Shown: in pieces, positions 1-64,000 of the stretch
Numbering within the stretch: the first letter of the stretch is position 1
How the letters are laid out: the number at the start of each line of letters is the position of its first letter
DNA from: an uncultured Cyclobacteriaceae bacterium
GTDB taxonomy: Bacteria > Bacteroidota > Bacteroidia > Cytophagales > Cyclobacteriaceae
Direction of reading: 5' to 3'
DNA: 64,000 nucleotides
Assembly: GCA_947492745.1 (NCBI GenBank)
Contig: CANLOE010000028.1
Span: 1-64,000 of the forward strand
Position numbers and translations under genes: made by a program
The notes under the pieces: generated by a model
Database searches by the model: none
Seen by the model: the letters and a program-made list of their open reading frames with translations, nothing else
What the model was told of the DNA's origin: nothing

Positions 1-152
1 GAGAACCTATTCCGCGCATAAATAGCTTCATACCGGAAGCTTTGCCCACCGGTCTTCATTCACCATAGCGGTGCTATACTAAGTCCAATAAAACTCCCTG
101 ATTTATTGCTATTTAAACCCTCGTCACGAAGTTCCAACGCATGACCTGGGTT
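1..152. repeat. Family A palindromic intergenic repeat, copy A1 (cut by window edge)
   Basis: Nearly identical over its first 60 bases to the repeat at 2919-3095. Its right end (TTCCAACGCATGACCTGGGTT-like) is the reverse complement of the left end of the copy at 21806. A central CATAGCGGTGCTATA hairpin is visible. The left terminus lies outside the window. Bases 153-315 hold nothing recognisable. Confidence 0.85.
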
Positions 153-315
153 TAATCTCAGAGAAAATTACAGCAAGTTTTCACCTAGGTTGCTACCTGG
201 TCCCGAAAAAACCTTCTTTACCCTAAGGCGTACAGTATCTTCAAAAGATTGTGAATAGGCAAACCAGCTAATAGAAGAGGTCCGGTACTCAACATTATCG
301 CAATGGTCAACGTCA

Positions 316-1413
316 TCAAGCAGCGATAGCAGTCTCCGTATTTTTCTTCTTCTGTCCATTACTTTTGATGATGTCCACCAACTTTTGCACACCAAAAGTG
401 AGTGCCATGAACAGAGGAATCAACAAAAGCACTTCTCCCAGGGAAGAACTTCTAAAGCCGAACAATCCTTTGCCCCAAGAAATCAGGGACCATTGTATGA
501 TGTACATCGTAGTCAGGTTTTTACTGCAATAGGCCAGAATGTCAACGAGCCGGCCTGTATTGACTTTAAAGGAAACAATATGTACCGACCATAGAATCAA
601 CAAGGTACAGCCAGCAAAATAAATGACTCCTCCCGGTCCCATCTGGTAGAAATCCCCAAAATGGTATTCTTTATAAAAATATACCAGAGGGAAACCCATA
701 GCAATCATGGCCAGACCGACCAGCGGTACTTTTTTGAAAAGAAGGTGCTCATTGAAATCCAGTTCGATATACCACTTTCCGAAAAACATCCCGATCAGGA
801 TAAAGGATATCCAAGGAAAAACAGGGAAGTATACGTAAGCCGGGTAATCATTGTTAAACGTCAGGTCCAAGAGGTAATTGATACCCACAACATCCCAGTT
901 GATGCCCTTCAACTCCAGCGCCACAGCGGCTACCAGTAGTGCCAGACCTAGAATGGCCCACTTGTTCTGTATGTACTTTCTCACAAAACCCACTATCAAC
1001 AGGGACATACCTGCTAACTGCAAAATATCCCCCAACTGTACCAAATAGACATACTGTAGTGCTAAAGGTGCCTCCCACCCGAACTTCTGCATGTAATTGT
1101 CCGGCACAAAGTCGAAAAATACGGGAATCATGAATTTGATAAAATTCATCATCAGTGCCGCCAACAATAATAATGCACCTCGTTGTAATGAACTCTTGAG
1201 GCTTTGATGCCTTGAAGTCATAAAAGTGATGCCCATACAGATGAGAAAGATGGCCGGTCCTCTTCCCAGAAACCGGATAAAAGTCCCTAAAATCGATTCG
1301 GACTGGGCCTCTACGTCACCATATATCAACAAGGTATGAATGATGACCATCCCGATGACACTTCCTCCTTTTATCAAATCCAAGGCTAGGATTCTTTTAC
1401 TTTGACTTTCCAT
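316..1413 (-). CDS. Multipass membrane acyltransferase (HGSNAT/DUF1624-like)
   Basis: A 365-aa polytopic membrane protein with about ten hydrophobic segments. The N-terminus (RILALDLIKGGSVIGMVII, followed by His) resembles the first helix of the heparan-alpha-glucosaminide N-acetyltransferase/DUF1624 and acyltransferase-3 families, where a His at the end of helix 1 is conserved. It is the last gene of the minus-strand siderophore set, 68 bp after the AMP-ligase gene. With the ligase and carrier protein it could move an acyl group onto the siderophore or a precursor at the inner membrane; that role is inferred from context. The family assignment is moderate and the substrate unknown. ATG start; the C-terminus is Lys-rich and cytoplasmic-looking. 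Confidence 0.7.
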   Translation of the reverse strand: MESQSKRILALDLIKGGSVIGMVIIHTLLIYGDVEAQSESILGTFIRFLGRGPAIFLICMGITFMTSRHQSLKSSLQRGALLLLAALMMNFIKFMIPVFFDFVPDNYMQKFGWEAPLALQYVYLVQLGDILQLAGMSLLIVGFVRKYIQNKWAILGLALLVAAVALELKGINWDVVGINYLLDLTFNNDYPAYVYFPVFPWISFILIGMFFGKWYIELDFNEHLLFKKVPLVGLAMIAMGFPLVYFYKEYHFGDFYQMGPGGVIYFAGCTLLILWSVHIVSFKVNTGRLVDILAYCSKNLTTMYIIQWSLISWGKGLFGFRSSSLGEVLLLIPLFMALTFGVQKLVDIIKSNGQKKKNTETAIAA

Positions 1414-1481
1414 ATTGACCTATACTTTTGTGTTTATTGGTTTCATTTAATTTTCGGTGGAGCCGGAAAAGGCTCCTGACA

Positions 1482-2858
1482 TCATGCCTGAATCAGTTCT
1501 TTGGTCTGCCGGTAATCGATTTTACCATTGGGTGTCAAAGGGACTTCTTCCATATACCTCACCCGGAGACTACTGGCATGCAGGTTCAGCTTTTCTTTGA
1601 GCACTTTTTTGATGGCTTCATCATCCAGCTCTTTGTCCATATGCACAATGGAGAGGCACCTGTCCTCGATACCGGTACAGATAAAAGTCGCTCCACCGAG
1701 GTTGTTCTTCAAAATCAGTTCGACCTCATCCAGGTTGAGCCTTGTTCCGAAGAGCTTCATGATGCGCTTGATCCTTCCGGTGATGTAATAGTAGCCTTCT
1801 TTGTCTCTTCTGGCGATATCTCCTGTATACAACACCTCACTATCATCATAAGTCGCCAGATCTTCCCTGCCACTGGCATATCCCCCGAAGACATTTTTAC
1901 CATAATAGACCAGCTCTCCCCTATCCGGGTCGATGGTAAACCGACCGCCTTTGATAGGCAGCCCGATGGAGGCTCCTTTTCTCAAAAGGTCTTCCGGTTT
2001 CAGATAGGCCATACGACCCGCGGCCTCTGTTTGTCCGTACTGCGCATAGAAACGTACCCGATACTGTTCGGAATAGTCTACAATTGCTTTGATCAAGGCC
2101 TCATTGAGGATGCCTCCCGTTTGGGTCATGTAACGGAGACTCAAGCGTGCCTTTTTGAAAAAGCCGATGCGATGTAGCATTTCATAGACATAGGGAACCC
2201 CACTGAGGGTCGTAAATCCATACTTTTCAAAATCCTCCCAGAAGCTCTTTTGTAGCACGTCCTTATCGGTACATACAATGGTACCCCCACGCAGGCAGTT
2301 AGTAGTCAGTACCGATAGGCCGTAGACAAATACAATAGGGACGTTCAGAGGAACGACGTCATCGTTCTGTATTGGCATATAGTCCAAAATGGACAGGGCA
2401 TTTTGAAGGAGGTTTTCTTCCGATAGTTTCACGAATTTGGGCGTCCCTGTTGTCCCGGATGTACTCAACAACAGTTTGATATTGGTAGTTACGGTATAGT
2501 CAGGAAGCTTCTCTTTCCGTAATAGGGTGATACTCGCGGAAGCCGCATAGGCTGTATAGCCTTTTACTTCTGCTCGGGAGGGGTCATAAATACAGTACGG
2601 TTGATAGGCCTCTTCCAGTTGCTGCTTGAACTCCCCGTTCAGTTGACTACTCAGCAGTGCCAGCGTCCAAGGGCCTTTCAGGAAGTTCAGGAATACTTCT
2701 ATTGCACCTATGGTATTGTCACTGTAGACAAAGACCAGTCCTGCCTGCTCTCCAATGTCCAAGGACCCGTGAAGATCCTTGATATTTTTGGTGACCCCCG
2801 TAGCTGCATCGATGAAGGTGAGGGCTGTATTTTGAAGTATTAAATCATAAAGTTTCAT
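1482..2858 (-). CDS. AMP-forming acyl/aryl ligase (adenylation enzyme)
   Basis: A 458-aa ANL-superfamily enzyme that should activate a carboxylic acid as the acyl-AMP and load it on a carrier protein. Visible motifs are the P-loop STSGTTGTPK (about residue 132), YAQYGQTEA (A5), the TGD box YTGDIARRDKEG with GRIKRIMK (A7/A8), and PNGKIDYRQ with the A10 lysine near the C-terminus. It is shorter than usual (500-550 aa), mostly in the N-terminal half, but all core motifs are present. A carrier-protein gene lies 588 bp upstream in the same orientation, separated by two repeats, which points to a ligase/carrier pair as in petrobactin AsbC/AsbD. The acid cannot be predicted; no 3,4-dihydroxybenzoate synthase is visible. 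Confidence 0.85.
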   Translation of the reverse strand: MKLYDLILQNTALTFIDAATGVTKNIKDLHGSLDIGEQAGLVFVYSDNTIGAIEVFLNFLKGPWTLALLSSQLNGEFKQQLEEAYQPYCIYDPSRAEVKGYTAYAASASITLLRKEKLPDYTVTTNIKLLLSTSGTTGTPKFVKLSEENLLQNALSILDYMPIQNDDVVPLNVPIVFVYGLSVLTTNCLRGGTIVCTDKDVLQKSFWEDFEKYGFTTLSGVPYVYEMLHRIGFFKKARLSLRYMTQTGGILNEALIKAIVDYSEQYRVRFYAQYGQTEAAGRMAYLKPEDLLRKGASIGLPIKGGRFTIDPDRGELVYYGKNVFGGYASGREDLATYDDSEVLYTGDIARRDKEGYYYITGRIKRIMKLFGTRLNLDEVELILKNNLGGATFICTGIEDRCLSIVHMDKELDDEAIKKVLKEKLNLHASSLRVRYMEEVPLTPNGKIDYRQTKELIQA

Positions 2859-2918
2859 CTCTTCTTTGTTTAGGTATGGTTTGAAGTGGGCATGCTCATC
2901 AGCCTTCGATGGCCGTTG

Positions 2919-3095
2919 AACCCAAAATGATCAATAGAGAACCTATTCCGCGCATAAATAGCTTCATACCGGAAGCTTTGCCCACCTGTCTTCATTCATC
3001 ATAGCACCGCTATGATGAATTCAAAAAACGTAGTGCAACGACCGGTTTACAGCTATTTAGATCCGCAGTAGATTTTCCAATGCATGATCCGGGTT
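2919..3095. repeat. Family A palindromic repeat, copy A2
   Basis: Bounded by AACCCAAAATGATC and GATCCGGGTT, inverted at the tips, with a central hairpin CATAGCACCGCTATG. It lies between the ligase and carrier-protein genes in a 588-bp gap without genes, next to a family B repeat. Confidence 0.85.
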
Positions 3096-3154
3096 GAACA
3101 AGGTTTTTGGGGCAACACCCAACCTCAGTGATAGAGATCGGGTGTTATCCTTCT

Positions 3155-3318
3155 AATACAAACTTAGCTTTTAAATATCGCCTATCTTCCTGTTCATTTT
3201 GCTTCACTCTGCGTTGACAATCCTCGCGATAGCGCTGCTATCCCTGCGGTTATCGCCTTGATTGAAACCAAAATGACCTGCGGAATCTTGTACGACATTT
3301 AAAACCCAAATTTGTATA
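3155..3318. repeat. Family B palindromic repeat, copy B1
   Basis: About 160 bp running from ATACAAACTTAGCTTTTAAA to AAACCCAAATTTGTAT, with the internal hairpin GATAGCGCTGCTATC. Near-identical copies occur at 15118-15280 (reverse orientation) and 21844-22005. Confidence 0.85.
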
Positions 3319-3446
3319 ATTTGTCCCGTCAAACGGGAAGGGATCAATCTATATCCAAACACAATTTGGTCTGGGACAAGGCCATTTTCTTTTGGAAGCA
3401 TCCTGTCTTTGAGAAACCCTTTGGTGACTGTTTTGGAATTAGGGAA

Positions 3447-3692
3447 TCAAACGATACTTCCTACTCCGTATCGCGCCAACATATCCCTGACTTTGGTCAC
3501 ACTGCCCATTTCGAGGATATCCTCCATTTCTATAGCTACACCATAGGCAGCTTCTATTTCCTGCACCAACACTAGGTGACTCATAGAGTCCCACTCTACG
3601 ATGCCTTGATATTCCAGATCTTCGGGTATTTGTTCTACGGGCAAAGAGAATGCTTTCGCAAACACTTCCCGTAGGTCTTTTGATGTACTCAT
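3447..3692 (-). CDS. Acyl carrier protein
   Basis: An 81-aa phosphopantetheine-binding carrier protein with a typical four-helix pattern. The attachment serine is Ser36 in EWDSMSHL. It lies 47 bp downstream of the MATE exporter gene and upstream of the AMP-ligase gene, so it is probably the acceptor for the acyl-adenylate made by that enzyme. A stand-alone carrier protein is not part of minimal aerobactin- or desferrioxamine-type pathways, but one occurs in petrobactin (AsbD). Its presence suggests that the siderophore carries an extra acyl or aryl group. The chemistry is inferred from neighbours. Confidence 0.9.
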   Translation of the reverse strand: MSTSKDLREVFAKAFSLPVEQIPEDLEYQGIVEWDSMSHLVLVQEIEAAYGVAIEMEDILEMGSVTKVRDMLARYGVGSIV

Positions 3693-3739
3693 TGTTTATA
3701 CTGATTATTGAAAGGTTATTTTTTGTTTTTTTGATGGTA

Positions 3740-5146
3740 CTATACCTTGACATGCTTCCACTTTCCTCTTCTGAATACCGTGATACAGGATACTGCCAGT
3801 ACGATCTCCGATAGAAAAATGGCTGTAAAAATTCCTTTTGGCCCCCAGTCGAGGTATATCCCCAAGAAGTAGGATAGCGGAATCTGAGTAATGTAAAACA
3901 TCAATAGGTAGAGCATGGTAACCACTTTGACGTCTCCGGCAGCATTGAGCGCTCTGGAGATGACCATGGTATATCCCAGTAGGATATAGGCCATAGTGAT
4001 GAAGTTGAGGTAAAGGATGCCATTGTCCAATACCTCTGGGTCCTCCGAGAAAAGCGCCACTACTGGCTCCGCACTGAAGCGCCAGAACAGTGCCACTAGA
4101 CATAGAAAGATGGTATTGATAAAGCCCGCTTTCCATACGGATTTTTCGGCTCTTCCGACCTGATCGGCCCCGAGGTTCTGCCCCGTCAGTATACCCGCAG
4201 CATTGCCAATACCCCAAGCAGGCATGGTAGCAATGGAGGCAACCCGCTGTGCGATAATGTAGCCGGCCAAGGCCTGCGGACCAAAAAAGGTGATGATCTT
4301 GATCATCAACAACCAACTGGAGGCGGGTATCATGTACTGGACGGCTCCCGTAGCCCCCAGTCGTGCTACTTTTTTCAATATGGGCCTAGAGAGCGCTAAC
4401 TGTTCCTTGGCAATAGTGATGATCAACCTGCCACGTACCAGGAACCAAGCTTGGTAAAGAACCCCCACGACCCTAGCGATGGCAGTGGCCATCGCCACAC
4501 CCAATAATCCAAAACCCGGAATCCACCCCCAGCCGAAAATCAGCAGCGGGCAAAGGAGGATGTTCAAGGTATTGGATATCCATAAGGTACGCATGGCAAT
4601 GGCAGCATTCCCCGCACCTCTAAGGATCCCGTTAATGGAAATCCTCATGATGATGAAAAGAATGCTGGCAAACATGATTTTGGCAAACCACTCTGCTTCG
4701 GCTACTAGAGCCCGGGGCATCCCGACCAGTAGCAATATCTCTTCGTAAAAGACAACACAGAACACACTCAGCAACAAAGATATCACAAGGCCAATGTAAA
4801 TGATCTGCATCGCCGTCAGACCTGCTTCTTTGAACTTCTTCTCCCCTACTCTTCTCGAAATCAATGAGGCTGCGGCAATACTCAGCCCAATGGATACCGA
4901 ATAGGCAAAAGAAATCACGGATTCTGTAGTACCGACAATGGAAATCGCCCCCGCGCCGAGTCTACTGACGAAAAACAGATTGGAACAGACAAAGAGCGAC
5001 TCCATGACCATCTCCAGGACCATGGGAACCGAGAGCAGTACGATGGCACGGTTGATACTTCCTGTAGTGAATTTTTTTTCCTTGCCCAATACGGCCAGAC
5101 GAAATAGCTGGAAAGTATAGCCGATTCGTAATAGTATTAATTTCAT
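3740..5146 (-). CDS. MATE-family efflux transporter, likely siderophore exporter
   Basis: A 468-aa membrane protein with about twelve transmembrane segments in two halves, the MatE arrangement, and the usual family length. The N-terminal segment TTGSINRAIVLLSVPMVLEM is the typical MATE first helix, and the internal repeat begins near residue 250. It sits between the second siderophore synthetase and the carrier-protein genes, in the same orientation. MATE proteins export drugs or metabolites by Na+ or H+ antiport. In this operon, export of the finished siderophore across the inner membrane is the natural inference. A family A repeat separates it from the synthetase upstream. Confidence 0.88.
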   Translation of the reverse strand: MKLILLRIGYTFQLFRLAVLGKEKKFTTGSINRAIVLLSVPMVLEMVMESLFVCSNLFFVSRLGAGAISIVGTTESVISFAYSVSIGLSIAAASLISRRVGEKKFKEAGLTAMQIIYIGLVISLLLSVFCVVFYEEILLLVGMPRALVAEAEWFAKIMFASILFIIMRISINGILRGAGNAAIAMRTLWISNTLNILLCPLLIFGWGWIPGFGLLGVAMATAIARVVGVLYQAWFLVRGRLIITIAKEQLALSRPILKKVARLGATGAVQYMIPASSWLLMIKIITFFGPQALAGYIIAQRVASIATMPAWGIGNAAGILTGQNLGADQVGRAEKSVWKAGFINTIFLCLVALFWRFSAEPVVALFSEDPEVLDNGILYLNFITMAYILLGYTMVISRALNAAGDVKVVTMLYLLMFYITQIPLSYFLGIYLDWGPKGIFTAIFLSEIVLAVSCITVFRRGKWKHVKV

Positions 5147-5173
5147 TGTTGGTGCTTATGCTTTATTTGTATT

Positions 5174-5320
5174 AACCCAGAATGTTCGTTGGAACTTCGC
5201 CATAAGGACTTAAATAGCAATACATCAGAGCGTTTTCTTGGATTCAGCGTAGCACCGCTACGGTGAATTCAAAAAACGCATTCATTTACTGATTTGAAGC
5301 CAGTTATACAAATTTGGGTT
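5174..5320. repeat. Family A palindromic repeat, copy A3
   Basis: Runs from AACCCAGAATGTTCG to ATACAAATTTGGGTT. The left tip is family A type, while the right tip matches the end of family B repeats, so termini are shared between families. Central hairpin GTAGCACCGCTAC. It fills most of a 317-bp gap; nothing else is seen there. Confidence 0.85.
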
Positions 5321-5463
5321 TAATGGACAATCACGGTATCCCTTGACTGATTATGGACAAAGATCCTGAGAAAGCAATCGAAAGGAAAAGGAGCAAATAT
5401 GAGATACCGTTCTATCCTGTCAGATGGCTTCATGGCAATCCTTGCAGATGAGCCTAGCGCCCT

Positions 5464-7272
5464 TTAGACGGGTGCTGTCTGCCGGATCAAGGGCAAGGGA
5501 TTACTCAACTTCCCTCCTTTTTTAGGAATAGCAAAACCTGTCCTCTCTTCATAGCCTTGGTGCAATCGCATACTGTTGATGTAAAACCGGTTGAATTCGG
5601 GAACGAAGATGTCGTATTTTTCAAAGCGGGTTTTCAGTTCGGGATGTTCTTCCTGATAAGCTAAGATAACTTCCATCACATTTCTCCAGAACAAGTCCTC
5701 TCCATAGCCGGAATAGACCTGTAGTACATTGCTCAGGTAGCGGAAGTAGGCATCAAAAACACCTATGAGCAGGAATAAAGGGACATTCGCCTTATTGGAG
5801 GACTGTATCAGCCCATTGGCCAGTTCTTCGGGCAGTTTTTCACGTGCCTCGGGCGTTAGGACGATATCATCAACAAAGTCTTTGATAATGATGCGCTGCG
5901 GAACAGCATCTCTCATCACGATGATAATGTTCTCCCCATGAGGTGTGACACATAGTGAATGTCGGTAATAGATATGCAATAAGGGCCTGAGATAGGCATG
6001 GAGGTACGCATTGACCCACTGATCAGCACTCAATCCCGACTGCTGGATGAAGGTTTCGACAAGGCTATTTTCATTGTCATCCACATAGAGCAGGGCCGCC
6101 ATGGTCATCAACTGCTCTCCCGGTCGCAGGTACTTGTCCGCACTTTCACGCCATAATGCTCCTAACATCTCATTGTACTGATAGGGTGCCTTTTCGATAG
6201 TACTGTACTGCGGATGGAGGTAGGACACGGTAGCTACCTCACCCAATAGGATGACCCCGGTTTCCCTAAGGTAGCGGTCATTGTCCAGCATGTCAAAAAC
6301 CCATTGGGTGATGCTCGGGGCAATGTTCATCTGCTGGGGGGACAGCCCCCTGATATTGCCCGTACTCAGTATGGATATCGCCGTCTTGGTATAATGTTTG
6401 GCAGGATCGGAGACATTGAAAAAGGTCCTGATACTCTGCTGCGGAGAGAAGAGGTCGTCGCTCAGTCCCAAAGGCACGATCATCTTTGCAATGATCTCGG
6501 CCGTAAATTGCATCACTAATTTATTGTGCCACTGCCATTCATGCACGGGGATAAATACATAGTCCTCAGGAGCGACTCCATGGTCGGACAGTAACTGCCG
6601 GAACTGCCCCCATTGATCCTCTCCGAGTTCAGCTTTATAAAACTTGGACGGCTCTCCACCTTTCAGAGCATTGAACGTAGCCCTACTTTTATGTGCGGCT
6701 ACCCAAAACAGACGAATGGTCCTGTCCGATTCCGGGGCGTATTTGGCCTGATCGATATGGTTGAAGCCGAGACGGCCCTTGTTCACGATAACCCATGGAT
6801 GGCCGTCCATTTGATGCTCAAAGGTCTGGTAATCCGATGCTGCCAGGACTTCGGCATTCAGCCGTCCTTTTGTGATGATGGATGCATCTGCATAGAGGGT
6901 ATTCAAGACTTCTTCAATAAATCTGGCCAGTGTAAAAGGCTCGATACTAAAGGAGTGCTGGTTTTCGATGAAAAAATCGGGTACGCTCAAGGATGCGGAT
7001 TGAACTCCATTGACATATTTTTTAATGGAGTTTTTGTGGATATGCCAGTAGTCCAGCAAACGGGCCTCTGCTGAAAAGGTATAATGGATGGTCGCCTCGT
7101 CCGTAGCCAAGCGGAACTGTGTCACACCATCCTTATCCGTAGTGAGCGTTTCGGGTTTGGCTACCTGTTCGTGCATCAGCTCTGCCAAGCTTTTTGCCAT
7201 TAAATTGATGTTTACCTTGTTCCAAACCTCTGTATTGGAAAAGATAGCGTTGTTAACTGTATCTGAGATCAT
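5464..7272 (-). CDS. IucA/IucC-family siderophore synthetase
   Basis: A 602-aa NRPS-independent siderophore (NIS) synthetase of usual family length, which joins a carboxylate and an amine or hydroxylamine through an acyl-adenylate. Motifs in order are GHPWVIVNKGRLGF (about 155), VHEWQWHNKL (about 245), SIRTFFNV with the ATP-site Arg, and HGENIIIVMRD followed by RIIIKDF in the C-terminal iron-transporter-like (FhuF) region. The gene starts 32 bp after the monooxygenase stop. A second NIS synthetase is encoded two genes upstream, so assembly probably takes two condensations. Whether this is the type that oligomerises hydroxamates (DesD/AlcC-like) needs phylogeny. Confidence 0.93.
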   Translation of the reverse strand: MISDTVNNAIFSNTEVWNKVNINLMAKSLAELMHEQVAKPETLTTDKDGVTQFRLATDEATIHYTFSAEARLLDYWHIHKNSIKKYVNGVQSASLSVPDFFIENQHSFSIEPFTLARFIEEVLNTLYADASIITKGRLNAEVLAASDYQTFEHQMDGHPWVIVNKGRLGFNHIDQAKYAPESDRTIRLFWVAAHKSRATFNALKGGEPSKFYKAELGEDQWGQFRQLLSDHGVAPEDYVFIPVHEWQWHNKLVMQFTAEIIAKMIVPLGLSDDLFSPQQSIRTFFNVSDPAKHYTKTAISILSTGNIRGLSPQQMNIAPSITQWVFDMLDNDRYLRETGVILLGEVATVSYLHPQYSTIEKAPYQYNEMLGALWRESADKYLRPGEQLMTMAALLYVDDNENSLVETFIQQSGLSADQWVNAYLHAYLRPLLHIYYRHSLCVTPHGENIIIVMRDAVPQRIIIKDFVDDIVLTPEAREKLPEELANGLIQSSNKANVPLFLLIGVFDAYFRYLSNVLQVYSGYGEDLFWRNVMEVILAYQEEHPELKTRFEKYDIFVPEFNRFYINSMRLHQGYEERTGFAIPKKGGKLSNPLPLIRQTAPV

Positions 7273-7304
7273 GATTTTCCGTGTTAGGGTGTTGGGTAAA
7301 TTTT

Positions 7305-8639
7305 CTATAGGGACACTTCGAGGAGTCTTTCGGCGTGTTTTTCTGATTTTTCCACGCCAAAATCCTGAAAAGCGATACGCTGCTCTACTTTGTAGACTTC
7401 CCTACCTGTGATTTGATTGATGATATAAGAACTGCGATAGGCCCCCATCCCCAAATCGGTAGAGATGAGGCTATGGGTATGCGTCTCCGCATTCAGCACG
7501 AAGATATCATCGGCTTTACCGACACTGATGCTATAGTTTCGTTTCACATCAAAACGTCCATCTTCACTCCGCGCAATGCGTTCTTTGATGCCCTGTAGAA
7601 AATCAGGTTCTTCATAGCGATAGCCTGTCCCCAAGACCACAAAGTCACTCTTGCTCTCGAAGTGATGCCCCTGCGCTACTTGGGTAAATTGCAATTGGTA
7701 CTTACCGTCGCTCATGGCTTCGATATGGTTCAACTGACTGTTGGACTGTATTTTCACATTGAGTTCCCTATCGCCCACGCTCATGCTATAGAGCGTATCG
7801 TATATCTCATTGATCAGGTCATAATTGATTCCCTTGAACTGGGAAAACTGATTTTTCAGCATTTCCGCTCTCTTTTCCGCAGGCATATGATAGAAATAAT
7901 CCACAAAATCGGGAGAAGTCAGTTCCAAGGTCAATTTGGAGTATTCCATAGGAAAAAGTCGGTCGGGCCGAGTGTACCACTCCAGCCGAAGGTCATCCCT
8001 TTTCTCCTGTAGCAGATCGTAGAACACCTCTGCCGAACTCTGACCTGAGCCAATGACCGTTACCGTGTCGCTGGCCAGTAGTTCTTTCTTTTTCTCCAGA
8101 TAATCGGATGTGTGGAACACGCTCTCTTTCATATCGGGACGGACAAAATCGGGCAATGACGGTTTCGTACCCGTACCCAGCACCAATCGCTCGGCCCGAT
8201 ACAGCTCCGTACGACCACTTTTCAGGTTCAGAACATTGACTTCGTATAGGCCATCAGTGTAGTCTAGCGAAGTAACGCTGTGAGCGAACTTGCACGAGGA
8301 CAATTGTTTGGACACCCAACGGCAATAAAGGTTGTATTCTTTCCTAAGGATGTAAAAACTCTCTCTGATGAAGAACTTGTACAACCTACCCGATTGCTTC
8401 ATAAAGTTGAGGAAGCTATAAGGGCTGGTAGGGTCTGCCATCGAGACACAATCACAGAGAAAAGGGGTCTGAAGTGTGACATAGTCGAGCATCAGGCCCG
8501 GATGCCAATCGAACTCTTCCGATTGATCGAAAAAGATGGCAGAAACTTCTTCTACGGGGTCGAGCAGTGCGGCCATGCCCAAGTTAAACGGGCCTATGCC
8601 TATGCCCAGAACGGAATAGGGTTTATTCTGATGGTTCAT
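7305..8639 (-). CDS. FAD/NADPH-dependent amine N-monooxygenase (cadaverine/lysine/ornithine hydroxylase family)
   Basis: This enzyme makes the N-hydroxyl group of hydroxamate siderophores. The chosen start is MNHQNKPYSVLGIG, which puts the FAD motif GIGIGPFNLGMAA at the N-terminus as in the family and leaves 1 bp after the upstream stop; a longer reading frame runs into the upstream gene. Later come the NADPH motif VIGSGQSSAEV (about 205) and the LGTGYRYEEPDF motif (about 360). Length about 444 aa, normal for AlcA, DesB, RhbE and IucD relatives. Next to a decarboxylase and an acyltransferase fusion, the likely substrate is a diamine such as cadaverine; this is inferred. Confidence 0.92.
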   Translation of the reverse strand: MNHQNKPYSVLGIGIGPFNLGMAALLDPVEEVSAIFFDQSEEFDWHPGLMLDYVTLQTPFLCDCVSMADPTSPYSFLNFMKQSGRLYKFFIRESFYILRKEYNLYCRWVSKQLSSCKFAHSVTSLDYTDGLYEVNVLNLKSGRTELYRAERLVLGTGTKPSLPDFVRPDMKESVFHTSDYLEKKKELLASDTVTVIGSGQSSAEVFYDLLQEKRDDLRLEWYTRPDRLFPMEYSKLTLELTSPDFVDYFYHMPAEKRAEMLKNQFSQFKGINYDLINEIYDTLYSMSVGDRELNVKIQSNSQLNHIEAMSDGKYQLQFTQVAQGHHFESKSDFVVLGTGYRYEEPDFLQGIKERIARSEDGRFDVKRNYSISVGKADDIFVLNAETHTHSLISTDLGMGAYRSSYIINQITGREVYKVEQRIAFQDFGVEKSEKHAERLLEVSL

Positions 8640-8640
8640 T

Positions 8641-11100
8641 TTATTGTATGATGTTTTCAGTAGGCCTTTCAGCGAAAGGACTGATTTTGATATCTTTATT
8701 TTGTGGAAACTTGGCCCAGTACCATTCTCTATAGCCAAAGTTGAGATTGGCCTTTTTATGGGGCATTTCGATGACTTTTTCTATCTTAAAGCCGACATGG
8801 GCCTTGTTCATCATCGATGCTAAGGAGTCTACAGCTCCTTCTCCGACCATTTTACCGACTTCTTGTTGTGCAAATACATAATCGACCATACACTGTGTAA
8901 AAGGGGACACGTATTTTTTCTTGGGGTCGGTAGGCGCGATAAACTGATGGGTACCGTAGTCGGTCGGCAATACCTCATAATAATCTCCTACCATGTCGCG
9001 CGTGGCCCAGTAGACCTCAAAATTACAGGTCGGTACGCCGTCTGCCTCACCGATATAGCTACTGAGCGCATGACTCGATAGCATGACTCGATAATAGGTC
9101 TCCAGTTCTTTCAGACTCCAGTCCATTTGCCATATCTTCTTGGCATGGTCCCTATGGAACCATTCGTGGAGCATCTCCAGGTCCTGCTCCAAATCTATCG
9201 GCCGCACACTGATGATGACATCTTCTTTCGGAAAGTACCTACTGTAGATTGTTTCTTCATCCTTCGGGAAAATCAACTGTTCTGAAAAAAAGTGCAGGTG
9301 CAGCGGATTCGGATAGTTCACTTGAACGACCGACTTAGGGTCTTCTCCCCCGTCTACATTGATAAGTGCTGTCAGTAAGTTGCCTTTTACCTTCCAATAC
9401 CGCTGTTCCAAAAGATAATCGACAAAGCCGCTCTTGTCCCTGTCTTTCCATGCCCGTACCTTGTCATAAAGTATATCGAACAATACTTTCTCTTTGGCCA
9501 GGCCCGCCCTCCCCAAGACATTGACAAGTCCGGTCATATTACTGACCATAAAATAGTGGGACAGCAGGTCGAACAAGCGCTTATCGGGGAGGAAGGCTTT
9601 GCTATGTGCCGCTAGATGGGGCAAAAAGGAAGTCAGTGCATCTTTTCGGGTCTCCCGAAACAGAAAGCCTTGATTATCCCTGAAATACACCTTGGCAGGA
9701 AAAAAGTCCTCATCGAAGGCGAGCAGTACATTCTGTTGGTGCAGCTCGCAAGCGATACCAAATTCGTCAAAAATATCGATGGTGGCCCCGAGTATCAGGT
9801 CCGTATACTTTTCAAACCATGCTATAGCGGTATCTTCCGGTCCATGCCCTTTGCGCTGTGCAGCGGCTTCGATGATATTGGCTATCCTAGAGCGCTCACC
9901 CAGTACCTCATCTTGAAAAACGGAAGCCAGTACAGCCACTTGCCCATGGGCCTGAGTTTTTTTGAAGGGGTTGTACCTGATGGATGTATTGAAACCTTCG
10001 ATGACTTTTCCTTTATAGGCCACTGAAACAAAGCCCGGGTCGGTGATGATCTGTACATTTTCATGTCGGGTTTTGATTTTCTGCCCCAGAGGGGTATTCA
10101 TCAATCGGGCAAAATCATAGCCCCTGTACAGTTCGTGCAAATGATTGACCCGCTCGGCACTTGTTATCTTTACATGCAGGGAAAACTTGAGCATCCAGTC
10201 ACTCTCTTCATTGTAGACCGTCCTCACCGAAGAAGTAGGAGTATAGTCCGCTCCCCAAGTACCTAGATCATAAATGACTTTCTCAGTCATCATTTCTTTC
10301 ACTATGGGCTGTTCCAACAAGTATTTCGCTTCCCAAGGATGTACGGGAACGACTTTCCATGTGGGGTTTTCTTCGAGCAGTTGGACTGTTTCCTTCTGCG
10401 CGGTAAGGTAAGGCCCTAATTCTTCTCGGAAAATCTCCGAAAACAGCTTTCCTTCGGCACTTTCTTCGGTCACTTGATCAGGATGAATCAGGAAATAGTG
10501 CAGTTGAAAGCGCCCTCCCATTTCCGGAGAGTAGGTATTTAGATCCTCTTCCGAAAAACCCGTCCTCCCTTTGGTCAGAGGGTGCAGACTATGTCCGATA
10601 GCCAGTCGCTGTTCGCTTTGGATAAAGGTCATCTCTGACGGGTTCACTTCCACACGGGTCTCTTGGAAGTGTCCTAGGTATTTCTCGGTATTGTCAATAC
10701 TCTGTTGGAATCTGTCAAGGATGTTTTCCGCTTTTGCTTTTGGGTAGGTCTGACGGGCCTGGGCCACAACCAGTTCCAGAAAACGGTCCGTATCGATGAC
10801 CTTCAATACATCCGTAGCTGTATGGCGCTCTACCACAGGAAAAGCATAGCAGTTTCGCCCGCTATCCGAAGCATAAAGAAGGGGTACATACACTTCGATG
10901 TCCTCTGGAAAGCTCATTTTCAGGTGCAGGTCATTTCCTGTTCTTTCAAAATACTCGCTCAGGACCCTGTCGTATTTTGGAATACCCTGATACAAGTTAC
11001 AGTTGGTCAATTCTCTACAGCAACTATTGATTAAAATGGTGAAATTGATTTCTTCCGCCTCTTGTCTTATCTCAGAGGGATTGTAAGTATGCTTGTCCAT
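8641..11100 (-). CDS. Fused IucA/IucC synthetase and GNAT acyltransferase
   Basis: An 819-aa two-enzyme protein. Residues 1-600 are an NIS synthetase (GHSLHPLTKGRTGF, VPVHPWEAKYLL, SSVRTVYN, CELHQQNVLLAFDEDF). Residues 620-819 are an IucB/RhbD/DesC-like GNAT domain (HEWFHRDHAKKIWQMDW, NFEVYWATRDMVGDYY, FKIEKVIEMPHKKANL) that acylates the hydroxylamine. The fusion covers two consecutive steps: acylation of the N-hydroxy amine, then condensation. The gene overlaps the end of the decarboxylase gene by 29 bp and is followed after 1 bp by the monooxygenase gene, so it is clearly cotranscribed. The acyl donor (acetyl or succinyl) cannot be read from sequence. Confidence 0.93.
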   Translation of the reverse strand: MDKHTYNPSEIRQEAEEINFTILINSCCRELTNCNLYQGIPKYDRVLSEYFERTGNDLHLKMSFPEDIEVYVPLLYASDSGRNCYAFPVVERHTATDVLKVIDTDRFLELVVAQARQTYPKAKAENILDRFQQSIDNTEKYLGHFQETRVEVNPSEMTFIQSEQRLAIGHSLHPLTKGRTGFSEEDLNTYSPEMGGRFQLHYFLIHPDQVTEESAEGKLFSEIFREELGPYLTAQKETVQLLEENPTWKVVPVHPWEAKYLLEQPIVKEMMTEKVIYDLGTWGADYTPTSSVRTVYNEESDWMLKFSLHVKITSAERVNHLHELYRGYDFARLMNTPLGQKIKTRHENVQIITDPGFVSVAYKGKVIEGFNTSIRYNPFKKTQAHGQVAVLASVFQDEVLGERSRIANIIEAAAQRKGHGPEDTAIAWFEKYTDLILGATIDIFDEFGIACELHQQNVLLAFDEDFFPAKVYFRDNQGFLFRETRKDALTSFLPHLAAHSKAFLPDKRLFDLLSHYFMVSNMTGLVNVLGRAGLAKEKVLFDILYDKVRAWKDRDKSGFVDYLLEQRYWKVKGNLLTALINVDGGEDPKSVVQVNYPNPLHLHFFSEQLIFPKDEETIYSRYFPKEDVIISVRPIDLEQDLEMLHEWFHRDHAKKIWQMDWSLKELETYYRVMLSSHALSSYIGEADGVPTCNFEVYWATRDMVGDYYEVLPTDYGTHQFIAPTDPKKKYVSPFTQCMVDYVFAQQEVGKMVGEGAVDSLASMMNKAHVGFKIEKVIEMPHKKANLNFGYREWYWAKFPQNKDIKISPFAERPTENIIQ

Positions 11101-12604
11101 GGTTTCTGATAATGTTTACTATGTTCTGGGTATCTTTCAATGTGGTTCTGGGATTGAGCATGGTAAATTTCAAATAAAACCTACCGTTTACTTTGGTACT
11201 GGCGACCAATACCGCTCCTGAAAAGAACATATTCTTCTTGATAAACAGGTTCATCTCGCAGGCATTGTAGTCTTTTGTACTATCGGGCAGGTGACGGAAC
11301 ACCAGTGCTCCCAAATCGGAACCGCTCAGTAGTTCGAAATCCTCCTGCTGCCGCAACATGCTAGCGGTATCCTTCGCGGTATCGATGCTGATTTCTATGT
11401 ATTTTCCGAGTTTTTCCCGTCCCATCAAGCGTAGTGTGCACCAGAGCTTGAGCGCATCGAATCTTCGCGTACTCTGTACTATGGATTTGTTGATCTGGGC
11501 AGGAAGTTCATCATAGTCCTGTTCTACAGGATTGAGGTAATCGGCATGATGCTTGATGATGTTGAGATGGTACTTGTTCCGCACGATAAACGCACTGCTG
11601 CTGATAGGTTGGAAGAAGGCTTTATGGTAATCGACGGTGACGGAATCGGCTTTTTCGATACCATTTAGCAAGTACCTGTACTTATCGCTCAGCAGTAGGG
11701 CGCAGCCCCATGCCGCATCGATATGGTACCATAAGTGATGTTGCTCGGCGACATGGGCCAGTTCTTCCAGTGGGTCGACATTACCAAAGTCGGTAGTCCC
11801 TGCGGTCCCGACCAAGGCTATCGGCAAATTGCCCGATTCGAGTTCATCACGAATAGCCTGCTCCAGGGCTTTTGGAATCATCCTGAACTGATGGTCGGTT
11901 TTTACTTTGACGATTGCCTGTTCTCCCAGTCCCATCAATGAAGCATTCTTCATATTGCTGAAATGGGACTTGTCCGAAACAAAGACTCTAAATCGATGGG
12001 CTTCCGGCGGATTGCCCGCTAGCTTAATGTTATGCCCTAGGTATTCGAGTGCGTAATAATCCCGGGCCAGCAAGAGTCCCATCATATTGCTCTGCGAACC
12101 ACCCGCATTGAAAATACCATCACACTGATGGTCAAAGCCGATCTGCCCTCCCGTCCAGTCAATGAGCTTGCGCTCCATGAATGTCCCTCCGGCACTTTGA
12201 TCATAGGTGTCCTGAGAGGAGTTGATGGCGCTGACCAATATCTCAGCAGCCAAAGCAGGGATGACCACGGGGCAGTTGAGATGGGCAATATAATTGGGAA
12301 GATGATAGGCCGTTGCATGATTGACATACAGTTTTTCCACTTCATCGAAAAGACTCTTATAATCTTTCAGTGGAGTATCAAAATCAATGGTATCGAAAAC
12401 TGACAATAGGTCCTTGGGCTTGATGCCGCTGAAAGGCGTCTTGTTCTGTTTCAGAAAACCGGAAATACTCTCGGTAGCGGTCTGTATCGCTTTTTGATAG
12501 GCTTTTTCCGAATCTTCATGGAAGAGGTCATCAAAAAAACCTTTGTTCACTACTTTTTTGGGCGTGTCCTCGCTCAATGTTTCTACCCCTATAGGTTGGT
12601 TCAT
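11072..12604 (-). CDS. PLP-dependent amino-acid decarboxylase (lysine or diaminobutyrate type)
   Basis: A 510-aa group II decarboxylase that should make the diamine backbone of the siderophore. The PLP lysine is in DSVTVDYHKAFFQP (about residue 325); the preceding HIDAAWGCALL holds the cofactor-binding Asp. The substrate-side motif YDQSAGGTFMERKLIDW resembles the DesA/2,4-diaminobutyrate decarboxylase subgroup. It is encoded 23 bp after the nitroreductase gene and overlaps the next gene. With a DesB-like monooxygenase and a DesC/DesD-like fusion downstream, lysine to cadaverine is the most likely reaction, but diaminobutyrate to diaminopropane (rhizobactin route) is an alternative. No diaminobutyrate aminotransferase is visible, which favours lysine. 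Confidence 0.9.
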   Translation of the reverse strand: MNQPIGVETLSEDTPKKVVNKGFFDDLFHEDSEKAYQKAIQTATESISGFLKQNKTPFSGIKPKDLLSVFDTIDFDTPLKDYKSLFDEVEKLYVNHATAYHLPNYIAHLNCPVVIPALAAEILVSAINSSQDTYDQSAGGTFMERKLIDWTGGQIGFDHQCDGIFNAGGSQSNMMGLLLARDYYALEYLGHNIKLAGNPPEAHRFRVFVSDKSHFSNMKNASLMGLGEQAIVKVKTDHQFRMIPKALEQAIRDELESGNLPIALVGTAGTTDFGNVDPLEELAHVAEQHHLWYHIDAAWGCALLLSDKYRYLLNGIEKADSVTVDYHKAFFQPISSSAFIVRNKYHLNIIKHHADYLNPVEQDYDELPAQINKSIVQSTRRFDALKLWCTLRLMGREKLGKYIEISIDTAKDTASMLRQQEDFELLSGSDLGALVFRHLPDSTKDYNACEMNLFIKKNMFFSGAVLVASTKVNGRFYLKFTMLNPRTTLKDTQNIVNIIRNHGQAYLQSL

Positions 12605-12627
12605 TTTGCTGTGTTTTTTAAGTTAGG

Positions 12628-13263
12628 TTATGCCAGCCAAGTGACTTTATCGGCGATAGGTGCTCTTTTTTTCTTTTTCTTTAACTCATGGTCACTGTGA
12701 TTACAACAGCCCATAAAGACCAGACCAAGGGATTGTTCGTTAGGGGCAAGTCCCGTCTCCATGACAAAATCAATGGCACAACGGGGAGTACTCCAGTAAG
12801 CACCTATATGATGCGCGGTACAGGTCAGGGCCATATTCTGCACCGCCGAAGCTACAGCCGCTACCTCCTCCCACTCCGGTAGCTTAGGGTTGCGGACCAG
12901 TATCACCCCTATCATACAGGCGGCTTTCAATGGGTAGGCACGAAGGTAGTCCAGCTTCTGCATGCAGCGTACAGGAGTCAGTTTGCTCTGATAGTATTTC
13001 TCATAATAGTCGGCCATGTAGCGGCCATATTCTTCCAGGTACCTGCCTTTGAAAACAATAAACCGCCATGGTTCCGTCATCTTGTGTGTTGGAGCCCAAG
13101 TGGCATTGATCAGGATTTCCTCCAACAGCTCATCCGCAATTGCTTCGCCGGTAAACTCGTCGGCATAAATACTCCTGCGTTTTCGAATAACATCGCTTAC
13201 CTCAGGGGCTTTTGCACTGTCCTCTATCACCAAATGATCTGGTGCTTCAAAAATATTTCTCAT
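12628..13263 (-). CDS. Nitroreductase-family flavoprotein
   Basis: About 211 aa, usual length for the FMN-dependent nitroreductase fold. The FMN-binding start RKRRSIYADEF, WAPTHKMTEPWRF and the C-terminal SLGLVFMGC segment are visible. The ATG at 13263 is preferred over a TTG 15 bp upstream. It is the first gene of the minus-strand siderophore transcript, directly behind the candidate iron-regulated promoter. A role in reducing ferric siderophore to release iron, or in redox tailoring of the siderophore, is possible; neither is shown by the sequence. A Lys-rich stretch near the C-terminus (residues about 193-200) is unusual. Confidence 0.85.
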   Translation of the reverse strand: MRNIFEAPDHLVIEDSAKAPEVSDVIRKRRSIYADEFTGEAIADELLEEILINATWAPTHKMTEPWRFIVFKGRYLEEYGRYMADYYEKYYQSKLTPVRCMQKLDYLRAYPLKAACMIGVILVRNPKLPEWEEVAAVASAVQNMALTCTAHHIGAYWSTPRCAIDFVMETGLAPNEQSLGLVFMGCCNHSDHELKKKKKRAPIADKVTWLA

Positions 13264-13280
13264 AATATTTTTACGCAATT

Positions 13281-13300
13281 TTTATTTAGATTAAATACAA
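13281..13300. promoter_or_regulatory. Candidate iron-regulator operator, second site upstream of the biosynthesis genes
   Basis: TTTATTTAGATTAAATACAA shares the TTATTTAGATTAA core with the sites at 13329 and 15395. It lies between the first operator and the nitroreductase ATG. The resemblance is to DtxR/IdeR- or Fur-type boxes; which regulator binds is not known. Confidence 0.5.
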
Positions 13301-13328
13301 ATAGTTAGATTTACGATGTGGTATTTAT

Positions 13329-13362
13329 TTTTATTTAGACTAATTAAGAATAATCAAATGTA
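13329..13362 (-). promoter_or_regulatory. Promoter and overlapping candidate iron operator of the siderophore biosynthesis genes
   Basis: Read on the minus strand, TACATTTG (13355-13362) matches the Bacteroidota -7 consensus TAnnTTTG exactly. It is followed at once by an AT-rich box containing the complement of TTATTTAGACTAATTAA. The same order, -7 box then this box, occurs at the TonB-receptor promoter (15385-15418), so one regulator probably controls synthesis and uptake. Confidence 0.6.
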
Positions 13363-13588
13363 GTAATTATATCACGGTAACCTAAAAGATTTTGAAAAAA
13401 AGAGTGATACAACGAAAAAGATAAGCTGGGAAATTGGCAGGGAATTCCTTTGTTATTATTCTGTTTTAATTTGAATAACAGCCACTTACACACATCACTT
13501 CATTGAAGTTACGGCACGTAAAATAATGGTAACGAACATACCAGGTTTTCTGGAAACAAGTCCAGGTGACCGTTTCGAATAGAATTTA

Positions 13589-13757
13589 AACCCAAAATGT
13601 CCATTAGAAAATCTATTCCGGACTTAACTGGCTTCAAATCAGTAAATGAATGCGTTTTTTGAATTCACCATAGCGGTGCTATGCTAAATCCAATAAAACT
13701 CCCTGATGTATTGCCATTTAAGTCCTCATGACGAAGTTCCAACGAACATTCTGGGTT
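13589..13757. repeat. Family A palindromic repeat, copy A4
   Basis: Runs from AACCCAAAATGTCC to GAACATTCTGGGTT; the right half is the reverse complement of the left half of A3. Central hairpin CACCATAGCGGTGCTATG. It lies in the divergent region between the biosynthesis promoter and the 2OG-oxygenase gene. The rest of the gap (13363-13588 and 13758-13927) shows no gene. Confidence 0.85.
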
Positions 13758-13927
13758 AAAAACAGTCGCTGATTGTCAATGCGAGGTCAAATGGCAAAGG
13801 TAGCAGGGCTATCTATGATCATTTTGTCCGATGACCGGGATGGCTGCACAAGACAGAAGATCGATTTATGATTCCTTTGAAAGGATGCCCAACTCTCGTT
13901 GATTGAACTCTACTACACACAAACCAC

Positions 13928-15073
13928 ATGAACATGAAATCATCTATTCCACTGATCGAAATAGAAAACAACTCCATATCCATGACGACACCTTTGCCTC
14001 CCATGGCTCCTGAAATCATAGAGATCAGTCCAAGGGAGAGAAAGGCGATGACCAATATCGGTGACCTTCTCTCTAAAGCGTACAGCGATTATGAAGATAC
14101 CGAATACATCTCCAAACTGCACCTGCATGCTTTTCAGTTATTGCCCGAACGGATTTTGGGAATTTTGAGTGATTTCGGAACCGATTTTTCCGCAAGTCAG
14201 TACGGTGCCATTGTTTTCAAAGGTTTGGTAGATATCGATCAGGAGCTGTTGGGAAGGACCCCGGCTTCTTGGCAGGAAGCAGATTATAAGCAGCTGAGCC
14301 GCTACGGCTTTATATCCTCTCTTTTGCACGGTGCGGTACCGGCAAAGCCTGTTCAGTACTATGTACAACGAAAAGGTGGAGGACTGATGCATGCGATTAT
14401 CCCGGATGAGCAGATGACCTATACACAAACCGGTTCGGGTTCGAAAACGCAGCTTTATGTCCATACGGAAGATGCCTTTCTATACCATCAGGCTGACTTC
14501 ATCAGTCTATTCTACCTGCGCAATGAAGAAAAAGTCCCCTCATCACTGTATTCCATTCGTTCTCATGGAGCCATTGGTACTACCTTGGAAAAACTGTTTG
14601 CTCCTATCTACAAATGTCCCCAAGATGCCAACTTCTCCAGTAGTCAATTAACGGATGAAGTCACGACCTCCATCCTTTATGGAAATCGTGACCTGCCTTT
14701 TTTTCGCTTCGACGCTGCTGAACAGATCTATAATAAAGATGTCCAACAGAGCCCGGAAGCCCTAGAGAACCTGGTCCGTTTCTGGGAAGAAGCCAAGAAA
14801 CTGGTTTACAACAGTTTTGTACCCGATGCGGGTGATCTTGTATTCGTCAACAACCACATGTGCGCGCATGGGAGAAGCGCTTTTACTGCTGGGGTAAAAA
14901 CGGTAAATGGCCAAGCAGTACCTTGCGAACGAAGACAAATGCTAAGAATGATGAGTAAAACGGGCCTTATCCACATTAGGGACGTCACCCATACCGATGA
15001 CCCTTATATGATCATGGAAGAACACTATGGACAGCTCTTTGATTTCAAGGAATACACTGATAGGAACAAATAA
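13928..15073 (+). CDS. Fe(II)/2-oxoglutarate oxygenase, clavaminate synthase-like (VioC/lysine hydroxylase type)
   Basis: A 381-aa cupin-fold dioxygenase. The iron triad is visible as His and Glu/Asp in VHTEDAFLYH (about residue 179) and the distal His in CAHGRSAF (about 314), with the 2OG-binding Arg following in RRQMLRMM. Length and motifs fit the clavaminate synthase-like group that hydroxylates free basic amino acids (VioC, AsnO, KDO lysine 4-hydroxylases). It is divergent from the siderophore genes, across their regulatory region. Hydroxylation of lysine before decarboxylation, giving a hydroxycadaverine-containing siderophore, is plausible but inferred. Other substrates (arginine, ornithine, the finished siderophore) remain possible. 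Confidence 0.85.
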   Translation: MNMKSSIPLIEIENNSISMTTPLPPMAPEIIEISPRERKAMTNIGDLLSKAYSDYEDTEYISKLHLHAFQLLPERILGILSDFGTDFSASQYGAIVFKGLVDIDQELLGRTPASWQEADYKQLSRYGFISSLLHGAVPAKPVQYYVQRKGGGLMHAIIPDEQMTYTQTGSGSKTQLYVHTEDAFLYHQADFISLFYLRNEEKVPSSLYSIRSHGAIGTTLEKLFAPIYKCPQDANFSSSQLTDEVTTSILYGNRDLPFFRFDAAEQIYNKDVQQSPEALENLVRFWEEAKKLVYNSFVPDAGDLVFVNNHMCAHGRSAFTAGVKTVNGQAVPCERRQMLRMMSKTGLIHIRDVTHTDDPYMIMEEHYGQLFDFKEYTDRNK

Positions 15074-15117
15074 CCGAAGTTGTGGAAATCGATGCATATC
15101 ACGTGAGCTAGTCAGTA

Positions 15118-15280
15118 GTACAAATTTGGTTTTCAACTGTCGTATATGATTCCGCGGGTCATTTTAGTATCCATCAAGGCGAGAACCGCAGGGAGAGCAG
15201 CGCTATCCCGAGGGTGGTCAACGCAGAGTGAAGCTAAATGAACAGGAAGATAGGCGATTTTAGAAGCTAAGTTTGTATTA
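15118..15280. repeat. Family B palindromic repeat, copy B2 (reverse orientation)
   Basis: The reverse complement of B1 and B3, from TACAAATTTGGTTTTCAACT to GCTAAGTTTGTATTA, with hairpin GCAGCGCTATC. It lies between the oxygenase gene and the uptake-operon promoter. Confidence 0.85.
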
Positions 15281-15364
15281 GTTCTTACCCACATACCAAT
15301 GAGGAAATGAGAGCGTTTGGCCACCCTTTATTTTCCTTGGGAACATATTTGTGAATAAACCCAT

Positions 15365-15418
15365 CGTTTTTTCACTATTTTGGATATCTTTGATTTTATT
15401 TAGATTAATTAAAAATTA
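15365..15418 (+). promoter_or_regulatory. Promoter and candidate iron operator of the uptake operon
   Basis: TATCTTTG (15385-15392) matches the -7 consensus TAnnTTTG, with a T-rich -33 region about 18 bp upstream. The operator-like TTTATTTAGATTAATTAAAA follows directly (15395 on). The arrangement mirrors the biosynthesis promoter at 13329-13362. A 5' leader of about 150 bp precedes the first small ORF. Confidence 0.6.
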
Positions 15419-15561
15419 AAACAAACTCAAAAGTACCCCATTGATTTAGAGTCGAGTATATATCAAGTCAATCTTTGTAAAACCTTGGAAGTAGTAATCA
15501 GTAGTCTACGTTATACTGAACAATTATGCCTATAAAACCGGAACGCTAAAGAACACTTATT

Positions 15562-15717
15562 ATGAAAAAGGATAGTGAACATTCCTTTAAAAAAGCACCG
15601 AAACATAACAGGCTCTTGGCATCCTTAGTTGGAAGTATGACTACTTTTCCTGTACTGTACGAACAGGTAAGCGTCTACCCGACCCTGCTTTTCAAAACCC
15701 ATCCTCCGAACTCATGA
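15562..15717 (+). CDS. 51-aa ORF translationally coupled to the TonB receptor
   Basis: ATG at 15562; the stop overlaps the receptor start as ATGA. The product begins MKKDSEHSFKKAPKHNRLLA and ends PTLLFKTHPPNS. No signal peptide or known domain is evident; the middle is mildly hydrophobic. The exact stop/start overlap, and the position between an iron-regulated promoter and the receptor gene, suggest a translated leader or coupling peptide. It could equally be chance; the coding evidence is its position only. Confidence 0.45.
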   Translation: MKKDSEHSFKKAPKHNRLLASLVGSMTTFPVLYEQVSVYPTLLFKTHPPNS

Positions 15718-18089
15718 AACTGAAAGTCACACTATTGGTAGTATTGTTTTTCTCAAATCGGGCTTTTTCTCAGGACGATGGTAGTGTTATGGGGAAGGTG
15801 TCGGACGAATTGGGTATACCAGTACCTTCCGCACATGTACAATTGATCCACACTTCAAAAATAATGGTCACTGATGTAAACGGACATTTTAGCTTTAACA
15901 CCGTACCTATGGGGAAGTATACGGTCAAGGTCAGTGCCATCGGGTTTGAGACACAACAGCAAGATATCGACCTTAACATCAAACCAAAGACCAAACTATC
16001 GTTCAGGTTAAAACCCAAGATTCAGGAAATCGATGTAGTGACCGTCATCGGCAAGTCCGCTAAAAGTGAGCTGGAAGCATCAGCAAAGGCAGTGGAAGTC
16101 CTGGAAACCAAGGAAGTTAAATTCAGGACAGGCGACATGGGCGATATCATCGCGAAGGTACAGGGAGTCAATGTGAGGAGAAACGGGGGGCTAGGCTCCC
16201 GTACCAGACTTTCACTCAATGGCCTGACAGGCAATCAAGTCCGTTTCTTCTTGGATGATATCCCCCTCGATTTTAGTGGCCATGTCTTCGGACTGGCTGC
16301 TGTCCCTGTCAATTTGGTCGATCGTCTGGAAGTTTATAAAGGTGTTGTTCCCATAAAGTATGGTGCGGATGCACTGGGCGGAGGTGTTAATATCGTGACA
16401 CCGGAGATTTACCCCGGTTTTGGTGGCTCGTTTTACTATCAGACAGGGTCCTTCGGCACACACCGAACAGCGTTGTCCATACAACATAAAAACGAAAACA
16501 ACAACTTATTTTTTGATGGTAATGTTTTCTTCGATCAGGCGGATAACAACTATCGTGTAGATGTAACGATAGCGGATGAAAGAGGGAAATCCCAAGAGGT
16601 CAACGTTCCCCGGTTTCATGATGCTTACCGCGGTTATGGCATGAGTTTTACCCTGGGCATCATGGACAAAGCCTGGGCCAAAGAATTTAAATTGAAGGGT
16701 TTCACATCGGATTACCGTAAGGAAATCCAAAACAACGATCTGATGACGGGGCTACCTTATGGTGCTGTCGAAGTCTTCAGGAAATCCTCGGGAAGTATTC
16801 TTACCTATCGACAGGACCTTCAAGAAAAGCTGGATATCGACATTACTTTGGGCTATAATCATAGTCAAAGGCAGTTTGTCGACACCGCCGCATGTGCTTA
16901 CAATTGGTTTGGCGAATGTTTTGTCCGCAGGAGGGTCAGTGGGGAGATAAGATCGCAGCTTTCCGCCAGCAATGCCCGTGATCAGTTTACTTGGAACGAC
17001 AACCTGTTTTCCAGAGCCAACCTCTTGTGGCGATGGAAGGAGCAGCACACCTTTAGAATAACCCTTGCCCCCACAATGACCTTGCAGACGGGTGATGAAC
17101 GGCTCGACGATGCCTTTACCCCTTTGAATGCACACAAACGCCTCCTGAGCTGGGTCAATGGGGTAGAGCATGAAATCAAGACTATGGACGGCAGTCTCCA
17201 GAACATATTTTTCGTCAAGCATTACCTACAAGGTATCAGCTACGAGAACTTTATCGCTACTAACAATACGGTAGTCATGGCCAAGAAGAGTGGGCATTAT
17301 TATGGGTGGGGCAATGGCCTCAATTACAATTTCTCAAAGCGGCTTTCCACCAAGGTCAGTTACGAATACGCTACGCGACTACCCCAATCCGATGAACTTT
17401 TTGGGGACGGTCAGCTAACCTTGGGCAGTCTGGAACTGGCACCGGAAAGGAGTCATAACCTCAACTGGGAGCTGTTTTTGGAAAATGGGGAAAAGACCCT
17501 CGCTCCTCAGTGGAAAATACGCAGTAATTTATTTCTGAGAAAAGTAAGTGACCTTATCTTCTTCGATGTCAGTGGAGGAGGTGAAAATATCTTCGAAAAT
17601 GTATCCGAAGCTACCTCCACTGGGGTAGAACTCTCTGGAAATTGGGCCTCTAAAAGCGATCGGCTACACCTTTCGGTCAGTAGTACCTATCAGAGTTTCA
17701 TCAACGGTTCTGGGAATGGTCCTTATGAGGCATTTAAGGGTGACCGCATCCCAAATCGCCCCTACCTGTTCGCGAACAGTGCCCTAGCCTATTCTTTTAG
17801 GGAAATCTTTCGGGGCAATGGTGAATTTTCCCTATTTGCGAATACGCGTTATGTACATGGGTTTTTCAGAAGTTGGGAGAGTGCCGGGCGAGGGCAGTTA
17901 TCCTTTAAAAAACGTATTCCGGGACAGTACGTCCATAATGCAGGACTTACCTACAAAAATCGGTTTCAAACTGTCCGTTACGCCCTGACAGCTGAGATGC
18001 AAAACCTTAGTAACGAAAAAAACTTTGACTTCTTCGGAGTACAGAAACCCGGAAGGTCGCTTTTCATAAAATTAGTCAGTCAATTTTAA
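15714..18089 (+). CDS. TonB-dependent siderophore receptor
   Basis: A 791-aa outer-membrane receptor. Residues 1-19 are a signal peptide (cut after AFSQ), 24-105 a CarboxypepD_reg-like beta domain common in Bacteroidota, 125-235 the plug domain (GDIIAKVQGVNVRRNGGLGS, YGADALGGGVNIVTPE), and the rest a 22-strand barrel ending in FIKLVSQF with the terminal aromatic. It is encoded first (after a 51-aa ORF) in an operon with DUF4374, small membrane and PepSY proteins, all linked to siderophore iron uptake. Promoter features match those of the biosynthesis genes, so its ligand is probably the siderophore made here. Confidence 0.93.
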   Translation: MKLKVTLLVVLFFSNRAFSQDDGSVMGKVSDELGIPVPSAHVQLIHTSKIMVTDVNGHFSFNTVPMGKYTVKVSAIGFETQQQDIDLNIKPKTKLSFRLKPKIQEIDVVTVIGKSAKSELEASAKAVEVLETKEVKFRTGDMGDIIAKVQGVNVRRNGGLGSRTRLSLNGLTGNQVRFFLDDIPLDFSGHVFGLAAVPVNLVDRLEVYKGVVPIKYGADALGGGVNIVTPEIYPGFGGSFYYQTGSFGTHRTALSIQHKNENNNLFFDGNVFFDQADNNYRVDVTIADERGKSQEVNVPRFHDAYRGYGMSFTLGIMDKAWAKEFKLKGFTSDYRKEIQNNDLMTGLPYGAVEVFRKSSGSILTYRQDLQEKLDIDITLGYNHSQRQFVDTAACAYNWFGECFVRRRVSGEIRSQLSASNARDQFTWNDNLFSRANLLWRWKEQHTFRITLAPTMTLQTGDERLDDAFTPLNAHKRLLSWVNGVEHEIKTMDGSLQNIFFVKHYLQGISYENFIATNNTVVMAKKSGHYYGWGNGLNYNFSKRLSTKVSYEYATRLPQSDELFGDGQLTLGSLELAPERSHNLNWELFLENGEKTLAPQWKIRSNLFLRKVSDLIFFDVSGGGENIFENVSEATSTGVELSGNWASKSDRLHLSVSSTYQSFINGSGNGPYEAFKGDRIPNRPYLFANSALAYSFREIFRGNGEFSLFANTRYVHGFFRSWESAGRGQLSFKKRIPGQYVHNAGLTYKNRFQTVRYALTAEMQNLSNEKNFDFFGVQKPGRSLFIKLVSQF

Positions 18090-18114
18090 CCTAATTGTAT
18101 AAATCACAATTAAT

Positions 18115-19335
18115 ATGAATGCCTTACGCTCAATATATTATCTACTATTCCTAGCGGTTCTCTTTAGTCTTGTTTCTTGCGGTGATGATGATACCAACCC
18201 TCCCAGCGGGGATCCACCGTCGACCGATAATGATTTTTCGGCTGTTGTCGCGGCCCTTAGGGTAAGTACGCCCAGTGGACGTATACAGTACATGGGAGCT
18301 TATGAGACCCTGCCCAAGGAGCTTGACTTCAAGGACATGGTAGAACTGGGTACCGCGGTGACCGTATACGCTTATGGCAAGCATCCTTATGTATACAGTG
18401 GCACTGCCTCTACGCTGACCAAATACGATGTCAGTTCGACGTATGAAATCAGTGTATCGGATGAACTGAACCTGACGAGTACAGGCCTGAGTGGTAACTT
18501 TGGACCCCCAGCCTTTACTTCAGAGACAAGGGCTTTCTTTTTTGCGCTTTCGGAGGGGAAAATCATCGAGTTCAACCCTGAGACCATGAGTATTACCGAA
18601 ACTATTGACGTTGCCCCACTGGCACTCAGTGATAATCCGGAAATCAATACAACTACCTTCTCCAGCTATGTGACCGATGCGGGAAAAATCCTGCTACCGA
18701 TAGCTGCCAATCCCAGCGATTTTGACAAATTCCCTCAGTTTGGGCAGGTAGCCGTTTTCGATATCGATACCAAAACCGTAAGCTATGTTAGCGATACGCG
18801 CATGTCCATGGGCTATGATACCTTTGCCGAAGGAAATGATGGTTCTTTTTATTACCGTCCCGCAAGAAATACGGCCAGAGCAGAAGATTATAGCTCGATT
18901 ACGGGCCATCCCACTACGGGCGGCCTACTCAAAGTCAACAACGACGGCACTTTCGACCCCGATTTTTTCCTCGACCTCAAAGAAATACTGAATGCTCACT
19001 CTGCCAATATCGTACCTTATGTGTATGATGGCAAAGCTTTGGTTCAGTATATGGATGCATCTCATGTGCCCCCTTCAGACCCTGCAATGTGGTTTAGAAG
19101 CCCTACAAAATTTGCATTGCTCGACTTGGAGACCAAAGAATTCGAAGCTTTTACTGCTTTTGAGGAACTGGGTACGGTATATACCGTAGGCGAAATCGAT
19201 GGAGAGGTATATTATGGGAATTTTGGTGCCAGCTCTGGAAAATACAGTGTCCTAAGACAAAATGGAGCTAAAGATTTCGAAATTGTCTCCGAACCTATGG
19301 GTGGAAGCTGCGGCTATATAGGACAACTGAAATAG
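18115..19335 (+). CDS. DUF4374-family periplasmic/outer-membrane lipoprotein
   Basis: A 406-aa lipoprotein: residues 1-21 form a signal peptide with Cys22 in FSLVSCGDDD, an acidic linker follows, then a domain of repeated beta-strand blades (EFNPETMSITETI, VAVFDIDTKTVSYV, KFALLDLETKEFEAF), consistent with a propeller-like fold. DUF4374 proteins are typically encoded beside TonB receptors and PepSY proteins in Bacteroidota, as here (26 bp after the receptor stop). A role in capturing ferric siderophore or assisting iron release at the cell surface is inferred from that association; no enzymatic motif is visible. Confidence 0.85.
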   Translation: MNALRSIYYLLFLAVLFSLVSCGDDDTNPPSGDPPSTDNDFSAVVAALRVSTPSGRIQYMGAYETLPKELDFKDMVELGTAVTVYAYGKHPYVYSGTASTLTKYDVSSTYEISVSDELNLTSTGLSGNFGPPAFTSETRAFFFALSEGKIIEFNPETMSITETIDVAPLALSDNPEINTTTFSSYVTDAGKILLPIAANPSDFDKFPQFGQVAVFDIDTKTVSYVSDTRMSMGYDTFAEGNDGSFYYRPARNTARAEDYSSITGHPTTGGLLKVNNDGTFDPDFFLDLKEILNAHSANIVPYVYDGKALVQYMDASHVPPSDPAMWFRSPTKFALLDLETKEFEAFTAFEELGTVYTVGEIDGEVYYGNFGASSGKYSVLRQNGAKDFEIVSEPMGGSCGYIGQLK

Positions 19336-19575
19336 CCTTTCCGTAGCATCAGATCAGGGTAGCCGTCTTCAAAATACTTGTGATGCAGATGGCCCCTGCT
19401 CTGGTTCGGTTCTGCATTTTATACCCTACTGTCCTGCCCTGCCAAGAAATTTCCCATGAAGACGGATAGCATAACCATCAAAGATACCCCGACTCTCATC
19501 TTATAATGTGGGGACCTGACAAGTATCAAAATGAGCTATACTATCAAAGATTGTTTTATCAAAGTCCATGTTACA

Positions 19576-19908
19576 ATGAACACTTTACTGACCATCATTA
19601 CTTTTATAGGTGTATTTATAGCCTACCATACTTCCCAAAAAGCTACTTTACAACAGCCGAGACCGTTGGGAATCTGGCTACAACGCTATACTCGGGTATC
19701 GAAGCGCTTTGCTGTACTTGTATTGTTTGTAGCCTTCCTTTTAGCAATATATATGCATGGCCTAGCTGCCGGCATTTTACTGGAGAGTATACAACTGATG
19801 TCCCTGACGGGTCTGCTTGTCCTTATTGCTCCGCTCCATGTTGTCGATTACCGTCATTTACTGCTATTGTTCCCTGTATTGTTCGGATTGGAAAATTGGA
19901 TAGGATAA
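19576..19908 (+). CDS. Small membrane protein, DUF3325-like
   Basis: About 110 aa with three hydrophobic segments (LLTIITFIGVFIAYH, FAVLVLFVAFLLAIYMHG, SLTGLLVLIAPLHVVDY). Spacing and context match the DUF3325 proteins that accompany PepSY proteins in siderophore operons of Gram-negative bacteria. An upstream ATG at 19531 would add 15 residues; the ATG at 19576 gives the usual family length. The 195-bp gap before it contains no other gene. Function in the family is unknown; a partner in the inner-membrane ferric-siderophore reductase complex is the usual guess. Confidence 0.7.
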   Translation: MNTLLTIITFIGVFIAYHTSQKATLQQPRPLGIWLQRYTRVSKRFAVLVLFVAFLLAIYMHGLAAGILLESIQLMSLTGLLVLIAPLHVVDYRHLLLLFPVLFGLENWIG

Positions 19909-19910
19909 TT

Positions 19911-20207
19911 ATGCCTGCAAATAAAAAATACCTCAGTACTTCCAACTGGCAACGCTTCTCTAAGCTATCCGCAGGATTTTTGGGAGGGTATCTTGTCTGC
20001 CTATCTTTTCACTTTGCACTGGCACAGTGGTGGAACAGGGCCTGGGTACTGGTCACTTTATCTTTCACGGGCTTTATCCTGTGGGCAGTACTGCTGTTAC
20101 TTGCCTTTTTGGCCAAAAGTGAAAAGAAGATATGGGGCTTATATTTACTCCTTACCGCCGTGTTTTCCCTACTTACCTATATCGGCAAGCTATACCGATC
20201 CTATTAG
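19911..20207 (+). CDS. Small membrane protein, DUF3649-like
   Basis: 98 aa from the ATG 2 bp after the previous stop; the reading frame is open further upstream, but that part overlaps the preceding gene in another frame and is not coding. Three hydrophobic segments (FLGGYLVCLSFHFALA, LVTLSFTGFILWAVLLLLAFLA, GLYLLLTAVFSLLTYIG) fit DUF3649-type proteins that pair with DUF3325 and PepSY proteins in iron-uptake operons. It sits directly before the PepSY gene. The assignment rests on topology, length and gene order rather than strong motif matches. Confidence 0.65.
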   Translation: MPANKKYLSTSNWQRFSKLSAGFLGGYLVCLSFHFALAQWWNRAWVLVTLSFTGFILWAVLLLLAFLAKSEKKIWGLYLLLTAVFSLLTYIGKLYRSY

Positions 20208-20218
20208 ACCTCCCCTTT

Positions 20219-21856
20219 ATGGATAAGCGTTCTTATAATATCGTGTTTCATACCCATACCGTCAGTGGGATTGTCATCAGTGTTCTACTTTACATTATCT
20301 TTTTCGCAGGATCTTTCTCTTTTTTCAGAGACGAGATCAACAACTGGGAAAGCAATACTTCCGCCTATAACAGTGTAGCTCCAGAGATGAACTTTGACAG
20401 CGCGCTGGACAGCATACAACAAAAATACGACCTCTATGGCAGGAACATTACGATAGAATGGCCACAGTCCATCCAGCGGGTCAATGTACGCCTGTCCCCA
20501 AGTAAAGACAGTACTGCGGATGAGCCCCGGAAGAAGGCAGCATTTTTTTACCTGAGTACACTTGACCTTCAACAAAGTAGCTATAACGAAGGCTACTCTC
20601 TCGGCGAATTTTTATACCGGTTACATTTCTTTTCTCAAATCCCAAACCGTATTGGTTATTACCTGTCCGGTTTCGTTTCCTTCTTTTTTCTATTTGCTCT
20701 CTTGACAGGGGTCATCATTCACTGGGACAAAATCATTTCCAACTTCTATGTATTTCGGCCTTGGAGTAAGCTAAAGACCTTATGGACCGATGCCCATACA
20801 GCCTTAGGACTTATCGGTCTGCCTTTTCAGCTCGTGTATGCAGTTACCGGTACTTTTTTTATGATACAGATCGTATTGGCGGCACCGGCCATAGTCGTAC
20901 TCTATGACGGTGACCGAAACCAGTTCAACAAAGACCTGGAATATGTAGTAGCCACTTTCCCATTAGAAGAAAAAACCGAAACGACAGCTAGTGTTCATAC
21001 ATTATTGACCCGCACCAAAGACCGGTGGCCTGATATTAACCTGACAAAAGTGCATATCAGTAATTATGGGGACCGTTCCATGAAAGTACGCATCAGCGGG
21101 CAGTCCGATTATCGACAAAAGATGGTAGGAATAGGGGAAGTCCTGTATGATGGCATCAGTGGAAAAGTGCTATCCGAAAAGAATCCCTATGGTTCCAGCT
21201 CTTATTTGGATACTATTAAAAGTATACTGTATCGGCTGCACTATGGGGACTACGGTCAATATGCCCTGAAAACGATTTCAATGATTTTGGGTTTCATCAG
21301 CTGTTTTGTCATCATCTCGGGTGTGATGATATGGTTAGTAGCACGGGATAAAGACAGCTTAGCAAAGAAAAAAAGAAAGTTCAACGAGACTCTGGTACAG
21401 TGCTATCTGGCCATCTGTTTGAGCATGTATCCACTGACAGCTTTTGCTTTTATTCTCGTTAAAGTCGCGGGGGCCTCGGGAAAAGGGTTTCTGTATCCTT
21501 GGTATTTTCTGAGCTGGATTGGACTTTCTCTATTTTTCGCATTCAAAAAAGACAATGCCTTTACCAATAAGGTTACGCTATTGATAGGAAGTATACTGGG
21601 ACTGCTCGTACCGGTCAGCAATGGGTTATATTCCGGAAATTGGTTCTGGAAAACTATTGCGCAACGGCACATCGATATTTTTATGGTAGATGCTCTATGG
21701 ATGGGAATATCTCTTGTCGGTTTGTTCATCTATTTTCAATTGGTCAAGCAGAATGCCAAGAGCATTTCAAAGACAACTATATCTTCTCATGTAAACAATG
21801 AAGTCAACCCAGATCATGCGTTGGAACTTCGTAACGAGGGTTTAATACAAACTTAG
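20219..21856 (+). CDS. PepSY-domain inner-membrane protein, putative ferric-siderophore reductase
   Basis: 545 aa from the ATG at 20219 (start MDKRSYNIVFHTHTVSG). Four long transmembrane helices carry the PepSY_TM histidines (FHTHTVSGIVISVLLY near the start, LWTDAHTALGLIGLPF, YRLHYGDYGQYALKTISMILG), followed by more membrane helices in the C-terminal third. Such proteins are thought to reduce ferric siderophores in the periplasm, FoxB/PiuB-like. It ends the uptake operon. Oddity: the last 16 or so codons (after NNEV) and the stop lie inside the family A repeat that begins at 21806, so the C-terminal tail was supplied by repeat insertion. Confidence 0.88.
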   Translation: MDKRSYNIVFHTHTVSGIVISVLLYIIFFAGSFSFFRDEINNWESNTSAYNSVAPEMNFDSALDSIQQKYDLYGRNITIEWPQSIQRVNVRLSPSKDSTADEPRKKAAFFYLSTLDLQQSSYNEGYSLGEFLYRLHFFSQIPNRIGYYLSGFVSFFFLFALLTGVIIHWDKIISNFYVFRPWSKLKTLWTDAHTALGLIGLPFQLVYAVTGTFFMIQIVLAAPAIVVLYDGDRNQFNKDLEYVVATFPLEEKTETTASVHTLLTRTKDRWPDINLTKVHISNYGDRSMKVRISGQSDYRQKMVGIGEVLYDGISGKVLSEKNPYGSSSYLDTIKSILYRLHYGDYGQYALKTISMILGFISCFVIISGVMIWLVARDKDSLAKKKRKFNETLVQCYLAICLSMYPLTAFAFILVKVAGASGKGFLYPWYFLSWIGLSLFFAFKKDNAFTNKVTLLIGSILGLLVPVSNGLYSGNWFWKTIAQRHIDIFMVDALWMGISLVGLFIYFQLVKQNAKSISKTTISSHVNNEVNPDHALELRNEGLIQT

Positions 21857-22175
21857 CTTTCAAATATCGCATATCTTCCTGTTCATTTTGCTTCACTCTG
21901 CGTTGACAATCCTCGGGATAGCGCTGCTATTCCTGCGGTTCTCGCCTTGATTGAAACAAAATGACCCGCGGAATCTTATACGACATTTAAAACCTAAATT
22001 TGTATAACCCAAATTGATCGATAGAAATCGTGATGAGCGTATAAATAGCAAAATATCAGCCATTTGGATTCGTTCGGCATAGCACCGCTATGGTGAACTC
22101 AAAAAACGTAGTGTAACGACCGGTTTGCAGCTATTTAAGGCCGCAGTAGAATTTTCCAATGCATGATCCTGGGTC
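21806..22175. repeat. Composite repeat: family A left arm, family B copy B3, family A copy A6
   Basis: 21806-21846 is a family A left arm (AACCCAGATCATGCGTTGGA), 21844-22005 a full family B copy, and 22006-22175 a full family A copy ending GATCCTGGGTC. The first arm reads through as the C-terminus of the PepSY protein. This is the last repeat of either family seen in the window; the mobile element starts within 50 bp, so it marks the chromosome side of the junction. Confidence 0.85.
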
Positions 22176-22225
22176 AAGGTAATCTAAGGTCAGCTCAGGC
22201 CAATGTAGAGGTACGTTTTACGAAA

Positions 22226-22443
22226 GTGCAGCAGGGTACCGATGTGATAGGGTGATGGTGATGGTTTCGTAGGAGGTCCGTTACGGGGACACAAGCGGAC
22301 GCTTGCGCCAAGTGGGTGATGAAAAGAAAAGGCCCGGGAAACACCCCGGACCTTAGAATCATTGTCCTTTCGAAAAAAATCGGGGTAACCAGCCCCACGA
22401 AAAAACTAACCTAATTTAACCTTAACTAAAAAATGAAAAACCT
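22226..22443. repeat. Left copy of the ~220-bp direct repeat flanking the mobile element
   Basis: About 90% identical by eye to 63653-63878, in the same orientation, from GTGCAGCAGGGTA to ATGAAAAACCT. Both contain the hairpins CACAAGCGGACGCTTGCG and GGCCCGGG-CCCCGG-CC, then ATCGGGGTAACC-GCCCC. The sequences diverge right after ATGAAAAACCT, a sharp junction compatible with a recombination site. Confidence 0.8.
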
Positions 22444-22546
22444 GTGTTCGTTCGTACCATTTATTCAAACACCTCCAAATGCGACAAAAAGCAAACAATT
22501 TTATCTTGATTATATTACATTTGAAGGTGTATCGACAAATAATACG

Positions 22547-22574
22547 AAATGAGTCGAAAAATAGTCGAAAAAAA
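22547..22574. repeat. 28-bp exact direct repeat, left copy (candidate attL)
   Basis: Begins AAATGAGTCGAAAAATAGTC and ends in seven A; identical to 63353-63380. It contains two 11-bp tandem words (AGTCGAAAAAT). Only 35 bp separate it from the recombinase start, a usual position for an attachment site or for recombinase arm/promoter sites. Both 28-bp copies lie inside the ~220-bp repeats, so which pair is the true crossover site is open. Confidence 0.6.
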
Positions 22575-22609
22575 AAACGGCCCGATAACCCGACACAACA
22601 AAAGAAAAA

Positions 22610-24007
22610 ATGAACTACACACTTGACATCAATTGCCACAACTATGTATCAAAAGGGACCTATGGCCTAAGGATGAGGCTCAACCTTAACGGACTGACTG
22701 ACTTCATCCCACTGAAAGAAAGAATTAAGGTAGAACACTACGACATTGAAAACCAAGAGGTCAAAAGAGGGATCAAAGGTGCCACGCAATACCAAACATT
22801 CATCACGAGGGAAAGACAGCGAATCATCGATATAATAAAATCGCTACTCAATAGGGACGTCATCGTTACCCATGACAAGGTCAAGGCCGAATATAGGAAA
22901 CAGACCCATAAGGATGTGGATATTTCACCCAAGAAATCGGATTTCAAGACCTTTGTAGAAGAAAAGATCAAATTGCAGAGGGAAAAGAAAGAGCTTGAAG
23001 AATCGACACTTTGCTACTACGAAAGGCAGCTCAACAGACTGTTGCGGGATTTCCAGCCGAAAATCAGCATACACGAACTCGATCATGATCTTATACAGAG
23101 AGTCAAGGATTGGATGGAAAAGGAAGATATGAAAAAGAACAGCCGGCACCACATCCTACAGTTCCTGAAAAAGTATTCCGGATACCTATATGATGAGAGA
23201 AGACTAGAGATAGACCCCTTTCAAAGACATAAGGTCAGTAGTATCGAAGCGACCGAGCCGGATTTTCTTCTGCCCGAGGAGATCAGTACGCTACAGGAAC
23301 TCTACGATAGTAAAGGGCTTCTGGCCAGTGACGGTAATATTGAAGAAAGGTACAGAGCGGAAAAACTCCATAATGTATTGCAGCAATGTCTGATAGCAAT
23401 CTATTGCGGTCTACGGATAAGTGACATGAGTACCTTGAGCATTGACGATATCAAGGACGATTCAATAGTAAAAAAAATGAAGAAAGGAAGGTTGGGTGTA
23501 CACAGGACCGTCAGCATCCCCATCCATCACCAGCTAAGGGCCATGATGGAATTCGATAGGGAAGACAAAAGGCTGTTCTCAATGAAAATGTACCAGTCCA
23601 GCACCACTAACAGGCACCTAAATACAATCCTTAAAAAAGCCGGTATAGTCAAACGCCTCTCCTTCCACAAGCTAAGACATACTTTCGCCATCAATTCCCT
23701 ATTGCTCGGCATTCCCATAGAAGTAGTGGGAGCCCTGCTCGGGCATGTCAAAATGGAGTCCACTCAAAAGTACGCTAGGATCATCGATAGGTTGAGAAAG
23801 AAGCACATCATCAAATGGGACTACCTAAACCTTGAAGTCATGAAGATCGGTAACAGAAAACTGCACTGCACCTCATGTAGCTGGCCAGTACTCGAATACC
23901 ATCCCGACATCGTCACCCATGGCAAATTGGAAATCCAATGCCCAAAATGTTCGGAAAGTTTTACCCATGATTTCGGACAGGAACGGCTCATGAAGGTGGT
24001 AAATTAA
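22610..24007 (+). CDS. Tyrosine recombinase/integrase with C-terminal zinc ribbon
   Basis: A 465-aa integrase. Residues 1-100 resemble an arm-binding domain, 105-200 the SAM-like core-binding domain, and 220-400 the catalytic domain with Arg269 (YCGLRISDM), His353 and Arg356 (HKLRHTFA), His near 377 (LLGHVKMEST) and Tyr near 388 (QKYARI). All catalytic residues are present, so it should be active. An extra C-terminal segment (about 415-455) carries CTSC and CPKC pairs, a zinc ribbon not usual for this family. It is encoded at the left end of the element, just inside a 28-bp repeat, and is followed by a strong terminator. It probably drives integration and excision. Confidence 0.95.
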   Translation: MNYTLDINCHNYVSKGTYGLRMRLNLNGLTDFIPLKERIKVEHYDIENQEVKRGIKGATQYQTFITRERQRIIDIIKSLLNRDVIVTHDKVKAEYRKQTHKDVDISPKKSDFKTFVEEKIKLQREKKELEESTLCYYERQLNRLLRDFQPKISIHELDHDLIQRVKDWMEKEDMKKNSRHHILQFLKKYSGYLYDERRLEIDPFQRHKVSSIEATEPDFLLPEEISTLQELYDSKGLLASDGNIEERYRAEKLHNVLQQCLIAIYCGLRISDMSTLSIDDIKDDSIVKKMKKGRLGVHRTVSIPIHHQLRAMMEFDREDKRLFSMKMYQSSTTNRHLNTILKKAGIVKRLSFHKLRHTFAINSLLLGIPIEVVGALLGHVKMESTQKYARIIDRLRKKHIIKWDYLNLEVMKIGNRKLHCTSCSWPVLEYHPDIVTHGKLEIQCPKCSESFTHDFGQERLMKVVN

Positions 24008-24029
24008 TGCCAAAAGTAAGCGGAACCAA

Positions 24030-24059
24030 CGGGGACCGTTCCGGTCCCCGTTTTTTTTT
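24030..24059 (+). terminator. Intrinsic terminator after the integrase gene
   Basis: Perfect 9-bp stem CGGGGACCG/CGGTCCCCG with a 3-base loop, followed by nine T, 23 bp after the integrase stop. Confidence 0.92.
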
Positions 24060-24118
24060 GAAAAAATCTGAGGAATTTCATTTTATCCAAGTACTTCATA
24101 TTCAGTGATTTAATGATT

Positions 24119-24171
24119 AGGGGTACCCCCCCCTACGCAGGGGGTACCCCCTGCGCAGGGGGGGTACCCCT
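24119..24171. repeat. 53-bp GC-rich near-perfect palindrome
   Basis: Built from three GGGGTACCCC blocks separated by C/G runs and TACGCA/TGCGCA arms, centred on a GGGTACCC near 24145. Six T follow on the plus strand. It is far beyond what a terminator needs, given a full terminator 60 bp earlier. It may extrude as a cruciform or serve as a protein-binding or processing site between the integrase and the excisionase-like gene. Confidence 0.85.
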
Positions 24172-24224
24172 GTTTTTTCTGATGTTATTTTGCGTTTAAT
24201 TTGTACAAAACAAACAAGGAAAAC

Positions 24225-24491
24225 ATGATCAGAAAAAGTTCGGACAGTGCCTACATCATCCAGATGATATTGGATGTGGAAAAGCGCCTCACTAACGAGA
24301 TACGTGAGGGGAGGAACAGGGAAAGGCTCATAAGCCCACGTCGGTTCTCCGAGCTGACGGGAATCAAGTACACAACAGTCATCCATTACCTGAACATCAA
24401 CTTCATCAAAGGTATGCAGAAGAGTCCGGGATCGGCCTGGTTGATCCCCATTGAAGAAGTCGACAGGATGAGAAATGAATCGAGAAAATAG
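24225..24491 (+). CDS. Excisionase-like helix-turn-helix protein
   Basis: 88 aa from the ATG at 24225, preceded by AAGGA at 24216; a TTG 24 bp upstream is less likely. Residues 36-80 (LISPRRFSELTGIKYTTVIH, later GSAWLIPIEEVDRM) match the short MerR-like winged-helix of excisionases and related DNA-binding proteins. Located directly after the integrase terminator and the 53-bp palindrome, it may be the recombination directionality factor or an early regulator. A generic DNA-binding regulator is the alternative. Confidence 0.65.
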   Translation: MIRKSSDSAYIIQMILDVEKRLTNEIREGRNRERLISPRRFSELTGIKYTTVIHYLNINFIKGMQKSPGSAWLIPIEEVDRMRNESRK

Positions 24492-24673
24492 ATTTTATTG
24501 ATGGAAAGCGTTCAAATCCCGCACCTATATGTCACTTCTCAGCAAACTTTTTTTGTGAATAAATTTTACAATAAATTGAATTATTTTACCATTATTGTAG
24601 AACAATTCTTTGTGCTTGTGAGTTTAAAGACATTATGCAAACCGGATAAACCAACTCAATACATTTAAGAACT

Positions 24674-24892
24674 ATGACAGAAAAAAGACCGATGACAGTG
24701 AGCGAATTAATGGAAAAGCACCCAGATGTAAAGGAGAAGTTCGAGTGGAACGACCGGGACTTTGGTGTATTCCGTGAGGGGGGGCTGTTACGGTGCAGTA
24801 AAAAGTCAAAGAACCACTACTTCGAGGACTCGTTCCTCAGATTGGTTGAAGCCGCCAACCGCAACCTTGAGGATGGGAAGGCCGATATCTGA
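24674..24892 (+). CDS. Small protein of unknown function (72 aa)
   Basis: Not recognised. Starts MTEKRPMTVSELMEKHPDVK, is charged, and has no signal peptide or membrane segment. The MTVSELMEKHPDVKEKFEW start suggests a short helical domain, followed by aromatic-rich FGVFREGGLLRCSKKSKNHYF. It lies alone between the HTH gene and the replication-type operon. The ATG has no strong Shine-Dalgarno site; codon use looks coding. Probably a small regulator or accessory protein, but nothing supports a specific role. Confidence 0.5.
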   Translation: MTEKRPMTVSELMEKHPDVKEKFEWNDRDFGVFREGGLLRCSKKSKNHYFEDSFLRLVEAANRNLEDGKADI

Positions 24893-25052
24893 GCCATTCC
24901 ATTGATGACAGGATAATTATGTATCACGGGTCCAGTACGTTCACCGCATCCGAAAAAGGGATATCATGGAACTGCTATGCCCATTTCTGAAAGCCATCCG
25001 CTGATGGTCCTTTGGGAATGGTACCAAAACAACACAACCTAAAACGCCCCCC

Positions 25053-25277
25053 ATGCAACGAAAAACGAACAACAACCCTGACCTGAAAGGCCAGATCGGG
25101 TACATCAAGGAAGAGCTAGAAAAGAACAAGCTTGCGCACAAGGGTATCGAAAGGGAATTCAACAAGGGCAATTACCTGACCATAAAAGTGCTACAGCACA
25201 TCAACGCTACCATCAAGGTCATAGGGGCCGTCCACGATTCGTTGATCGAACTTCAATCATTGAAAAGCAAAAAGTGA
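25053..25277 (+). CDS. Small helical protein of unknown function (74 aa)
   Basis: Starts MQRKTNNNPDLKGQIGYIKE and is strongly helical with heptad-like spacing (coiled coil about residues 10-45 and 50-72). No known domain. Its stop overlaps the start of the next gene (TGATG), so it is translationally coupled to the putative replication protein and may be an accessory to it. Confidence 0.6.
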   Translation: MQRKTNNNPDLKGQIGYIKEELEKNKLAHKGIEREFNKGNYLTIKVLQHINATIKVIGAVHDSLIELQSLKSKK

Positions 25278-26584
25278 TGAACCATAAAAAGAACAACAGG
25301 CTGCATTTTGAGTACGGTACGGTCTTGAGGAACATGAAGGCCTATCTGGATGGCCACAACAAGAGACAGGAAAACCTGACCGATAGGATTAGCTCCAATT
25401 GCAGGGGGACCACCGAACTGATGGTGAGATTGTACCTCAAACAGCTGAACAGAATCTCCCGTCTGGACCCCTTTGACCTTGAGGACATGCCAGGGTTCAG
25501 GACCTATAACACCTCTCTGGCAGCGGAAAGGGGCTGTACGGCCCGTACGATCATCAACCATCGGGAAAGACTTATGAAGGCCAATGTGATCATAAAGGCA
25601 AAAAGGTTGGGTGCGGATGGATTGGAACTGTGGATAAACCCCGAAATCATGTTCAAGGGTGTAATGAAAGCGGAAATCTCGGAGGGCGGATGCCTGAAAT
25701 TGGAACCTCTGGTCGCCCCTGACAAAGGCAATATGAAAAATTTTCCCACTTTAGTTCCTGAAACACAGGAACAAATAAATAATAATAGCAGTGTGGACAA
25801 AAGCGGTGTCCTAGCGGACATCGGTGGCTGGCCGGACGGCAACGCCCGTACAGGAACATTTGACAGGAACACCCAGAAAAATACCGATATCGAAGGTCCA
25901 ATATCGACCGACACCGAAGAATATCGGCCAGAAATTCGGATTGTCATCGACCCGCAAGAACAAAAAAAATCCAAAGAGACCCAGAAAAATGCCGACTCGG
26001 GACCTGGTGCGGACCTGGAGGAACAGGAACATACCGGTCCCGAGGGCATTTCGATCCGGCACCTCATGGAAGATTTCGTCTCCTATGCCCTCAAAGTACT
26101 GTACCCCAACATCATCCTATGTGGTTTCGAGATGGACGGTATCAAGAACAGGGTTTGGGAATCGGTCTACAAAAGCAACCGGGTAAGGAACACGGATAAG
26201 GAATGGCGGGATTACCAAGGGATGCTGTTTGAACGAGTCGACATGGTCAGAAGGTGGCTCGACAGGAACCCCGTACATTGGATTCCCGAGCCAAATCTTT
26301 ACTTCTATGTCCAGAACAAGAAGAACGGCTTCGATAAGACCTGGCTCTGGTACTTGCGAAATGAGACCCTGAAATTGAGGATAAAGAACGAACAAAGGGT
26401 CAAGATAATGAAAAAAGACCTCTCCGACCACTCCAAGGGAAAGGGGCGGTTCAAACACAGGACAAGGCTGCAACTGTTCCAGTTGCACAAAAAACACCTG
26501 AACGGGATAGGCGATGACCGATTGAAACAGGTCTATTTCCACGAACTCAATAAGTATACAAGAACATCAACCAGAAAAGCATGA
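25277..26584 (+). CDS. Putative replication-initiation or DNA-binding protein with winged helix
   Basis: 435 aa from the ATG at 25277. Residues about 45-115 contain a winged-helix segment (SLAAERGCTARTIINHRERL), also found in replication initiators and DnaD-like proteins of Bacteroidota elements. A long, acidic, low-complexity linker (about 150-255, rich in E/N/T/D) follows, then a helical C-terminal region of Trp-rich and basic character. The gene is coupled to its neighbours on both sides, and a 12-bp iteron array lies 0.4 kb downstream, which supports a role in initiating replication of the element. The functional call is an inference; no catalytic motif is present. Confidence 0.5.
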   Translation: MNHKKNNRLHFEYGTVLRNMKAYLDGHNKRQENLTDRISSNCRGTTELMVRLYLKQLNRISRLDPFDLEDMPGFRTYNTSLAAERGCTARTIINHRERLMKANVIIKAKRLGADGLELWINPEIMFKGVMKAEISEGGCLKLEPLVAPDKGNMKNFPTLVPETQEQINNNSSVDKSGVLADIGGWPDGNARTGTFDRNTQKNTDIEGPISTDTEEYRPEIRIVIDPQEQKKSKETQKNADSGPGADLEEQEHTGPEGISIRHLMEDFVSYALKVLYPNIILCGFEMDGIKNRVWESVYKSNRVRNTDKEWRDYQGMLFERVDMVRRWLDRNPVHWIPEPNLYFYVQNKKNGFDKTWLWYLRNETLKLRIKNEQRVKIMKKDLSDHSKGKGRFKHRTRLQLFQLHKKHLNGIGDDRLKQVYFHELNKYTRTSTRKA

Positions 26585-26835
26585 ACGAAAAAGAAAGGCA
26601 ACAGGCATTGACCAGATTATGGGTCAAGTTCAAGGACGGGAACAAGGTACACTTCTATTCTCGCGATAGAAAAAGCAGAAAACAGAAAACCGATAGGGAA
26701 GTGGGCATCGGTCGCTTGAAAAAGATGCTCTTCACCACCTTTAGGGGCAAATGGGAAAAGGCCTGGTTCTATGAGAACAGGCCACAAACACTGCCATTCA
26801 TGAAGTACGAGGACGGTAAAAGGGTAGACCTTTGA
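26581..26835 (+). CDS. Small basic protein of unknown function (84 aa)
   Basis: Overlaps the preceding gene by 4 bp (ATGA). Highly basic (VHFYSRDRKSRKQKTDREVG), no membrane segment, so possibly nucleic-acid binding. Last gene before the iteron region. Not recognised as a family member; coding is supported by the coupling and even codon use. Confidence 0.55.
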   Translation: MNEKERQQALTRLWVKFKDGNKVHFYSRDRKSRKQKTDREVGIGRLKKMLFTTFRGKWEKAWFYENRPQTLPFMKYEDGKRVDL

Positions 26836-26938
26836 AATTCGAGGTTATGGCGCGGAAGTTGAGTCGAACCAAGAAAACTCCGACTCCGGAAGAAGGTCTT
26901 GGAACCTGAGGGGAGGTCGTGAAAAATGGCCGTAAAGC

Positions 26939-27064
26939 GGTAAACAAGATGTTTATAGGTGTAAACACCGTAAACAGACAACCTATTGACCCTTCCAAAA
27001 GAACAAAAAAAGCCGTTTACCTGTAAACAGTGCTGTAAACAAAGCTGTAAACGGCCCTGTAAAC
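26939..27064. other. Iteron array, candidate replication origin (TGTAAAC iterons)
   Basis: TGTAAAC occurs at 26960, 27022, 27034, 27046 and 27058, the last four at exact 12-bp spacing as CTGTAAAC plus four variable bases. Further copies are GGTAAAC at 26939, GTAAAC at 26970 and inverted GTTTAC at 27015. Regular iterons just downstream of a putative replication operon are typical of oriV; operator sites for a multimeric repressor would look similar. The 369-bp gap holds no gene. Confidence 0.65.
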
Positions 27065-27204
27065 ACCATAGGGAACGCCAAAAGTCCTGAACGGCCACCA
27101 ATACAGAGGATAAAAGGATACCCTACCCATATAAGGTACGGCCGCGATATGACTCGTATCCAGATGTCCATAGTATGAAGATTGACATGTAAGCCCTATA
27201 CCCT

Positions 27205-27399
27205 ATGAAAACCATGAAACCACTCAGGACACTACTATTGCTCTCTATACTTATATCCTCTGCGGCCCTGACGGGCTGTCAGGACGAATCGCTCCATGTA
27301 CAACCGACAGCCGAGATCACCGTCCCCGACCGGGATGAAGCCGCCACCGCTACCGCTTCGGTGGGCGATGTCGGAGGGGATGAAGTGGTGGTCGAATAA
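27205..27399 (+). CDS. Small lipoprotein, copy 1
   Basis: A 64-aa precursor: signal peptide with lipobox SAALTGC, then a 40-aa mature acidic peptide beginning CQDESLHVQPTAEITVPD and ending GDVGGDEVVVE. It has no domain. The paralogue 434 bp downstream is nearly identical through the first 45 residues but differs at the mature C-terminus. A third, decayed relative lies at 54646. Each copy or pair sits just upstream of a TPR lipoprotein gene, so peptide and TPR protein look like partners. A diffusible or surface peptide signal is one possibility; a small structural lipoprotein is another. Confidence 0.8.
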   Translation: MKTMKPLRTLLLLSILISSAALTGCQDESLHVQPTAEITVPDRDEAATATASVGDVGGDEVVVE

Positions 27400-27494
27400 A
27401 TATGCTACGACTCAGCATCTGCCCAGGTCCTGCCCCTTGTGAACAGGAACACATATCTTTCAGCTATAAATACCTAAATAACTACCTATCCCCT

Positions 27495-27516
27495 GGCGCA
27501 AGCGTCCGCTTGTGCC
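27495..27516. repeat. REP-like hairpin
   Basis: GGCGCAAGC-GTCC-GCTTGTGCC, a 9-bp stem with a 4-base loop. The same core (CACAAGCGGACGCTTGCG) is present inverted in both end repeats near 22296 and 63716, so the same small hairpin occurs three times in the element. It lies between the two lipoprotein copies. Confidence 0.7.
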
Positions 27517-27638
27517 GCCCCTGTACCCGCCACGGAAACAAAGGATAGCGTACACATGTAAGGTACGACCGCGATATGACTTGTATCCCGATATCCATAG
27601 TATGAAATTTAATGCCTAAAATTTAAGCCCTATATCCT

Positions 27639-27824
27639 ATGAAAACCATGAAACCATTCAGGACACTACTATTGCTCTCTATACTTATATCCTCTGCGGC
27701 CCTGACGGGCTGTCAGGACGAATCGCTCCATGTACAACCGACGGCCGAGATCACCGTCCCCGACCAAGATGAAGCCGCCACCGCTACCGAAGGCGGCGAA
27801 GGGAATGTGGTCATAAGAGAGTGA
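27639..27824 (+). CDS. Small lipoprotein, copy 2
   Basis: A 61-aa precursor with the same signal peptide and mature start as copy 1 (lipobox LTGC, then QDESLHVQPTAEITVPDQDE), ending TEGGEGNVVIRE. Only the last dozen residues differ strongly, and copy 1 has three more residues. The conserved front and variable tail resemble families of peptide ligands that diversify at the recognition end. It is followed after 100 bp by the TPR lipoprotein gene in the same orientation, probably one transcript. Confidence 0.8.
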   Translation: MKTMKPFRTLLLLSILISSAALTGCQDESLHVQPTAEITVPDQDEAATATEGGEGNVVIRE

Positions 27825-27924
27825 ACTTCTGACCGATCATACGATACAAAAGAGCGGTATCCTGCTGCTCCAAAACCAGTTTATAGAATAAGAATACCAT
27901 TATATAACCATCAGAACCCCAACT

Positions 27925-29430
27925 ATGAGATCATTCTACCTTAGTGCCATCCTTTTAGTTACCTGTCTGTCCTGTTCCGAGAGGGGCGGTGTCGTACCTT
28001 CGGAGCCTCCCATCCCCGAGGGGATAACCGAACTGAGAGCGATGCTCCGTACGGATATCGATGAGGAAACGAAGCTGGCCATCTACAACCGACTGGCCTT
28101 CCGACTGAGAGACGATGCCCCCGAAGAGGCGCGCAGGTATGCCCACTTCCAGCTGGAGCTGGCCAAGAGAACGGAGAACGATCTGTACGAGGGCAAGGCG
28201 TACTATCTTCTGGGGTATGTAGAGACCAGGGAGAAAAACTATCCAAGTTCCATCGAGCATTACCTCCATGCCACGGACAGGTTCGAAGAGGTCTCGGATA
28301 ATTTCAGGCTGGGCGATACCTACAATAACATCGGAGAGATCTTCCTGCGCAATGACCTCTACGGAAGTGCGGTGCCCTACTTCGAGAAGGCCGTGGAGTA
28401 CTACGATGCCGCCAAAGAGGAGAAATATAGGGTGCTGGCCATGGAAAATCTGGCCATTGCCCACTGGAGGAAAAAGGACCCCGACTTTGAGCGGGCGGCA
28501 GGTATCTATGGGGTCATCATTGCAGGACAGCTGGAAAAAGCCGAAGCGGACCCCGCCTATATCGTGAAGCTCTATACCAACTATGGCTTCCTGAACTTCG
28601 ACAGGGGAGAGTACACTACGGCCATAGCGCAGTACGAGCATGCCCTGGACCGTGTCGGTGGCCTCAAAAACGAAGGTGAGTACCGGGCACGGTTGTACTC
28701 CAATCTGGCAGAAGCCTATATGCACCAAGGCGAAGCATACTACTCCAAGGCCGTGGAGTACATGGACAAGGGAGCAGCCATCAAGGACGGTATCCCCTCG
28801 AACAGTAAGTTCATGGTCCAACGACTGAACATGCGCGGCGAACTGGCCATGAGGCTCGGCAATCACGGCAAGGCACTGGGTATCTTCGCGGAGGCCATCG
28901 CCATGGCCGATAGGGATATCGTGAACGAGCCACTACAGGAGACGCTGGTACTCATGGAAGAGGCACAACGGTCCTATAGGGCCGAGGGCGGCCAGCTGAG
29001 CTATGAGGACGCCCACATCATCAGAGAACTTGAGAGAAAACAGGAGAGCGCCGCCAGGAAAATCCGTGGCGGTCTGGACCGTCCCGAGCTGCAAGCGGCA
29101 CTGGAAAGAACGGTGAAGGGCTATGAAAACGATAGGGCCGAGGCCCGACTGACTGCGGATAGGGACAGAACGGCACTGATGGGAAACCTGAAAATGGCCA
29201 TCGCGCTCATCATCTCCATGCTCGGGCTTGTCTGGACGAACAGGGCTTTTTACAAAAAGGACAAAAGGATAAAGATGGCCGCCAAGGAGATAGAGTCCCG
29301 TAATGCGGACCTCCTAATGAGAGAGGCCAGACTTCGGGAGTATGTGATTGAGGAGTTCCGCGAGCTATCCAATGAAATGAAAAAAGAAATGGAGACCTGG
29401 ATAGATTGGGTTAAGGTGAAATGGTGGTAG
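27925..29430 (+). CDS. TPR lipoprotein with a transmembrane helix and cytoplasmic coiled coil
   Basis: 501 aa. Lipoprotein-type signal (LVTCLSCSE, Cys near 17); residues about 60-360 hold six or so TPR units (AYYLLGYVETREKNYPSSIEHYLHAT, DTYNNIGEIFLRNDLYGSA, LYSNLAEAYMHQGEAYYSKA). A transmembrane helix follows at about 417-437 (MAIALIISMLGLVW), then a 65-aa charged coiled-coil tail. The layout matches Bacteroidota TPR sensors that normally end in a histidine kinase or LuxR HTH, but the output domain is missing here. With the small lipoproteins upstream and a double-HTH repressor downstream, a periplasmic sensing role is inferred. An ACCCGGG-CCCGGGT hairpin at 29453-29474 may end the transcript. 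Confidence 0.75.
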   Translation: MRSFYLSAILLVTCLSCSERGGVVPSEPPIPEGITELRAMLRTDIDEETKLAIYNRLAFRLRDDAPEEARRYAHFQLELAKRTENDLYEGKAYYLLGYVETREKNYPSSIEHYLHATDRFEEVSDNFRLGDTYNNIGEIFLRNDLYGSAVPYFEKAVEYYDAAKEEKYRVLAMENLAIAHWRKKDPDFERAAGIYGVIIAGQLEKAEADPAYIVKLYTNYGFLNFDRGEYTTAIAQYEHALDRVGGLKNEGEYRARLYSNLAEAYMHQGEAYYSKAVEYMDKGAAIKDGIPSNSKFMVQRLNMRGELAMRLGNHGKALGIFAEAIAMADRDIVNEPLQETLVLMEEAQRSYRAEGGQLSYEDAHIIRELERKQESAARKIRGGLDRPELQAALERTVKGYENDRAEARLTADRDRTALMGNLKMAIALIISMLGLVWTNRAFYKKDKRIKMAAKEIESRNADLLMREARLREYVIEEFRELSNEMKKEMETWIDWVKVKWW

Positions 29431-29677
29431 CGAAAAATAGTGGATACCGGGTACCCGGGCGTTTTTTCCCGGGTGGCCCTGCCCACAGCAGGTAGGGACG
29501 GGGTGAACACCTGCGATATCACCATCACCTTTTTGGGGAATCATCGAGGCATGAACCCCAATGACTTCTCTATTGAACTTGATAATGGTCACCCTATTGT
29601 CTCCGGACAACATTTCCCAAAAATACCTTCTCTTGGGTACACAATGAAAACAATAGGAAACAGCTGAGACCGCAGTC

Positions 29678-30562
29678 CTACGGACTGTCCCAGTACCTTA
29701 CAATATGCTCCGTTATCTGGTTCAGCTTCATGTACCTGTCCTTCAACAGCATATTTTCTTTCATAAGTGCATTTCCAATAGTATAGAGTTCCGACAGCAG
29801 GACTTTCAGTTCCTGTTTTGTATAGCGGCGCAGGTCCCTGTTTTTTTCCAAATCGACAACGGTGGGTTCGATGTCACCGAAGTCAAGTAGCCCATCTATA
29901 CGCCCTGACCAAAAATCCACACCCAGAAGTTCGTCCAATGATATTTCAAGGACCTTTGCCATGGCAGCGGCCACATTGCCGAAGACCTTCCTTATCTCTC
30001 CCCTTTCGTATTTTCCGACAAGGTCCGTGCTATAGGTCTTTTCCATATGACCGGAAAGTGCCCTTGCGAATTCATCCATCGAAAGTCCCGCATATTCCCT
30101 GAAATGCCTGATCCTCGGACCGATACTCTCCGGGACCATGGGCTCCATCGGGCGGGAGGTCCGTATCAGTCCATGGATTTTCATTTCCACCGATTCCAGG
30201 ACCGTTCTCAGTTTCGTATTCTCGTTGACGATGTACCTCAGTACCATATCGTTCACCCTGACCATTTCCTCTCTCAGCCCGTCACCGGACAGTTTGTTGA
30301 TATCTTTGTGCTGTAGCCCCATCTCGGATACGATATCGACATATCCCTGTTTCCACCAAGGTACGGGCAGGCCCAGGAGTTCATCGGTACTGACCTCGAG
30401 CACTTTCGCAACTGCGATTAGCGTCTCTACCGTAAACTGATTTATCCCCAGTTCGTACCTTCTCATCAGGTCCTTCGTTATTTTCCGCCCCAGTTCCCCG
30501 GACAGCAGGTCCGCCAGTCCCTCTATGCTGAGGCCAAGGTTCTTTCTGAAGATTCTTATCAT
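29678..30562 (-). CDS. Transcriptional regulator with two XRE-type HTH domains
   Basis: About 294 aa from the ATG; an in-frame TTG lies 15 nt upstream. It contains two Cro/C1-type helix-turn-helix domains: residues 5-60 (GLSIEGLADLLSGELG, RRYELGINQ, VSTDELLG) and 150-210 (GLSMDEFARALSG, KYERGEIRK, ISLDELLG), separated by a helical linker and followed by a coiled-coil tail, probably for dimerisation. An internal duplication is evident. It is convergent with the TPR gene and divergent from the next operon, where inverted AAACTATTTT/AAAATAGTTT sites lie at its promoter, so it probably represses itself and the rightward genes, like a lysogeny repressor. Confidence 0.8.
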   Translation of the reverse strand: MIRIFRKNLGLSIEGLADLLSGELGRKITKDLMRRYELGINQFTVETLIAVAKVLEVSTDELLGLPVPWWKQGYVDIVSEMGLQHKDINKLSGDGLREEMVRVNDMVLRYIVNENTKLRTVLESVEMKIHGLIRTSRPMEPMVPESIGPRIRHFREYAGLSMDEFARALSGHMEKTYSTDLVGKYERGEIRKVFGNVAAAMAKVLEISLDELLGVDFWSGRIDGLLDFGDIEPTVVDLEKNRDLRRYTKQELKVLLSELYTIGNALMKENMLLKDRYMKLNQITEHIVRYWDSP

Positions 30563-30576
30563 ATTTTTTTGAGCCA

Positions 30577-30628
30577 AACTATTTTTTAATCAAAAAAACC
30601 ACTACATTTACCCTTATAAAATAGTTTT
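30577..30628. promoter_or_regulatory. Candidate operator pair for the double-HTH regulator
   Basis: AAACTATTTT at the regulator start and its reverse complement AAAATAGTTT about 40 bp upstream, in an AT-rich divergent promoter region. Inverted sites spaced by about four helical turns are typical of C1-like repressors. Binding is inferred. Confidence 0.45.
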
Positions 30629-30725
30629 ATTATTTTTATCGATGCTAAGGGCATGAAAACACAATCTGTCCCCAAGTACCGAAAGAGAGCAAATATAGTA
30701 AGATAATAGTATAGGTATATACAGA

Positions 30726-31028
30726 ATGGCTAGCAAACTGATAAAAGGAAAACGGATGCAACAGGGCATTATCGATTCAGGGTACCAAGGCCGGACCCCT
30801 CCCTGTACCATGGGCAATTATATAGCCGTTAAGGACAATCACGGCATGGAGGCCCTGATAGATGTCATGGGCAGGGTGATCGGCGACCGGAAGGAGGCCG
30901 TACGTTTCTCCGAGCATTTCAAGGGAGGGGTTATCGGCAAGGGGCTACGGTTCGAGTCCTGCCACTATGGCCTACGGCTCTATGAGAACCACGGAAAGCA
31001 GGAACTTTTGGGCATCCTCTTGATATGA
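30726..31028 (+). CDS. Protein of unknown function (100 aa), first gene of rightward operon
   Basis: Starts MASKLIKGKRMQQGIIDSGY. Soluble, mixed alpha/beta pattern with alternating hydrophobic stretches (GNYIAVKDNHGMEALIDVMG and GLRLYENHGKQELLGILLI). No known domain recognised. It diverges from the double-HTH regulator gene and overlaps the next gene by 4 bp, so it is probably under that regulator and expressed when the element is induced. Confidence 0.55.
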   Translation: MASKLIKGKRMQQGIIDSGYQGRTPPCTMGNYIAVKDNHGMEALIDVMGRVIGDRKEAVRFSEHFKGGVIGKGLRFESCHYGLRLYENHGKQELLGILLI

Positions 31029-31360
31029 GCGATAGGAAAGCCGAGATCCGGGCGAGACAGCTACAGTACCATAAGATCATAGAGCAGCTTGAACGGATGC
31101 AAAGAAAACTGGCCACGGTACTTTTTTTTCATGGTAACATCATGGACAGCTATGTCGGTTCCATCAGTGGCGATGGGTTCGGTACGGAACACGATCTGGA
31201 CGGAAAGATAGGTGAACTGAACGATATGGCGATATTGACGAAAGAAGTACTTCGGCTCAATCTTACAGAGGTGGAGAAGGTTAAGGATTACTATAGGGTA
31301 CGCATGCTGCTGAACGAGACCGACCGGGAACTGGACGGTATCGAAAGCAAAAATACATGA
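31025..31360 (+). CDS. Helical protein of unknown function (111 aa)
   Basis: Overlaps the preceding gene by 4 bp. Mostly alpha-helical and charged, with a coiled-coil-like N-terminus (KAEIRARQLQYHKIIEQLER) and a helical C-terminal half (LNLTEVEKVKDYYRVRMLLN). No signal peptide, membrane helix or known domain. Coupling to the previous gene is the main evidence for expression. Confidence 0.5.
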   Translation: MSDRKAEIRARQLQYHKIIEQLERMQRKLATVLFFHGNIMDSYVGSISGDGFGTEHDLDGKIGELNDMAILTKEVLRLNLTEVEKVKDYYRVRMLLNETDRELDGIESKNT

Positions 31361-31490
31361 TAGGTGTTTTTGGATTAAAAAAATACTTTAATGTATCAGC
31401 TACTTTTGGACGAGGGTACTACTCGTTATTTCATGATGACGGGGAAAAGAAACTCGCTGTCCGGTTTTTTATGACAAAAACAGATAGAGT

Positions 31491-31784
31491 ATGGAAAAGA
31501 CAAGGATAAGGGAATCAGTCGATAGGTTCAGGGTACGGCACAGTGGTACAATGGGGACAAGATGCAGGCACTGGGAACATTTAATAGAAAATCTCGATGT
31601 GATGTTCCCCAAAGGGGAAAGTGAAAGCGGCGGTAGCATCTTCACGGGCAGGGACTACTGGCGGGGACTCAAGGACCTGATCCGTCCAATCGACTGTATC
31701 CTGAGCGATTGTGGCCCGACCAAAACGGAGAAGACAGAGCTGGCGGGATTGAAAGCGCAGATCATGGACCTATTGTACGGGTAG
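31491..31784 (+). CDS. Protein of unknown function (97 aa)
   Basis: Starts MEKTRIRESVDRFRVRHSGT; soluble, basic N-terminus, helical C-terminus (TEKTELAGLKAQIMDLLYG), two cysteines in the middle (IDCILSDCG). No recognised family. A 130-bp gap separates it from the preceding gene. It is the last gene before the 1.5-kb gene-free repeat region. Confidence 0.45.
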   Translation: MEKTRIRESVDRFRVRHSGTMGTRCRHWEHLIENLDVMFPKGESESGGSIFTGRDYWRGLKDLIRPIDCILSDCGPTKTEKTELAGLKAQIMDLLYG

Positions 31785-32673
31785 AGGTCGGGCAAAGTTT
31801 TTTTCAAGGAACATGACCCGGTCAACGACGTAGATAAGGGAGGGGTACGCGTATCTTATCGACCGTCATGGTACCGGTCCCGGACATGGGCACAGATCAA
31901 AAGGAAATTGAACGAATAGGAACGGGAACCGGAAAGGTACGAACAGGTCCATAGCCATATAGGAAGACTTAAAGTACGGATAGAGATGGTCCTTCATGAT
32001 TACGGGCGGGCCGTGGACGATCATCAATCGAACATTTATCTGAACGGGCACTGTACGTGAAACGGTCCGGACGGCGAGATAGGGGAAGGTTACGGTACCT
32101 TTATAAGAGTTCTCAAAATGCCGGAGGGCAAAAAATAGGTCGATCCCCCAAAGGGAGCGGGAAACAGTATCAGTGGATAAGGGTAGGGTACCGTACCGAA
32201 AGAGGGGGTATACAGGTGCGGCTATGGCCATATCAAAGCTTTGAACGATTATGGGGGGCTCTCCGTCCCCGCAGACGGTACCTTTTTGGTTTTTGGCTTA
32301 AGGTTGAGGAACGGTCCACCCCTATTATTTAAGGGGTGGGCATTCCAAATGGGTCAACCGGACCACCGGGAACAGGGTATCCAATAGTGAGGTACGAAGG
32401 AGAGACTACCGGTATAACAGGACCGGCTACAGGACTTCGACACGGGGGACAGCGAACGGTACGGGGAACTGAGGGCCTTCTTTGAATCAAGGCCAGAAAT
32501 GACGGCCCCCGGTGCCGCACCGCGACCAAGGGAAGGGCCGACAGAAAGGGAAAAAAGACATTGAAGGTACCACAATGGTGTGGTTTAGGGTGATAAGGTT
32601 GCCGTCCGTCCCTAGGGCGGGCGGTAGCTATTTCGGCCAAAGGTCAGTGAAAACACCATAGTATTTATGGATT

Positions 32674-33100
32674 GGGAACGGTCCGCCCCTATCATTTAAG
32701 GAGTGGAGATTCCGGATAGGTCAACCGGACTATCGGGAACAGAGGATCCCGGAAATTGTCGGAAAAAGAACACATCGGTACCGTACCGAAGAAGATACCA
32801 TGGGGTTCATGGTTTAGGGTTGCAGGGTTGCCGTCCGTCCCTAGGGCGGGCGGTAGCTATTTCGACCAAAGGTCAGTGAAAACACCATAGTATTTATGGA
32901 TTGGGAACGGTCCGCCCCTATCATTTAAGGGGTGGAGATTCCGGATAGGTCAACCGGACTATCGGGAACAGAGGATCCCGGAAATTGTCGGAAAGAGAAC
33001 ACATCGGTACCGTACCGAAGAAGATACCATGGGGTTCATGGTTTGGGGTTACAGGGTTGCCGTCCGCTCCGGTCATAGGGAGCGGGCGGTCCTTTGGGGA
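32674..33100. repeat. 229-bp direct tandem repeat (two near-identical units, third diverged unit upstream)
   Basis: GGGAACGGTCCGCCCCTATC starts units at 32674 and 32903, which are nearly identical until about 33060. A diverged unit begins at 32307 and is longer (367 bp) because its middle differs. Each unit ends with GTATTTATGGATTG before the next starts. Confidence 0.92.
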
Positions 33101-33198
33101 CGCTCCGAACAATACCCTGTCCCCGCACCGATGACACTTGCCCCTTTAATACAGGGAGCAAAGGTACCGCTCCCCTCTTAGGGCCGTGGTTTGAGCCG

Positions 33199-33234
33199 GG
33201 CGGTCCGTCCACTGGGAGGTACGGGCCGCCTTTT
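33199..33234 (+). terminator. Intrinsic terminator closing the repeat region
   Basis: Stem GGCGGTCCGT/ACGGGCCGCC (10 bp with one G-U) followed by TTTT, 36 bp before the next gene. Confidence 0.65.
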
Positions 33235-33269
33235 CAAAAAAAAAGTTCCATTAAAGACCAGTGTATACC

Positions 33270-33833
33270 ATGCAAGAAGAAAAAGACTGGGAAGGCTACA
33301 TCTCCAGGTACATCCTGAAATATGACCTGACCCACCTATTGACAGATAACGGTTCCAAAATACTCCGCATGGACCGGTTCATTGTCATCAATACCCATGG
33401 CATAAAAGTAGCCCTGCATTTTGAAAGTCCCTATAGGCAGAAACTCAATAAGATCTGTTTCAAGGATCTTGTATCGGGTACACGGATAAGCCTGTCCTTC
33501 GAGGCCGAGGAGGGCAGGTATTTCGGTGACGGCAATGTGAACCTTGTCGAAAGTTTCCTGAATATTCCCCTGATTCACGGCTGGACAGAGGATACCGTCC
33601 GCGTTGATGGCATACTGCTCAGGACAAAGGTCTTCCGTGGCCATAGCGGCAGGTCCCACATCTGTACCCTGCACAATAGGCACGGTCTCAGAAGGTGGTT
33701 GATGTACAGGCTCGGTATAGGTGTGTCCAGGGCATCGACGCCCCACAAGGGTGCCCTGCACCGGTACGAGGACCGGCTGCACTCCGTCATACCCGATAAA
33801 GGCCCCGGAATATTCCTCGATTTCAACCGATAG
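33270..33833 (+). CDS. Protein of unknown function (187 aa)
   Basis: Start chosen at the ATG (MQEEKDWEGYISRYILKYDL); a GTG 9 bp upstream is also open. A soluble mixed alpha/beta protein with a beta-rich middle (MDRFIVINTHGIKVALHFES, GTRISLSFEAEEGRYF) and a basic, His/Arg-rich C-terminal third (FRGHSGRSHICTLHNRHGLR). No domain recognised. It lies directly after the terminator of the structured repeat region and 63 bp before a secreted-protein gene in the same orientation. Confidence 0.5.
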   Translation: MQEEKDWEGYISRYILKYDLTHLLTDNGSKILRMDRFIVINTHGIKVALHFESPYRQKLNKICFKDLVSGTRISLSFEAEEGRYFGDGNVNLVESFLNIPLIHGWTEDTVRVDGILLRTKVFRGHSGRSHICTLHNRHGLRRWLMYRLGIGVSRASTPHKGALHRYEDRLHSVIPDKGPGIFLDFNR

Positions 33834-33896
33834 GGACCGGCGAACCCGTATCCATAGATCATACGGCGCATATTCATTTACCAAAAAACATATATA

Positions 33897-34313
33897 ATGA
33901 AAATCAGAAGATCATTGGTGGCATTTGTGGCCACAACGGTACTTTACGGACTGAACGGCACTGCGGCCGTAATGGCCCAGTCACTCTATGCCGACAGTGG
34001 CGACGGCTTTGACCGAGGGCAGGTCACGGCCCGTACGGGTGATACCGTGCGGTTTTTCACGGACATGCCGGGACTTGTTCCGGAAGAGCATTTCTGGATC
34101 ATCACCTCCACCGATGGCTGCCGTGATGCAATCTCTCTGGTAGAAGAGAGCGCGACGAAAGACGGTGTTCTCCTCTTTTTCCGCCTTAATGGCAGAGGGA
34201 CCTACCATTTGGCGACCTATCGGTCCTGCTTTCGGTCAGATTTCACAAATGGGCTATCGAACCGTGTAGCGGTAAAAGTGGAGGACCGTTGTCCGGATAT
34301 CGATAATGAGTGA
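33897..34313 (+). CDS. Secreted protein of unknown function (138 aa)
   Basis: Signal peptide in residues 1-28 (LVAFVATTVLYGLNGTAAVMAQ) with cleavage after AQ. The mature domain of about 110 aa is beta-rich with three or four cysteines (DGCRDA, YRSCFRSDF, VEDRCPDID), so disulphides are likely in the periplasm. It ends in an acidic tail. No family recognised. It is the last plus-strand gene before the membrane-protein operon at 34.9 kb. Confidence 0.6.
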   Translation: MKIRRSLVAFVATTVLYGLNGTAAVMAQSLYADSGDGFDRGQVTARTGDTVRFFTDMPGLVPEEHFWIITSTDGCRDAISLVEESATKDGVLLFFRLNGRGTYHLATYRSCFRSDFTNGLSNRVAVKVEDRCPDIDNE

Positions 34314-34483
34314 AATGTTTTAAAAAAAAGTATATGCAACAATCCGCAAATAGTCTGTAGGAACAATGCCGGATGCACTACCGATCGTGCGGACGAACCG
34401 AAAAGACAGGAACCTGAAAACCTCCACCCTGTCGGGCAGTAATTCCAGTATTTCCTTTCAGGTAACCGAGTCTACGGCACCCA

Positions 34484-34666
34484 TCACCTATCGTAGCGGT
34501 GTCCGTAATAGTGGTCGTAGAACATCTTTAGCTCATACGGCTTCAAAAACTGCCTTCTACCCGTTCTGAGTCCTTTCACGTTCTTCATCTCTCTCCTTAG
34601 CTGCTCGGTAGAGAATCCGCACCTGGCCGCAAGCTCTGATTTGGTCACCCATTTATCGATTTCCAT
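34484..34666 (-). CDS. Small helix-turn-helix protein (60 aa)
   Basis: A minus-strand ORF in an otherwise plus-strand region. The sequence WVTKSELAARCGFSTEQLRR followed by a basic turn and YELKMFYDHYYG reads as a compact HTH similar to the short Bacteroidota DNA-binding proteins near the DUF4248/MerR-like group. Upstream on its strand is an A-rich leader. Its position between the early genes and the large operon, divergent to the latter, suggests that it regulates that operon. A second short HTH protein closes the operon at 44952-45218. Confidence 0.6.
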   Translation of the reverse strand: MEIDKWVTKSELAARCGFSTEQLRREMKNVKGLRTGRRQFLKPYELKMFYDHYYGHRYDR

Positions 34667-34911
34667 AAACCTTTTTTTTTACTTTAAATTTACCCCGGAA
34701 GCATTGAACAGGTTATCGATAACCTACAAAAGACCCAACACTTCCCAAACTTTCTCAACCTGACCGATAACAAGGCATCAAGCCACCATCAATCCCATCT
34801 AAATCACTGATAAACAATAATTAAACAAGCTTTACAAAGCTTTCCCATCACGTCCCTTTCACCCTTTTCTTCTCCGTAAACCCTATCAATATTTGTCAAA
34901 AAACAAAGGGG

Positions 34912-35400
34912 ATGATAATACCATGGATAGCCGGCGGGGCTGCGGCACTCTACGCCCTGAACTACTTCCTGAGACTCGACAAGGCTTCGGGGACGGTACA
35001 GACTGAGACAAGGGTACAGGTACACGGGGTCACCCTTTCGGGGATCACCCTGAAAGTGTATGTAACCATCAAGAACCCCAACGACATAGTGCTGAAAATG
35101 AGACGCCCATATGTGACCATCGGCTACAATGGGGAAGTACTGGGATCCTCCCTTCTCTTTGAGGGATCGGGAAGTCCACAGGACATCATCAAGATCGGAA
35201 AACAGGGACAGACACCATTTACACTGGACATGAATTTCGGCTGGTTCACGCTCATCCGCGTCATCGGGGTGGATATCGTTGAAAAGATAAGGAACAAGGA
35301 CGGTAAAAATGCCACACTGGACATCAGTGCAAAAGTGAGTACCAAGGTAAACGGCTTCCCTTACGAGGACGAAAAGAAGATAACCCTTCGGTTCCTATGA
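34912..35400 (+). CDS. Membrane-anchored LEA/WHy-like beta-domain protein
   Basis: 162 aa. N-terminal membrane helix (IIPWIAGGAAALYALNYFL), then a beta-sandwich-like domain with the pattern seen in LEA14/water-stress (WHy) domains: VTLSGITLKVYVTIKNPNDI, YVTIGYNGEVLGSSLLFEG, GQTPFTLDMNF. AAAGGGGATG gives a usable start. First gene of an operon of at least 17 genes; the stop overlaps the next start (ATGA). Single-helix anchors recur throughout this operon, so the product is probably part of one membrane-associated assembly. Confidence 0.65.
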   Translation: MIIPWIAGGAAALYALNYFLRLDKASGTVQTETRVQVHGVTLSGITLKVYVTIKNPNDIVLKMRRPYVTIGYNGEVLGSSLLFEGSGSPQDIIKIGKQGQTPFTLDMNFGWFTLIRVIGVDIVEKIRNKDGKNATLDISAKVSTKVNGFPYEDEKKITLRFL

Positions 35401-36413
35401 TCAGCAAGAAAAGAAATATCAGGTCGGGTCATGAGTACGACAGGTACTTTGCCAAGAGTATCGGAGTCGATACCGTCATCAAAAAGGACGCAAAATTGCA
35501 CCATACCCTGAACCTCATGAAGGAGATGATATGGGAGACCCTTGACGATACGGCCCGGATCGCCCCGCTCTTAAAGGGCAGGGATCTTCGGGAGACCTGT
35601 CGGAACGTCTGGCAATGGGTCTATGACCATATCCAGTACAAGCCCGACAAACGGTTCATCGAACAGGTAAGGAGGGCCATCAGGATATGGGCGGACCGAA
35701 AGACGGGCTGCGATTGCGACTGTATGAGCATGATGGTGGTCGGGATCCTGCTGAACCTCGATATAAAATGTGAGCTGTCCGTAACGGCATACCTGAACAA
35801 AAGGGAACCCTTTGCACCGCTCAGGTACAGCCATATCTATCCGATAGTACCGACACCCGATGGTGGTTACATCACGATGGACTGTGTGACCGACCGTTTC
35901 GATTTCGAGGTACCCTTTGCCAAGTGCCTTCGCTTCGAAGTGCTGGACAGGAAGAAGATACTGCCCATCGCCCCGATTTCCATGGAGGTGAGCGGAGTGG
36001 ACACCTTTGCCCTTCATGAGATCATCGAGGTATCCGATGAAGCTGACAGGCCGGGGAAAGGGAAGGCAGTGCCCGGTACCGTAGAACGGAACTATTTCAT
36101 GCCGTCGGTAAGCGTTTCGACGGATTACAGTAAACACAGCCCCGTTTTCAATCAAAATGTCTTTATGCGGGAAAATCGGGACGGTACGGGGTATCAAGAT
36201 TTAGTGTCGGTCCATGACCGGTTGATAAGGGATATCGAAGCGATCAGGGCCAAAGTGGGAAATGCCGTCAACAGGACGATAAAGCCCGACCATAGGAAAG
36301 GTCTGCCATTGGGGAAACTGCTATTGGCCTCTGCAATCGGTTACGGTACCTATTTGACGGTAAGATTTTTAACGGAACAAAACACGAAAGACAATGGAAC
36401 TTCACAGACTTGA
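35397..36413 (+). CDS. Transglutaminase-like cysteine peptidase with C-terminal membrane anchor
   Basis: 338 aa. Residues about 65-170 form a transglutaminase-like core: Cys in GCDCDCMSMMVVGIL (105-109), His146 in RYSHIYPIV and Asp162 in YITMDCVTDRF make the papain-like triad. A single membrane helix lies near the C-terminus (LLLASAIGYGTYLTVRFL). Activity could be proteolysis or cross-linking of neighbouring structural proteins, which in a particle would be maturation; this is inferred. Overlaps the genes before (4 bp) and after (20 bp). Confidence 0.7.
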   Translation: MISKKRNIRSGHEYDRYFAKSIGVDTVIKKDAKLHHTLNLMKEMIWETLDDTARIAPLLKGRDLRETCRNVWQWVYDHIQYKPDKRFIEQVRRAIRIWADRKTGCDCDCMSMMVVGILLNLDIKCELSVTAYLNKREPFAPLRYSHIYPIVPTPDGGYITMDCVTDRFDFEVPFAKCLRFEVLDRKKILPIAPISMEVSGVDTFALHEIIEVSDEADRPGKGKAVPGTVERNYFMPSVSVSTDYSKHSPVFNQNVFMRENRDGTGYQDLVSVHDRLIRDIEAIRAKVGNAVNRTIKPDHRKGLPLGKLLLASAIGYGTYLTVRFLTEQNTKDNGTSQT

Positions 36414-37665
36414 CGGTATCCCCGTTGGCGGGATCGACATCTTGGACATACAGTCACCCGATGGTGATATGGGAACGGTCGAAAGCCCGTTGAAAGGTCC
36501 CTTGCAGGACGGCACCGACGGCCTCGGACCGGTACAGGACCCCAAGATAGTGCTGACCTTTACAGGCCGGGACGGCAATACCTATCACGCGGATGCGGAC
36601 GAGAATATCTATCTGGCCCTGGACGGCCCCGGACTCGATGGTTTCTTCAAGAAGATAGGTAAAGGGATAAAGAAATTTTCAAAAAAGGTCGGAAAGGCCG
36701 CCGGGAAGGTAGGTAAAGCCTTCAACCGCTTTGTCAACCCGGCCACTATCCTGTTAAGGAACGGGTTCCTTGCCGCAATGAAGCTCAATATGTTCAAGGT
36801 ACCCGAGCGCTTGCGTTTCGGATACCTTTCGGACGATGAGGCAAGACGTAGGGGGATGGACCCCAACGGTTTTGCCAAGCTTAAAAAGGTCAGTGAAAAG
36901 GCCCACAAGATCTATACAGCGGCAGGGGGCAAAGAAAGCAACCTGAGAAAGGCGATCCTGACGGGCAAGGGCAACAGGGACCGTCTGGTGGCCCTCTCGG
37001 GAATCGGTCTGAACGGCCTCGGGCTTTCCCCCGATCTGGACCCGGATGACCGGTTTAACGATGAATTCGAGCGGTTCATCGTCGAGGCCGATGCGGATAC
37101 CGTCGAAATGGCCCTGAGCGGACAGGTACAGGTAGAGGGGATCGGTGCGGTCGCAGAGACGGGCACAGCAGTTGCCAGTGGTGTTGTTGCCGCACTGGGT
37201 ACCGCGTTGAGCAAGGTACAAGGTGTCTTTGACCGGGCGAAGCCGGTAGCGGACTCTGCAAGGACACTGGTGGACAGTGGTAGATCACTGTTCGATACGG
37301 GCAGGGATATCAGAAATACCATCAGGGATATTGCCCCCCGGCCCGTGCCAACGGACGCAATGGCCCCGGACCTGCCCCCTCCGACCTCCCCGCAGGGTAT
37401 CGGCGCAAAGGAGAGCAGGCCAGAGGGAGAGAGCTGGGCACAACGTAACAAATGGCTGCTCATTGGGGGTACAGTGGTCTTCGTGGGCGGTGGAATCGGA
37501 TATGCCTACTACAGGAACAAGAAAAACCAGGAAGAAGCAAAGAAGAAAATACCGAAGACCAAAAGGTCGCTGAACGGACCACCGAAAAGAACCTACAAAA
37601 GGAAGGCCGTGAAGGGCAGGACCGCGAATAGTGGCAATGCCATGGCCTCTAAGCTCTTATTGTAA
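36394..37665 (+). CDS. Large membrane-anchored structural-type protein
   Basis: 423 aa. After an acidic start (residues 1-75) comes a Lys-rich amphipathic segment (IGKGIKKFSKKVGKAAGKVG, about 88-112), a helical domain (115-230), an Ala/Val-rich helical stretch (GTAVASGVVAALGTALSKVQ), a Pro-rich linker and one membrane helix near 352-371 (LLIGGTVVFVGGGIGYAYY) with a basic tail. No known domain. The combination of amphipathic helices and an anchor suggests a protein lying along or inside a membrane. Its size and central place in the operon fit a main internal or membrane component of a particle; this is inference. Confidence 0.6.
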   Translation: MELHRLDGIPVGGIDILDIQSPDGDMGTVESPLKGPLQDGTDGLGPVQDPKIVLTFTGRDGNTYHADADENIYLALDGPGLDGFFKKIGKGIKKFSKKVGKAAGKVGKAFNRFVNPATILLRNGFLAAMKLNMFKVPERLRFGYLSDDEARRRGMDPNGFAKLKKVSEKAHKIYTAAGGKESNLRKAILTGKGNRDRLVALSGIGLNGLGLSPDLDPDDRFNDEFERFIVEADADTVEMALSGQVQVEGIGAVAETGTAVASGVVAALGTALSKVQGVFDRAKPVADSARTLVDSGRSLFDTGRDIRNTIRDIAPRPVPTDAMAPDLPPPTSPQGIGAKESRPEGESWAQRNKWLLIGGTVVFVGGGIGYAYYRNKKNQEEAKKKIPKTKRSLNGPPKRTYKRKAVKGRTANSGNAMASKLLL

Positions 37666-37695
37666 CAACGATATCGGATACCAAAAGAAAATGAC

Positions 37696-38322
37696 ATGAA
37701 ACAGATGACCAAAAAGGAAAAAGAAGAAAGAGAGAAGACCAAAAAGAAAAATGTCGAAAAAGCAAAAGAGGCCGGGGCCATTATCGGGTCGGGGCTGGCC
37801 AGTTACCTGCTCGCCTCTTCCATGGGCCGTCCCCTGAAACTGGGAGCCGGTCTGGCGGCACTCCTAGCAGGTGCGTTCTACAACAAGTCCTGGGTACTTT
37901 CCAGTGGTATGATCATGTTGGTCAGCCCCAATATCCCTGCAACGGGCCAACAGGGTGATGAATCCCTCGAAGGGTTCGGGGATGAACTGGACAGGGCCAA
38001 GGGGCGGGCCATGAACGCACTCAGGCTATTGGGCAAGAACTTTTATATGGACAAGATCTCCGATGAAATGAAAGAGAACATGGAGCTACAGGGCATGGAG
38101 GACGCTACCGATATCATGATGGGCCTCGGTAACTCGGTACGGGCCGAGAACTTCGACACCTCGGAGGTGGACAGTATCATTAGAGAACTGGAAGCCGGCA
38201 ATGCGGACCGGCTCATAGAACAGAGCGGTTCCGTTAACGAGGAATTTTCAGGTGTAGGGAATGCCGACATAAATGAACTGGATGGATTGGATGCGGTCAG
38301 CCTTGCCGCTGCCGCTTACTGA
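37696..38322 (+). CDS. Membrane protein of unknown function (208 aa)
   Basis: Lys/Glu-rich N-terminus (residues 1-25), then two hydrophobic segments (AGAIIGSGLASYLLASSMG and LGAGLAALLAGAFYN, then VLSSGMIMLVSPNIP), then a long soluble acidic C-terminal half. No family recognised. It begins 30 bp after the previous gene and ends 28 bp before the next, in the same operon. Likely a membrane component of the same assembly. Confidence 0.6.
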   Translation: MKQMTKKEKEEREKTKKKNVEKAKEAGAIIGSGLASYLLASSMGRPLKLGAGLAALLAGAFYNKSWVLSSGMIMLVSPNIPATGQQGDESLEGFGDELDRAKGRAMNALRLLGKNFYMDKISDEMKENMELQGMEDATDIMMGLGNSVRAENFDTSEVDSIIRELEAGNADRLIEQSGSVNEEFSGVGNADINELDGLDAVSLAAAAY

Positions 38323-38350
38323 AAATAATAACGGAAACTCAAAATAAACA

Positions 38351-38983
38351 ATGACAATGAAACGAAAATCAAGCAGAGAGCTGTTCCTGGAAATTGTGAA
38401 TGCCCATGTGCAGTTGAAGAACGAGAAAAAGCCCTTTGATCCCGAAATGGTCATGGTGGCCGAGAAGATAAAGGATGGAAGGTTACAGCTCATAGACATG
38501 GCCTATACCAGCATCAAGTACGCGGGTGACAAGGCGACCATCCACATGTTCGAGACTCAGGATGCGAAGGAAACAGGGATCACGAACGTCACACAGGCCA
38601 AGCTACAAAAGGACAGGTTGTTCCTCCCTACGGCCATCACCCTTTTGGCAGCGGCCTTTAATGGCGACCTTCCCAACTCCGACAGGGAGTGGAAGAGCCT
38701 GAAATTGAAGTCCATCTATGACTCGATCAAGAAAATCCCTGGACTTCCTCAAGGAGATGTCACCTTCACGGCCAACAAAAAGCTAATTCTGGACGAAAGG
38801 CCGATGCAGGAATTCGTGACGGACAACAACCATCAGGTGAACCTGGGAACGTACCAGATCGACAACCCCCGATTTGTCAAGGACGATATCGAGTTCGAGT
38901 TCACGATCGAGGTCGGTGAAGATCTTCCCGAAAAGGTGCTGATCAAGGTAGATCTCAACGGTACGGGTACCGCACCAGCATAA
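38351..38983 (+). CDS. Candidate major structural protein (210 aa), beta-rich C-terminal half
   Basis: Residues 1-115 are mainly helical; 120-210 are beta-rich (GDVTFTANKKLILDER, NLGTYQIDNPRFVKDDIEFE, FTIEVGEDLPEKVLIKVDLN) and end GTGTAPA. The strand pattern with 'NLGTYQIDNPR...DDIEFEFTIE' is what a jelly-roll coat protein could look like, and the protein is soluble with no anchor, unlike its neighbours. It is followed by three more small beta-rich proteins. A capsid or shell role is proposed from fold pattern and context only. Structure prediction would decide. Confidence 0.5.
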   Translation: MTMKRKSSRELFLEIVNAHVQLKNEKKPFDPEMVMVAEKIKDGRLQLIDMAYTSIKYAGDKATIHMFETQDAKETGITNVTQAKLQKDRLFLPTAITLLAAAFNGDLPNSDREWKSLKLKSIYDSIKKIPGLPQGDVTFTANKKLILDERPMQEFVTDNNHQVNLGTYQIDNPRFVKDDIEFEFTIEVGEDLPEKVLIKVDLNGTGTAPA

Positions 38984-38994
38984 GATAGTGCATT

Positions 38995-39390
38995 ATGGAG
39001 GAAGTAAAGATAGAACATATCGAACGTTACCCCTATTTCCAATTGTTCATCGATGAACCCAACAAGACCTATACCAGGGAATACGAGTTCAACAGGAACA
39101 CATTGGAGATAGTGGGCATACAGTTGACCAGCCGTTTCTTTGACAGGTTGTCGCTCAGGGGTACACAGCGCATGGAGATCGGGGGCGATACGGTTTTTGA
39201 TGAAGGACTTCCGTCCAGACTGTTCATGTCGAACGACGGGGCGGTAAGGCCGAGGTTTTTCCCCCTGAGCATTCCGGTCCCCAATGACCTGGCCCTGAAA
39301 TTCAGGTTCAGGGACCATGATCACCCTTACGCCCCTTTCGGGGACGGGTATGATGTATTTGTATCAATGATAACCAAGGAAAGGAAATGA
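38995..39390 (+). CDS. Small beta-rich protein, candidate shell or capsid component (131 aa)
   Basis: Nearly all beta by pattern: YFQLFIDEPNKTYTREYEFN, LEIVGIQLTSRFF, GTQRMEIGGDTVFDEG, FFPLSIPVPNDLALKFRFRD. The length and strand number fit a single jelly roll. Begins 11 bp after the previous gene and overlaps the next (ATGA). No known domain. It could pair with the 210-aa or 175-aa proteins in a two-protein shell, as in membrane-containing viruses with single-jelly-roll coats; this is a hypothesis. Confidence 0.5.
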   Translation: MEEVKIEHIERYPYFQLFIDEPNKTYTREYEFNRNTLEIVGIQLTSRFFDRLSLRGTQRMEIGGDTVFDEGLPSRLFMSNDGAVRPRFFPLSIPVPNDLALKFRFRDHDHPYAPFGDGYDVFVSMITKERK

Positions 39391-39914
39391 GAGAAGTAAG
39401 GGCCATTCAAGGTCTCAACGGTGAAACGCGAAAGATGCTCATCAGGAGACGGTTTGTTCCCATAGAGTTCACCATCAGCGAAAGTGGCGGTCACAGGGGC
39501 TTTGAAACCAAACTCCCGGCCAATGTCTCCAAGGTTGTGGGTTTCTATGCGACCGTTGACACTGGCAGAAGAACGGAGGCCGGGGACAGGTACTATCTGG
39601 GGGTCGGCAGGGATAGCGGTCTTGCCGGGGACGCGGACTTTATCACGGGGCTTGATACGGGGACCATCGAAGAAGCCCGAACCGATTTCTCGATCTATGC
39701 GGAGTCCGGTGAATGGGTCTTCTATGCACAGCCCGAACGACTTGATTTCAGCGTCTATGCCACCAATGACGGCATAGGTCTGAGCAGGGTGGCGACCATC
39801 AAGGTAACGGACAGGGCTACGGGAAAAACTGAGGACTATGCGGTGTGGCGCAGCCGAAGCCCCGGACCGGATAACCTTGACTTTGTAGTGGAGTACAGTG
39901 AATCCGGTATGTGA
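39387..39914 (+). CDS. Beta-rich protein, candidate shell or spike component (175 aa)
   Basis: Starts MREVRAIQGLNGETRKMLIR; the rest is beta-strand-rich (FVPIEFTISESGGHRGFE, VVGFYATVDTGRRTEAGDRY, WVFYAQPERLDFSVYATND, RVATIKVTDRATGKTEDYAV) with no membrane helix or signal. Overlaps the preceding gene by 4 bp and meets the next start (TGATG). No family recognised. The compact beta sandwich fits a coat or receptor-binding protein; the context is the only support for that. Confidence 0.5.
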   Translation: MREVRAIQGLNGETRKMLIRRRFVPIEFTISESGGHRGFETKLPANVSKVVGFYATVDTGRRTEAGDRYYLGVGRDSGLAGDADFITGLDTGTIEEARTDFSIYAESGEWVFYAQPERLDFSVYATNDGIGLSRVATIKVTDRATGKTEDYAVWRSRSPGPDNLDFVVEYSESGM

Positions 39915-40192
39915 TGGTCAGGGCAGAATTGAGATTAAGGAACCAAAGGGGTGTTTTCTGGGCCGGACAGATTGGGGATATCATTAAGACCGATACGGGC
40001 AAATATGGACAAGGCGAGAAATCATTGGGCATCCACCTGGACAATGCCGAGCTGGTACCCTTGGACGTAAGGACGGACGATGGGGAGGAATACATCCAAG
40101 GTTCCTTGAGGGACCTTGGGCTATCCGAAAATGACCTGCCCTACAGGTTCAGGTTGTGGCTCTTGGTCGAAGAAGAACCGATAGAACTTTGA
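39914..40192 (+). CDS. Small protein of unknown function (92 aa)
   Basis: Start at the ATG overlapping the previous stop. Beta-rich, starting MVRAELRLRNQRGVFWAGQI, with a KOW/SH3-like spacing of strands; acidic C-terminal half (VRTDDGEEYIQGSLRDLGL). No membrane segment. It sits in the run of small soluble beta proteins between the two membrane-protein groups of the operon. Function unknown. Confidence 0.5.
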   Translation: MVRAELRLRNQRGVFWAGQIGDIIKTDTGKYGQGEKSLGIHLDNAELVPLDVRTDDGEEYIQGSLRDLGLSENDLPYRFRLWLLVEEEPIEL

Positions 40193-40197
40193 ATGCA

Positions 40198-40509
40198 ATG
40201 GTAGAAGATTTCATAGTAGTACTGGCCTCACAACGTGTCAGGGAGCGTGGGTTCAGCAGGTACAGACTGAGCCATCGTGACCTGAGCATTGCCCCAAATG
40301 AAAAGCGCGAGGTTAGGGCATACAACGAGATATGGTTCCTTGTGCATGCTGGCGAAGGGATACTGATCAGTAGTGACTATGGAGAATATGACCATGACAA
40401 TGGGGCATCGGGCGAGAACATCCATGAACACGGTGACATCATCACCATCACCAATGGATCGGCAACGGTAAAACAGGCGAAATTCATTCAGGTGCAACTA
40501 CAGGGATAA
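40198..40509 (+). CDS. Small beta-rich protein (103 aa), candidate shell component
   Basis: Start at the ATG 5 bp after the previous stop; an upstream in-frame extension overlaps the previous gene. Beta pattern with acidic loops: DFIVVLASQRVRERGFSRYR, IWFLVHAGEGILISSDYGEY, HGDIITITNGSATVKQAKFI. The fold could be cupin-like or a small jelly roll. No family recognised. Fourth consecutive beta-rich small protein in the operon. Confidence 0.5.
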   Translation: MVEDFIVVLASQRVRERGFSRYRLSHRDLSIAPNEKREVRAYNEIWFLVHAGEGILISSDYGEYDHDNGASGENIHEHGDIITITNGSATVKQAKFIQVQLQG

Positions 40510-40513
40510 GAAT

Positions 40514-41395
40514 ATGGAAAGCGAAAGGATAAAAAGACCCGCATCCATGCGGCTGAGCGATGAGGAGTACGAGGAAATGGAAGCCATGGGACTCAACAAC
40601 GAGAGTGCCTACATGCGGCACAAATGGAACGAGTACCGAACAGGAGAATTACAAGGTATGGACAGCACGGAAAGCCCAAAGGACCTTGGGACGGCACTGG
40701 CACTGCAAAGGGCCGAATTCGAAAACCAGAGACTGCGGGAAAAGGTCGATGAGCTTTCCCGTAGTAAAGAAGAAACGATGAACGGAATCGGGGACCAGGT
40801 GGGACAGATGCTCAGGGACGAACTCATGAAGCGGGACCATGAGAACCTGAAAAAGGAAAACGAAAGGCAGGGCAAAGAGATAGACAGGTTAGAGGCCGAA
40901 CTGAGGAAGTCGGAGAAGCTTGTGGATGACAAGAGTGGTGAGGTCGCGGAAATGGTGAAGAAGCTCGGATACATCGAATTGGGAAAGGCTCTATTGCCCT
41001 CTGCGATAAACGGACTGGCCAAACGCTATCCGAAACAGTTGCAGGGACTGGCCTCTACCCTTGGTGAGCTGGGGGGTGAAATGGCTGCGCTGCCCGAAGC
41101 CTCGGCCAGCATGGACAGCGAACAGGAACAGCTACTTGCGATAGCGGAATACCTGCACGACCTGTTCAAGGACAGCTTCGACCGGTTCATTGCTGTGGCC
41201 GATCTCATGGGACAGGCGCAGAGAATGGAAGAAACGACATTACAAAAGGTCAACTACTACATCTCACAATTAATCAAGGTAAGGAACTCAAACAACAAAC
41301 AGGATGTCGATCAAAACAATCATAGCACAGCGGTCAAAGATGGCAAAGAAGAAGCAAACAGAACTGAGGCTGAAAACCGAGAGCAGGAACGATGA
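40514..41395 (+). CDS. Coiled-coil protein (293 aa)
   Basis: Residues 1-45 begin with an RHH-like segment (IKRPASMRLSDEEYEEMEAM); 60-150 form a long coiled coil (LREKVDELSRSKEETMNGIG, LKKENERQGKEIDRLEAELR); 155-255 are helical. No membrane helix, Gln/Asn-rich C-terminus. Likely a scaffold or assembly factor within the operon. Its end overlaps the next ORF. No sequence family recognised. Confidence 0.6.
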   Translation: MESERIKRPASMRLSDEEYEEMEAMGLNNESAYMRHKWNEYRTGELQGMDSTESPKDLGTALALQRAEFENQRLREKVDELSRSKEETMNGIGDQVGQMLRDELMKRDHENLKKENERQGKEIDRLEAELRKSEKLVDDKSGEVAEMVKKLGYIELGKALLPSAINGLAKRYPKQLQGLASTLGELGGEMAALPEASASMDSEQEQLLAIAEYLHDLFKDSFDRFIAVADLMGQAQRMEETTLQKVNYYISQLIKVRNSNNKQDVDQNNHSTAVKDGKEEANRTEAENREQER

Positions 41396-41534
41396 GCAGA
41401 CCGAACAGCTCCACAGGGCATTGGAGACCCTGCTCGAAGAATTCGGGGCAGAAGGGGTCATCAAAATGGTGGACATCTTTCAGCGCGACGGGTTTGTCAG
41501 GAGCATGGTGAGGTTGAAACTGAAAACCAGATAG
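41340..41534 (+). CDS. Small basic helical protein (64-76 aa)
   Basis: The ATG at 41340 (MAKKKQTELRLKTESRNDEQ) is preferred; an ATG at 41304 would add 12 residues. It overlaps the coiled-coil gene by more than 50 bp in another frame. Helical C-terminus (LHRALETLLEEFGAEGVIKM). No family recognised. The overlap makes this less certain than its neighbours, but the frame stays open and ends 4 bp before the next start. Confidence 0.5.
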   Translation: MAKKKQTELRLKTESRNDEQTEQLHRALETLLEEFGAEGVIKMVDIFQRDGFVRSMVRLKLKTR

Positions 41535-41538
41535 CCCC

Positions 41539-42063
41539 ATGGCGGCCCCTTTAATGGTAAGGGCGGCACTGGCGGCAGATGCCATCCGCCAGAACAGAAA
41601 GGAACGTAAACGGGATACCGAACCTTTGCCAGTGGACAGGACCACGGCCATAATAATGGCCCGTGAAAAACTTAGACAGGTCAAGTTCAGAAATAGGTTG
41701 AGGAACGGGGCTTTGCTGACGGGAGGCACCATCATAACGGTGATCGTCGGTGTGCATTTTTACAACAAATGGCGAAAGGCGCAGAGCGAAAAGAACGCGC
41801 TGGACGGGGGAAGCGGTGCAAGGTTCGCCCTGCGGATAAAGATGGCCTTCGAAAACGATTATCTATGGGGCTGGGGCGTTGATACCGATGCGCTTTTCAA
41901 AGCGCTCGAAGATATCCCCGATAGGAAAACAATGTTACGGACGGAAGCCGCCTATTTCGCGCAGAACAATACACCACTTGCAGCCGACCTCAAAGACGAG
42001 CTGAGCATAGCAAATTTTGAAAAGGCAACGGGCATAATAGACTTGGTAAAGTTAAAAACATAA
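41539..42063 (+). CDS. Single-helix membrane protein (174 aa)
   Basis: Basic N-terminus (residues 1-50), one membrane helix about 57-75 (GALLTGGTIITVIVGVHFYN), then a soluble helical domain with aromatic residues (FENDYLWGWGVDTDALFKAL). The C-terminal part (about 110-170) has the look of a lysozyme-like or peptidoglycan-associated helical domain, but no catalytic motif can be assigned. It is encoded 4 bp after the previous gene and 4 bp before the next, so tightly cotranscribed. Confidence 0.6.
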   Translation: MAAPLMVRAALAADAIRQNRKERKRDTEPLPVDRTTAIIMAREKLRQVKFRNRLRNGALLTGGTIITVIVGVHFYNKWRKAQSEKNALDGGSGARFALRIKMAFENDYLWGWGVDTDALFKALEDIPDRKTMLRTEAAYFAQNNTPLAADLKDELSIANFEKATGIIDLVKLKT

Positions 42064-42067
42064 TATC

Positions 42068-43045
42068 ATGAACGAACAGGAACAATTGGACCTTGAAGCA
42101 CTACAGGCACTGGAAGAGGACGAGGCCAGAAAACGCAGGTTTGTAAAGATCGCATTCGTTTCGGGAGGGGCGCTGGTGGGGGGATTCATCCTTTACAGTC
42201 TAGTGAAGAACAAGTTGGGAAGGAACACCACCATAGTGCAACAGCTACCTCCCGAAGTCAAGGTCAGGGAAATAGTCAAAGAGAACAGTAGCAGGTTCCC
42301 CCTCGGCATGGGATCGAGGGGCGAGCTGGTCGCCATGCTACAGAACGCACTGCTCGCTATGGGAAAAGGAGCAGCAGCAGCAATCAAAAGCACCAGTATT
42401 CGGAACGGTAAGCCTGACGGTATTTTTGGAGCAGGTACCTTACGTGCCCTGCTTGCCGCAGGCCAACCTTCCGTCATCGATGCAAAAAAATTCGAGGAGA
42501 TTGTAGCAAAGGGGAAGAGCAAACGGGCCGCTTCCGTTGATAGCAGCTTTGATGGCCGCAAAATAGCAAACGGAATCAAAGCGGCCATCAAGGGCAACGA
42601 TATCTTTGCCGTGCTCGATGAGCTGGAAAAGATAGCAAACGTGAAGGAGTACCAAGCTGTGAGCAAGTACTTCAAAGGTGTCTTTATCGAAAGCACTTTG
42701 GTGACCAGCCTTGTCAACGCCCTGCTCTCGGTGGCCTTCGTCAAGAGCGAACCCGCTAAGGAAAAGATACGAAAGGAATTCAAGAGGATGAACCTTGTCG
42801 AGCGGGACGGGAAATGGTTCCTCGAAGGTCTCATGGGCCTGTCGGGGGGTACGGATACGTACCGTTTGGCGGTCACCAAGAAATATACCGTTCTAAAGAA
42901 TGCCAATGGCGACCTTGTAGTGCCACCGCTGGAAAAACGCAAAGTGGTGGGCTATGTCATCGGGGGCAAACAGGGTGTTTCGAAGTTGATGACACCGGAT
43001 AGAAAGGTGGTGTACGCCCCCTCCCAAAACCTGAAAATCATCTAA
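42068..43045 (+). CDS. Membrane-anchored protein with peptidoglycan-binding-like domain
   Basis: 325 aa. Acidic N-terminus, membrane helix about 28-45 (FVSGGALVGGFILYSLV), then residues 75-130 with the PG_binding_1-like pattern (LGMGSRGELVAMLQNALLAM, GKPDGIFGAGTLRALLAA), in which a repeat number, a D-G-x-F-G-x-x-T core and flanking helices are seen. Residues 150-325 are a second domain, helical then beta (VLKNANGDLVVPPLEKRKVV). It could anchor the particle or the element's machinery to the cell wall or act in lysis. The PG-binding call is moderate. Confidence 0.65.
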   Translation: MNEQEQLDLEALQALEEDEARKRRFVKIAFVSGGALVGGFILYSLVKNKLGRNTTIVQQLPPEVKVREIVKENSSRFPLGMGSRGELVAMLQNALLAMGKGAAAAIKSTSIRNGKPDGIFGAGTLRALLAAGQPSVIDAKKFEEIVAKGKSKRAASVDSSFDGRKIANGIKAAIKGNDIFAVLDELEKIANVKEYQAVSKYFKGVFIESTLVTSLVNALLSVAFVKSEPAKEKIRKEFKRMNLVERDGKWFLEGLMGLSGGTDTYRLAVTKKYTVLKNANGDLVVPPLEKRKVVGYVIGGKQGVSKLMTPDRKVVYAPSQNLKII

Positions 43046-43070
43046 TAACAACAATAAACAATCGAGAACA

Positions 43071-43445
43071 ATGAAAAATCGACTTATTCATTACCTGAAA
43101 GATCTATGGGACTATGTGAAGGTATGGCGCGAGCTGTCCTCCATCGGTATCGGGCTGCTCTTGTGGATGAAGAGCCATGTCCTATTGCGCTACATCGATC
43201 CGACCAGCGCCACCTATGACGCAGGGGTGTTCCAATTGGTGCTATTTGCCACTATCTCCCTCTTTGTCCTTCATGGGGTGGTAAGGATCCTGATGAAACT
43301 AATCTGGCCTTCCATGGACAACTATCTCAGAATCGAATTTACGAACGACTTTAAAACTATCGAAAAATGGCAAAAGCTAAAATTATCTGCTTTCATCTTC
43401 TTTGCTTTCTTGCTCTCAGCAGTGCTCTTGGCCAAGGCCATATAG
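43071..43445 (+). CDS. Small membrane protein, holin-like
   Basis: 124 aa with three hydrophobic segments (ELSSIGIGLLLWMKSHVLL, VFQLVLFATISLFVLHGVVR, LSAFIFFAFLLSAVLLAKAI). The size, topology and position directly before a secreted CHAP hydrolase fit a holin or spanin-like lysis protein. The two genes overlap by 79 bp, with the hydrolase starting inside this gene. Other small membrane proteins would look the same, so this rests on context. Confidence 0.55.
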   Translation: MKNRLIHYLKDLWDYVKVWRELSSIGIGLLLWMKSHVLLRYIDPTSATYDAGVFQLVLFATISLFVLHGVVRILMKLIWPSMDNYLRIEFTNDFKTIEKWQKLKLSAFIFFAFLLSAVLLAKAI

Positions 43446-43957
43446 GGCAAAAGCAGCGCAGCTTTGCTTGCTATGGGTCGAGCGAAGCGGACCAAAGGGC
43501 AGAGCTAGAGCGGACGTTCTCCGCAGAGGTCGGGGTCAGGGAGCAGGGCGGAGCAAACAGCGGTAGCAGGGTCGAGCAGTACCTTGCTGCTACCAAGCTG
43601 ACCAAGGGTTATGCTTGGTGTGCTTCCTTTGTCAGTTGGTGCTATCTACAAGCTGGCATCGATGCCCCCATATCGGCTTGGGTACCCTCATTTGCCATCA
43701 GCAAGAACATGGTGTACAAACGCGGTGAGTATGTCAAGAAGATACCCGAAACGGGCGATGTCTTCCTGATCTGGTTCCCCAAGTTGGGAAGGCCCGCCCA
43801 TATCGGCTTTGTCGAACGGTGGGGCAACAGGACGGTGATCACAGTCGAGGGCAATACCAATGACAACGGGTCGCGTGAGGGCGATGGGGTCTATCGAAAA
43901 AGAAGGCTGCAAAAGCAGGTATGGGCCGTGTGTGACTTTATCAACAATGCTCCGTGA
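43367..43957 (+). CDS. Secreted CHAP-domain peptidoglycan hydrolase
   Basis: 196 aa with a signal peptide (IICFHLLCFLALSSALGQ), then a CHAP/NlpC-like domain: catalytic Cys in GYAWCASFVSWCY (about residue 85), His in GRPAHIGFVE (about 143), and a following polar residue in VITVEGNTND. The enzyme cleaves the peptide or amide bonds of peptidoglycan in the periplasm. A Sec-type signal means it can reach its substrate without a holin. It lies between the holin-like gene (79-bp overlap) and the transpeptidase-like gene (11-bp overlap). Lysis or wall remodelling for release or entry. Confidence 0.8.
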   Translation: MAKAKIICFHLLCFLALSSALGQGHIGQKQRSFACYGSSEADQRAELERTFSAEVGVREQGGANSGSRVEQYLAATKLTKGYAWCASFVSWCYLQAGIDAPISAWVPSFAISKNMVYKRGEYVKKIPETGDVFLIWFPKLGRPAHIGFVERWGNRTVITVEGNTNDNGSREGDGVYRKRRLQKQVWAVCDFINNAP

Positions 43958-44690
43958 TACGCTCAGGATATTAGGGAAAAAGGAGCATGTCATCTACACG
44001 CAGCCTTACAGGTTGAACATCGTTGCCACACGCAGCAGATCGCTGCGGAGCAACAGGTTCGATGACCGCTTGGAGGTCTTCTTTGTCAACAGCAGGGGAA
44101 AGTGGGAACACCATGCTTTCCCCTGTACCACCGATCCGGGACAGTACTGGCTCGATAACCCGATGCATCCCAATGGTACCGCTTTCCTCAAAAACGGGCA
44201 GTACATCGATGCCTACGGCATGGGGTGGCATAGGGGAAGGTACGAGGCTCTTGTCCAGATTGCACCCGTGACAGTAATAAGGAACTATGACCGCAGCGGC
44301 CTTTTCAACTGGACGGAGAGCGGGTTCGAGGACAGGGGCAACTTTGGGATAAACATCCACAGGGCATTCGGGGTCGGGACCGCTGTCACCGTTGACCGGA
44401 GTAGCGCAGGTTGTATCGTATTGGCAGATACCAAAGACTATGACAGGTTCATCTGTCTCTGCAAAAAGCATCGCAGGACACACGGTAACAGCTTCGCGGT
44501 GACCCTGATCGATTTCAGGGACATCAGGAGAAGGGATGCGAGTTTAGTGGCTTGGGGATTGGCATCGGGGTTGACTCTTGGGGCTTTGGCTTATTATATC
44601 TATGAAACTGACAAAAAATTCAAAAAAAGACGCATTGGCATTGATAGGCTCCCTATCGGGGCTTATGGTCGCCAAATGGTGCAAACGTGA
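43947..44690 (+). CDS. L,D-transpeptidase (YkuD)-like or related cysteine peptidase with C-terminal membrane helix
   Basis: About 247 aa from the ATG that overlaps the hydrolase stop; the open frame upstream belongs to the overlap. A catalytic-type motif NFGINIHRA followed by VDRSSAGCIVLAD fits the H...SxGC arrangement of YkuD-type transpeptidases and similar phage wall enzymes, with His near 160 and Cys near 180. A membrane helix follows near the C-terminus (LASGLTLGALAYYIY). With the CHAP enzyme it forms a wall-active pair in the operon. Which bond it makes or cuts cannot be read from sequence. Confidence 0.65.
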   Translation: MLRDTLRILGKKEHVIYTQPYRLNIVATRSRSLRSNRFDDRLEVFFVNSRGKWEHHAFPCTTDPGQYWLDNPMHPNGTAFLKNGQYIDAYGMGWHRGRYEALVQIAPVTVIRNYDRSGLFNWTESGFEDRGNFGINIHRAFGVGTAVTVDRSSAGCIVLADTKDYDRFICLCKKHRRTHGNSFAVTLIDFRDIRRRDASLVAWGLASGLTLGALAYYIYETDKKFKKRRIGIDRLPIGAYGRQMVQT

Positions 44691-44844
44691 GGATGTCTAT
44701 CCTTTTGTTCTCATCGGTGGTTTCCTCGGCAATTTCATCGGTGAGGAATACCTACCGGAGGATAAGATGACGGTAGATGTCCCGTATAAAGGAATCATAA
44801 ATGAAAGACGTAAAATTCGGGGTGGCAAAGGCCGAAAACCCTGA
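44602..44844 (+). CDS. Small membrane protein (80 aa)
   Basis: Start at the ATG at 44602 (MKLTKNSKKDALALIGSLSG); it lies within the end of the previous gene. One or two hydrophobic segments (LALIGSLSGLMVAKWC and FVLIGGFLGNFIGEEYL) with glycine spacing, then a basic tail. The pattern resembles small membrane proteins of virions or lysis modules. Function unknown. Confidence 0.5.
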   Translation: MKLTKNSKKDALALIGSLSGLMVAKWCKREDVYPFVLIGGFLGNFIGEEYLPEDKMTVDVPYKGIINERRKIRGGKGRKP

Positions 44845-44977
44845 AAAACTGATAGCGACCTTTGACTTCATTATTGACGCAAGGGAAATGCACAAACGCT
44901 TGGTAAAATGCGGTTGGGACGGACAATTGATAGTGGTAAAGAGGTTGAAAGATGGAACAGTTATTAAATTATCCTAA
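44801..44977 (+). CDS. 58-aa protein of unknown function
   Basis: A short gene starting ATG at 44801 (MKDVKFGVAKAENPEKLIAT) and ending ...DGTVIKLS. It overlaps the preceding gene by 44 bp and the next by 26 bp, both in other frames. Alternating beta/alpha pattern (KFGVAKAENP, LIATFDFIID, GQLIVVKRL), no cysteine pair or membrane helix. Dense overlap packing like the rest of the operon supports that it is real. Confidence 0.5.
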   Translation: MKDVKFGVAKAENPEKLIATFDFIIDAREMHKRLVKCGWDGQLIVVKRLKDGTVIKLS

Positions 44978-45218
44978 AGCAGAAAAGAAAGGGGCATTGA
45001 AGATGATGCCCTTGGAGCTGCACGGGGAAGAGGTGCCAAGGGTAAGGACCTATTGGAAGTCAGAGCTGGCCACGATGTACAGGGTCAGTCCCAAGACGTT
45101 CAGCTCTTGGCTGGATAGGTTCATAGAACAGCTCTATGCCCTGGGATATAAGAGGACTAGTAAGAAATTGTATCCAAATATGGTTGCGCTCATCTTTGAC
45201 AAGTTGGGGGAGCCTTGA
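44952..45218 (+). CDS. Small HTH protein, DUF4248-like (88 aa)
   Basis: Residues about 35-85 read as a helix-turn-helix (SELATMYRVSPKTFSSWLDR), similar to short Bacteroidota DNA-binding proteins of the DUF4248 type; the last third is helical (KLYPNMVALIFDKLGEP). Last gene of the operon; it converges with the minus-strand defence pair, only 8 bp from the end of the PutAbiC gene. It could be the operon's own regulator together with the HTH protein at 34484-34666. Confidence 0.65.
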   Translation: MEQLLNYPKAEKKGALKMMPLELHGEEVPRVRTYWKSELATMYRVSPKTFSSWLDRFIEQLYALGYKRTSKKLYPNMVALIFDKLGEP

Positions 45219-45226
45219 TTTAGCTT

Positions 45227-46222
45227 TCAGTTGCCAGAATGTAGACTGTAGTTGTAATAGTCCTTGGGTATTAGTGGTCCTTTAATTTTATTTGGGTTGT
45301 AAGCCGAGGAATCATAATAATTTTCATTGCTTGTCCAAGATGAATCATGTAAATCAGTATTGTCCAAATTCTTAAGAAGCGAGTATCGCTCAATATAGCC
45401 TTTGAATTTTTTTCCTAATTCGCTCAACCCATTATAGAATAGCCATTTCAGCTCATAATCAGACAATTGAGACCTAATGATACAAGTGTATTTATATTTT
45501 GAAAGGTGTTTTAAGTATTGTAATTCTTGTTGGTGTTGAGGATGGGCCACTGATGTCCTAATATCCTGACTTAATGGTATTAAGTCATTTTCATCCACAA
45601 ATTTGATTAATCTGTACAAGTTTCTGTAGTAATGTCCATAATTAGTTCTAACAAGTTCGTAACACGCCATATAATCACCCTCCCAGCTATGTTTCTGGAT
45701 GCCTTCAAACTTTATGTCTTTCAGTAGTTCATAGGTCACATTGAAAACTTCCCTCCCGTTGAACACGCCCTCATTTGCGGCAACTTTGCTCCTTAGCTCA
45801 TTTTCAAAATTATTGATAAGATCCCTGTGGTGTAAGGCGTTCCATGACATTGAATTAACAATATCGTGATGAGTCTTTAACAAATTGAAAAATGTGTTTT
45901 CAAACTGTTGTAGTTTCAAAGTATTGTTCTGAATCTTGAATTCTTGTCTTGTTTCTCGCAACTCTTCTCTTTGAAGCCTCAATTCCCTACTTTGCAGGAT
46001 TATCGTATATATCACACCTCCAAATGCCAAACCTGAAAACAGGGCATTGACCGCACCGAATGAGTCGCCGAATGTTCCTTGCATATTGAGCTGTCCGAAA
46101 TGCTTGCTTATAACGGGCCATGAGATTCCCCACAAGATTATCACGCCTAGTGCAACAAGTATGGGTACCCATAGTTTGATCTTTGAGTAATTGATATCCT
46201 GCTCAGTATTTTTATCTGCCAT
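45227..46222 (-). CDS. PutAbiC-family phage abortive-infection protein
   Basis: 331 aa from the ATG at 46222; a longer open frame runs into the upstream gene. Two N-terminal membrane helices (residues about 16-36 and 58-78) flank the family signature GTFGDSFGAVNALFSGLAFG; a coiled coil follows (LQSRELRLQREELRETRQEF), then the soluble domain with NYGHYYRNLYRLIKFV and QLSDYELKWLFYNGLSELG. Length and motifs fit PF16872 (putative AbiC). Such proteins cause growth arrest or cell death on phage infection. Overlaps the nuclease-like gene upstream by 11 bp, so the two form an operon opposite to all neighbours, as expected for a cargo defence pair. Confidence 0.88.
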   Translation of the reverse strand: MADKNTEQDINYSKIKLWVPILVALGVIILWGISWPVISKHFGQLNMQGTFGDSFGAVNALFSGLAFGGVIYTIILQSRELRLQREELRETRQEFKIQNNTLKLQQFENTFFNLLKTHHDIVNSMSWNALHHRDLINNFENELRSKVAANEGVFNGREVFNVTYELLKDIKFEGIQKHSWEGDYMACYELVRTNYGHYYRNLYRLIKFVDENDLIPLSQDIRTSVAHPQHQQELQYLKHLSKYKYTCIIRSQLSDYELKWLFYNGLSELGKKFKGYIERYSLLKNLDNTDLHDSSWTSNENYYDSSAYNPNKIKGPLIPKDYYNYSLHSGN

Positions 46223-47213
46223 TTGGGTTTGTTTTGATCTCGTATACATAACTGAAGTTTTCAATGAAATTTCCTGAACGGTTTTTTCTATTGAAGGTAT
46301 AAAGGTGCAGTCCATCAATGGAACATTGACCTGCTTCGCTCAATTTTTTATTGTTTTTGGTCAAGGGCTTGATCTCCACGGTCCCTTGGCAACCGTTGCG
46401 GTTGCAGCTTCCCCTCAGTTTGTATACATTGATAGATTCTTCGTTTTTCACTAGATACGCTCTTTCATCACATAATGAGGGATATTTATTCTTCCTGTTG
46501 AACCAAACAGCCAATACCTTATGATTCGTAAATGTGATTACAGGTATCGCTGCAAGGACGACCATCATCAGGTAAAATAATACTACATTGTGAAATACCT
46601 TGAAAAAAAAAGCAGTTAGACCAATACCTAAAACGGTTAGAACTAAAATTGTGAAAAGAGAAAATGATTTCATTGCGGTATTTCGCAATACGGCTTTGTC
46701 CATTTCAATCCAAGGAACCTTTTCGTAGCGTATGGGCATTGATTCGGGATTCGGGTCGTACGGGTCAATGTTGAAAAGTCTGCATTTTTCCTTAATCGGT
46801 AAACCTTGGACCATTGGAATCAACTTTTCAGGGCCAATGTATTCCACTGCTTCAAGGTTGAACTCAGCTTTTATCTTTTGGATTTCTGGCGGATCCGTGC
46901 CCAATATATCGCTGCTACAAACAAAGGTCATTTTCTTGACATTGACCTGGACATTGAGACAGCCTTGGGCATCACCCCTGAATTTTTTGATAATCTCGCT
47001 GGGCTTTGGATTCTTGCCACCATACATGTGAAAATATTCACCAGTATCTTCTATATAACCGTCATTGCTCCCATCCTTCACATATTTTCTGGTGGGGTTG
47101 AACTTTGAACCATAATGGGCGAGAAAAAGCCTCTGACAGAACGTCTGAAATTTCCACCCATCCATTCCTCTGATATTATCGAAAAGATTATCACTATTGA
47201 AAAAGTCTCTCAT
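46212..47213 (-). CDS. Restriction-endonuclease-like protein with two membrane helices
   Basis: 333 aa. Residues 10-150 resemble the PD-(D/E)XK-like N-terminal domain of ABC-3C-type defence proteins: DGWKFQTFCQRLFLAHYG, KDGSNDGYIEDTGEYFHMYG, then a helix and a second strand-rich half ending in LFNIDPYDPN. The usual Gln of the 'YFQ' motif is His here, so activity is uncertain. Residues about 182-206 and 212-232 are membrane helices. The C-terminal domain (235-333) contains LRGSCNRNGCQGTVEI and is beta-rich. Gene order and the 11-bp overlap tie it to PutAbiC: probably the sensor or nuclease half of a two-gene defence system. Confidence 0.7.
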   Translation of the reverse strand: MRDFFNSDNLFDNIRGMDGWKFQTFCQRLFLAHYGSKFNPTRKYVKDGSNDGYIEDTGEYFHMYGGKNPKPSEIIKKFRGDAQGCLNVQVNVKKMTFVCSSDILGTDPPEIQKIKAEFNLEAVEYIGPEKLIPMVQGLPIKEKCRLFNIDPYDPNPESMPIRYEKVPWIEMDKAVLRNTAMKSFSLFTILVLTVLGIGLTAFFFKVFHNVVLFYLMMVVLAAIPVITFTNHKVLAVWFNRKNKYPSLCDERAYLVKNEESINVYKLRGSCNRNGCQGTVEIKPLTKNNKKLSEAGQCSIDGLHLYTFNRKNRSGNFIENFSYVYEIKTNPNGR

Positions 47214-47363
47214 CCTCCAATGATATTATCAAATGCAGCAAGGGTCTTTAATGAAGTGGGCATGGTCTTAATTATTTAGTTCGGTCGCTCAAGGCAAGAA
47301 AAGACTATTTAACGTTTTTACAGATAAATCGCAAAAATCAAGCCCTTCAATTAAAAAATTGAA

Positions 47364-47383
47364 TCCCGCAATAACCCGAAACC
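47364..47383 (+). promoter_or_regulatory. Shared upstream motif, copy 1
   Basis: TCCCGCAATAACCCGAAACC, 47 bp before the methyltransferase ATG at 47431. Copies of this motif occur at 48238 and 60488, each 30-40 bp before a start codon. Regulator or RNA-polymerase site is not known. Confidence 0.6.
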
Positions 47384-47430
47384 ATATTCCTGTATGCCTC
47401 TACACTTGTCCTAAACTAAAAGGACAAGAA

Positions 47431-48195
47431 ATGCAACGTAAGAGCCAGAACGAAATCAACAAGGAAATAGAGGCACTGATCGAAGAAAAGGATAGGTTGG
47501 GAAGGGGTTATAGGTACGAGGACAAGCTTTTCATTGACCGATACCGTGGTTCGGGCGGAGCTGGAGCTTCCGGAGCTAAAGGCAGGGGGCTGCTCTTTGA
47601 ATACTACACGCCAGACTATCTGGTATCACTGATGTGGCAGCTCGCAGAACATCACGGCTTTCAGGGCGGGAACGTTCTGGAACCATCTTGCGGCACGGGC
47701 AGGTTCTTCAAACCCGCAGGCCCCGATGTGAACTTTACTGGATTTGAGACCAATAAGACCAGTGCAAGGATCGCACAGATACTTTTTCCAAAAGCTGAGG
47801 TGCATAACCTGTATTTTGAACAGGCTTTCATGGAAGCTCCATGGTACAGAGCACGCCTGAAAAAAGAGCTGACATGGTTAAAAGGCTCACCATTTGATAT
47901 GGTCATTGGCAATCCGCCCTTTGGAACCTTCAAGAGCAGATACAGTAGTCAGTTCAGGCACCCCAAGGTAATGCAGATTGAGATATTTTTTATGTACTAT
48001 GGTCTACGGCTATTGAAAAAGGGTGGTTTGCTGGTGTACCTGATACCCCCAGGATTTATGAGGACAGGGAGCAAATACGAAAAGATCAAGAACGAGATGG
48101 GCCTTATCTGTGAACTGCTGGACGCATACCATCTGCCCCCCATCTTCAATAAGACCGGCATTGCGACCGATATCATTGTCCTGAAAAGAAAGTGA
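47431..48195 (+). CDS. N6-adenine DNA methyltransferase (Class I, NPPF type)
   Basis: About 254 aa from the ATG at 47431, which follows AGGACAAGAA; an in-frame TTG upstream overlaps the shared motif and is rejected. Motif I NVLEPSCGTGRFF (about residue 80) binds AdoMet and NPPF in MVIGNPPFGTFKS (about 160) is the catalytic motif of N6-adenine enzymes. The C-terminal part (YGLRLLKKGGLLVYLIPPGF) completes the fold. No separate target-recognition domain is visible, so specificity may be loose. It precedes the C5-methyltransferase/helicase and is divergent from the PutAbiC pair. A protective role for the element's own DNA is likely. Confidence 0.85.
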   Translation: MQRKSQNEINKEIEALIEEKDRLGRGYRYEDKLFIDRYRGSGGAGASGAKGRGLLFEYYTPDYLVSLMWQLAEHHGFQGGNVLEPSCGTGRFFKPAGPDVNFTGFETNKTSARIAQILFPKAEVHNLYFEQAFMEAPWYRARLKKELTWLKGSPFDMVIGNPPFGTFKSRYSSQFRHPKVMQIEIFFMYYGLRLLKKGGLLVYLIPPGFMRTGSKYEKIKNEMGLICELLDAYHLPPIFNKTGIATDIIVLKRK

Positions 48196-48237
48196 GCAAA
48201 TAGTTTTCAGGTTTTTTTTTACTACAAGCCCGTGCAA

Positions 48238-48256
48238 ACCGTAATAAGCCGAAACC
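48238..48256 (+). promoter_or_regulatory. Shared upstream motif, copy 2
   Basis: ACCGTAATAAGCCGAAACC, 29 bp before the ATG at 48286. Differs from copy 1 at two internal positions. Confidence 0.5.
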
Positions 48257-48285
48257 GTCTTTCGGTCATTTTGCATCATTGCCCT

Positions 48286-48504
48286 ATGAAAAACAAAAAC
48301 AATGATAAAGAAATGCAGCAGTTGAGGTCGATGATCCGCGTAGCGCTGCAACAATGCGATACGGTCGCGACCCCGAACTTCTGCGAAATGCTGCACAGCT
48401 CCGAAGGCTACCGTAGGGCGGAGAGCATGGTCCTCAATTTTGCTTTAAAGAACAAGGTATCGATAGGTGCCGCGATAGGTCATCTGGAAACAGAAATGGT
48501 ATGA
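48286..48504 (+). CDS. Small helical protein (72 aa) before the methyltransferase-helicase
   Basis: Start at the ATG at 48286 (MKNKNNDKEMQQLRSMIRVA); an upstream GTG frame overlaps the motif and is rejected. Helical, soluble, ends ...IGHLETEMV, with a stop overlapping the next start (ATGA), so it is translationally coupled to the 1889-aa protein. No known domain. Probably an accessory of that enzyme. Confidence 0.6.
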   Translation: MKNKNNDKEMQQLRSMIRVALQQCDTVATPNFCEMLHSSEGYRRAESMVLNFALKNKVSIGAAIGHLETEMV

Positions 48505-51500
48505 AGACCAAAGGCATAACCTTGATGGAGCTTTTTGCGGGTTGTGGGGGCTTTGCGCTAGGGCTGCAACAAGCGGGCTTCACCTTTTCGGAACACTACT
48601 ACTCCGAAGTGGACAGGTATGCCATAGCCAATTACAGTTACAATTTTAACAAAGCAACCAACCTAGGAGATGTCAGAAAAATCGATGCGAAAAAGTTCAG
48701 GGACAAGATCGATATCCTCACCTTCGGTTCCCCATGCCAAGATCTTTCAAATGCTGGACTCAGGAAAGGCCTTGAAGGACAACGAAGTGGACTCTTTTTT
48801 GAAGCTATCAGGATCATCAAAGAATGTAGACCCCGTTTATTTCTCTTTGAGAACGTCAAAGGGCTTTTTTGGAGTGACGAAGGCAAGGACTTTACGATCG
48901 TCCTGCAAGAGATTGCCAAGCTTGGGATTTATGAGTGCCAATGGCAACTTGTTAACACTAGCTGGTTTCTCCCACAAAACCGAGAGCGGATATACCTTGT
49001 CGGATCTCTTGGAAAAGGAAGTTCACCCGAGATATTTCCTCTCCTACGGGACGACAGAGAGAATATTGAAGGGCATAAGGGACAGAGTATCATTCAAGGC
49101 GACCTTGCTCCGACCATAGATACAAGGGTCGGCGAACAGACCAATGGATCGCCCTATGTCGTTGCAGTTCGCAGCAGAAGGTCAGGTGATAGCTACAAGG
49201 AATCCATCGATGTACGCAAGGACAGAAACACGAATGCCATATTGGGGAACAACAAGAGCAGTTTCCTGTTGGACCCATGGAAACCCATGGTGACCGAAAG
49301 GACAGATGAGGCAAAGATTATAAGGAGGGAGTTTCAGAAGCATGGAAGAGATCACCACCCCTATAACAGGCGACAGCTCGCCTTTAGAAAAGATGATACA
49401 TCGAACGCGGTAATGTCATCACCCAATAGGGACAACCTCTTGGGAAAGGGCAATGTGATAAGAAGGCTTACCCCTACAGAGTGCGAAAGGTTACAGGGCC
49501 TTCCAGATGACTGGACAGCGCTTGGAAATTTCGACGGCAGCATCAAAAAAGTGAGCGATACCCAACGCTATAAGATGATCGGCAACGCTGTCAGCATACC
49601 AGTGGTTGAGGCCATCGGCACAAAACTACAGGGTCTGCGGGTCCCGAAAAAACAAAGTGGACTTGCCGGCACTGACATATCAAACAATGACATCATGGTA
49701 CAGGACCTGAAAGGCATCCATAAAGAGTATGGTACGGAAAGAGATGCATCAGTGGCATACTATAGGGCAAGGGTTTCCTTCATAGAAAAACTGATCAAGC
49801 ATATCAGGGTCATTATAGGGATAGGTGTATCCATCGAAGAAGAAAAGAAGCTTGAAAAGGATATTGACCTGCTCAGGAGCGGGTTGATCCTCGATAGGCA
49901 TAGGGAAATTGCCGACAGGTACAAGATCCCGGATATCAGGACCTTGGCATTCATGGAAAATGGCAGCAAGGAGGGCGATCCCCTGACCTTTGCGGAACTG
50001 ACCAGCTTCAATACATGGTTTGCGATGCACCCCGAAAAGATTGCGGGCAAAGAAGAACCGACCACCTCCCTAGCATTCCCCGTGACCATCAAAGGTACAA
50101 AGGAGGATATAGAAAGGGCCATACAATTAGGTATGGGAAAAGGTGAAGAGGAAACTGAACTCGAAGAATTTGAAGTAATGCTGGATGAACTTTCAAAAGA
50201 ACTTGAACAAATGGACTTTGATAAAGATATGAACGGAAACGAGGATTACGGTCTTCACGGTTTGCAAGATGACGCTTTCTTTAATGGCCTTGGTGGCACC
50301 ATCATCGATCGTAACTCCATACAGATCGATCCTACTCCGCTGAGGGAGTTGATCGAAAAATCAAAAAAGGAACAGGAGAAAAAGAAGGTGTTGGACTTTG
50401 CGGACATTGACAAAATGTACAACAAAAGTATATCGACAGAAGAAAAAAAAGCATGGGTCTGGTACAAACGAAGCTTGGGACACCCGATGAACGGATGGGA
50501 AAAATACCACCACAAAAGTACCAAAGGAGAAAAGGGAAGGCTGATCAGGGCCAACAAGGATACGGTCATCAAGAACAACCGATGGCAGGATGTGACAAGC
50601 GTTAAAAAAGGACGGGTTTTGGGCAAGCCATCCAAGTTCAAACATGAGTATCAGGGGATCACCTACCTGGTCTTTACCGGACTGGATGGGAACAAGTACC
50701 TCGTGGACATTGGTTCAACTACAGAGATATCAACAGATGTGACCATTGATGAGGGAAAACTCACAAAATGGGTAATGGACGGGGTGCTTTTCTACTCCAA
50801 GGGGGACCTGTTGCCCTACCCTTATTTCGCCTATGGGAACATGTATGACAAGGAACTGACATTAAGGGAGGACGAGAAGGACATTGTTGGGCAATATGGA
50901 CAGGAGGTCTATGACAGGCACTTGGCACTCATCAAGAAACTTCGGCCCAGAATGTTGACCGTTACCAATCCCGATGCAGGGGAAATGCCAAAGATTTTGA
51001 GCATTTCGGAATTTGCGAGGGAATTCAAGATAGGTGGCCTGAGAATGGAGACAGGTGTTCAACTGCCCGAGAACATGGTCGATGAAGAGGGCAGCTCTTA
51101 TGCGGAATATAACCTGATAGAGGCTTTCCGTCGCTGGTTGCGGACCCTGGACCTTCACCATTTCAGTGAAGTGAACGCGACAGAGATCATCACCTACTAT
51201 ATAGACGGGAAACAATTGAGCAGGAGCTTTTCCAAGGACAAGAAAAGTACAGTGGACAAGTATGCCAGGATTGAAGGAGAGCAATTGTTCTCAAAGTTTC
51301 TGAACAAGGCACTCTTGTTCGATGACCAGCAAAAGATAGATTTTTCGTGGAACAGGGAGTATAATGGGTACAGCAGCGTGCCTTACCACAGGGTACCTAT
51401 CGGTTTTCGGTGCTCTTCAATGTTCAAATCTTTTGAGCTTCAGTTCACCGCAGCACAAAGGGAAGCGATTGCTTTCATGGAAATCGCCAATTCCGCCATC

Positions 51501-54170
51501 ATCGCCTATGATGTGGGGGTCGGTAAAACAATGAGCGCTATCATTACTGCCGCCAATGCCCTGTATTCGGAAAAGTGCAAGAGACCGTTGATAGTAGTCC
51601 CCAATGCCACTTACAAAAAATGGATAAGGGAGATCATCGGCTATGAGGACGAAAAGAGTGGTGAGTTCGTGCAGGGCGTATTGTCGCACATTCCGTTAAA
51701 GATCAACGAGTGGTACAATCTGGGCAAAGGCTACAAGGAAACGATCGACCTGATGGAGAGCGTTGAGGAAAACAGTATTACCGTCGTAACATATGAGGGT
51801 ATGAACAAGATCGGTTTTTCGCAGAAGGTCATCGATCTGCTACTTGAAGAACTGAGCAATATATTGGCCCAGGTGGGCAAGGATGGAAAGACTGCAAGGG
51901 ACATCGAAAAGATACGTGACCGACATGAGGAAATCATAGGAATGGGCCTCAAAGATACCATTGCCGACATCGATACTTTGGGATTTGACTATATGATCAT
52001 CGATGAGGCACATAACTTTAAGAACATCTTCGACCAGGTGCCAACGGACAGCCAGGGTAGGAAAAGGTTCAAGATATCGGGAAGCCAGAGCGATAGGGGC
52101 ATCAAATGTTTTTTTCTTTGCCATTATGTACAGAGGACCTATGGAGGGAACGTGATGCTGTTGACAGCGACACCCTTTACCAACTCCCCATTGGAGATAT
52201 ATAGCATGTTGTCCCTTGTGGGATATGAGAGCATGCGCAGGATGGGCATAGTCAGTTTGGAAAGGTTCATGGAAACGTTCATACTTCAATCCGTGGAGTA
52301 CGTAAATACGGTGGACGGTAAGATTGCCGAGGATTACGTTATCAAATCATTCAACAACAGGCTAGTGCTCCAAAAGCTGATACATAACCATATCAGTTAT
52401 AAAACGGGGGAAGAAGCAGGTGTGAAACGGCCATGCCTGATCAGTCTGCCATTAACGAAAAAAATGGATGGTGATGGGGTCATGAGGCGGTTACCGAAAA
52501 AGGGTCAAATAGTTACCTATCACAAGATGACCGATGAGCAAAGAGCCAACCAACGGATGATATTGCTCAGTGTGCAGGAAGGAAGGGAGCTGGCCAAGCA
52601 GGGCAACAAGGCGGTGCTCATGAGGGCAATGGGCCAGTCCCTTGACAATGCCCTCTCCCCCTTCCTTTATATCGACAACCGCCCTCCCGATGATCATATA
52701 GATTTTGTAGAGAACAGCCCTAAGATATATTACGCCCTCTTGTGCATAGGGTCCGTGAAGTCCTACCATGAGGAAATGGGCGAACCCGTCAGTGGTCAGG
52801 TCATCTACATGAACAGGGGCAAAAGGTTTTTTCCCTACATCAAGGACTATCTGGAAAAAGAGATTGGCTATAAGCAGGGCATCAAATACAATCGAAGGAC
52901 TTTTGACGAGGTGGAGATCATAACGGGAGGGATATCCGTAAGGCGGAAAGAAAGTATAAAGGATGCTTTTCTGGGTGGTGTGGTCAAGGTCATCATCGGT
53001 ACCTCAACGATCATGGAGGGTATTGACCTACAGAACAGGGCGAGTTGCCTCTATAACCTTTACCCCGGATGGAACCCAAAGGATATCCAACAGATCAACG
53101 GTAGGATATGGAGGCAGGGAAATATGTTCGGTTATGTTAGGGTTTCCATGCCGCTGGTAGAGGATTCCATGGATATCTTTGTCTTCCAAAAGCTGGACGA
53201 GAAAACAGGAAGGACAAATGATATCTGGTTCAAAGGGGACCGTGGCAATGTCATCGATCTGGATACATTAGATCCGGAAGAGGTCAAGTTCGCTCTTTTC
53301 ACAAATATTGACCTGCTGACTGCCATCGTCCTTGACAGGGAAAAAAAAGAACTTGGCAGGAAACTGTCCATTGCACAGGGGAACCTTGAGACCATGTTAC
53401 AGTTCAAAGGGAAATTACAGGACTACGATAGATACAAGGTCAGGACAAGGGACAGTGTAAAAGAGATGATGTCCAATTTTCGCGAATACCTGTTTGGGAA
53501 CGATACTTCCTATTCTACGAGCAGTTGGTGGTATGGTCTGACAGAGGCTAATCGAAAGTCCTTCCTAAAAAGGGCGCGAAAGCTGATAAAGGAAGCGGAA
53601 ACTTTCATGGAAAGTGCCGAACAGGAAGATAAAGAATTATTGAGGTTGAGTAAGGCGTTCATTGAGCTGGAAAACAGATCAAGATATTTTTTTACCGGCT
53701 TAGATCGAAACTATGATAGGTTCAGGGGATTGGTCTCCGATGTTCGCAAAGCGGAAAAGACGGTAATGGGGGACAAGGGCTTTACGGTTAATGATAACCT
53801 GGATGAAGTGGTCGATATCTATACCAAGGAAAGGGATCAGGTTAGTGAGCTTATCGAGAAGCACGGTTCATCTGAATATATCAAGGGCAAGAAAGAAGAG
53901 GTCGAAAAGAAAAAGGATGAATTGACTGTACTGGGTGGCACCCCCCAAGAAAGGGCCGAGGATTTTGCCAAGCTCAATTACCTGCTCGACTTCAGGGCAT
54001 CCGATACAGATGGCGTCAATTGTGGACTGCCAAAAAGAGCCTTGAAAGCAAGGAAACCTCAGAAGCTGTTGGTAGAAAAGACCATGACGGAAGAGGAAGA
54101 AAGGGAGCTTTTCGAGTATGAGCTGGAGCTTTTGAAAATCGAATTGGAGTTGTTGAGCTTTGACGAATAA
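48501..54170 (+). CDS. Giant fusion of C5-cytosine methyltransferase and SNF2-type helicase (1889 aa)
   Basis: Residues 1-375 are a complete Dcm-type C5-methyltransferase: LFAGCGGFALGLQQAGF (AdoMet), SPCQDLS with catalytic Cys near 78, ENV (about 117), QNRERIYLVGS (about 158), and KMIGNAVSIPVVEAIG near the end. A middle region of about 600 aa is unassigned. Residues about 975-1600 are a SNF2-like ATPase: Walker A YDVGVGKTMSAI (about 1003), MIIDEAHNFKN (about 1165), TSTIMEGIDLQNRA and QQINGRIWRQGN (about 1530). The C-terminal 250 aa are coiled coil. The plan resembles DarB-like methyltransferase-helicases that travel on phages and plasmids, but here the methylase is a C5 enzyme. Probably modifies incoming or own DNA against restriction. 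Confidence 0.9.
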   Translation: MKTKGITLMELFAGCGGFALGLQQAGFTFSEHYYSEVDRYAIANYSYNFNKATNLGDVRKIDAKKFRDKIDILTFGSPCQDLSNAGLRKGLEGQRSGLFFEAIRIIKECRPRLFLFENVKGLFWSDEGKDFTIVLQEIAKLGIYECQWQLVNTSWFLPQNRERIYLVGSLGKGSSPEIFPLLRDDRENIEGHKGQSIIQGDLAPTIDTRVGEQTNGSPYVVAVRSRRSGDSYKESIDVRKDRNTNAILGNNKSSFLLDPWKPMVTERTDEAKIIRREFQKHGRDHHPYNRRQLAFRKDDTSNAVMSSPNRDNLLGKGNVIRRLTPTECERLQGLPDDWTALGNFDGSIKKVSDTQRYKMIGNAVSIPVVEAIGTKLQGLRVPKKQSGLAGTDISNNDIMVQDLKGIHKEYGTERDASVAYYRARVSFIEKLIKHIRVIIGIGVSIEEEKKLEKDIDLLRSGLILDRHREIADRYKIPDIRTLAFMENGSKEGDPLTFAELTSFNTWFAMHPEKIAGKEEPTTSLAFPVTIKGTKEDIERAIQLGMGKGEEETELEEFEVMLDELSKELEQMDFDKDMNGNEDYGLHGLQDDAFFNGLGGTIIDRNSIQIDPTPLRELIEKSKKEQEKKKVLDFADIDKMYNKSISTEEKKAWVWYKRSLGHPMNGWEKYHHKSTKGEKGRLIRANKDTVIKNNRWQDVTSVKKGRVLGKPSKFKHEYQGITYLVFTGLDGNKYLVDIGSTTEISTDVTIDEGKLTKWVMDGVLFYSKGDLLPYPYFAYGNMYDKELTLREDEKDIVGQYGQEVYDRHLALIKKLRPRMLTVTNPDAGEMPKILSISEFAREFKIGGLRMETGVQLPENMVDEEGSSYAEYNLIEAFRRWLRTLDLHHFSEVNATEIITYYIDGKQLSRSFSKDKKSTVDKYARIEGEQLFSKFLNKALLFDDQQKIDFSWNREYNGYSSVPYHRVPIGFRCSSMFKSFELQFTAAQREAIAFMEIANSAIIAYDVGVGKTMSAIITAANALYSEKCKRPLIVVPNATYKKWIREIIGYEDEKSGEFVQGVLSHIPLKINEWYNLGKGYKETIDLMESVEENSITVVTYEGMNKIGFSQKVIDLLLEELSNILAQVGKDGKTARDIEKIRDRHEEIIGMGLKDTIADIDTLGFDYMIIDEAHNFKNIFDQVPTDSQGRKRFKISGSQSDRGIKCFFLCHYVQRTYGGNVMLLTATPFTNSPLEIYSMLSLVGYESMRRMGIVSLERFMETFILQSVEYVNTVDGKIAEDYVIKSFNNRLVLQKLIHNHISYKTGEEAGVKRPCLISLPLTKKMDGDGVMRRLPKKGQIVTYHKMTDEQRANQRMILLSVQEGRELAKQGNKAVLMRAMGQSLDNALSPFLYIDNRPPDDHIDFVENSPKIYYALLCIGSVKSYHEEMGEPVSGQVIYMNRGKRFFPYIKDYLEKEIGYKQGIKYNRRTFDEVEIITGGISVRRKESIKDAFLGGVVKVIIGTSTIMEGIDLQNRASCLYNLYPGWNPKDIQQINGRIWRQGNMFGYVRVSMPLVEDSMDIFVFQKLDEKTGRTNDIWFKGDRGNVIDLDTLDPEEVKFALFTNIDLLTAIVLDREKKELGRKLSIAQGNLETMLQFKGKLQDYDRYKVRTRDSVKEMMSNFREYLFGNDTSYSTSSWWYGLTEANRKSFLKRARKLIKEAETFMESAEQEDKELLRLSKAFIELENRSRYFFTGLDRNYDRFRGLVSDVRKAEKTVMGDKGFTVNDNLDEVVDIYTKERDQVSELIEKHGSSEYIKGKKEEVEKKKDELTVLGGTPQERAEDFAKLNYLLDFRASDTDGVNCGLPKRALKARKPQKLLVEKTMTEEEERELFEYELELLKIELELLSFDE

Positions 54171-54288
54171 CCGCCCCTGATTTCAATTCTCTACGTGATG
54201 ATTGTGAGCAATGTTTCGAATCCATGGATTCAGAACATTGCCCTTCATTTTGGAAAAACTGGACTTTCAATTGAGTCGTAAAGTGCTG

Positions 54289-54328
54289 CGCCGGAACGGG
54301 TATGGATTAATACCGGCGTATTTTTTTT
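54289..54328 (+). terminator. Intrinsic terminator after the methyltransferase-helicase gene
   Basis: CGCCGG (54289) pairs with CCGGCG (54313), with a partly paired loop, then TATTTTTTTT. Located 118 bp after the stop. Confidence 0.7.
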
Positions 54329-54645
54329 ACCATTAACATATAACGAACCATACAGGTCCATCGGTATTCCGGACACTTCATGTCCGATAATCCGATAGGT
54401 GTTTCCATGTAAGGTTTATGATTGTTTAACAATTTTCAATCCCCAATGGCCATTGAAACAACAATAGTCCGATTCTTGGTCGAACTATTGCCCACTATAC
54501 ACGCATCTATAGGGTCAATGTCGTCAAAAGGATAGCACTTTGAGCGAAATATACGTCTGTGTTGCCCCATGGTAACTTCGATTGGGTTTAAGGTCATAAT
54601 CATCCAACTTTCAGATATATTTTCGTTTAACCAAACTGTCCAATC

Positions 54646-54800
54646 ATGATAACAAAAAAAACACCTTCATTTTGTTGATAACATTTTTATTAACAGTGTT
54701 TTACAGTTGCGATGATGAGCCCTGTGAGACGGTTCAGAGTGAATGGGATACAGAGCAGGTACCCGCAACGGAAGGAGTTCAGATAGCCCCCGTTGTCTGA
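54646..54800 (+). pseudogene. Frameshifted small lipoprotein, decayed third copy of the 27-kb lipoprotein family
   Basis: ATG at 54646 is followed by a run of eight A; adding one A restores a frame reading into a lipoprotein signal (TFILLITFLLTVFYSC) and a mature acidic peptide (DDEPCETVQSEW... ending ATEGVQIAPVV). As sequenced, the ATG frame stops after ten codons. The lipobox, short acidic mature part and the TPR-like gene following mirror the cassette at 27205-29430. Gaps on either side (54329-54645, 54801-54998) show nothing else. Polymorphic slippage in the A-run is an alternative to true decay. Confidence 0.6.
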
Positions 54801-54998
54801 GAGTAATGTCTTTCTTGGCAAGTATGTACAATGTAAGTTAATGAACAATTAGCTATTGCGCATTATTGGAGTAACGGTGAAATTAGGAGCTGGATAATTT
54901 TACCAGACCGATATAATCCAGTCCGATAATGGGGCCATGGCCTTGATTTACTTACAGACAAGAAAATGGTAACTTGCCGGACACCTAACCTTTGATCG

Positions 54999-55502
54999 AT
55001 GAAGTTTTTGTATGCTCTCCCTATTTTGCTCCTTTTTACCTGTTCCGGCATAGAGGAACCTGAAACGCCCGCTATAAAACTACCAAGAGATGTAAAGTCC
55101 CTGAAAAGACTGTTGGAGACCGACATAGATGACTTGACCAAGTTGAAAATCTACAATAGGCTTGGACTATATTTGAGAACTTGCGACACTGAAAAAGCAT
55201 TGAGGTATTCGGACCTACAACAGAACCTTGCCGATATTTCCTGAAATATCGAGTTCAAGAGAAAGGCTCTCTATGTGCGCGGGTTGTTGTTGGATATCCG
55301 GAGAAAGCCAGATGCGGCAATTGACAGTTATCTAAGGCCCGTAGAGCAGTTTGAAAAGGTTGGGATCGAAAACAGGAAAACTGACAAGAATGGTAATTCA
55401 AGCAAAAAATATACCCATGCTTGGTTATACCGGGCAATCAGAATGCGGAGCTCCAATCGAAGCAGTCTGGTCTATCGGTGTTTTTCTTTTGATGTGTTTT
55501 AA
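54999..55502 (+). pseudogene. Truncated TPR lipoprotein, decayed paralogue of 27925-29430
   Basis: The first 81 residues align by eye with the TPR lipoprotein at 27925: signal and lipobox (LLLFTCSG), then LKRLLETDIDDLTKLKIYNR against MLRTDIDEETKLAIYNRLAF. An in-frame TGA at 55242 stops it; the frame then continues with clear homology (RGLLLDIRRKPDAAIDSYLR against GYVETREKNYPSSIEHYLHA) and is lost after about 55380. No membrane helix or coiled-coil tail remains. It follows a decayed small-lipoprotein gene, so a whole second cassette has decayed. The following 430 bp (55503-55935) show nothing recognisable. Confidence 0.8.
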
Positions 55503-55935
55503 TGTTGAGGAAACCTGAGGGTGGAAGAATGGTGGTTCCACTCTCGGCTTACTTCGAACAAGCTTCTTCGTATAAAAACGGACAAAGTCCGAGGAATATT
55601 CGGTCGGTCCATTTTATTCAAGCTAGGTTAGGATTGATATAAATAAAGAGGTCTTGGTGCACTTATCACATTCAATCGGACGGGCCAAACAAAAAGAAGA
55701 ACGACAATGGGTAATGCAAGTTTCATATTAAAAGGGAAAACATAGCCAGGAAAGCTGTTTACTGTAAGTACGGCATGGGCTTTTGTATGTGTTCTGTCCT
55801 ACAATCGGTCACGTAGAGCAAGATAACATAGGGTCCAAAATCAAAATTTAAATTACCAATCAGGAGTAGCTACCCATGGAGCGGCGAAGCCGAAAACCGT
55901 CAATAGAGTAGGCATAATGACCAATAACAGTTAAA

Positions 55936-56766
55936 ATGAAAAATTTAAACTATTTGATAGCTGCCCTATTGTCCCTCTGGGGCAATGGGGCGTTTGCCCA
56001 ATTCTCAGGTACTACACAGACCGGATGGATAAACAGGGAAGGACCGCTATCCATCGGTAGAACTACGCAATATAGTTCCGGTACAATAGATCTACTTCAT
56101 ATTGACAATGGAGGATTGCGTATAGGTAAAAGTACCACTGATGAGGATCGGAAAAAGAACATGATACATATCGGTGATTCACGGTACATTGGTATAGGTG
56201 AATGGTATGCGGATGATCACTTGGCAGTGGTATCCAAAAAGGGTTACAATTTTGTCACAGATTTCGGCAAACCGTATTACGATGACATTTTCATGTATGT
56301 TGTGGCTCAGTACAATGATATTGGTTTAGCGGTAAGGTCCGAGCATAGAGAAGGTTTTCAATATGGTTTTATCTCCGCTGTCAATAGGGACGATTCCAAA
56401 GGCATAGCCGTTGTGAACACTTCCAAAACTGCAACGAATAATGGTGGCGAGGACGTGTTCAGGGTCTATGGTAACGGCAATGTTGAATGTAAAAAGGTCA
56501 AGGTCGCTATCGATATCTGGGCAGATTTCGTTTTTGACAAAAACTATGACCTCCCTACTCTCCAAGAAACTGAGCGGTATATACAGGACAACGGACACCT
56601 ACCTAACCTACCGAATGTAGAGGAGGTAAAGGAAAACGGATTCGATCTAGGGGAGATGAACAGGCTATTGCTGCAAAAGGTAGAGGAACTGACCCTTTAC
56701 ACTATCGAGCAGCAAAAGCAATTGGATAAGCTCTCATCAAAAAAATCTAAACGTAACAAGGAATGA
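55936..56766 (+). CDS. Secreted protein with tail-fibre-like C-terminal region
   Basis: 276 aa. Signal peptide about 1-21 (LLSLWGNGAFAQ). Middle: beta repeats with GIGEWYADDHLAVVSKKGYN. C-terminus: VFRVYGNGNVECKKVKV, then DLPTLQETERYIQDNGHLPN, FDLGEMNRLLLQKVEELTLY, the conserved end region found in many Bacteroidota fibre/adhesin-type proteins next to intramolecular chaperone-like domains. The final helix is a coiled coil. Overlaps the next gene by 4 bp. Function: surface or particle fibre, target unknown. Confidence 0.75.
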   Translation: MKNLNYLIAALLSLWGNGAFAQFSGTTQTGWINREGPLSIGRTTQYSSGTIDLLHIDNGGLRIGKSTTDEDRKKNMIHIGDSRYIGIGEWYADDHLAVVSKKGYNFVTDFGKPYYDDIFMYVVAQYNDIGLAVRSEHREGFQYGFISAVNRDDSKGIAVVNTSKTATNNGGEDVFRVYGNGNVECKKVKVAIDIWADFVFDKNYDLPTLQETERYIQDNGHLPNLPNVEEVKENGFDLGEMNRLLLQKVEELTLYTIEQQKQLDKLSSKKSKRNKE

Positions 56767-58976
56767 AAAGGTATCTATTGACTCTTATAGGCATCTTACT
56801 TGCTGCTACAACAATGGCGCAGATGCCAAGGGATTTTGATTTCGGTGATTGGGATTGGGAAGACCAATCTCCCGGCAATTGGGAAAGAAGATTGAATGCA
56901 GGTGACACCGATCCTGATTCCATAAGGGACGGCTGGACTTATATCCCCCCGCCATTTGCAATCAATTCTGAAAGAAGAGGTGATATAGTCGATGTTTACA
57001 CAAATGAAGACTATACCAAAGAAAAAGGATGGCGCTTACTATGGGCGCAATTTGATGGAATTTTCCCGTATTTCATACTCTACCATCCCCACCGCTCACT
57101 AGTCCGTGCATTCTTCCATTTAGAGGGAGACGATGCATATAACTATGTAGTTTCAACACTTTCATTTCATAGGGCAAGCAATCCAAGTGTATTAGCCCTT
57201 GGGAGTGAAAATGTTAAAGCTCCCGACAGCTATCTCAACGGAGAAGTTGACGGGGAAAATGACCTTTTATCTGTTGTTATTCCCAATGTTTCTATTCAGA
57301 CATGGTGCTCTGCTGATTTTCCAATCATGTACGATGACAACCTTAGATCTAGTAGGTATACGGATAAAAAATGGGTTTTTGGGTTTTACGGTGGCCTGAA
57401 CTACAAAATAAGTCTTGTCGGTACATCAACAGCACCAGCAAACAAAGATGTGCAACAGACTATTGTAGGGGGTTCCGTTTCTAGCGACAAGTTTCAGGCC
57501 TCACAAGCGAAAATACTAAAAAATGTAAAATCGTTCGATGAGTTTTTGAAAGCCATAAAGAAGACAACCGATAGCATAGATAGCCAGTCTCCCAAGTTTC
57601 TAAGAACCTATAAGCGTGATGTTGATAGATTAAAGGGGTTACAGGACTTTGTTGGGGGTGCTGCTGGTTTTATAGGTCAGGTGGGAACTATTTATGGTTT
57701 TTTCAAGGGTATTTTTGGAGCAGTGGGGGCCAGTGAAAGCACTGAAAGCACCGCTACAGTTTCCACTTTAGATATTCAAGGAACAATCGATATCAAGAAA
57801 GCCTTGGGGGGTAATACCATCAAAGTTCCCGGTACTCCAGGTGGGAAGTTTCCCCCTGTTGTTTGGGATCCATACGACTGTGTGTTAGGGGTATTCAACC
57901 TTGGTAGGACCCCAACACTTTCCGTAACGAAGTCCTATGAGCGTAGAGGCTGCCCCAATGGTTCCTTATTCACCAACCGCGAAGATTATATATCCGGCTA
58001 CACTGGACGGTACAAGAAATACAAACTTGAAAAAGATATTGATCTTGTAATCAATGATATTGAAGGCATGGAACTACTTGATGTCAGGTTTGGGATAATT
58101 TGTCAGCCAACTGGTGTCGGGCAACGAGCCTATGACATTACCGATCCAGTGATTGCACAATATCGGCATTGGGACCTCTCAGGTAGGGAAATCTATGCAA
58201 ATGTCTACAATCCGGCTTATAGAGAATTGGAGCAAAAAAGGTTCAAAGTACATAAGTATGATAAAGAAAACAATGAAATCATATATGGTACTCCATACCT
58301 CAAAATGAATCAGCTAAAAGGGGTCTCGTTTGAGGTGCCGGAAGATACGCAGGTCCGAATAAGGGTAATAGCACGCTTCAACTCCTCTTTTTCGGACATG
58401 CCTGTAGTGTTCCAGACGGATTATGGGTTTGAAGAACGACAGGTAAAGCCGGCCTATACAAAACTCTACTGTGACAAAGAACAGGCCACGTTCCCTATGT
58501 CAGATTATTACACAGCAGAAGAATTCATAGCCCTGCAACAGGTGATGTACAACACTGAGGTCAAAGCCAGGACAATCGAGTTGAGGCCATCGTTTGATGG
58601 TAATGACGGTTTCATTGCCGAGGCTGTCGAACTATATCCTTCATCGGGCAATACTAGGCTATATTACAAGGATAGGCTCTGTTTTAATGAATCTAATGGT
58701 AGGTTGGCCTCCGAAGAAGATATCGATGTAGCTACACCTGAACTTGGAATTCATGTTTTTCCAAACCCATTTAACGGAAGGCTGACCATCCAATCTGATA
58801 GGGAGCAACCTGTTTTAGGGTATCAGATATTTGATTCCAAGGGTGGATTGATTTCAGAAAAAGAGGTAAATTCCACCTTAATAGAATTAAACCTAAACAG
58901 TGTAAAAAAAGGCATATATTTTGTTAGGTTGGTATATGAGGACAGGATTTTTGTCCGAAAAATACTTAAACAGTAA
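56763..58976 (+). CDS. T9SS-secreted surface protein (737 aa)
   Basis: Signal peptide (LLTLIGILLAATTMAQ), a large beta-rich body with no recognised domain, and a typical type IX secretion C-terminal domain over the last 80 residues: LGIHVFPNPFNGRLTIQS, then LGYQIFDSKGGLIS and KKGIYFVRLVYEDRIFVRKI. The C-terminal domain directs export across the outer membrane and surface anchoring or release. It is unusual to see a T9SS substrate as cargo of a mobile element; it also confirms that hosts must carry T9SS. It is coupled (ATGA) to the fibre-like gene, so the two may form a surface complex. Confidence 0.85.
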   Translation: MKRYLLTLIGILLAATTMAQMPRDFDFGDWDWEDQSPGNWERRLNAGDTDPDSIRDGWTYIPPPFAINSERRGDIVDVYTNEDYTKEKGWRLLWAQFDGIFPYFILYHPHRSLVRAFFHLEGDDAYNYVVSTLSFHRASNPSVLALGSENVKAPDSYLNGEVDGENDLLSVVIPNVSIQTWCSADFPIMYDDNLRSSRYTDKKWVFGFYGGLNYKISLVGTSTAPANKDVQQTIVGGSVSSDKFQASQAKILKNVKSFDEFLKAIKKTTDSIDSQSPKFLRTYKRDVDRLKGLQDFVGGAAGFIGQVGTIYGFFKGIFGAVGASESTESTATVSTLDIQGTIDIKKALGGNTIKVPGTPGGKFPPVVWDPYDCVLGVFNLGRTPTLSVTKSYERRGCPNGSLFTNREDYISGYTGRYKKYKLEKDIDLVINDIEGMELLDVRFGIICQPTGVGQRAYDITDPVIAQYRHWDLSGREIYANVYNPAYRELEQKRFKVHKYDKENNEIIYGTPYLKMNQLKGVSFEVPEDTQVRIRVIARFNSSFSDMPVVFQTDYGFEERQVKPAYTKLYCDKEQATFPMSDYYTAEEFIALQQVMYNTEVKARTIELRPSFDGNDGFIAEAVELYPSSGNTRLYYKDRLCFNESNGRLASEEDIDVATPELGIHVFPNPFNGRLTIQSDREQPVLGYQIFDSKGGLISEKEVNSTLIELNLNSVKKGIYFVRLVYEDRIFVRKILKQ

Positions 58977-58986
58977 ACGACCAAAA

Positions 58987-59451
58987 ATGAACAGACTGAG
59001 ACCTTTTATTTTCATAATGTTACTGGCCATGTTTGCCTGTGGAGAGGATGATGTGCCAGAAGCTCAAAAATGGCCTTATAAGGTTACTTTTATCAATAAT
59101 GGAGGCACAGATATCTCTTACGCAAGGGTAAAGGCTGCAATGGGCTACGTTGATATAGCCGACAATTTCACTCTTGCCGTTTCTCTAAGTAAGAATGTGT
59201 TCGATGACGATGATGAGGAGTACTTCTTGAGACCTAATGATACAATTGTTCATGTATTTGATTCCCTTGTGTATGCAGGTTGTAAAGTCTCCGTTAAGTA
59301 TTCAATGAGAAGACTAATTGACTTTGAATCTAGGGAGCAAGGGCCGTTGACTAGTTATATTTTAGATGAGAAAGTACTAAATGGAATGTCAGATGCTGAA
59401 ACAGTTGTGATATGGCCTAGGGACTCGGCACTGTTCACTTTTATTGAGTAG
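58987..59451 (+). CDS. Lipoprotein of unknown function (154 aa)
   Basis: Start at the ATG at 58987; the open frame further upstream overlaps the T9SS gene. Lipobox FACGE with Cys near 18, then a beta-rich domain (WPYKVTFINNGGTDISYARV, KVSVKYSMRRLIDFESREQG). No family recognised. Ends just before a strong terminator, so this is the last gene of the fibre/T9SS/lipoprotein operon. Confidence 0.7.
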   Translation: MNRLRPFIFIMLLAMFACGEDDVPEAQKWPYKVTFINNGGTDISYARVKAAMGYVDIADNFTLAVSLSKNVFDDDDEEYFLRPNDTIVHVFDSLVYAGCKVSVKYSMRRLIDFESREQGPLTSYILDEKVLNGMSDAETVVIWPRDSALFTFIE

Positions 59452-59472
59452 AATAATATGAATTTTAGAAGA

Positions 59473-59497
59473 GAGGGGCCGTTGCCCCTCTTTTTTT
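59473..59497 (+). terminator. Intrinsic terminator of the T9SS-protein operon
   Basis: GAGGGGC-CGTT-GCCCCTC stem followed by seven T, 21 bp after the lipoprotein stop. Confidence 0.92.
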
Positions 59498-59517
59498 GAC
59501 CAAAAATTTGAAATCAA

Positions 59518-60169
59518 ATGTACAAAGCAATATTTCTAATAATTTTAGTTGCCTCATTGGGGAAAAGTATAGCCTATGCTCAATCCTATAGCACAGAGAT
59601 AAGTAAGGACAATAAAGAAAAAATACTGATTCATTCAGATTGATTTTATGGAAGGTGTTAGAGACTGATCAGAGCATAAGGGAAAAACTTGTTTCTACCC
59701 AAAAGGAAAATGGGCCTTCTGCCCTCGAAACCTTGTGGCTCAACAGTGAAATGAAAAAAATCGATTCTGCCAATCAGATAACAATTAATAGATTCATTAA
59801 GAGTTATGGATTCCCAACGAAAGGTGAATATGGTCAAAAAGGTGTTTATGCAGCTTTTTATGTCATCCAGCATGCACCCTTGGAGATGCAGCTTAAACAC
59901 TTCAACAATGTTCTTGAGGCTGGAAAAAAAAGTGATTTTAAAGCATCATCAATAGCACTCTTTGAGGACAGGGCAAGAAGTACTTTAAGGAACGCAAATC
60001 ATGTGCAACAGAGTACCAGAATACGATACCATGAACTTGTCAGCTCTCACCATTGAAATACCTCGATAAGGTCGATAGCCTTCGGGCATCGGTACAGTTA
60101 CCACCATTAAGGGGGTACCTTGAAAGAATGGGTGTAGTTGATGGAAGATTTATACTCAAGAAAAAGTAA
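59518..60169 (+). pseudogene. Frameshifted DUF6624-like secreted protein
   Basis: Three reading frames together make one protein. The ATG at 59518 gives a signal peptide (FLIILVASLGKSIAYAQ) but stops at 59640. A frame change at the A-run near 59616 joins TDSFRLILWKVLETDQSIRE and a body with DUF6624 hallmarks (NQITINRFIKSYGFPTKGEY, AAFYVIQHAPLEMQ, IALFEDRARS). A second change near 60045 joins the C-terminus ending DGRFILKKK at 60169. Two shifts indicate a real pseudogene, although one A-run could slip. It lies between the terminator at 59497 and the ATPase operon. Confidence 0.75.
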
Positions 60170-60339
60170 AATGGGAAATTCTGGGTCTGGCAAACCAAGG
60201 GAAAATCCTGCATTGGTACAAAAGTCATTAGTGGATTGGTCATCAGAGCCGTTCCAGGTGGAATAGTGCTTTCGCAATAATCTTCCGTCTGTCCCAAAAC
60301 AATTGCGTTTGGGTATAAATGAACCTATTGATTAGAAAT

Positions 60340-60370
60340 CGTACTTAGGGGCAAATTGCCTCTAAGTACG
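60340..60370. other. Strong hairpin in the gap before the ATPase gene
   Basis: CGTACTTAGGGGC-AAATT-GCCTCTAAGTACG, a 13-bp stem with one G-U pair and no T-run. The rest of the 376-bp gap (60170-60546) shows only the shared motif at 60488. May be an attenuator or a weak terminator. Confidence 0.7.
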
Positions 60371-60487
60371 AAATTGGATATTGAGATTTATATATGAGCA
60401 AGACGGCTATTTCATAGCATTGCTTAATGCTTCTTTGCAATTTGGGTAGTCGATTAATTCAAAAATTTCAGTCCGTTTTAAGTAGCA

Positions 60488-60507
60488 TCCCGCAATAACC
60501 CGTAACC
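60488..60507 (+). promoter_or_regulatory. Shared upstream motif, copy 3
   Basis: TCCCGCAATAACCCGTAACC, 39 bp before the ATPase ATG. Identical to copy 1 except for one base (A to T). Confidence 0.6.
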
Positions 60508-60546
60508 TGTTTCCCTCCCCCACATATCATTACCATCAAAAAGGTA

Positions 60547-62103
60547 ATGATAACAAAAACCAATTACTTCGCGGTTGCTACGCCAGAATTTTTAGCGACC
60601 CTTCCCAAGACACTCAAGGACAAGCACCAGCTCATCAGTCAGGCTAAGGGCAAGCCACATTTGCTTGAATCCGAAAAATTCAAGAGTGTATTTGGTCTTT
60701 ATGTAGATACGATCAATTCGTTCCTTGCTACTCAGGAGCCTCCCAAAATTCCCAAAACACCAAAACCACAACCAAGACCGTCATCTAAGCAAACACGAAA
60801 GACCGTTGCCAATAGGCCAAAGCCCAATAAAAAAAAGATTGAAGAACCCTCGAAATCAGAAGAGCCTGAACAGGGAACCAAATATACATTTCAGGACAGG
60901 AAGGAAATCACCTTCATAAAAAGGTATCTCAACCTGAACGGTAAAAACAAGACCAAGCACCAGATAGGGCTTTTCATCAAGGCATTGCAGAGATCCATAG
61001 TCGGTAAGGAAATCAGGAGGACATCTCCTTTTGCTGAGGAAATCATCGACATGCAGAACAGGCTGGTCGATAAGTATAACCAGATGGAGGACGATAAGCT
61101 GTACCCTGTAGGTATAGCAGATGACAGGCTTACAAAGTTAAAGGACATCATCGAGGGTGAAAAGATCTATAAAACCGTGCTGTTGTTTAAACGGTTCATA
61201 GGACTCCAAGGCAAGGACAATCGAAAGAGTATCGCCAATCTCTTAAAAGCCGTCAAGAATGCCATTGATAAAAAAGTCATAACCCGAACGCAGCCATATT
61301 TCCAGAAATTGGAACAGATTGCCCAAACCTTGGCAAGGACGTTGGAAACGGGAGGGGCTGTAATGGCCGAGAAACGGGAGCTGATGGGACTTCAAGGACT
61401 GGTCAATGGTAATGATTCGTTGAATGGACATGATACAGCATTTGTCGCGAGCACAGAACCAAAAAAGGATATCACATCAATATTCACTCCCATGAGTGAA
61501 ATCGATGAGGTCATAACAAGGGATACCTTTAGGCTAGGTGGTGAGATCGGTAAACTCTTAGGAGACCTAGAGCAGCTAAAGCTTGCCATAACTATCGAAA
61601 GTCCACAAGGGGGAGGAAAGACACGGTTCACCTATCAAATGGCGGATGCCTTTGCAGATATAGGTAAGACAACAGCCATCTTCTCCTTAGAGATTCCCAA
61701 AAACTCCAATCTGATAACCAGTATGAGGGACGAGTACATCCGGCCTGAGCATGAGCCAATGATCAAGGTTGCTGATGAGCTGCCCTTTGGGTTTGAAACC
61801 GTGAAGATGGCTGCAAATGATTATGATGTCATCATTATAGATAGTTGGAACAAACTGGATGTACCGTCTTCCGAATTTGATAAGTTAAAAAAAGGATTCC
61901 CCAACACAATATTTGTAGTCATTTTCCAGAGGACGACTCAAGGGACTATTCGCGGTGGTACCGCGCCCTTGTTCGATTCTGGTATCAATATCGAAATTGA
62001 AAAAGTTGGCGACCGCTTTGAAGACAATTACGCAGTTGCGACTAAAAACAGGTATGCCCCAACTGGTATAAGGTACAATATCTACAAGCAAAAAATAATC
62101 TAA
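60547..62103 (+). CDS. RecA/KaiC-like ATPase with duplicated N-terminal domain (518 aa)
   Basis: Residues 1-60 small domain; 60-115 a Pro/Lys-rich linker; 115-280 two related helical units (FIKRYLNLNGKNKTKHQIGL and FKRFIGLQGKDNRKSIANLL, followed by KALQRSIVGKEIRRT and KAVKNAIDKKVITRT), clearly an internal duplication. Residues 320-518 are a RecA-fold ATPase with Walker A SPQGGGKTRFTYQMADAF (about 355) and Walker B YDVIIIDSW (about 428), and a C-terminal NRYAPTGIRYNIY. It belongs broadly with RepA-type helicases and KaiC-like ATPases. Role in replication or DNA translocation of the element is likely; a packaging role is possible. Confidence 0.7.
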   Translation: MITKTNYFAVATPEFLATLPKTLKDKHQLISQAKGKPHLLESEKFKSVFGLYVDTINSFLATQEPPKIPKTPKPQPRPSSKQTRKTVANRPKPNKKKIEEPSKSEEPEQGTKYTFQDRKEITFIKRYLNLNGKNKTKHQIGLFIKALQRSIVGKEIRRTSPFAEEIIDMQNRLVDKYNQMEDDKLYPVGIADDRLTKLKDIIEGEKIYKTVLLFKRFIGLQGKDNRKSIANLLKAVKNAIDKKVITRTQPYFQKLEQIAQTLARTLETGGAVMAEKRELMGLQGLVNGNDSLNGHDTAFVASTEPKKDITSIFTPMSEIDEVITRDTFRLGGEIGKLLGDLEQLKLAITIESPQGGGKTRFTYQMADAFADIGKTTAIFSLEIPKNSNLITSMRDEYIRPEHEPMIKVADELPFGFETVKMAANDYDVIIIDSWNKLDVPSSEFDKLKKGFPNTIFVVIFQRTTQGTIRGGTAPLFDSGINIEIEKVGDRFEDNYAVATKNRYAPTGIRYNIYKQKII

Positions 62104-62116
62104 AATTCACACCATT

Positions 62117-62785
62117 ATGTTGACATACAAGCTACAAACGGTATTAAGATTTGTATCGAGGTACAATTGGTTAATAGCCCTTATCATCATCGCTATTCTA
62201 CTAATGCGGCTCAAGGACCAAAACGAAAAAGTTGAGGATTACAGAGAAGTGAACAAACTGCAAGAATCTGAAATAATAAAATGGAAGGACCAGTCAGGAA
62301 AGAACAGGGCCATGGCCCAGATAGCTGAGGTAAATGCCAAGAATATCAAACGTGTACTACAGGAAGATCTAAAGAAATTCTTAAAAAAAGAGGTCGGGAA
62401 CATCAAGAAAAACCTGATCAGTTATTCTTCGGTCAAATCTTCTACCTCTGGAAGGGTAACCTTTCCGTTAAAAGACTCACTAATAGACAACGGTGAAAGA
62501 TTAATCGAAGTCAAGAGCATCAATTACAAATCGAAGTACCTACAATTGTCTGGAATGTACCTACCGAATACCGATAGCCTGATACTGGTTTATAAAGTGT
62601 CACACAATTTCGACTATACCTACTATTACAAAAAAAGAGGTAAGCCACCTTTCAATGTTTTCAACAGAAAAGAAGCCGTGGCGCAGATACGTTTCCACAA
62701 CCCTGGCACAGAAGCTGATAGCATCTATACAATTGTACTTAAACGTAAAAAGGGTCTACTTGGAAGGCTTCTGAGCAGTGACTGA
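62117..62785 (+). CDS. Membrane-anchored coiled-coil protein (222 aa)
   Basis: N-terminal membrane helix (WLIALIIIAILLMRL, residues 18-32), a coiled-coil region (EKVEDYREVNKLQESEIIKW to about 110), then a beta-rich C-terminal domain ending in FNRKEAVAQIRFHNPGTEAD. The layout resembles DUF6549-like proteins of Bacteroidota phages, sometimes regarded as spanin-like. Starts 13 bp after the ATPase stop. Assignment is low confidence. Confidence 0.6.
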   Translation: MLTYKLQTVLRFVSRYNWLIALIIIAILLMRLKDQNEKVEDYREVNKLQESEIIKWKDQSGKNRAMAQIAEVNAKNIKRVLQEDLKKFLKKEVGNIKKNLISYSSVKSSTSGRVTFPLKDSLIDNGERLIEVKSINYKSKYLQLSGMYLPNTDSLILVYKVSHNFDYTYYYKKRGKPPFNVFNRKEAVAQIRFHNPGTEADSIYTIVLKRKKGLLGRLLSSD

Positions 62786-62929
62786 AAAAGACCACTTAAT
62801 CACTGAATACCAATACTTTTTAATCGAATCGCCACGAAAAACGGAACTTTGACCGATATATAAATATTTTGTCTTACATTTCGGGTGGAACTGCATTTCT
62901 ATACCAAGGCTTTATTAAAATATTATCCA

Positions 62930-63103
62930 ATGAAAAAAAGTTGCTCCGGTCACGCGTATACTGAGGAAGAGCTAAAGCTGCGTGAGAAAGTTGTTGATAC
63001 TTTCTTAAAGAAGTTCGTGATAACACATCCTAGAGCAACAAGGGAGCAGTGTTATGAAATATTCGATCAAGCCTTTGACCCCGATAACCTACCGCAAGAT
63101 TAA
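62930..63103 (+). CDS. Small protein (57 aa)
   Basis: Start at the ATG at 62930 (MKKSCSGHAYTEEELKLREK); an upstream start would add 15 residues. Helical, with TEEELKLREKVVDTFLKKFV and a C-terminal DPDNLPQD. No family recognised. Its end overlaps the stop of a small ORF on the other strand (63100-63255). Confidence 0.5.
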   Translation: MKKSCSGHAYTEEELKLREKVVDTFLKKFVITHPRATREQCYEIFDQAFDPDNLPQD

Positions 63104-63255
63104 AGTAAATACAGGCTCTCGACTTCAATCCCTCCTTCTACTTTAGCCGAATGGTATTCAGGTTGAAATCTGCTGACCTTACACCTTCTAAAGGCCAGCT
63201 CTCTAAGAGCTGGATTCTCTTTGTAGTAAATTGCCACTTTTTCAGAAAGATCCAT
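63100..63255 (-). CDS. Small ORF near the right end (51 aa)
   Basis: From ATG at 63255 (MDLSEKVAIYYKENPALREL) to the stop at 63100. Soluble, with a basic middle (FRRCKVSRFQPEYH). Convergent with the 57-aa gene and overlapping it by 4 bp. No family recognised. It is the last gene-like ORF before the right-end repeats. Confidence 0.4.
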   Translation of the reverse strand: MDLSEKVAIYYKENPALRELAFRRCKVSRFQPEYHSAKVEGGIEVESLYLL

Positions 63256-63352
63256 TAACAGATTAACGTTATATAGTAAATACAATTGATCGAAAAGAGA
63301 TGCAAATGTGCATTCTAACTAGTTACTGGTTAGATTTGCTATCTAAACTTTA

Positions 63353-63380
63353 AAATGAGTCGAAAAATAGTCGAAAAAAA
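63353..63380. repeat. 28-bp exact direct repeat, right copy (candidate attR)
   Basis: Identical to 22547-22574 (begins AAATGAGTCGAAAAATAGTC, ends with seven A). The base after the A-run differs (T here, further A at left). Confidence 0.6.
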
Positions 63381-63461
63381 TCGGGTTAGTTTAAAATTAC
63401 ATTTCCGTAAACATCTTTAAATCAATAATTTATATGTTATTTGAAATGTAATCGAAAAGGT

Positions 63462-64000
63462 ATGAAAAACCTATTTACCTTAATGCCAATCACGTGCCAA
63501 AAAATGAAAATGCTCTTTAAAAGGTCTTTTTGAGTACTTTACCATCATAATAGAGTCCCGTTAAGGGAATTTTCCCGGTTTGTCGGGAATAGTGGTGTCG
63601 GTTCGGTGATTATCGGGATGGGGAGCGCGACGGTACGATCTTGTTCGTAAAGGTGCAGCAGGGTATTGACGTGATGGGTGATGGTGATGGTTTCGTAGGA
63701 GGTCCGTCACGGGGACACAAGCGGACGCTTGCGTCAAGTGGGTGATAGAAAGGAAAAAGAAAAGGCCCGGGAACCACCCCGAGCCTTTGAATCACTGTCC
63801 TTTCGAAAAAAATCGGGGTAACCGGCCCCACGAAAAAACTAACCTTAATTTAACCTAAACAAAAAAAATGAAAAACCTATTTACCTTAATGCCAATCACG
63901 TGCCAAAAAATGAAAATGCTCTTTAAAAGGTCTTTTTGAGTACTTTATTGTCATAATACAGTCCCGTTAAGGGAATTTTCCCGGTTTGTCGGGAATAGTG
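63462..64000. repeat. 406-bp tandem repeat at the right end (1.3 copies in window)
   Basis: ATGAAAAACCTATTTACCTT occurs at 63462 and 63868, and about 130 bp after each copy are nearly identical, up to the window end. Each copy begins a 23-codon ORF with the same peptide, start MKNLFTLMPITCQKMK. Part of the unit (63653-63878) is also found at the left end. The array may continue beyond the window. Confidence 0.85.
63653..63878. repeat. Right copy of the ~220-bp direct repeat flanking the mobile element
   Basis: Matches 22226-22443 in the same orientation, including the CACAAGCGGACGCTTGCG hairpin, the GGCCCGGG-type stem-loop and the AACCTTAATTTAACC leader, up to ATGAAAAACCT. After this the right copy continues into the 406-bp repeat, whereas the left copy diverges. 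Confidence 0.8.

Follow-up and report, generated by a model that had tools for sequence, protein, structure and literature searches.

The operon at positions 34,912–45,218 of the window, by which we mean the whole stretch of 64,000 nucleotides analysed here from an uncultured Cyclobacteriaceae bacterium, raises the question of what particle or apparatus its products would build. An earlier note, made from the sequence alone, favoured a virus that contains a membrane and has single-jelly-roll coats, with an unknown envelope-crossing machine as the alternative. The former is supported by the predicted fold of one product (p5), by flanking att repeats, and by the relatives of the operon, with the membrane still an inference, and the latter found no support. 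We regard it as very likely that the segment 22,547–63,380 is the integrated and apparently complete genome of a temperate dsDNA virus, which would form a tailless icosahedral, probably membrane-lined particle and belong to the broad lineage of Salisaeta icosahedral phage 1 (SSIP-1). The particle and its internal membrane are inferred, as no virion, induction, or membrane has been observed.

Operon layout and limits of the probable provirus

Eighteen open reading frames of at least 60 amino acids (p1–p18), all on the plus strand, fill 34,912–45,218; without the final DUF4248 gene (p18) they number 17, and the seventeen-gene operon described earlier is thus real. Coding sequence makes up 97.9% of the stretch, and no gap exceeds 30 bp save the 107 bp ahead of the last gene. 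Much the same gene order is found again in 87 related loci (seven viral contigs of IMG/VR and 80 named genome contigs), which rules out a chance arrangement; p1 was found in 86 of them, p5 in 81, p6 in 80, p10 in 77, p9 in 75, p16 in 64, p17 in 56, p11 in 39, p14 in 29, and p8 in only 11. These loci are partly non-independent, some sequences being identical (70 distinct p5 proteins were retained), and a few are short contigs carrying p1–p3 only. Homologues of p9, p11, and p16 begin downstream of the listed starts (~14 codons later for p9 and ~29 codons later for p16), which probably lie too far upstream. In many relatives, a divergent DUF4248-like gene of the p18 type lies upstream of the operon, where the window has a small divergent reading frame (34,484–34,666, minus strand) known from the ORF list alone.

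The operon supplies the virion and lysis genes of a provirus of 40.8 kb, which is bounded by an exact 28-bp direct repeat, to which no strand is assigned (left copy, 22,547–22,574; right copy, 63,353–63,380). This att repeat occurs just twice in the 7.1-Mb genome with up to three mismatches allowed (control, 0). The gene of a tyrosine integrase (22,610–24,007, plus strand; Phage_integrase, 7e-19; phrog_1 integrase, 4e-31) starts 35 bp inward of the left copy, and with both integrase and flanking repeats present, the element is an integrated temperate one. It also encodes a repressor-like protein with two HTH domains (29,678–30,577, minus strand; HTH_31, 1e-14; HTH_3, 3e-11; phage repressor PHROGs), a possible RepL-like replication initiator with weak support (25,274–26,584, plus strand; PF05732, E 0.06, under the cut-off), and a RecA-like ATPase (60,547–62,103, plus strand; phrog_6891 ATPase, 1e-5) that is a candidate packaging motor. 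The Pfam and PHROGs scans covered 30 proteins and left out small reading frames beyond these.

Predicted virion and lysis proteins

The candidate major capsid protein is p5 (38,351–38,983), whose AF2 model (pLDDT, 94.5; pTM, 0.89) shows a single jelly roll. The comparison with jelly-roll capsids that had been set beforehand as a test returned the coats of SPV1 (Z 8.3 over 149 residues, the best match), HHIV-2 (7.6), HCIV-1 (7.5), SH1 (7.2), and Thermus P23-77 (VP17, 6.5), with the FLiP coat reaching only 6.4. PHM enzymes attain Z 7.6 in the same list, and scores of 6 to 8.3 for a predicted model are near the level where unrelated β proteins also match; moreover, the p5 sequence gave no match to solved structures at E ≤ 1. 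By prediction, p5 is a single jelly roll of the upright-capsomer type, its orientation in an actual capsid being undemonstrated. The window has one gene of this type, and two tandem p5-type reading frames are found in one IMG/VR locus. PHROGs did not recognise p5, and routine phage annotation would therefore miss the coat.

A second β group beside p5 is made up of p6 (38,995–39,390) and, by segments shared with it, p7 (39,387–39,914; hhalign 91% over 46 columns) and p8 (39,911–40,192; 69% over 44 columns). The all-β model of p6 (AF2 pLDDT, 90.5) resembles chain b of HHIV-2, the gene-22 penton, at Z 8.7 over 110 residues. The penton reading is tentative, because BcsB and GOLD domains top the Foldseek list and other proteins lie within one Z unit of the penton among the structural matches. 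The next product, p9 (40,156–40,509), is a small conserved protein. Of the four small β-rich proteins proposed earlier, p6 is all-β in its model and p7 and p8 share segments with p6, with p7–p9 known from sequence alone.

At least six membrane anchors had also been claimed. By the rule of an uncharged hydrophobic stretch, seven window proteins qualify (p1, p3, p4, p12, p13, p14, and p16); among 20 close relatives, in which conservation was judged, the stretch is mostly kept in p3, p12, and p13 (20/20 each), p14 (19/19), and p16 (17/20), and poorly kept in p1 (two) and p4 (three). The claim therefore holds for the window only, five anchors being well conserved. Conversely, p17 and p2 carry such a stretch in 13 and 11 relatives, respectively, and lack it in the window. 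The anchored proteins comprise p3 (36,394–37,665), p12 (41,539–42,063), and p13 (42,068–43,045), the last with a possible peptidoglycan-binding segment (phrog_1493 endolysin, 0.006); p1 (34,912–35,400) is LEA14-like with an N-terminal hydrophobic stretch (LEA_2, 5e-5, just under the cut-off), and p4 (37,696–38,322) has a hydrophobic stretch in the window copy.

The transglutaminase-like domain was seen in p2 (35,397–36,413), fused with p3 in many relatives. Its Pfam match (E 0.005) falls under the cut-off, and the columns of Cys107, His146, and Asp162 are invariant in all 27 sequences compared. The supposed coiled-coil scaffold, p10 (40,514–41,395), is coiled-coil-like with only weak matches to such families. 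Within the lysis set, the CHAP endolysin p15 (43,367–43,957; CHAP, 1e-8; phrog_9589 endolysin, 8e-21) stands; p14 (43,071–43,445) is called holin-like from hydrophobicity alone, with two strongly hydrophobic stretches and no family match of weight in Pfam or PHROGs, and the L,D-transpeptidase label of p16 (43,860–44,690), which has a C-terminal anchor, depends on a match under the cut-off (Tlde1_dom, E 0.048). p16 also matches phrog_3000, of unknown function (2e-29), and the endolysin phrog_33083 (4e-12). The remaining products are the small proteins p11 (41,304–41,534) and p17 (44,578–44,844), and the DUF4248 protein p18 (44,952–45,218; PF14053, 4e-9).

Taken as a virus, the element may operate as follows. 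Upon induction, the integrase would excise a 40.8-kb circle; p5 capsomers would surround a membrane vesicle bearing p3, p12, p13, and p16, with p6 closing the fivefold vertices, and the particle may then be filled with DNA by the RecA-like ATPase. The putative Cys-His-Asp enzyme p2, together with p13, could aid in crossing the cell wall, and progeny would be released by p14 and p15, perhaps also by p16.

Relationship to SSIP-1 and other tailless viruses

The assignment to the SSIP-1 lineage involves three proteins, gp34, gp40, and gp45, all annotated 'structural protein' in SSIP-1. The transglutaminase-like gp34 is a homologue of p2 according to tblastn (6e-6, both matching records among 50,697 being SSIP-1) and a p2 profile that contains no SSIP-1 sequence and reaches gp34 at 1.9e-18. 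The RecA-like ATPase gp40 was found at 1.1e-9 (hhalign, 96.5%) with a six-sequence ATPase profile free of SSIP-1; an earlier profile had taken in gp40 and hence was not independent. The match between p5 and gp45 is weak, as judged from sequence profiles: of the 57 SSIP-1 proteins, gp45 ranks first (hhalign E 6e-5 at 65% probability and 2e-4 at 47%), ahead of the next at E 0.05, and it is the first non-p5 reading frame for p5 among 14,472, but only at E 0.1. The reverse search from gp45 gave p5 reading frames at E 0.4 or worse, the probability drops to 30% with a profile of gp45 and gp46, and the match is absent with a narrower p5 profile. The remaining operon genes had no convincing match in SSIP-1.

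SSIP-1 is described as tailless and membrane-containing, isolated as a virion with T=49, and its genome is reported to share hardly any similarity with GenBank content. SSIP-1 has a circular dsDNA genome of 43.8 kb, compared with 40.8 kb for the window element, and carries two coat-like proteins that are paralogous, gp45 and gp46 (E ~1e-9 against each other), whereas the window element has a single p5, is an integrated provirus, and differs in gene order. The host genus of SSIP-1 is in Rhodothermota, a phylum related to Bacteroidota. SSIP-1 is the only known isolate of SSIP-1-like viruses, and this former orphan now stands beside a widespread provirus group with cultured hosts.

The upright single-jelly-roll coat fold predicted for p5, the penton-like p6, and several small membrane-anchored proteins are also reminiscent of Sphaerolipoviridae and relatives (SH1, HHIV-2, HCIV-1, and P23-77; kingdom Helvetiavirae, realm Singelaviria). 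Those viruses, like SSIP-1, have two coat proteins, whereas only one p5-type coat gene is recognised in the window element, beside the β protein p6, which is penton-like; unlike them, the element also has no match to an FtsK or A32 ATPase and encodes the RecA-like ATPase instead. As the earlier note stated for FtsK, no match (PF01580) was found on the contig, all five matches in the genome lying on other contigs, and A32 (PF04665) likewise gave none on the contig and one elsewhere. FtsK/HerA-type packaging ATPase families were absent among the 30 Pfam-scanned proteins, the HerA models being outside the genome-wide scan. The archaeal virus SPV1, source of the best structural match of p5, is described as a state preceding coat-gene duplication and without a packaging ATPase, in contrast to the candidate ATPase of the window element. 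FLiP and PhiCjT23 of Flavobacterium, likewise lipid-containing phages of Bacteroidota, differ from the window element in having ssDNA and a double jelly roll (FLiP, ~9 kb).

With doubt still outweighing belief, we tentatively suggest that the element may represent a large unclassified temperate tailless lineage across Bacteroidota, with one upright single-jelly-roll coat and a RecA-like motor unlike the FtsK/HerA motors of classified single-jelly-roll viruses; it would then be a living stage that predates the duplication of the coat gene in SSIP-1 and sphaerolipoviruses. The group gives structural biologists further bacterial viruses of the upright single-jelly-roll kind, and it opens to experiment the question of whether a virus of this kind can have one coat gene and rely on a RecA-like ATPase for DNA packaging.

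Alternative readings and spread of the relatives

Genes of the holin-like, CHAP, and integrase types occur widely among tailed phages, and the element might be one of the usual tailed prophages whose head and tail genes escaped recognition; the tail-labelled PHROGs matches are just the lysin domains of p15 (1e-5 and 0.013) and a match of p3 to tape measure (E 0.09). However, in line with the earlier observation, no Terminase_6N (PF03237) was found on the contig (one sub-threshold match lies on another contig, and six of 14 control genomes were positive), no portal or head family was found among the 30 PHROGs-scanned proteins, and p5 is predicted to be a jelly roll. With no terminase on the contig and a jelly roll modelled instead of the HK97 fold, the element lacks the marks of Caudoviricetes, and this barely conceivable reading is already largely contradicted. 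An integrative plasmid of non-viral nature, carrying capsid-like genes and making no particle, is suggested by circular Persicobacter plasmids (47.6 and 48.8 kb) deposited as such, which carry homologues, including ATPases homologous to the RecA-like one, and by the lack of an isolate. It is nonetheless most improbable: the genes for the coat, the penton-like protein, lysis, and the homologues of SSIP-1 virion proteins stay together in order, no relaxase or mating-pair family was found among the 30 Pfam-scanned proteins, and five Persicobacter records are typed as non-mobilizable.

Domestication, in which the host would use the operon for a particle or an envelope-crossing machine that is a virus no longer, is also quite unlikely. 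It could account for decayed-looking relatives (two loci of CP058703, L130 and L145, in which some genes, p1, p10, p12, or p13 among them, are split up or reduced in length) and for the fact that no Bacteroidota particle of this group was found in the literature searched. Against it stand the integrase, the repressor-like gene, and the exact att repeats around the window copy, as well as the circular plasmids and viral contigs that carry relatives. Furthermore, one other genome has two copies of a related element, one in tRNA-Leu between 27-bp repeats ~54.3 kb apart and one in tRNA-Asp between 22-bp repeats ~54.5 kb apart; the copies are mosaic to each other (88–94% identity). In a second two-copy genome examined, no convincing att pair was found. 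The patchy spread also speaks against domestication: of 390 genomes sampled from the host order, 40 carry p2 (the host's own included), and the p5 profile matches in nine of 395 genomes of the phylum, a count that takes in the host's own genome and a questionable match containing stop codons.

More broadly, relatives of p2 are encoded in 192 of 199 candidate stretches from a single-pattern scan of one genome per species (84,980 species). Downstream of the operon, the provirus further encodes an N6 adenine DNA methyltransferase (47,359–48,195, plus strand; N6_Mtase, 2e-11), with six of 43 related loci encoding a homologue, and a C5 cytosine methyltransferase fused to an SNF2-type helicase (48,501–54,170, plus strand; PF00145, 6e-69; SNF2, 2e-12), the helicase part of which is found in five of the 43.

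Boundaries and mobility of the integrated element

The provirus at positions 22547-63380 is bounded by a 28-bp exact repeat (22547-22574 and 63353-63380), of which no other copy occurs in the 7.1-Mb genome with up to three mismatches allowed. A tyrosine integrase gene (22610-24007; Phage_integrase, 7e-19) starts 35 bp inside the left repeat, and the region between the repeats further contains a two-HTH repressor-like gene, the operon at 34912-45218, two genes for DNA methyltransferases, of which one forms a fusion with an SNF2 helicase, as well as a gene for a RecA-like ATPase (60547-62103). Altogether, the analysis shows an element bounded by att repeats, with conserved virion and lysis genes and a predicted jelly-roll protein. 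A longer imperfect repeat (22223-22443 and 63650-63878; 89% identity) was rejected as the att site; because it has 39 matches in the genome over many contigs, it is regarded as a host repeat of the interspersed type that lies beyond the element. This repeat of ~230 bp adjoins both provirus ends, and several of its matches are clustered on contigs C33, C87, C131, and C123.

One related genome (G372) carries two copies, one at tRNA-Leu(gag) and the other at tRNA-Asp(gtc); the tRNA end is repeated at either side of each copy (27 and 22 bp, respectively), with the repeats ~54.3 and ~54.5 kb apart. The two copies have seven common blocks of 88–94% identity with unmatched stretches between them, a pattern that is one of site-specific, mosaic proviruses. 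A second genome (G021) also has two copies, with 78–81% identity over 7 blocks; no convincing att pair was found for these, the search yielding a 23-bp A+T-rich match in one copy and 15-bp matches at chance level in the other.

The operon and its relatives

The operon, which the earlier note had counted as seventeen genes, is real and consists of 18 ORFs (p1–p18) arranged head to tail on the + strand (34912-45218; 97.9% coding). Few of its products match known families in Pfam and PHROGs: p1 is LEA_2-like, p2 weakly matches transglutaminases, p15 has a CHAP domain, p16 matches phrog_3000, and p18 matches DUF4248, with no match in either database for p5 (38351-38983), the coat candidate. Among ten proteins compared with NCBIfam, the sole match was the CHAP-like TIGR02594, below the cut-off. 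Membrane anchors were judged by their conservation in relatives, since a shuffle control of hydropathy did not separate anchors from chance. The p7 and p8 proteins share segments with p6 (38995-39390), the penton candidate. Profile matches of p2 with p3, p12 with p13, and p1 with p3 were rejected as signs of paralogy, as they arise from fused ORFs pooled into the profiles.

The only matches of p2 among 50,697 phage records were two records of Salisaeta icosahedral phage 1 (SSIP-1), a tailless membrane-containing phage, in both cases the protein gp34 (6e-6), and among plasmids five Persicobacter records matched, of which the two examined are circular (47.6 and 48.8 kb). In the host's order, p2 was found in 40 of 390 genomes, its own genome included. 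Iterative profiles applied to a set of 43 loci (40 neighbourhoods, SSIP-1, and the two Persicobacter plasmids) detected p5 in 38, p1 in 36, p12 in 33, and p13 in 29, with the order broadly kept. When named species genomes were scanned with the p2 alignment, 199 candidate stretches emerged, comprising 192 relatives of which 80 were retained, from Fulvivirga, Aquimarina, Marivirga, Nafulsella, Chitinophaga, Niastella, and many MAGs; seven contigs with relatives were found in IMG/VR. Fulvivirga imtechensis and Aquimarina mytili are examples of cultured relatives in which the operon is complete. Over these 87 loci, p1 was detected in 86, p5 in 81, p6 in 80, p10 in 77, and p9 in 75, and the gene order is broadly conserved; some of the misses reflect contigs that end early, and some loci are duplicates. 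The p5 profile was positive in 9 of 395 genomes of the phylum (the own genome counted; one doubtful). IMG/VR scans with the single proteins p5 and p2 yielded nothing useful, and tblastn with p5 gave E values of 0.7 or worse in phages and no match in plasmids, whereas profiles detected p5 in the two Persicobacter plasmids.

At one IMG/VR locus (L160:2715-4186), two tandem ORFs match the p5 profile, as expected of a duplicated coat gene. Two loci on one chromosome (L130 and L145, both in CP058703) have p1, p10, p12, or p13 split or short and are apparently decaying proviruses. The operon is also present in two MAGs titled Rickettsiales (L077) and Thalassovita (L078), the latter title being probably wrong. 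Near the operon in relatives, homologues of the helicase and of the ATPase domain each occur at 5 loci, the latter including the two Persicobacter plasmids. In the element itself, the 1889-aa fusion of a C5 methyltransferase and SNF2 helicase (48501-54170) also matches DarB-like antirestriction proteins; the helicase ORF lacks the methyltransferase in five relatives, and at one locus (L051) the methyltransferase match lies on a separate ORF.

Candidate coat and vertex proteins and comparison with SSIP-1

Four alignments were built, each of the p5 and p6 alignments including the window's own protein: A1 with 31 of the 38 loci known at that stage to contain p5, A2 with 27 p2 domains, A3 with 63 of 70 distinct p5 proteins, and A4 with 57 of 72 p6 proteins. 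The single-jelly-roll coat suggested in the earlier note was examined by structure prediction, and the predicted fold of p5 (AlphaFold2, 64 sequences; mean pLDDT, 94.5; pTM, 0.89) indeed resembles such viral coats. In VIA-align, the model matched the SPV1 coat best (Z, 8.3; 3.5 Å over 149 residues), the matches also including PBCV-1 (8.1), HHIV-2 (7.6), HCIV-1 (7.5), SH1 (7.2), P23-77 VP17 (6.5), and FLiP (6.4), and Foldseek gave only three matches at E < 0.001, namely ASFV p72, the FLiP penton, and PBCV-1. PHM enzymes reach a Z-score of 7.6 against p5, so that the score alone is not decisive; the assignment as a coat rests on the viral setting, the long SPV1 match, and the coats of five single-jelly-roll viruses among the matches listed. 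The p5 profile matched none of the PDB sequences at E 1. The best BFVD match was I1ZBH9 (211 aa; E, 1.1e-4), equal in length to SSIP-1 gp46, although its identity is unverified. The p6 model (pLDDT, 90.5) matched best with HHIV-2 chain b (Z, 8.7; 110 residues), the product of HHIV-2 gene 22, which is identified as the penton (PMC6414509). Because other beta proteins are less than 1 Z unit away and the top places in Foldseek go to BcsB and GOLD domains, the penton identity of p6 is a lead only.

Profiles of p2 and the ATPase made without SSIP-1 sequence were compared with all 57 SSIP-1 proteins, and matched gp34 (1.9e-18) and gp40 (1.1e-9; six-sequence profile), respectively. The p5 profile (A1) matched gp45 at 2e-4 in a search of 30 of the 57 proteins, and hhalign against all 57 gave 6e-5 with A1 (probability, 65%) and 2e-4 with the larger set (47%), the next-best match being at E 0.05; against gp45 pooled with gp46 the probability was 30%. 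Among 14,472 ORFs, gp45 was the highest-ranking one not of the p5 family (12 bits; E, 0.1). With gp45 as query, p5-family ORFs were among the best matches other than those of SSIP-1, none having an E below 0.4. The link between p5 and gp45 is weak, since a narrower p5 profile did not find gp45. The three SSIP-1 proteins gp34, gp40, and gp45 are all annotated as structural proteins, an annotation carried by 13 of the 57 in all. The major coat proteins of SSIP-1 are gp45 and gp46, in keeping with their being paralogues (~1e-9). The remaining operon profiles gave nothing convincing against SSIP-1, only short pieces (p3–gp39, 0.0015; p18–gp2, 0.003; p2 tail–gp53, 0.009). The match of the N6 methyltransferase with gp43 (BLAST, 1e-4; phmmer, 0.014) was discounted as a generic domain. 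In IMG/VR, gp45 matched a single contig of SSIP-1's own length with 100% identity.

Packaging genes, proposed particle, and accessory genes

The absence of terminase and FtsK-like genes held in whole-genome searches with PF03237, PF01580, and PF04665 (A32), which gave no match on this contig; control genomes were positive for FtsK in 14 of 14, A32 in 7 of 14, and terminase in 6 of 14. No FtsK/HerA-type family was present among 30 proteins scanned with Pfam, the HerA models not being applied genome-wide. A Walker-A pattern scan gave 3 doubtful matches but failed to pick up the variant P-loop that the alignment shows in the ATPase at 60547-62103, and is therefore not counted as a negative. FtsK/HerA ATPases are described for Sphaerolipoviridae (PMC8328091); given this and the lack of an FtsK or A32 match, the element is not filed in Helvetiavirae. 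It should work like members of that group. SPV1 and FLiP are described as having no packaging ATPase (PMC8812541), whereas the element has a candidate for one, the RecA-like ATPase.

Between the membrane-containing virus and the unknown envelope-crossing machine considered in the earlier note, the findings support the virus. In the particle inferred, p5 capsomers would cover a membrane vesicle holding p3, p12, p13, and p16, p6 would occupy the vertices, and the RecA-like ATPase may drive packaging. The transglutaminase-like p2, a putative Cys-His-Asp enzyme, is placed in the virion, its homologue gp34 being annotated as a structural protein, and might act with p13 in crossing the cell wall. 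Lysis would be brought about by p14 and p15, with a possible contribution of p16 (possibly L,D-transpeptidase-like). No report of such proviruses in Bacteroidota was present among the literature matches listed, as judged from titles and the starts of abstracts with partial coverage of the literature.

Directly after the operon, inside the provirus, two genes on the opposite strand (45227-47213, −) resemble a pair of cargo or defence genes, and one of them weakly matches AbiP (E, 9e-5). The provirus also encodes a 737-aa protein (56763-58976) whose C-terminal sorting domain is of the type IX secretion kind (Por_Secre_tail, 5e-12), cargo that the host may secrete or display. In the chromosomal flank (316-13278), two large proteins (5464-7272 and 8641-11100) resemble IucA/IucC-type siderophore synthetases, as inferred from sequence alone, accompanied by what we take to be a decarboxylase-like gene and transporter genes.
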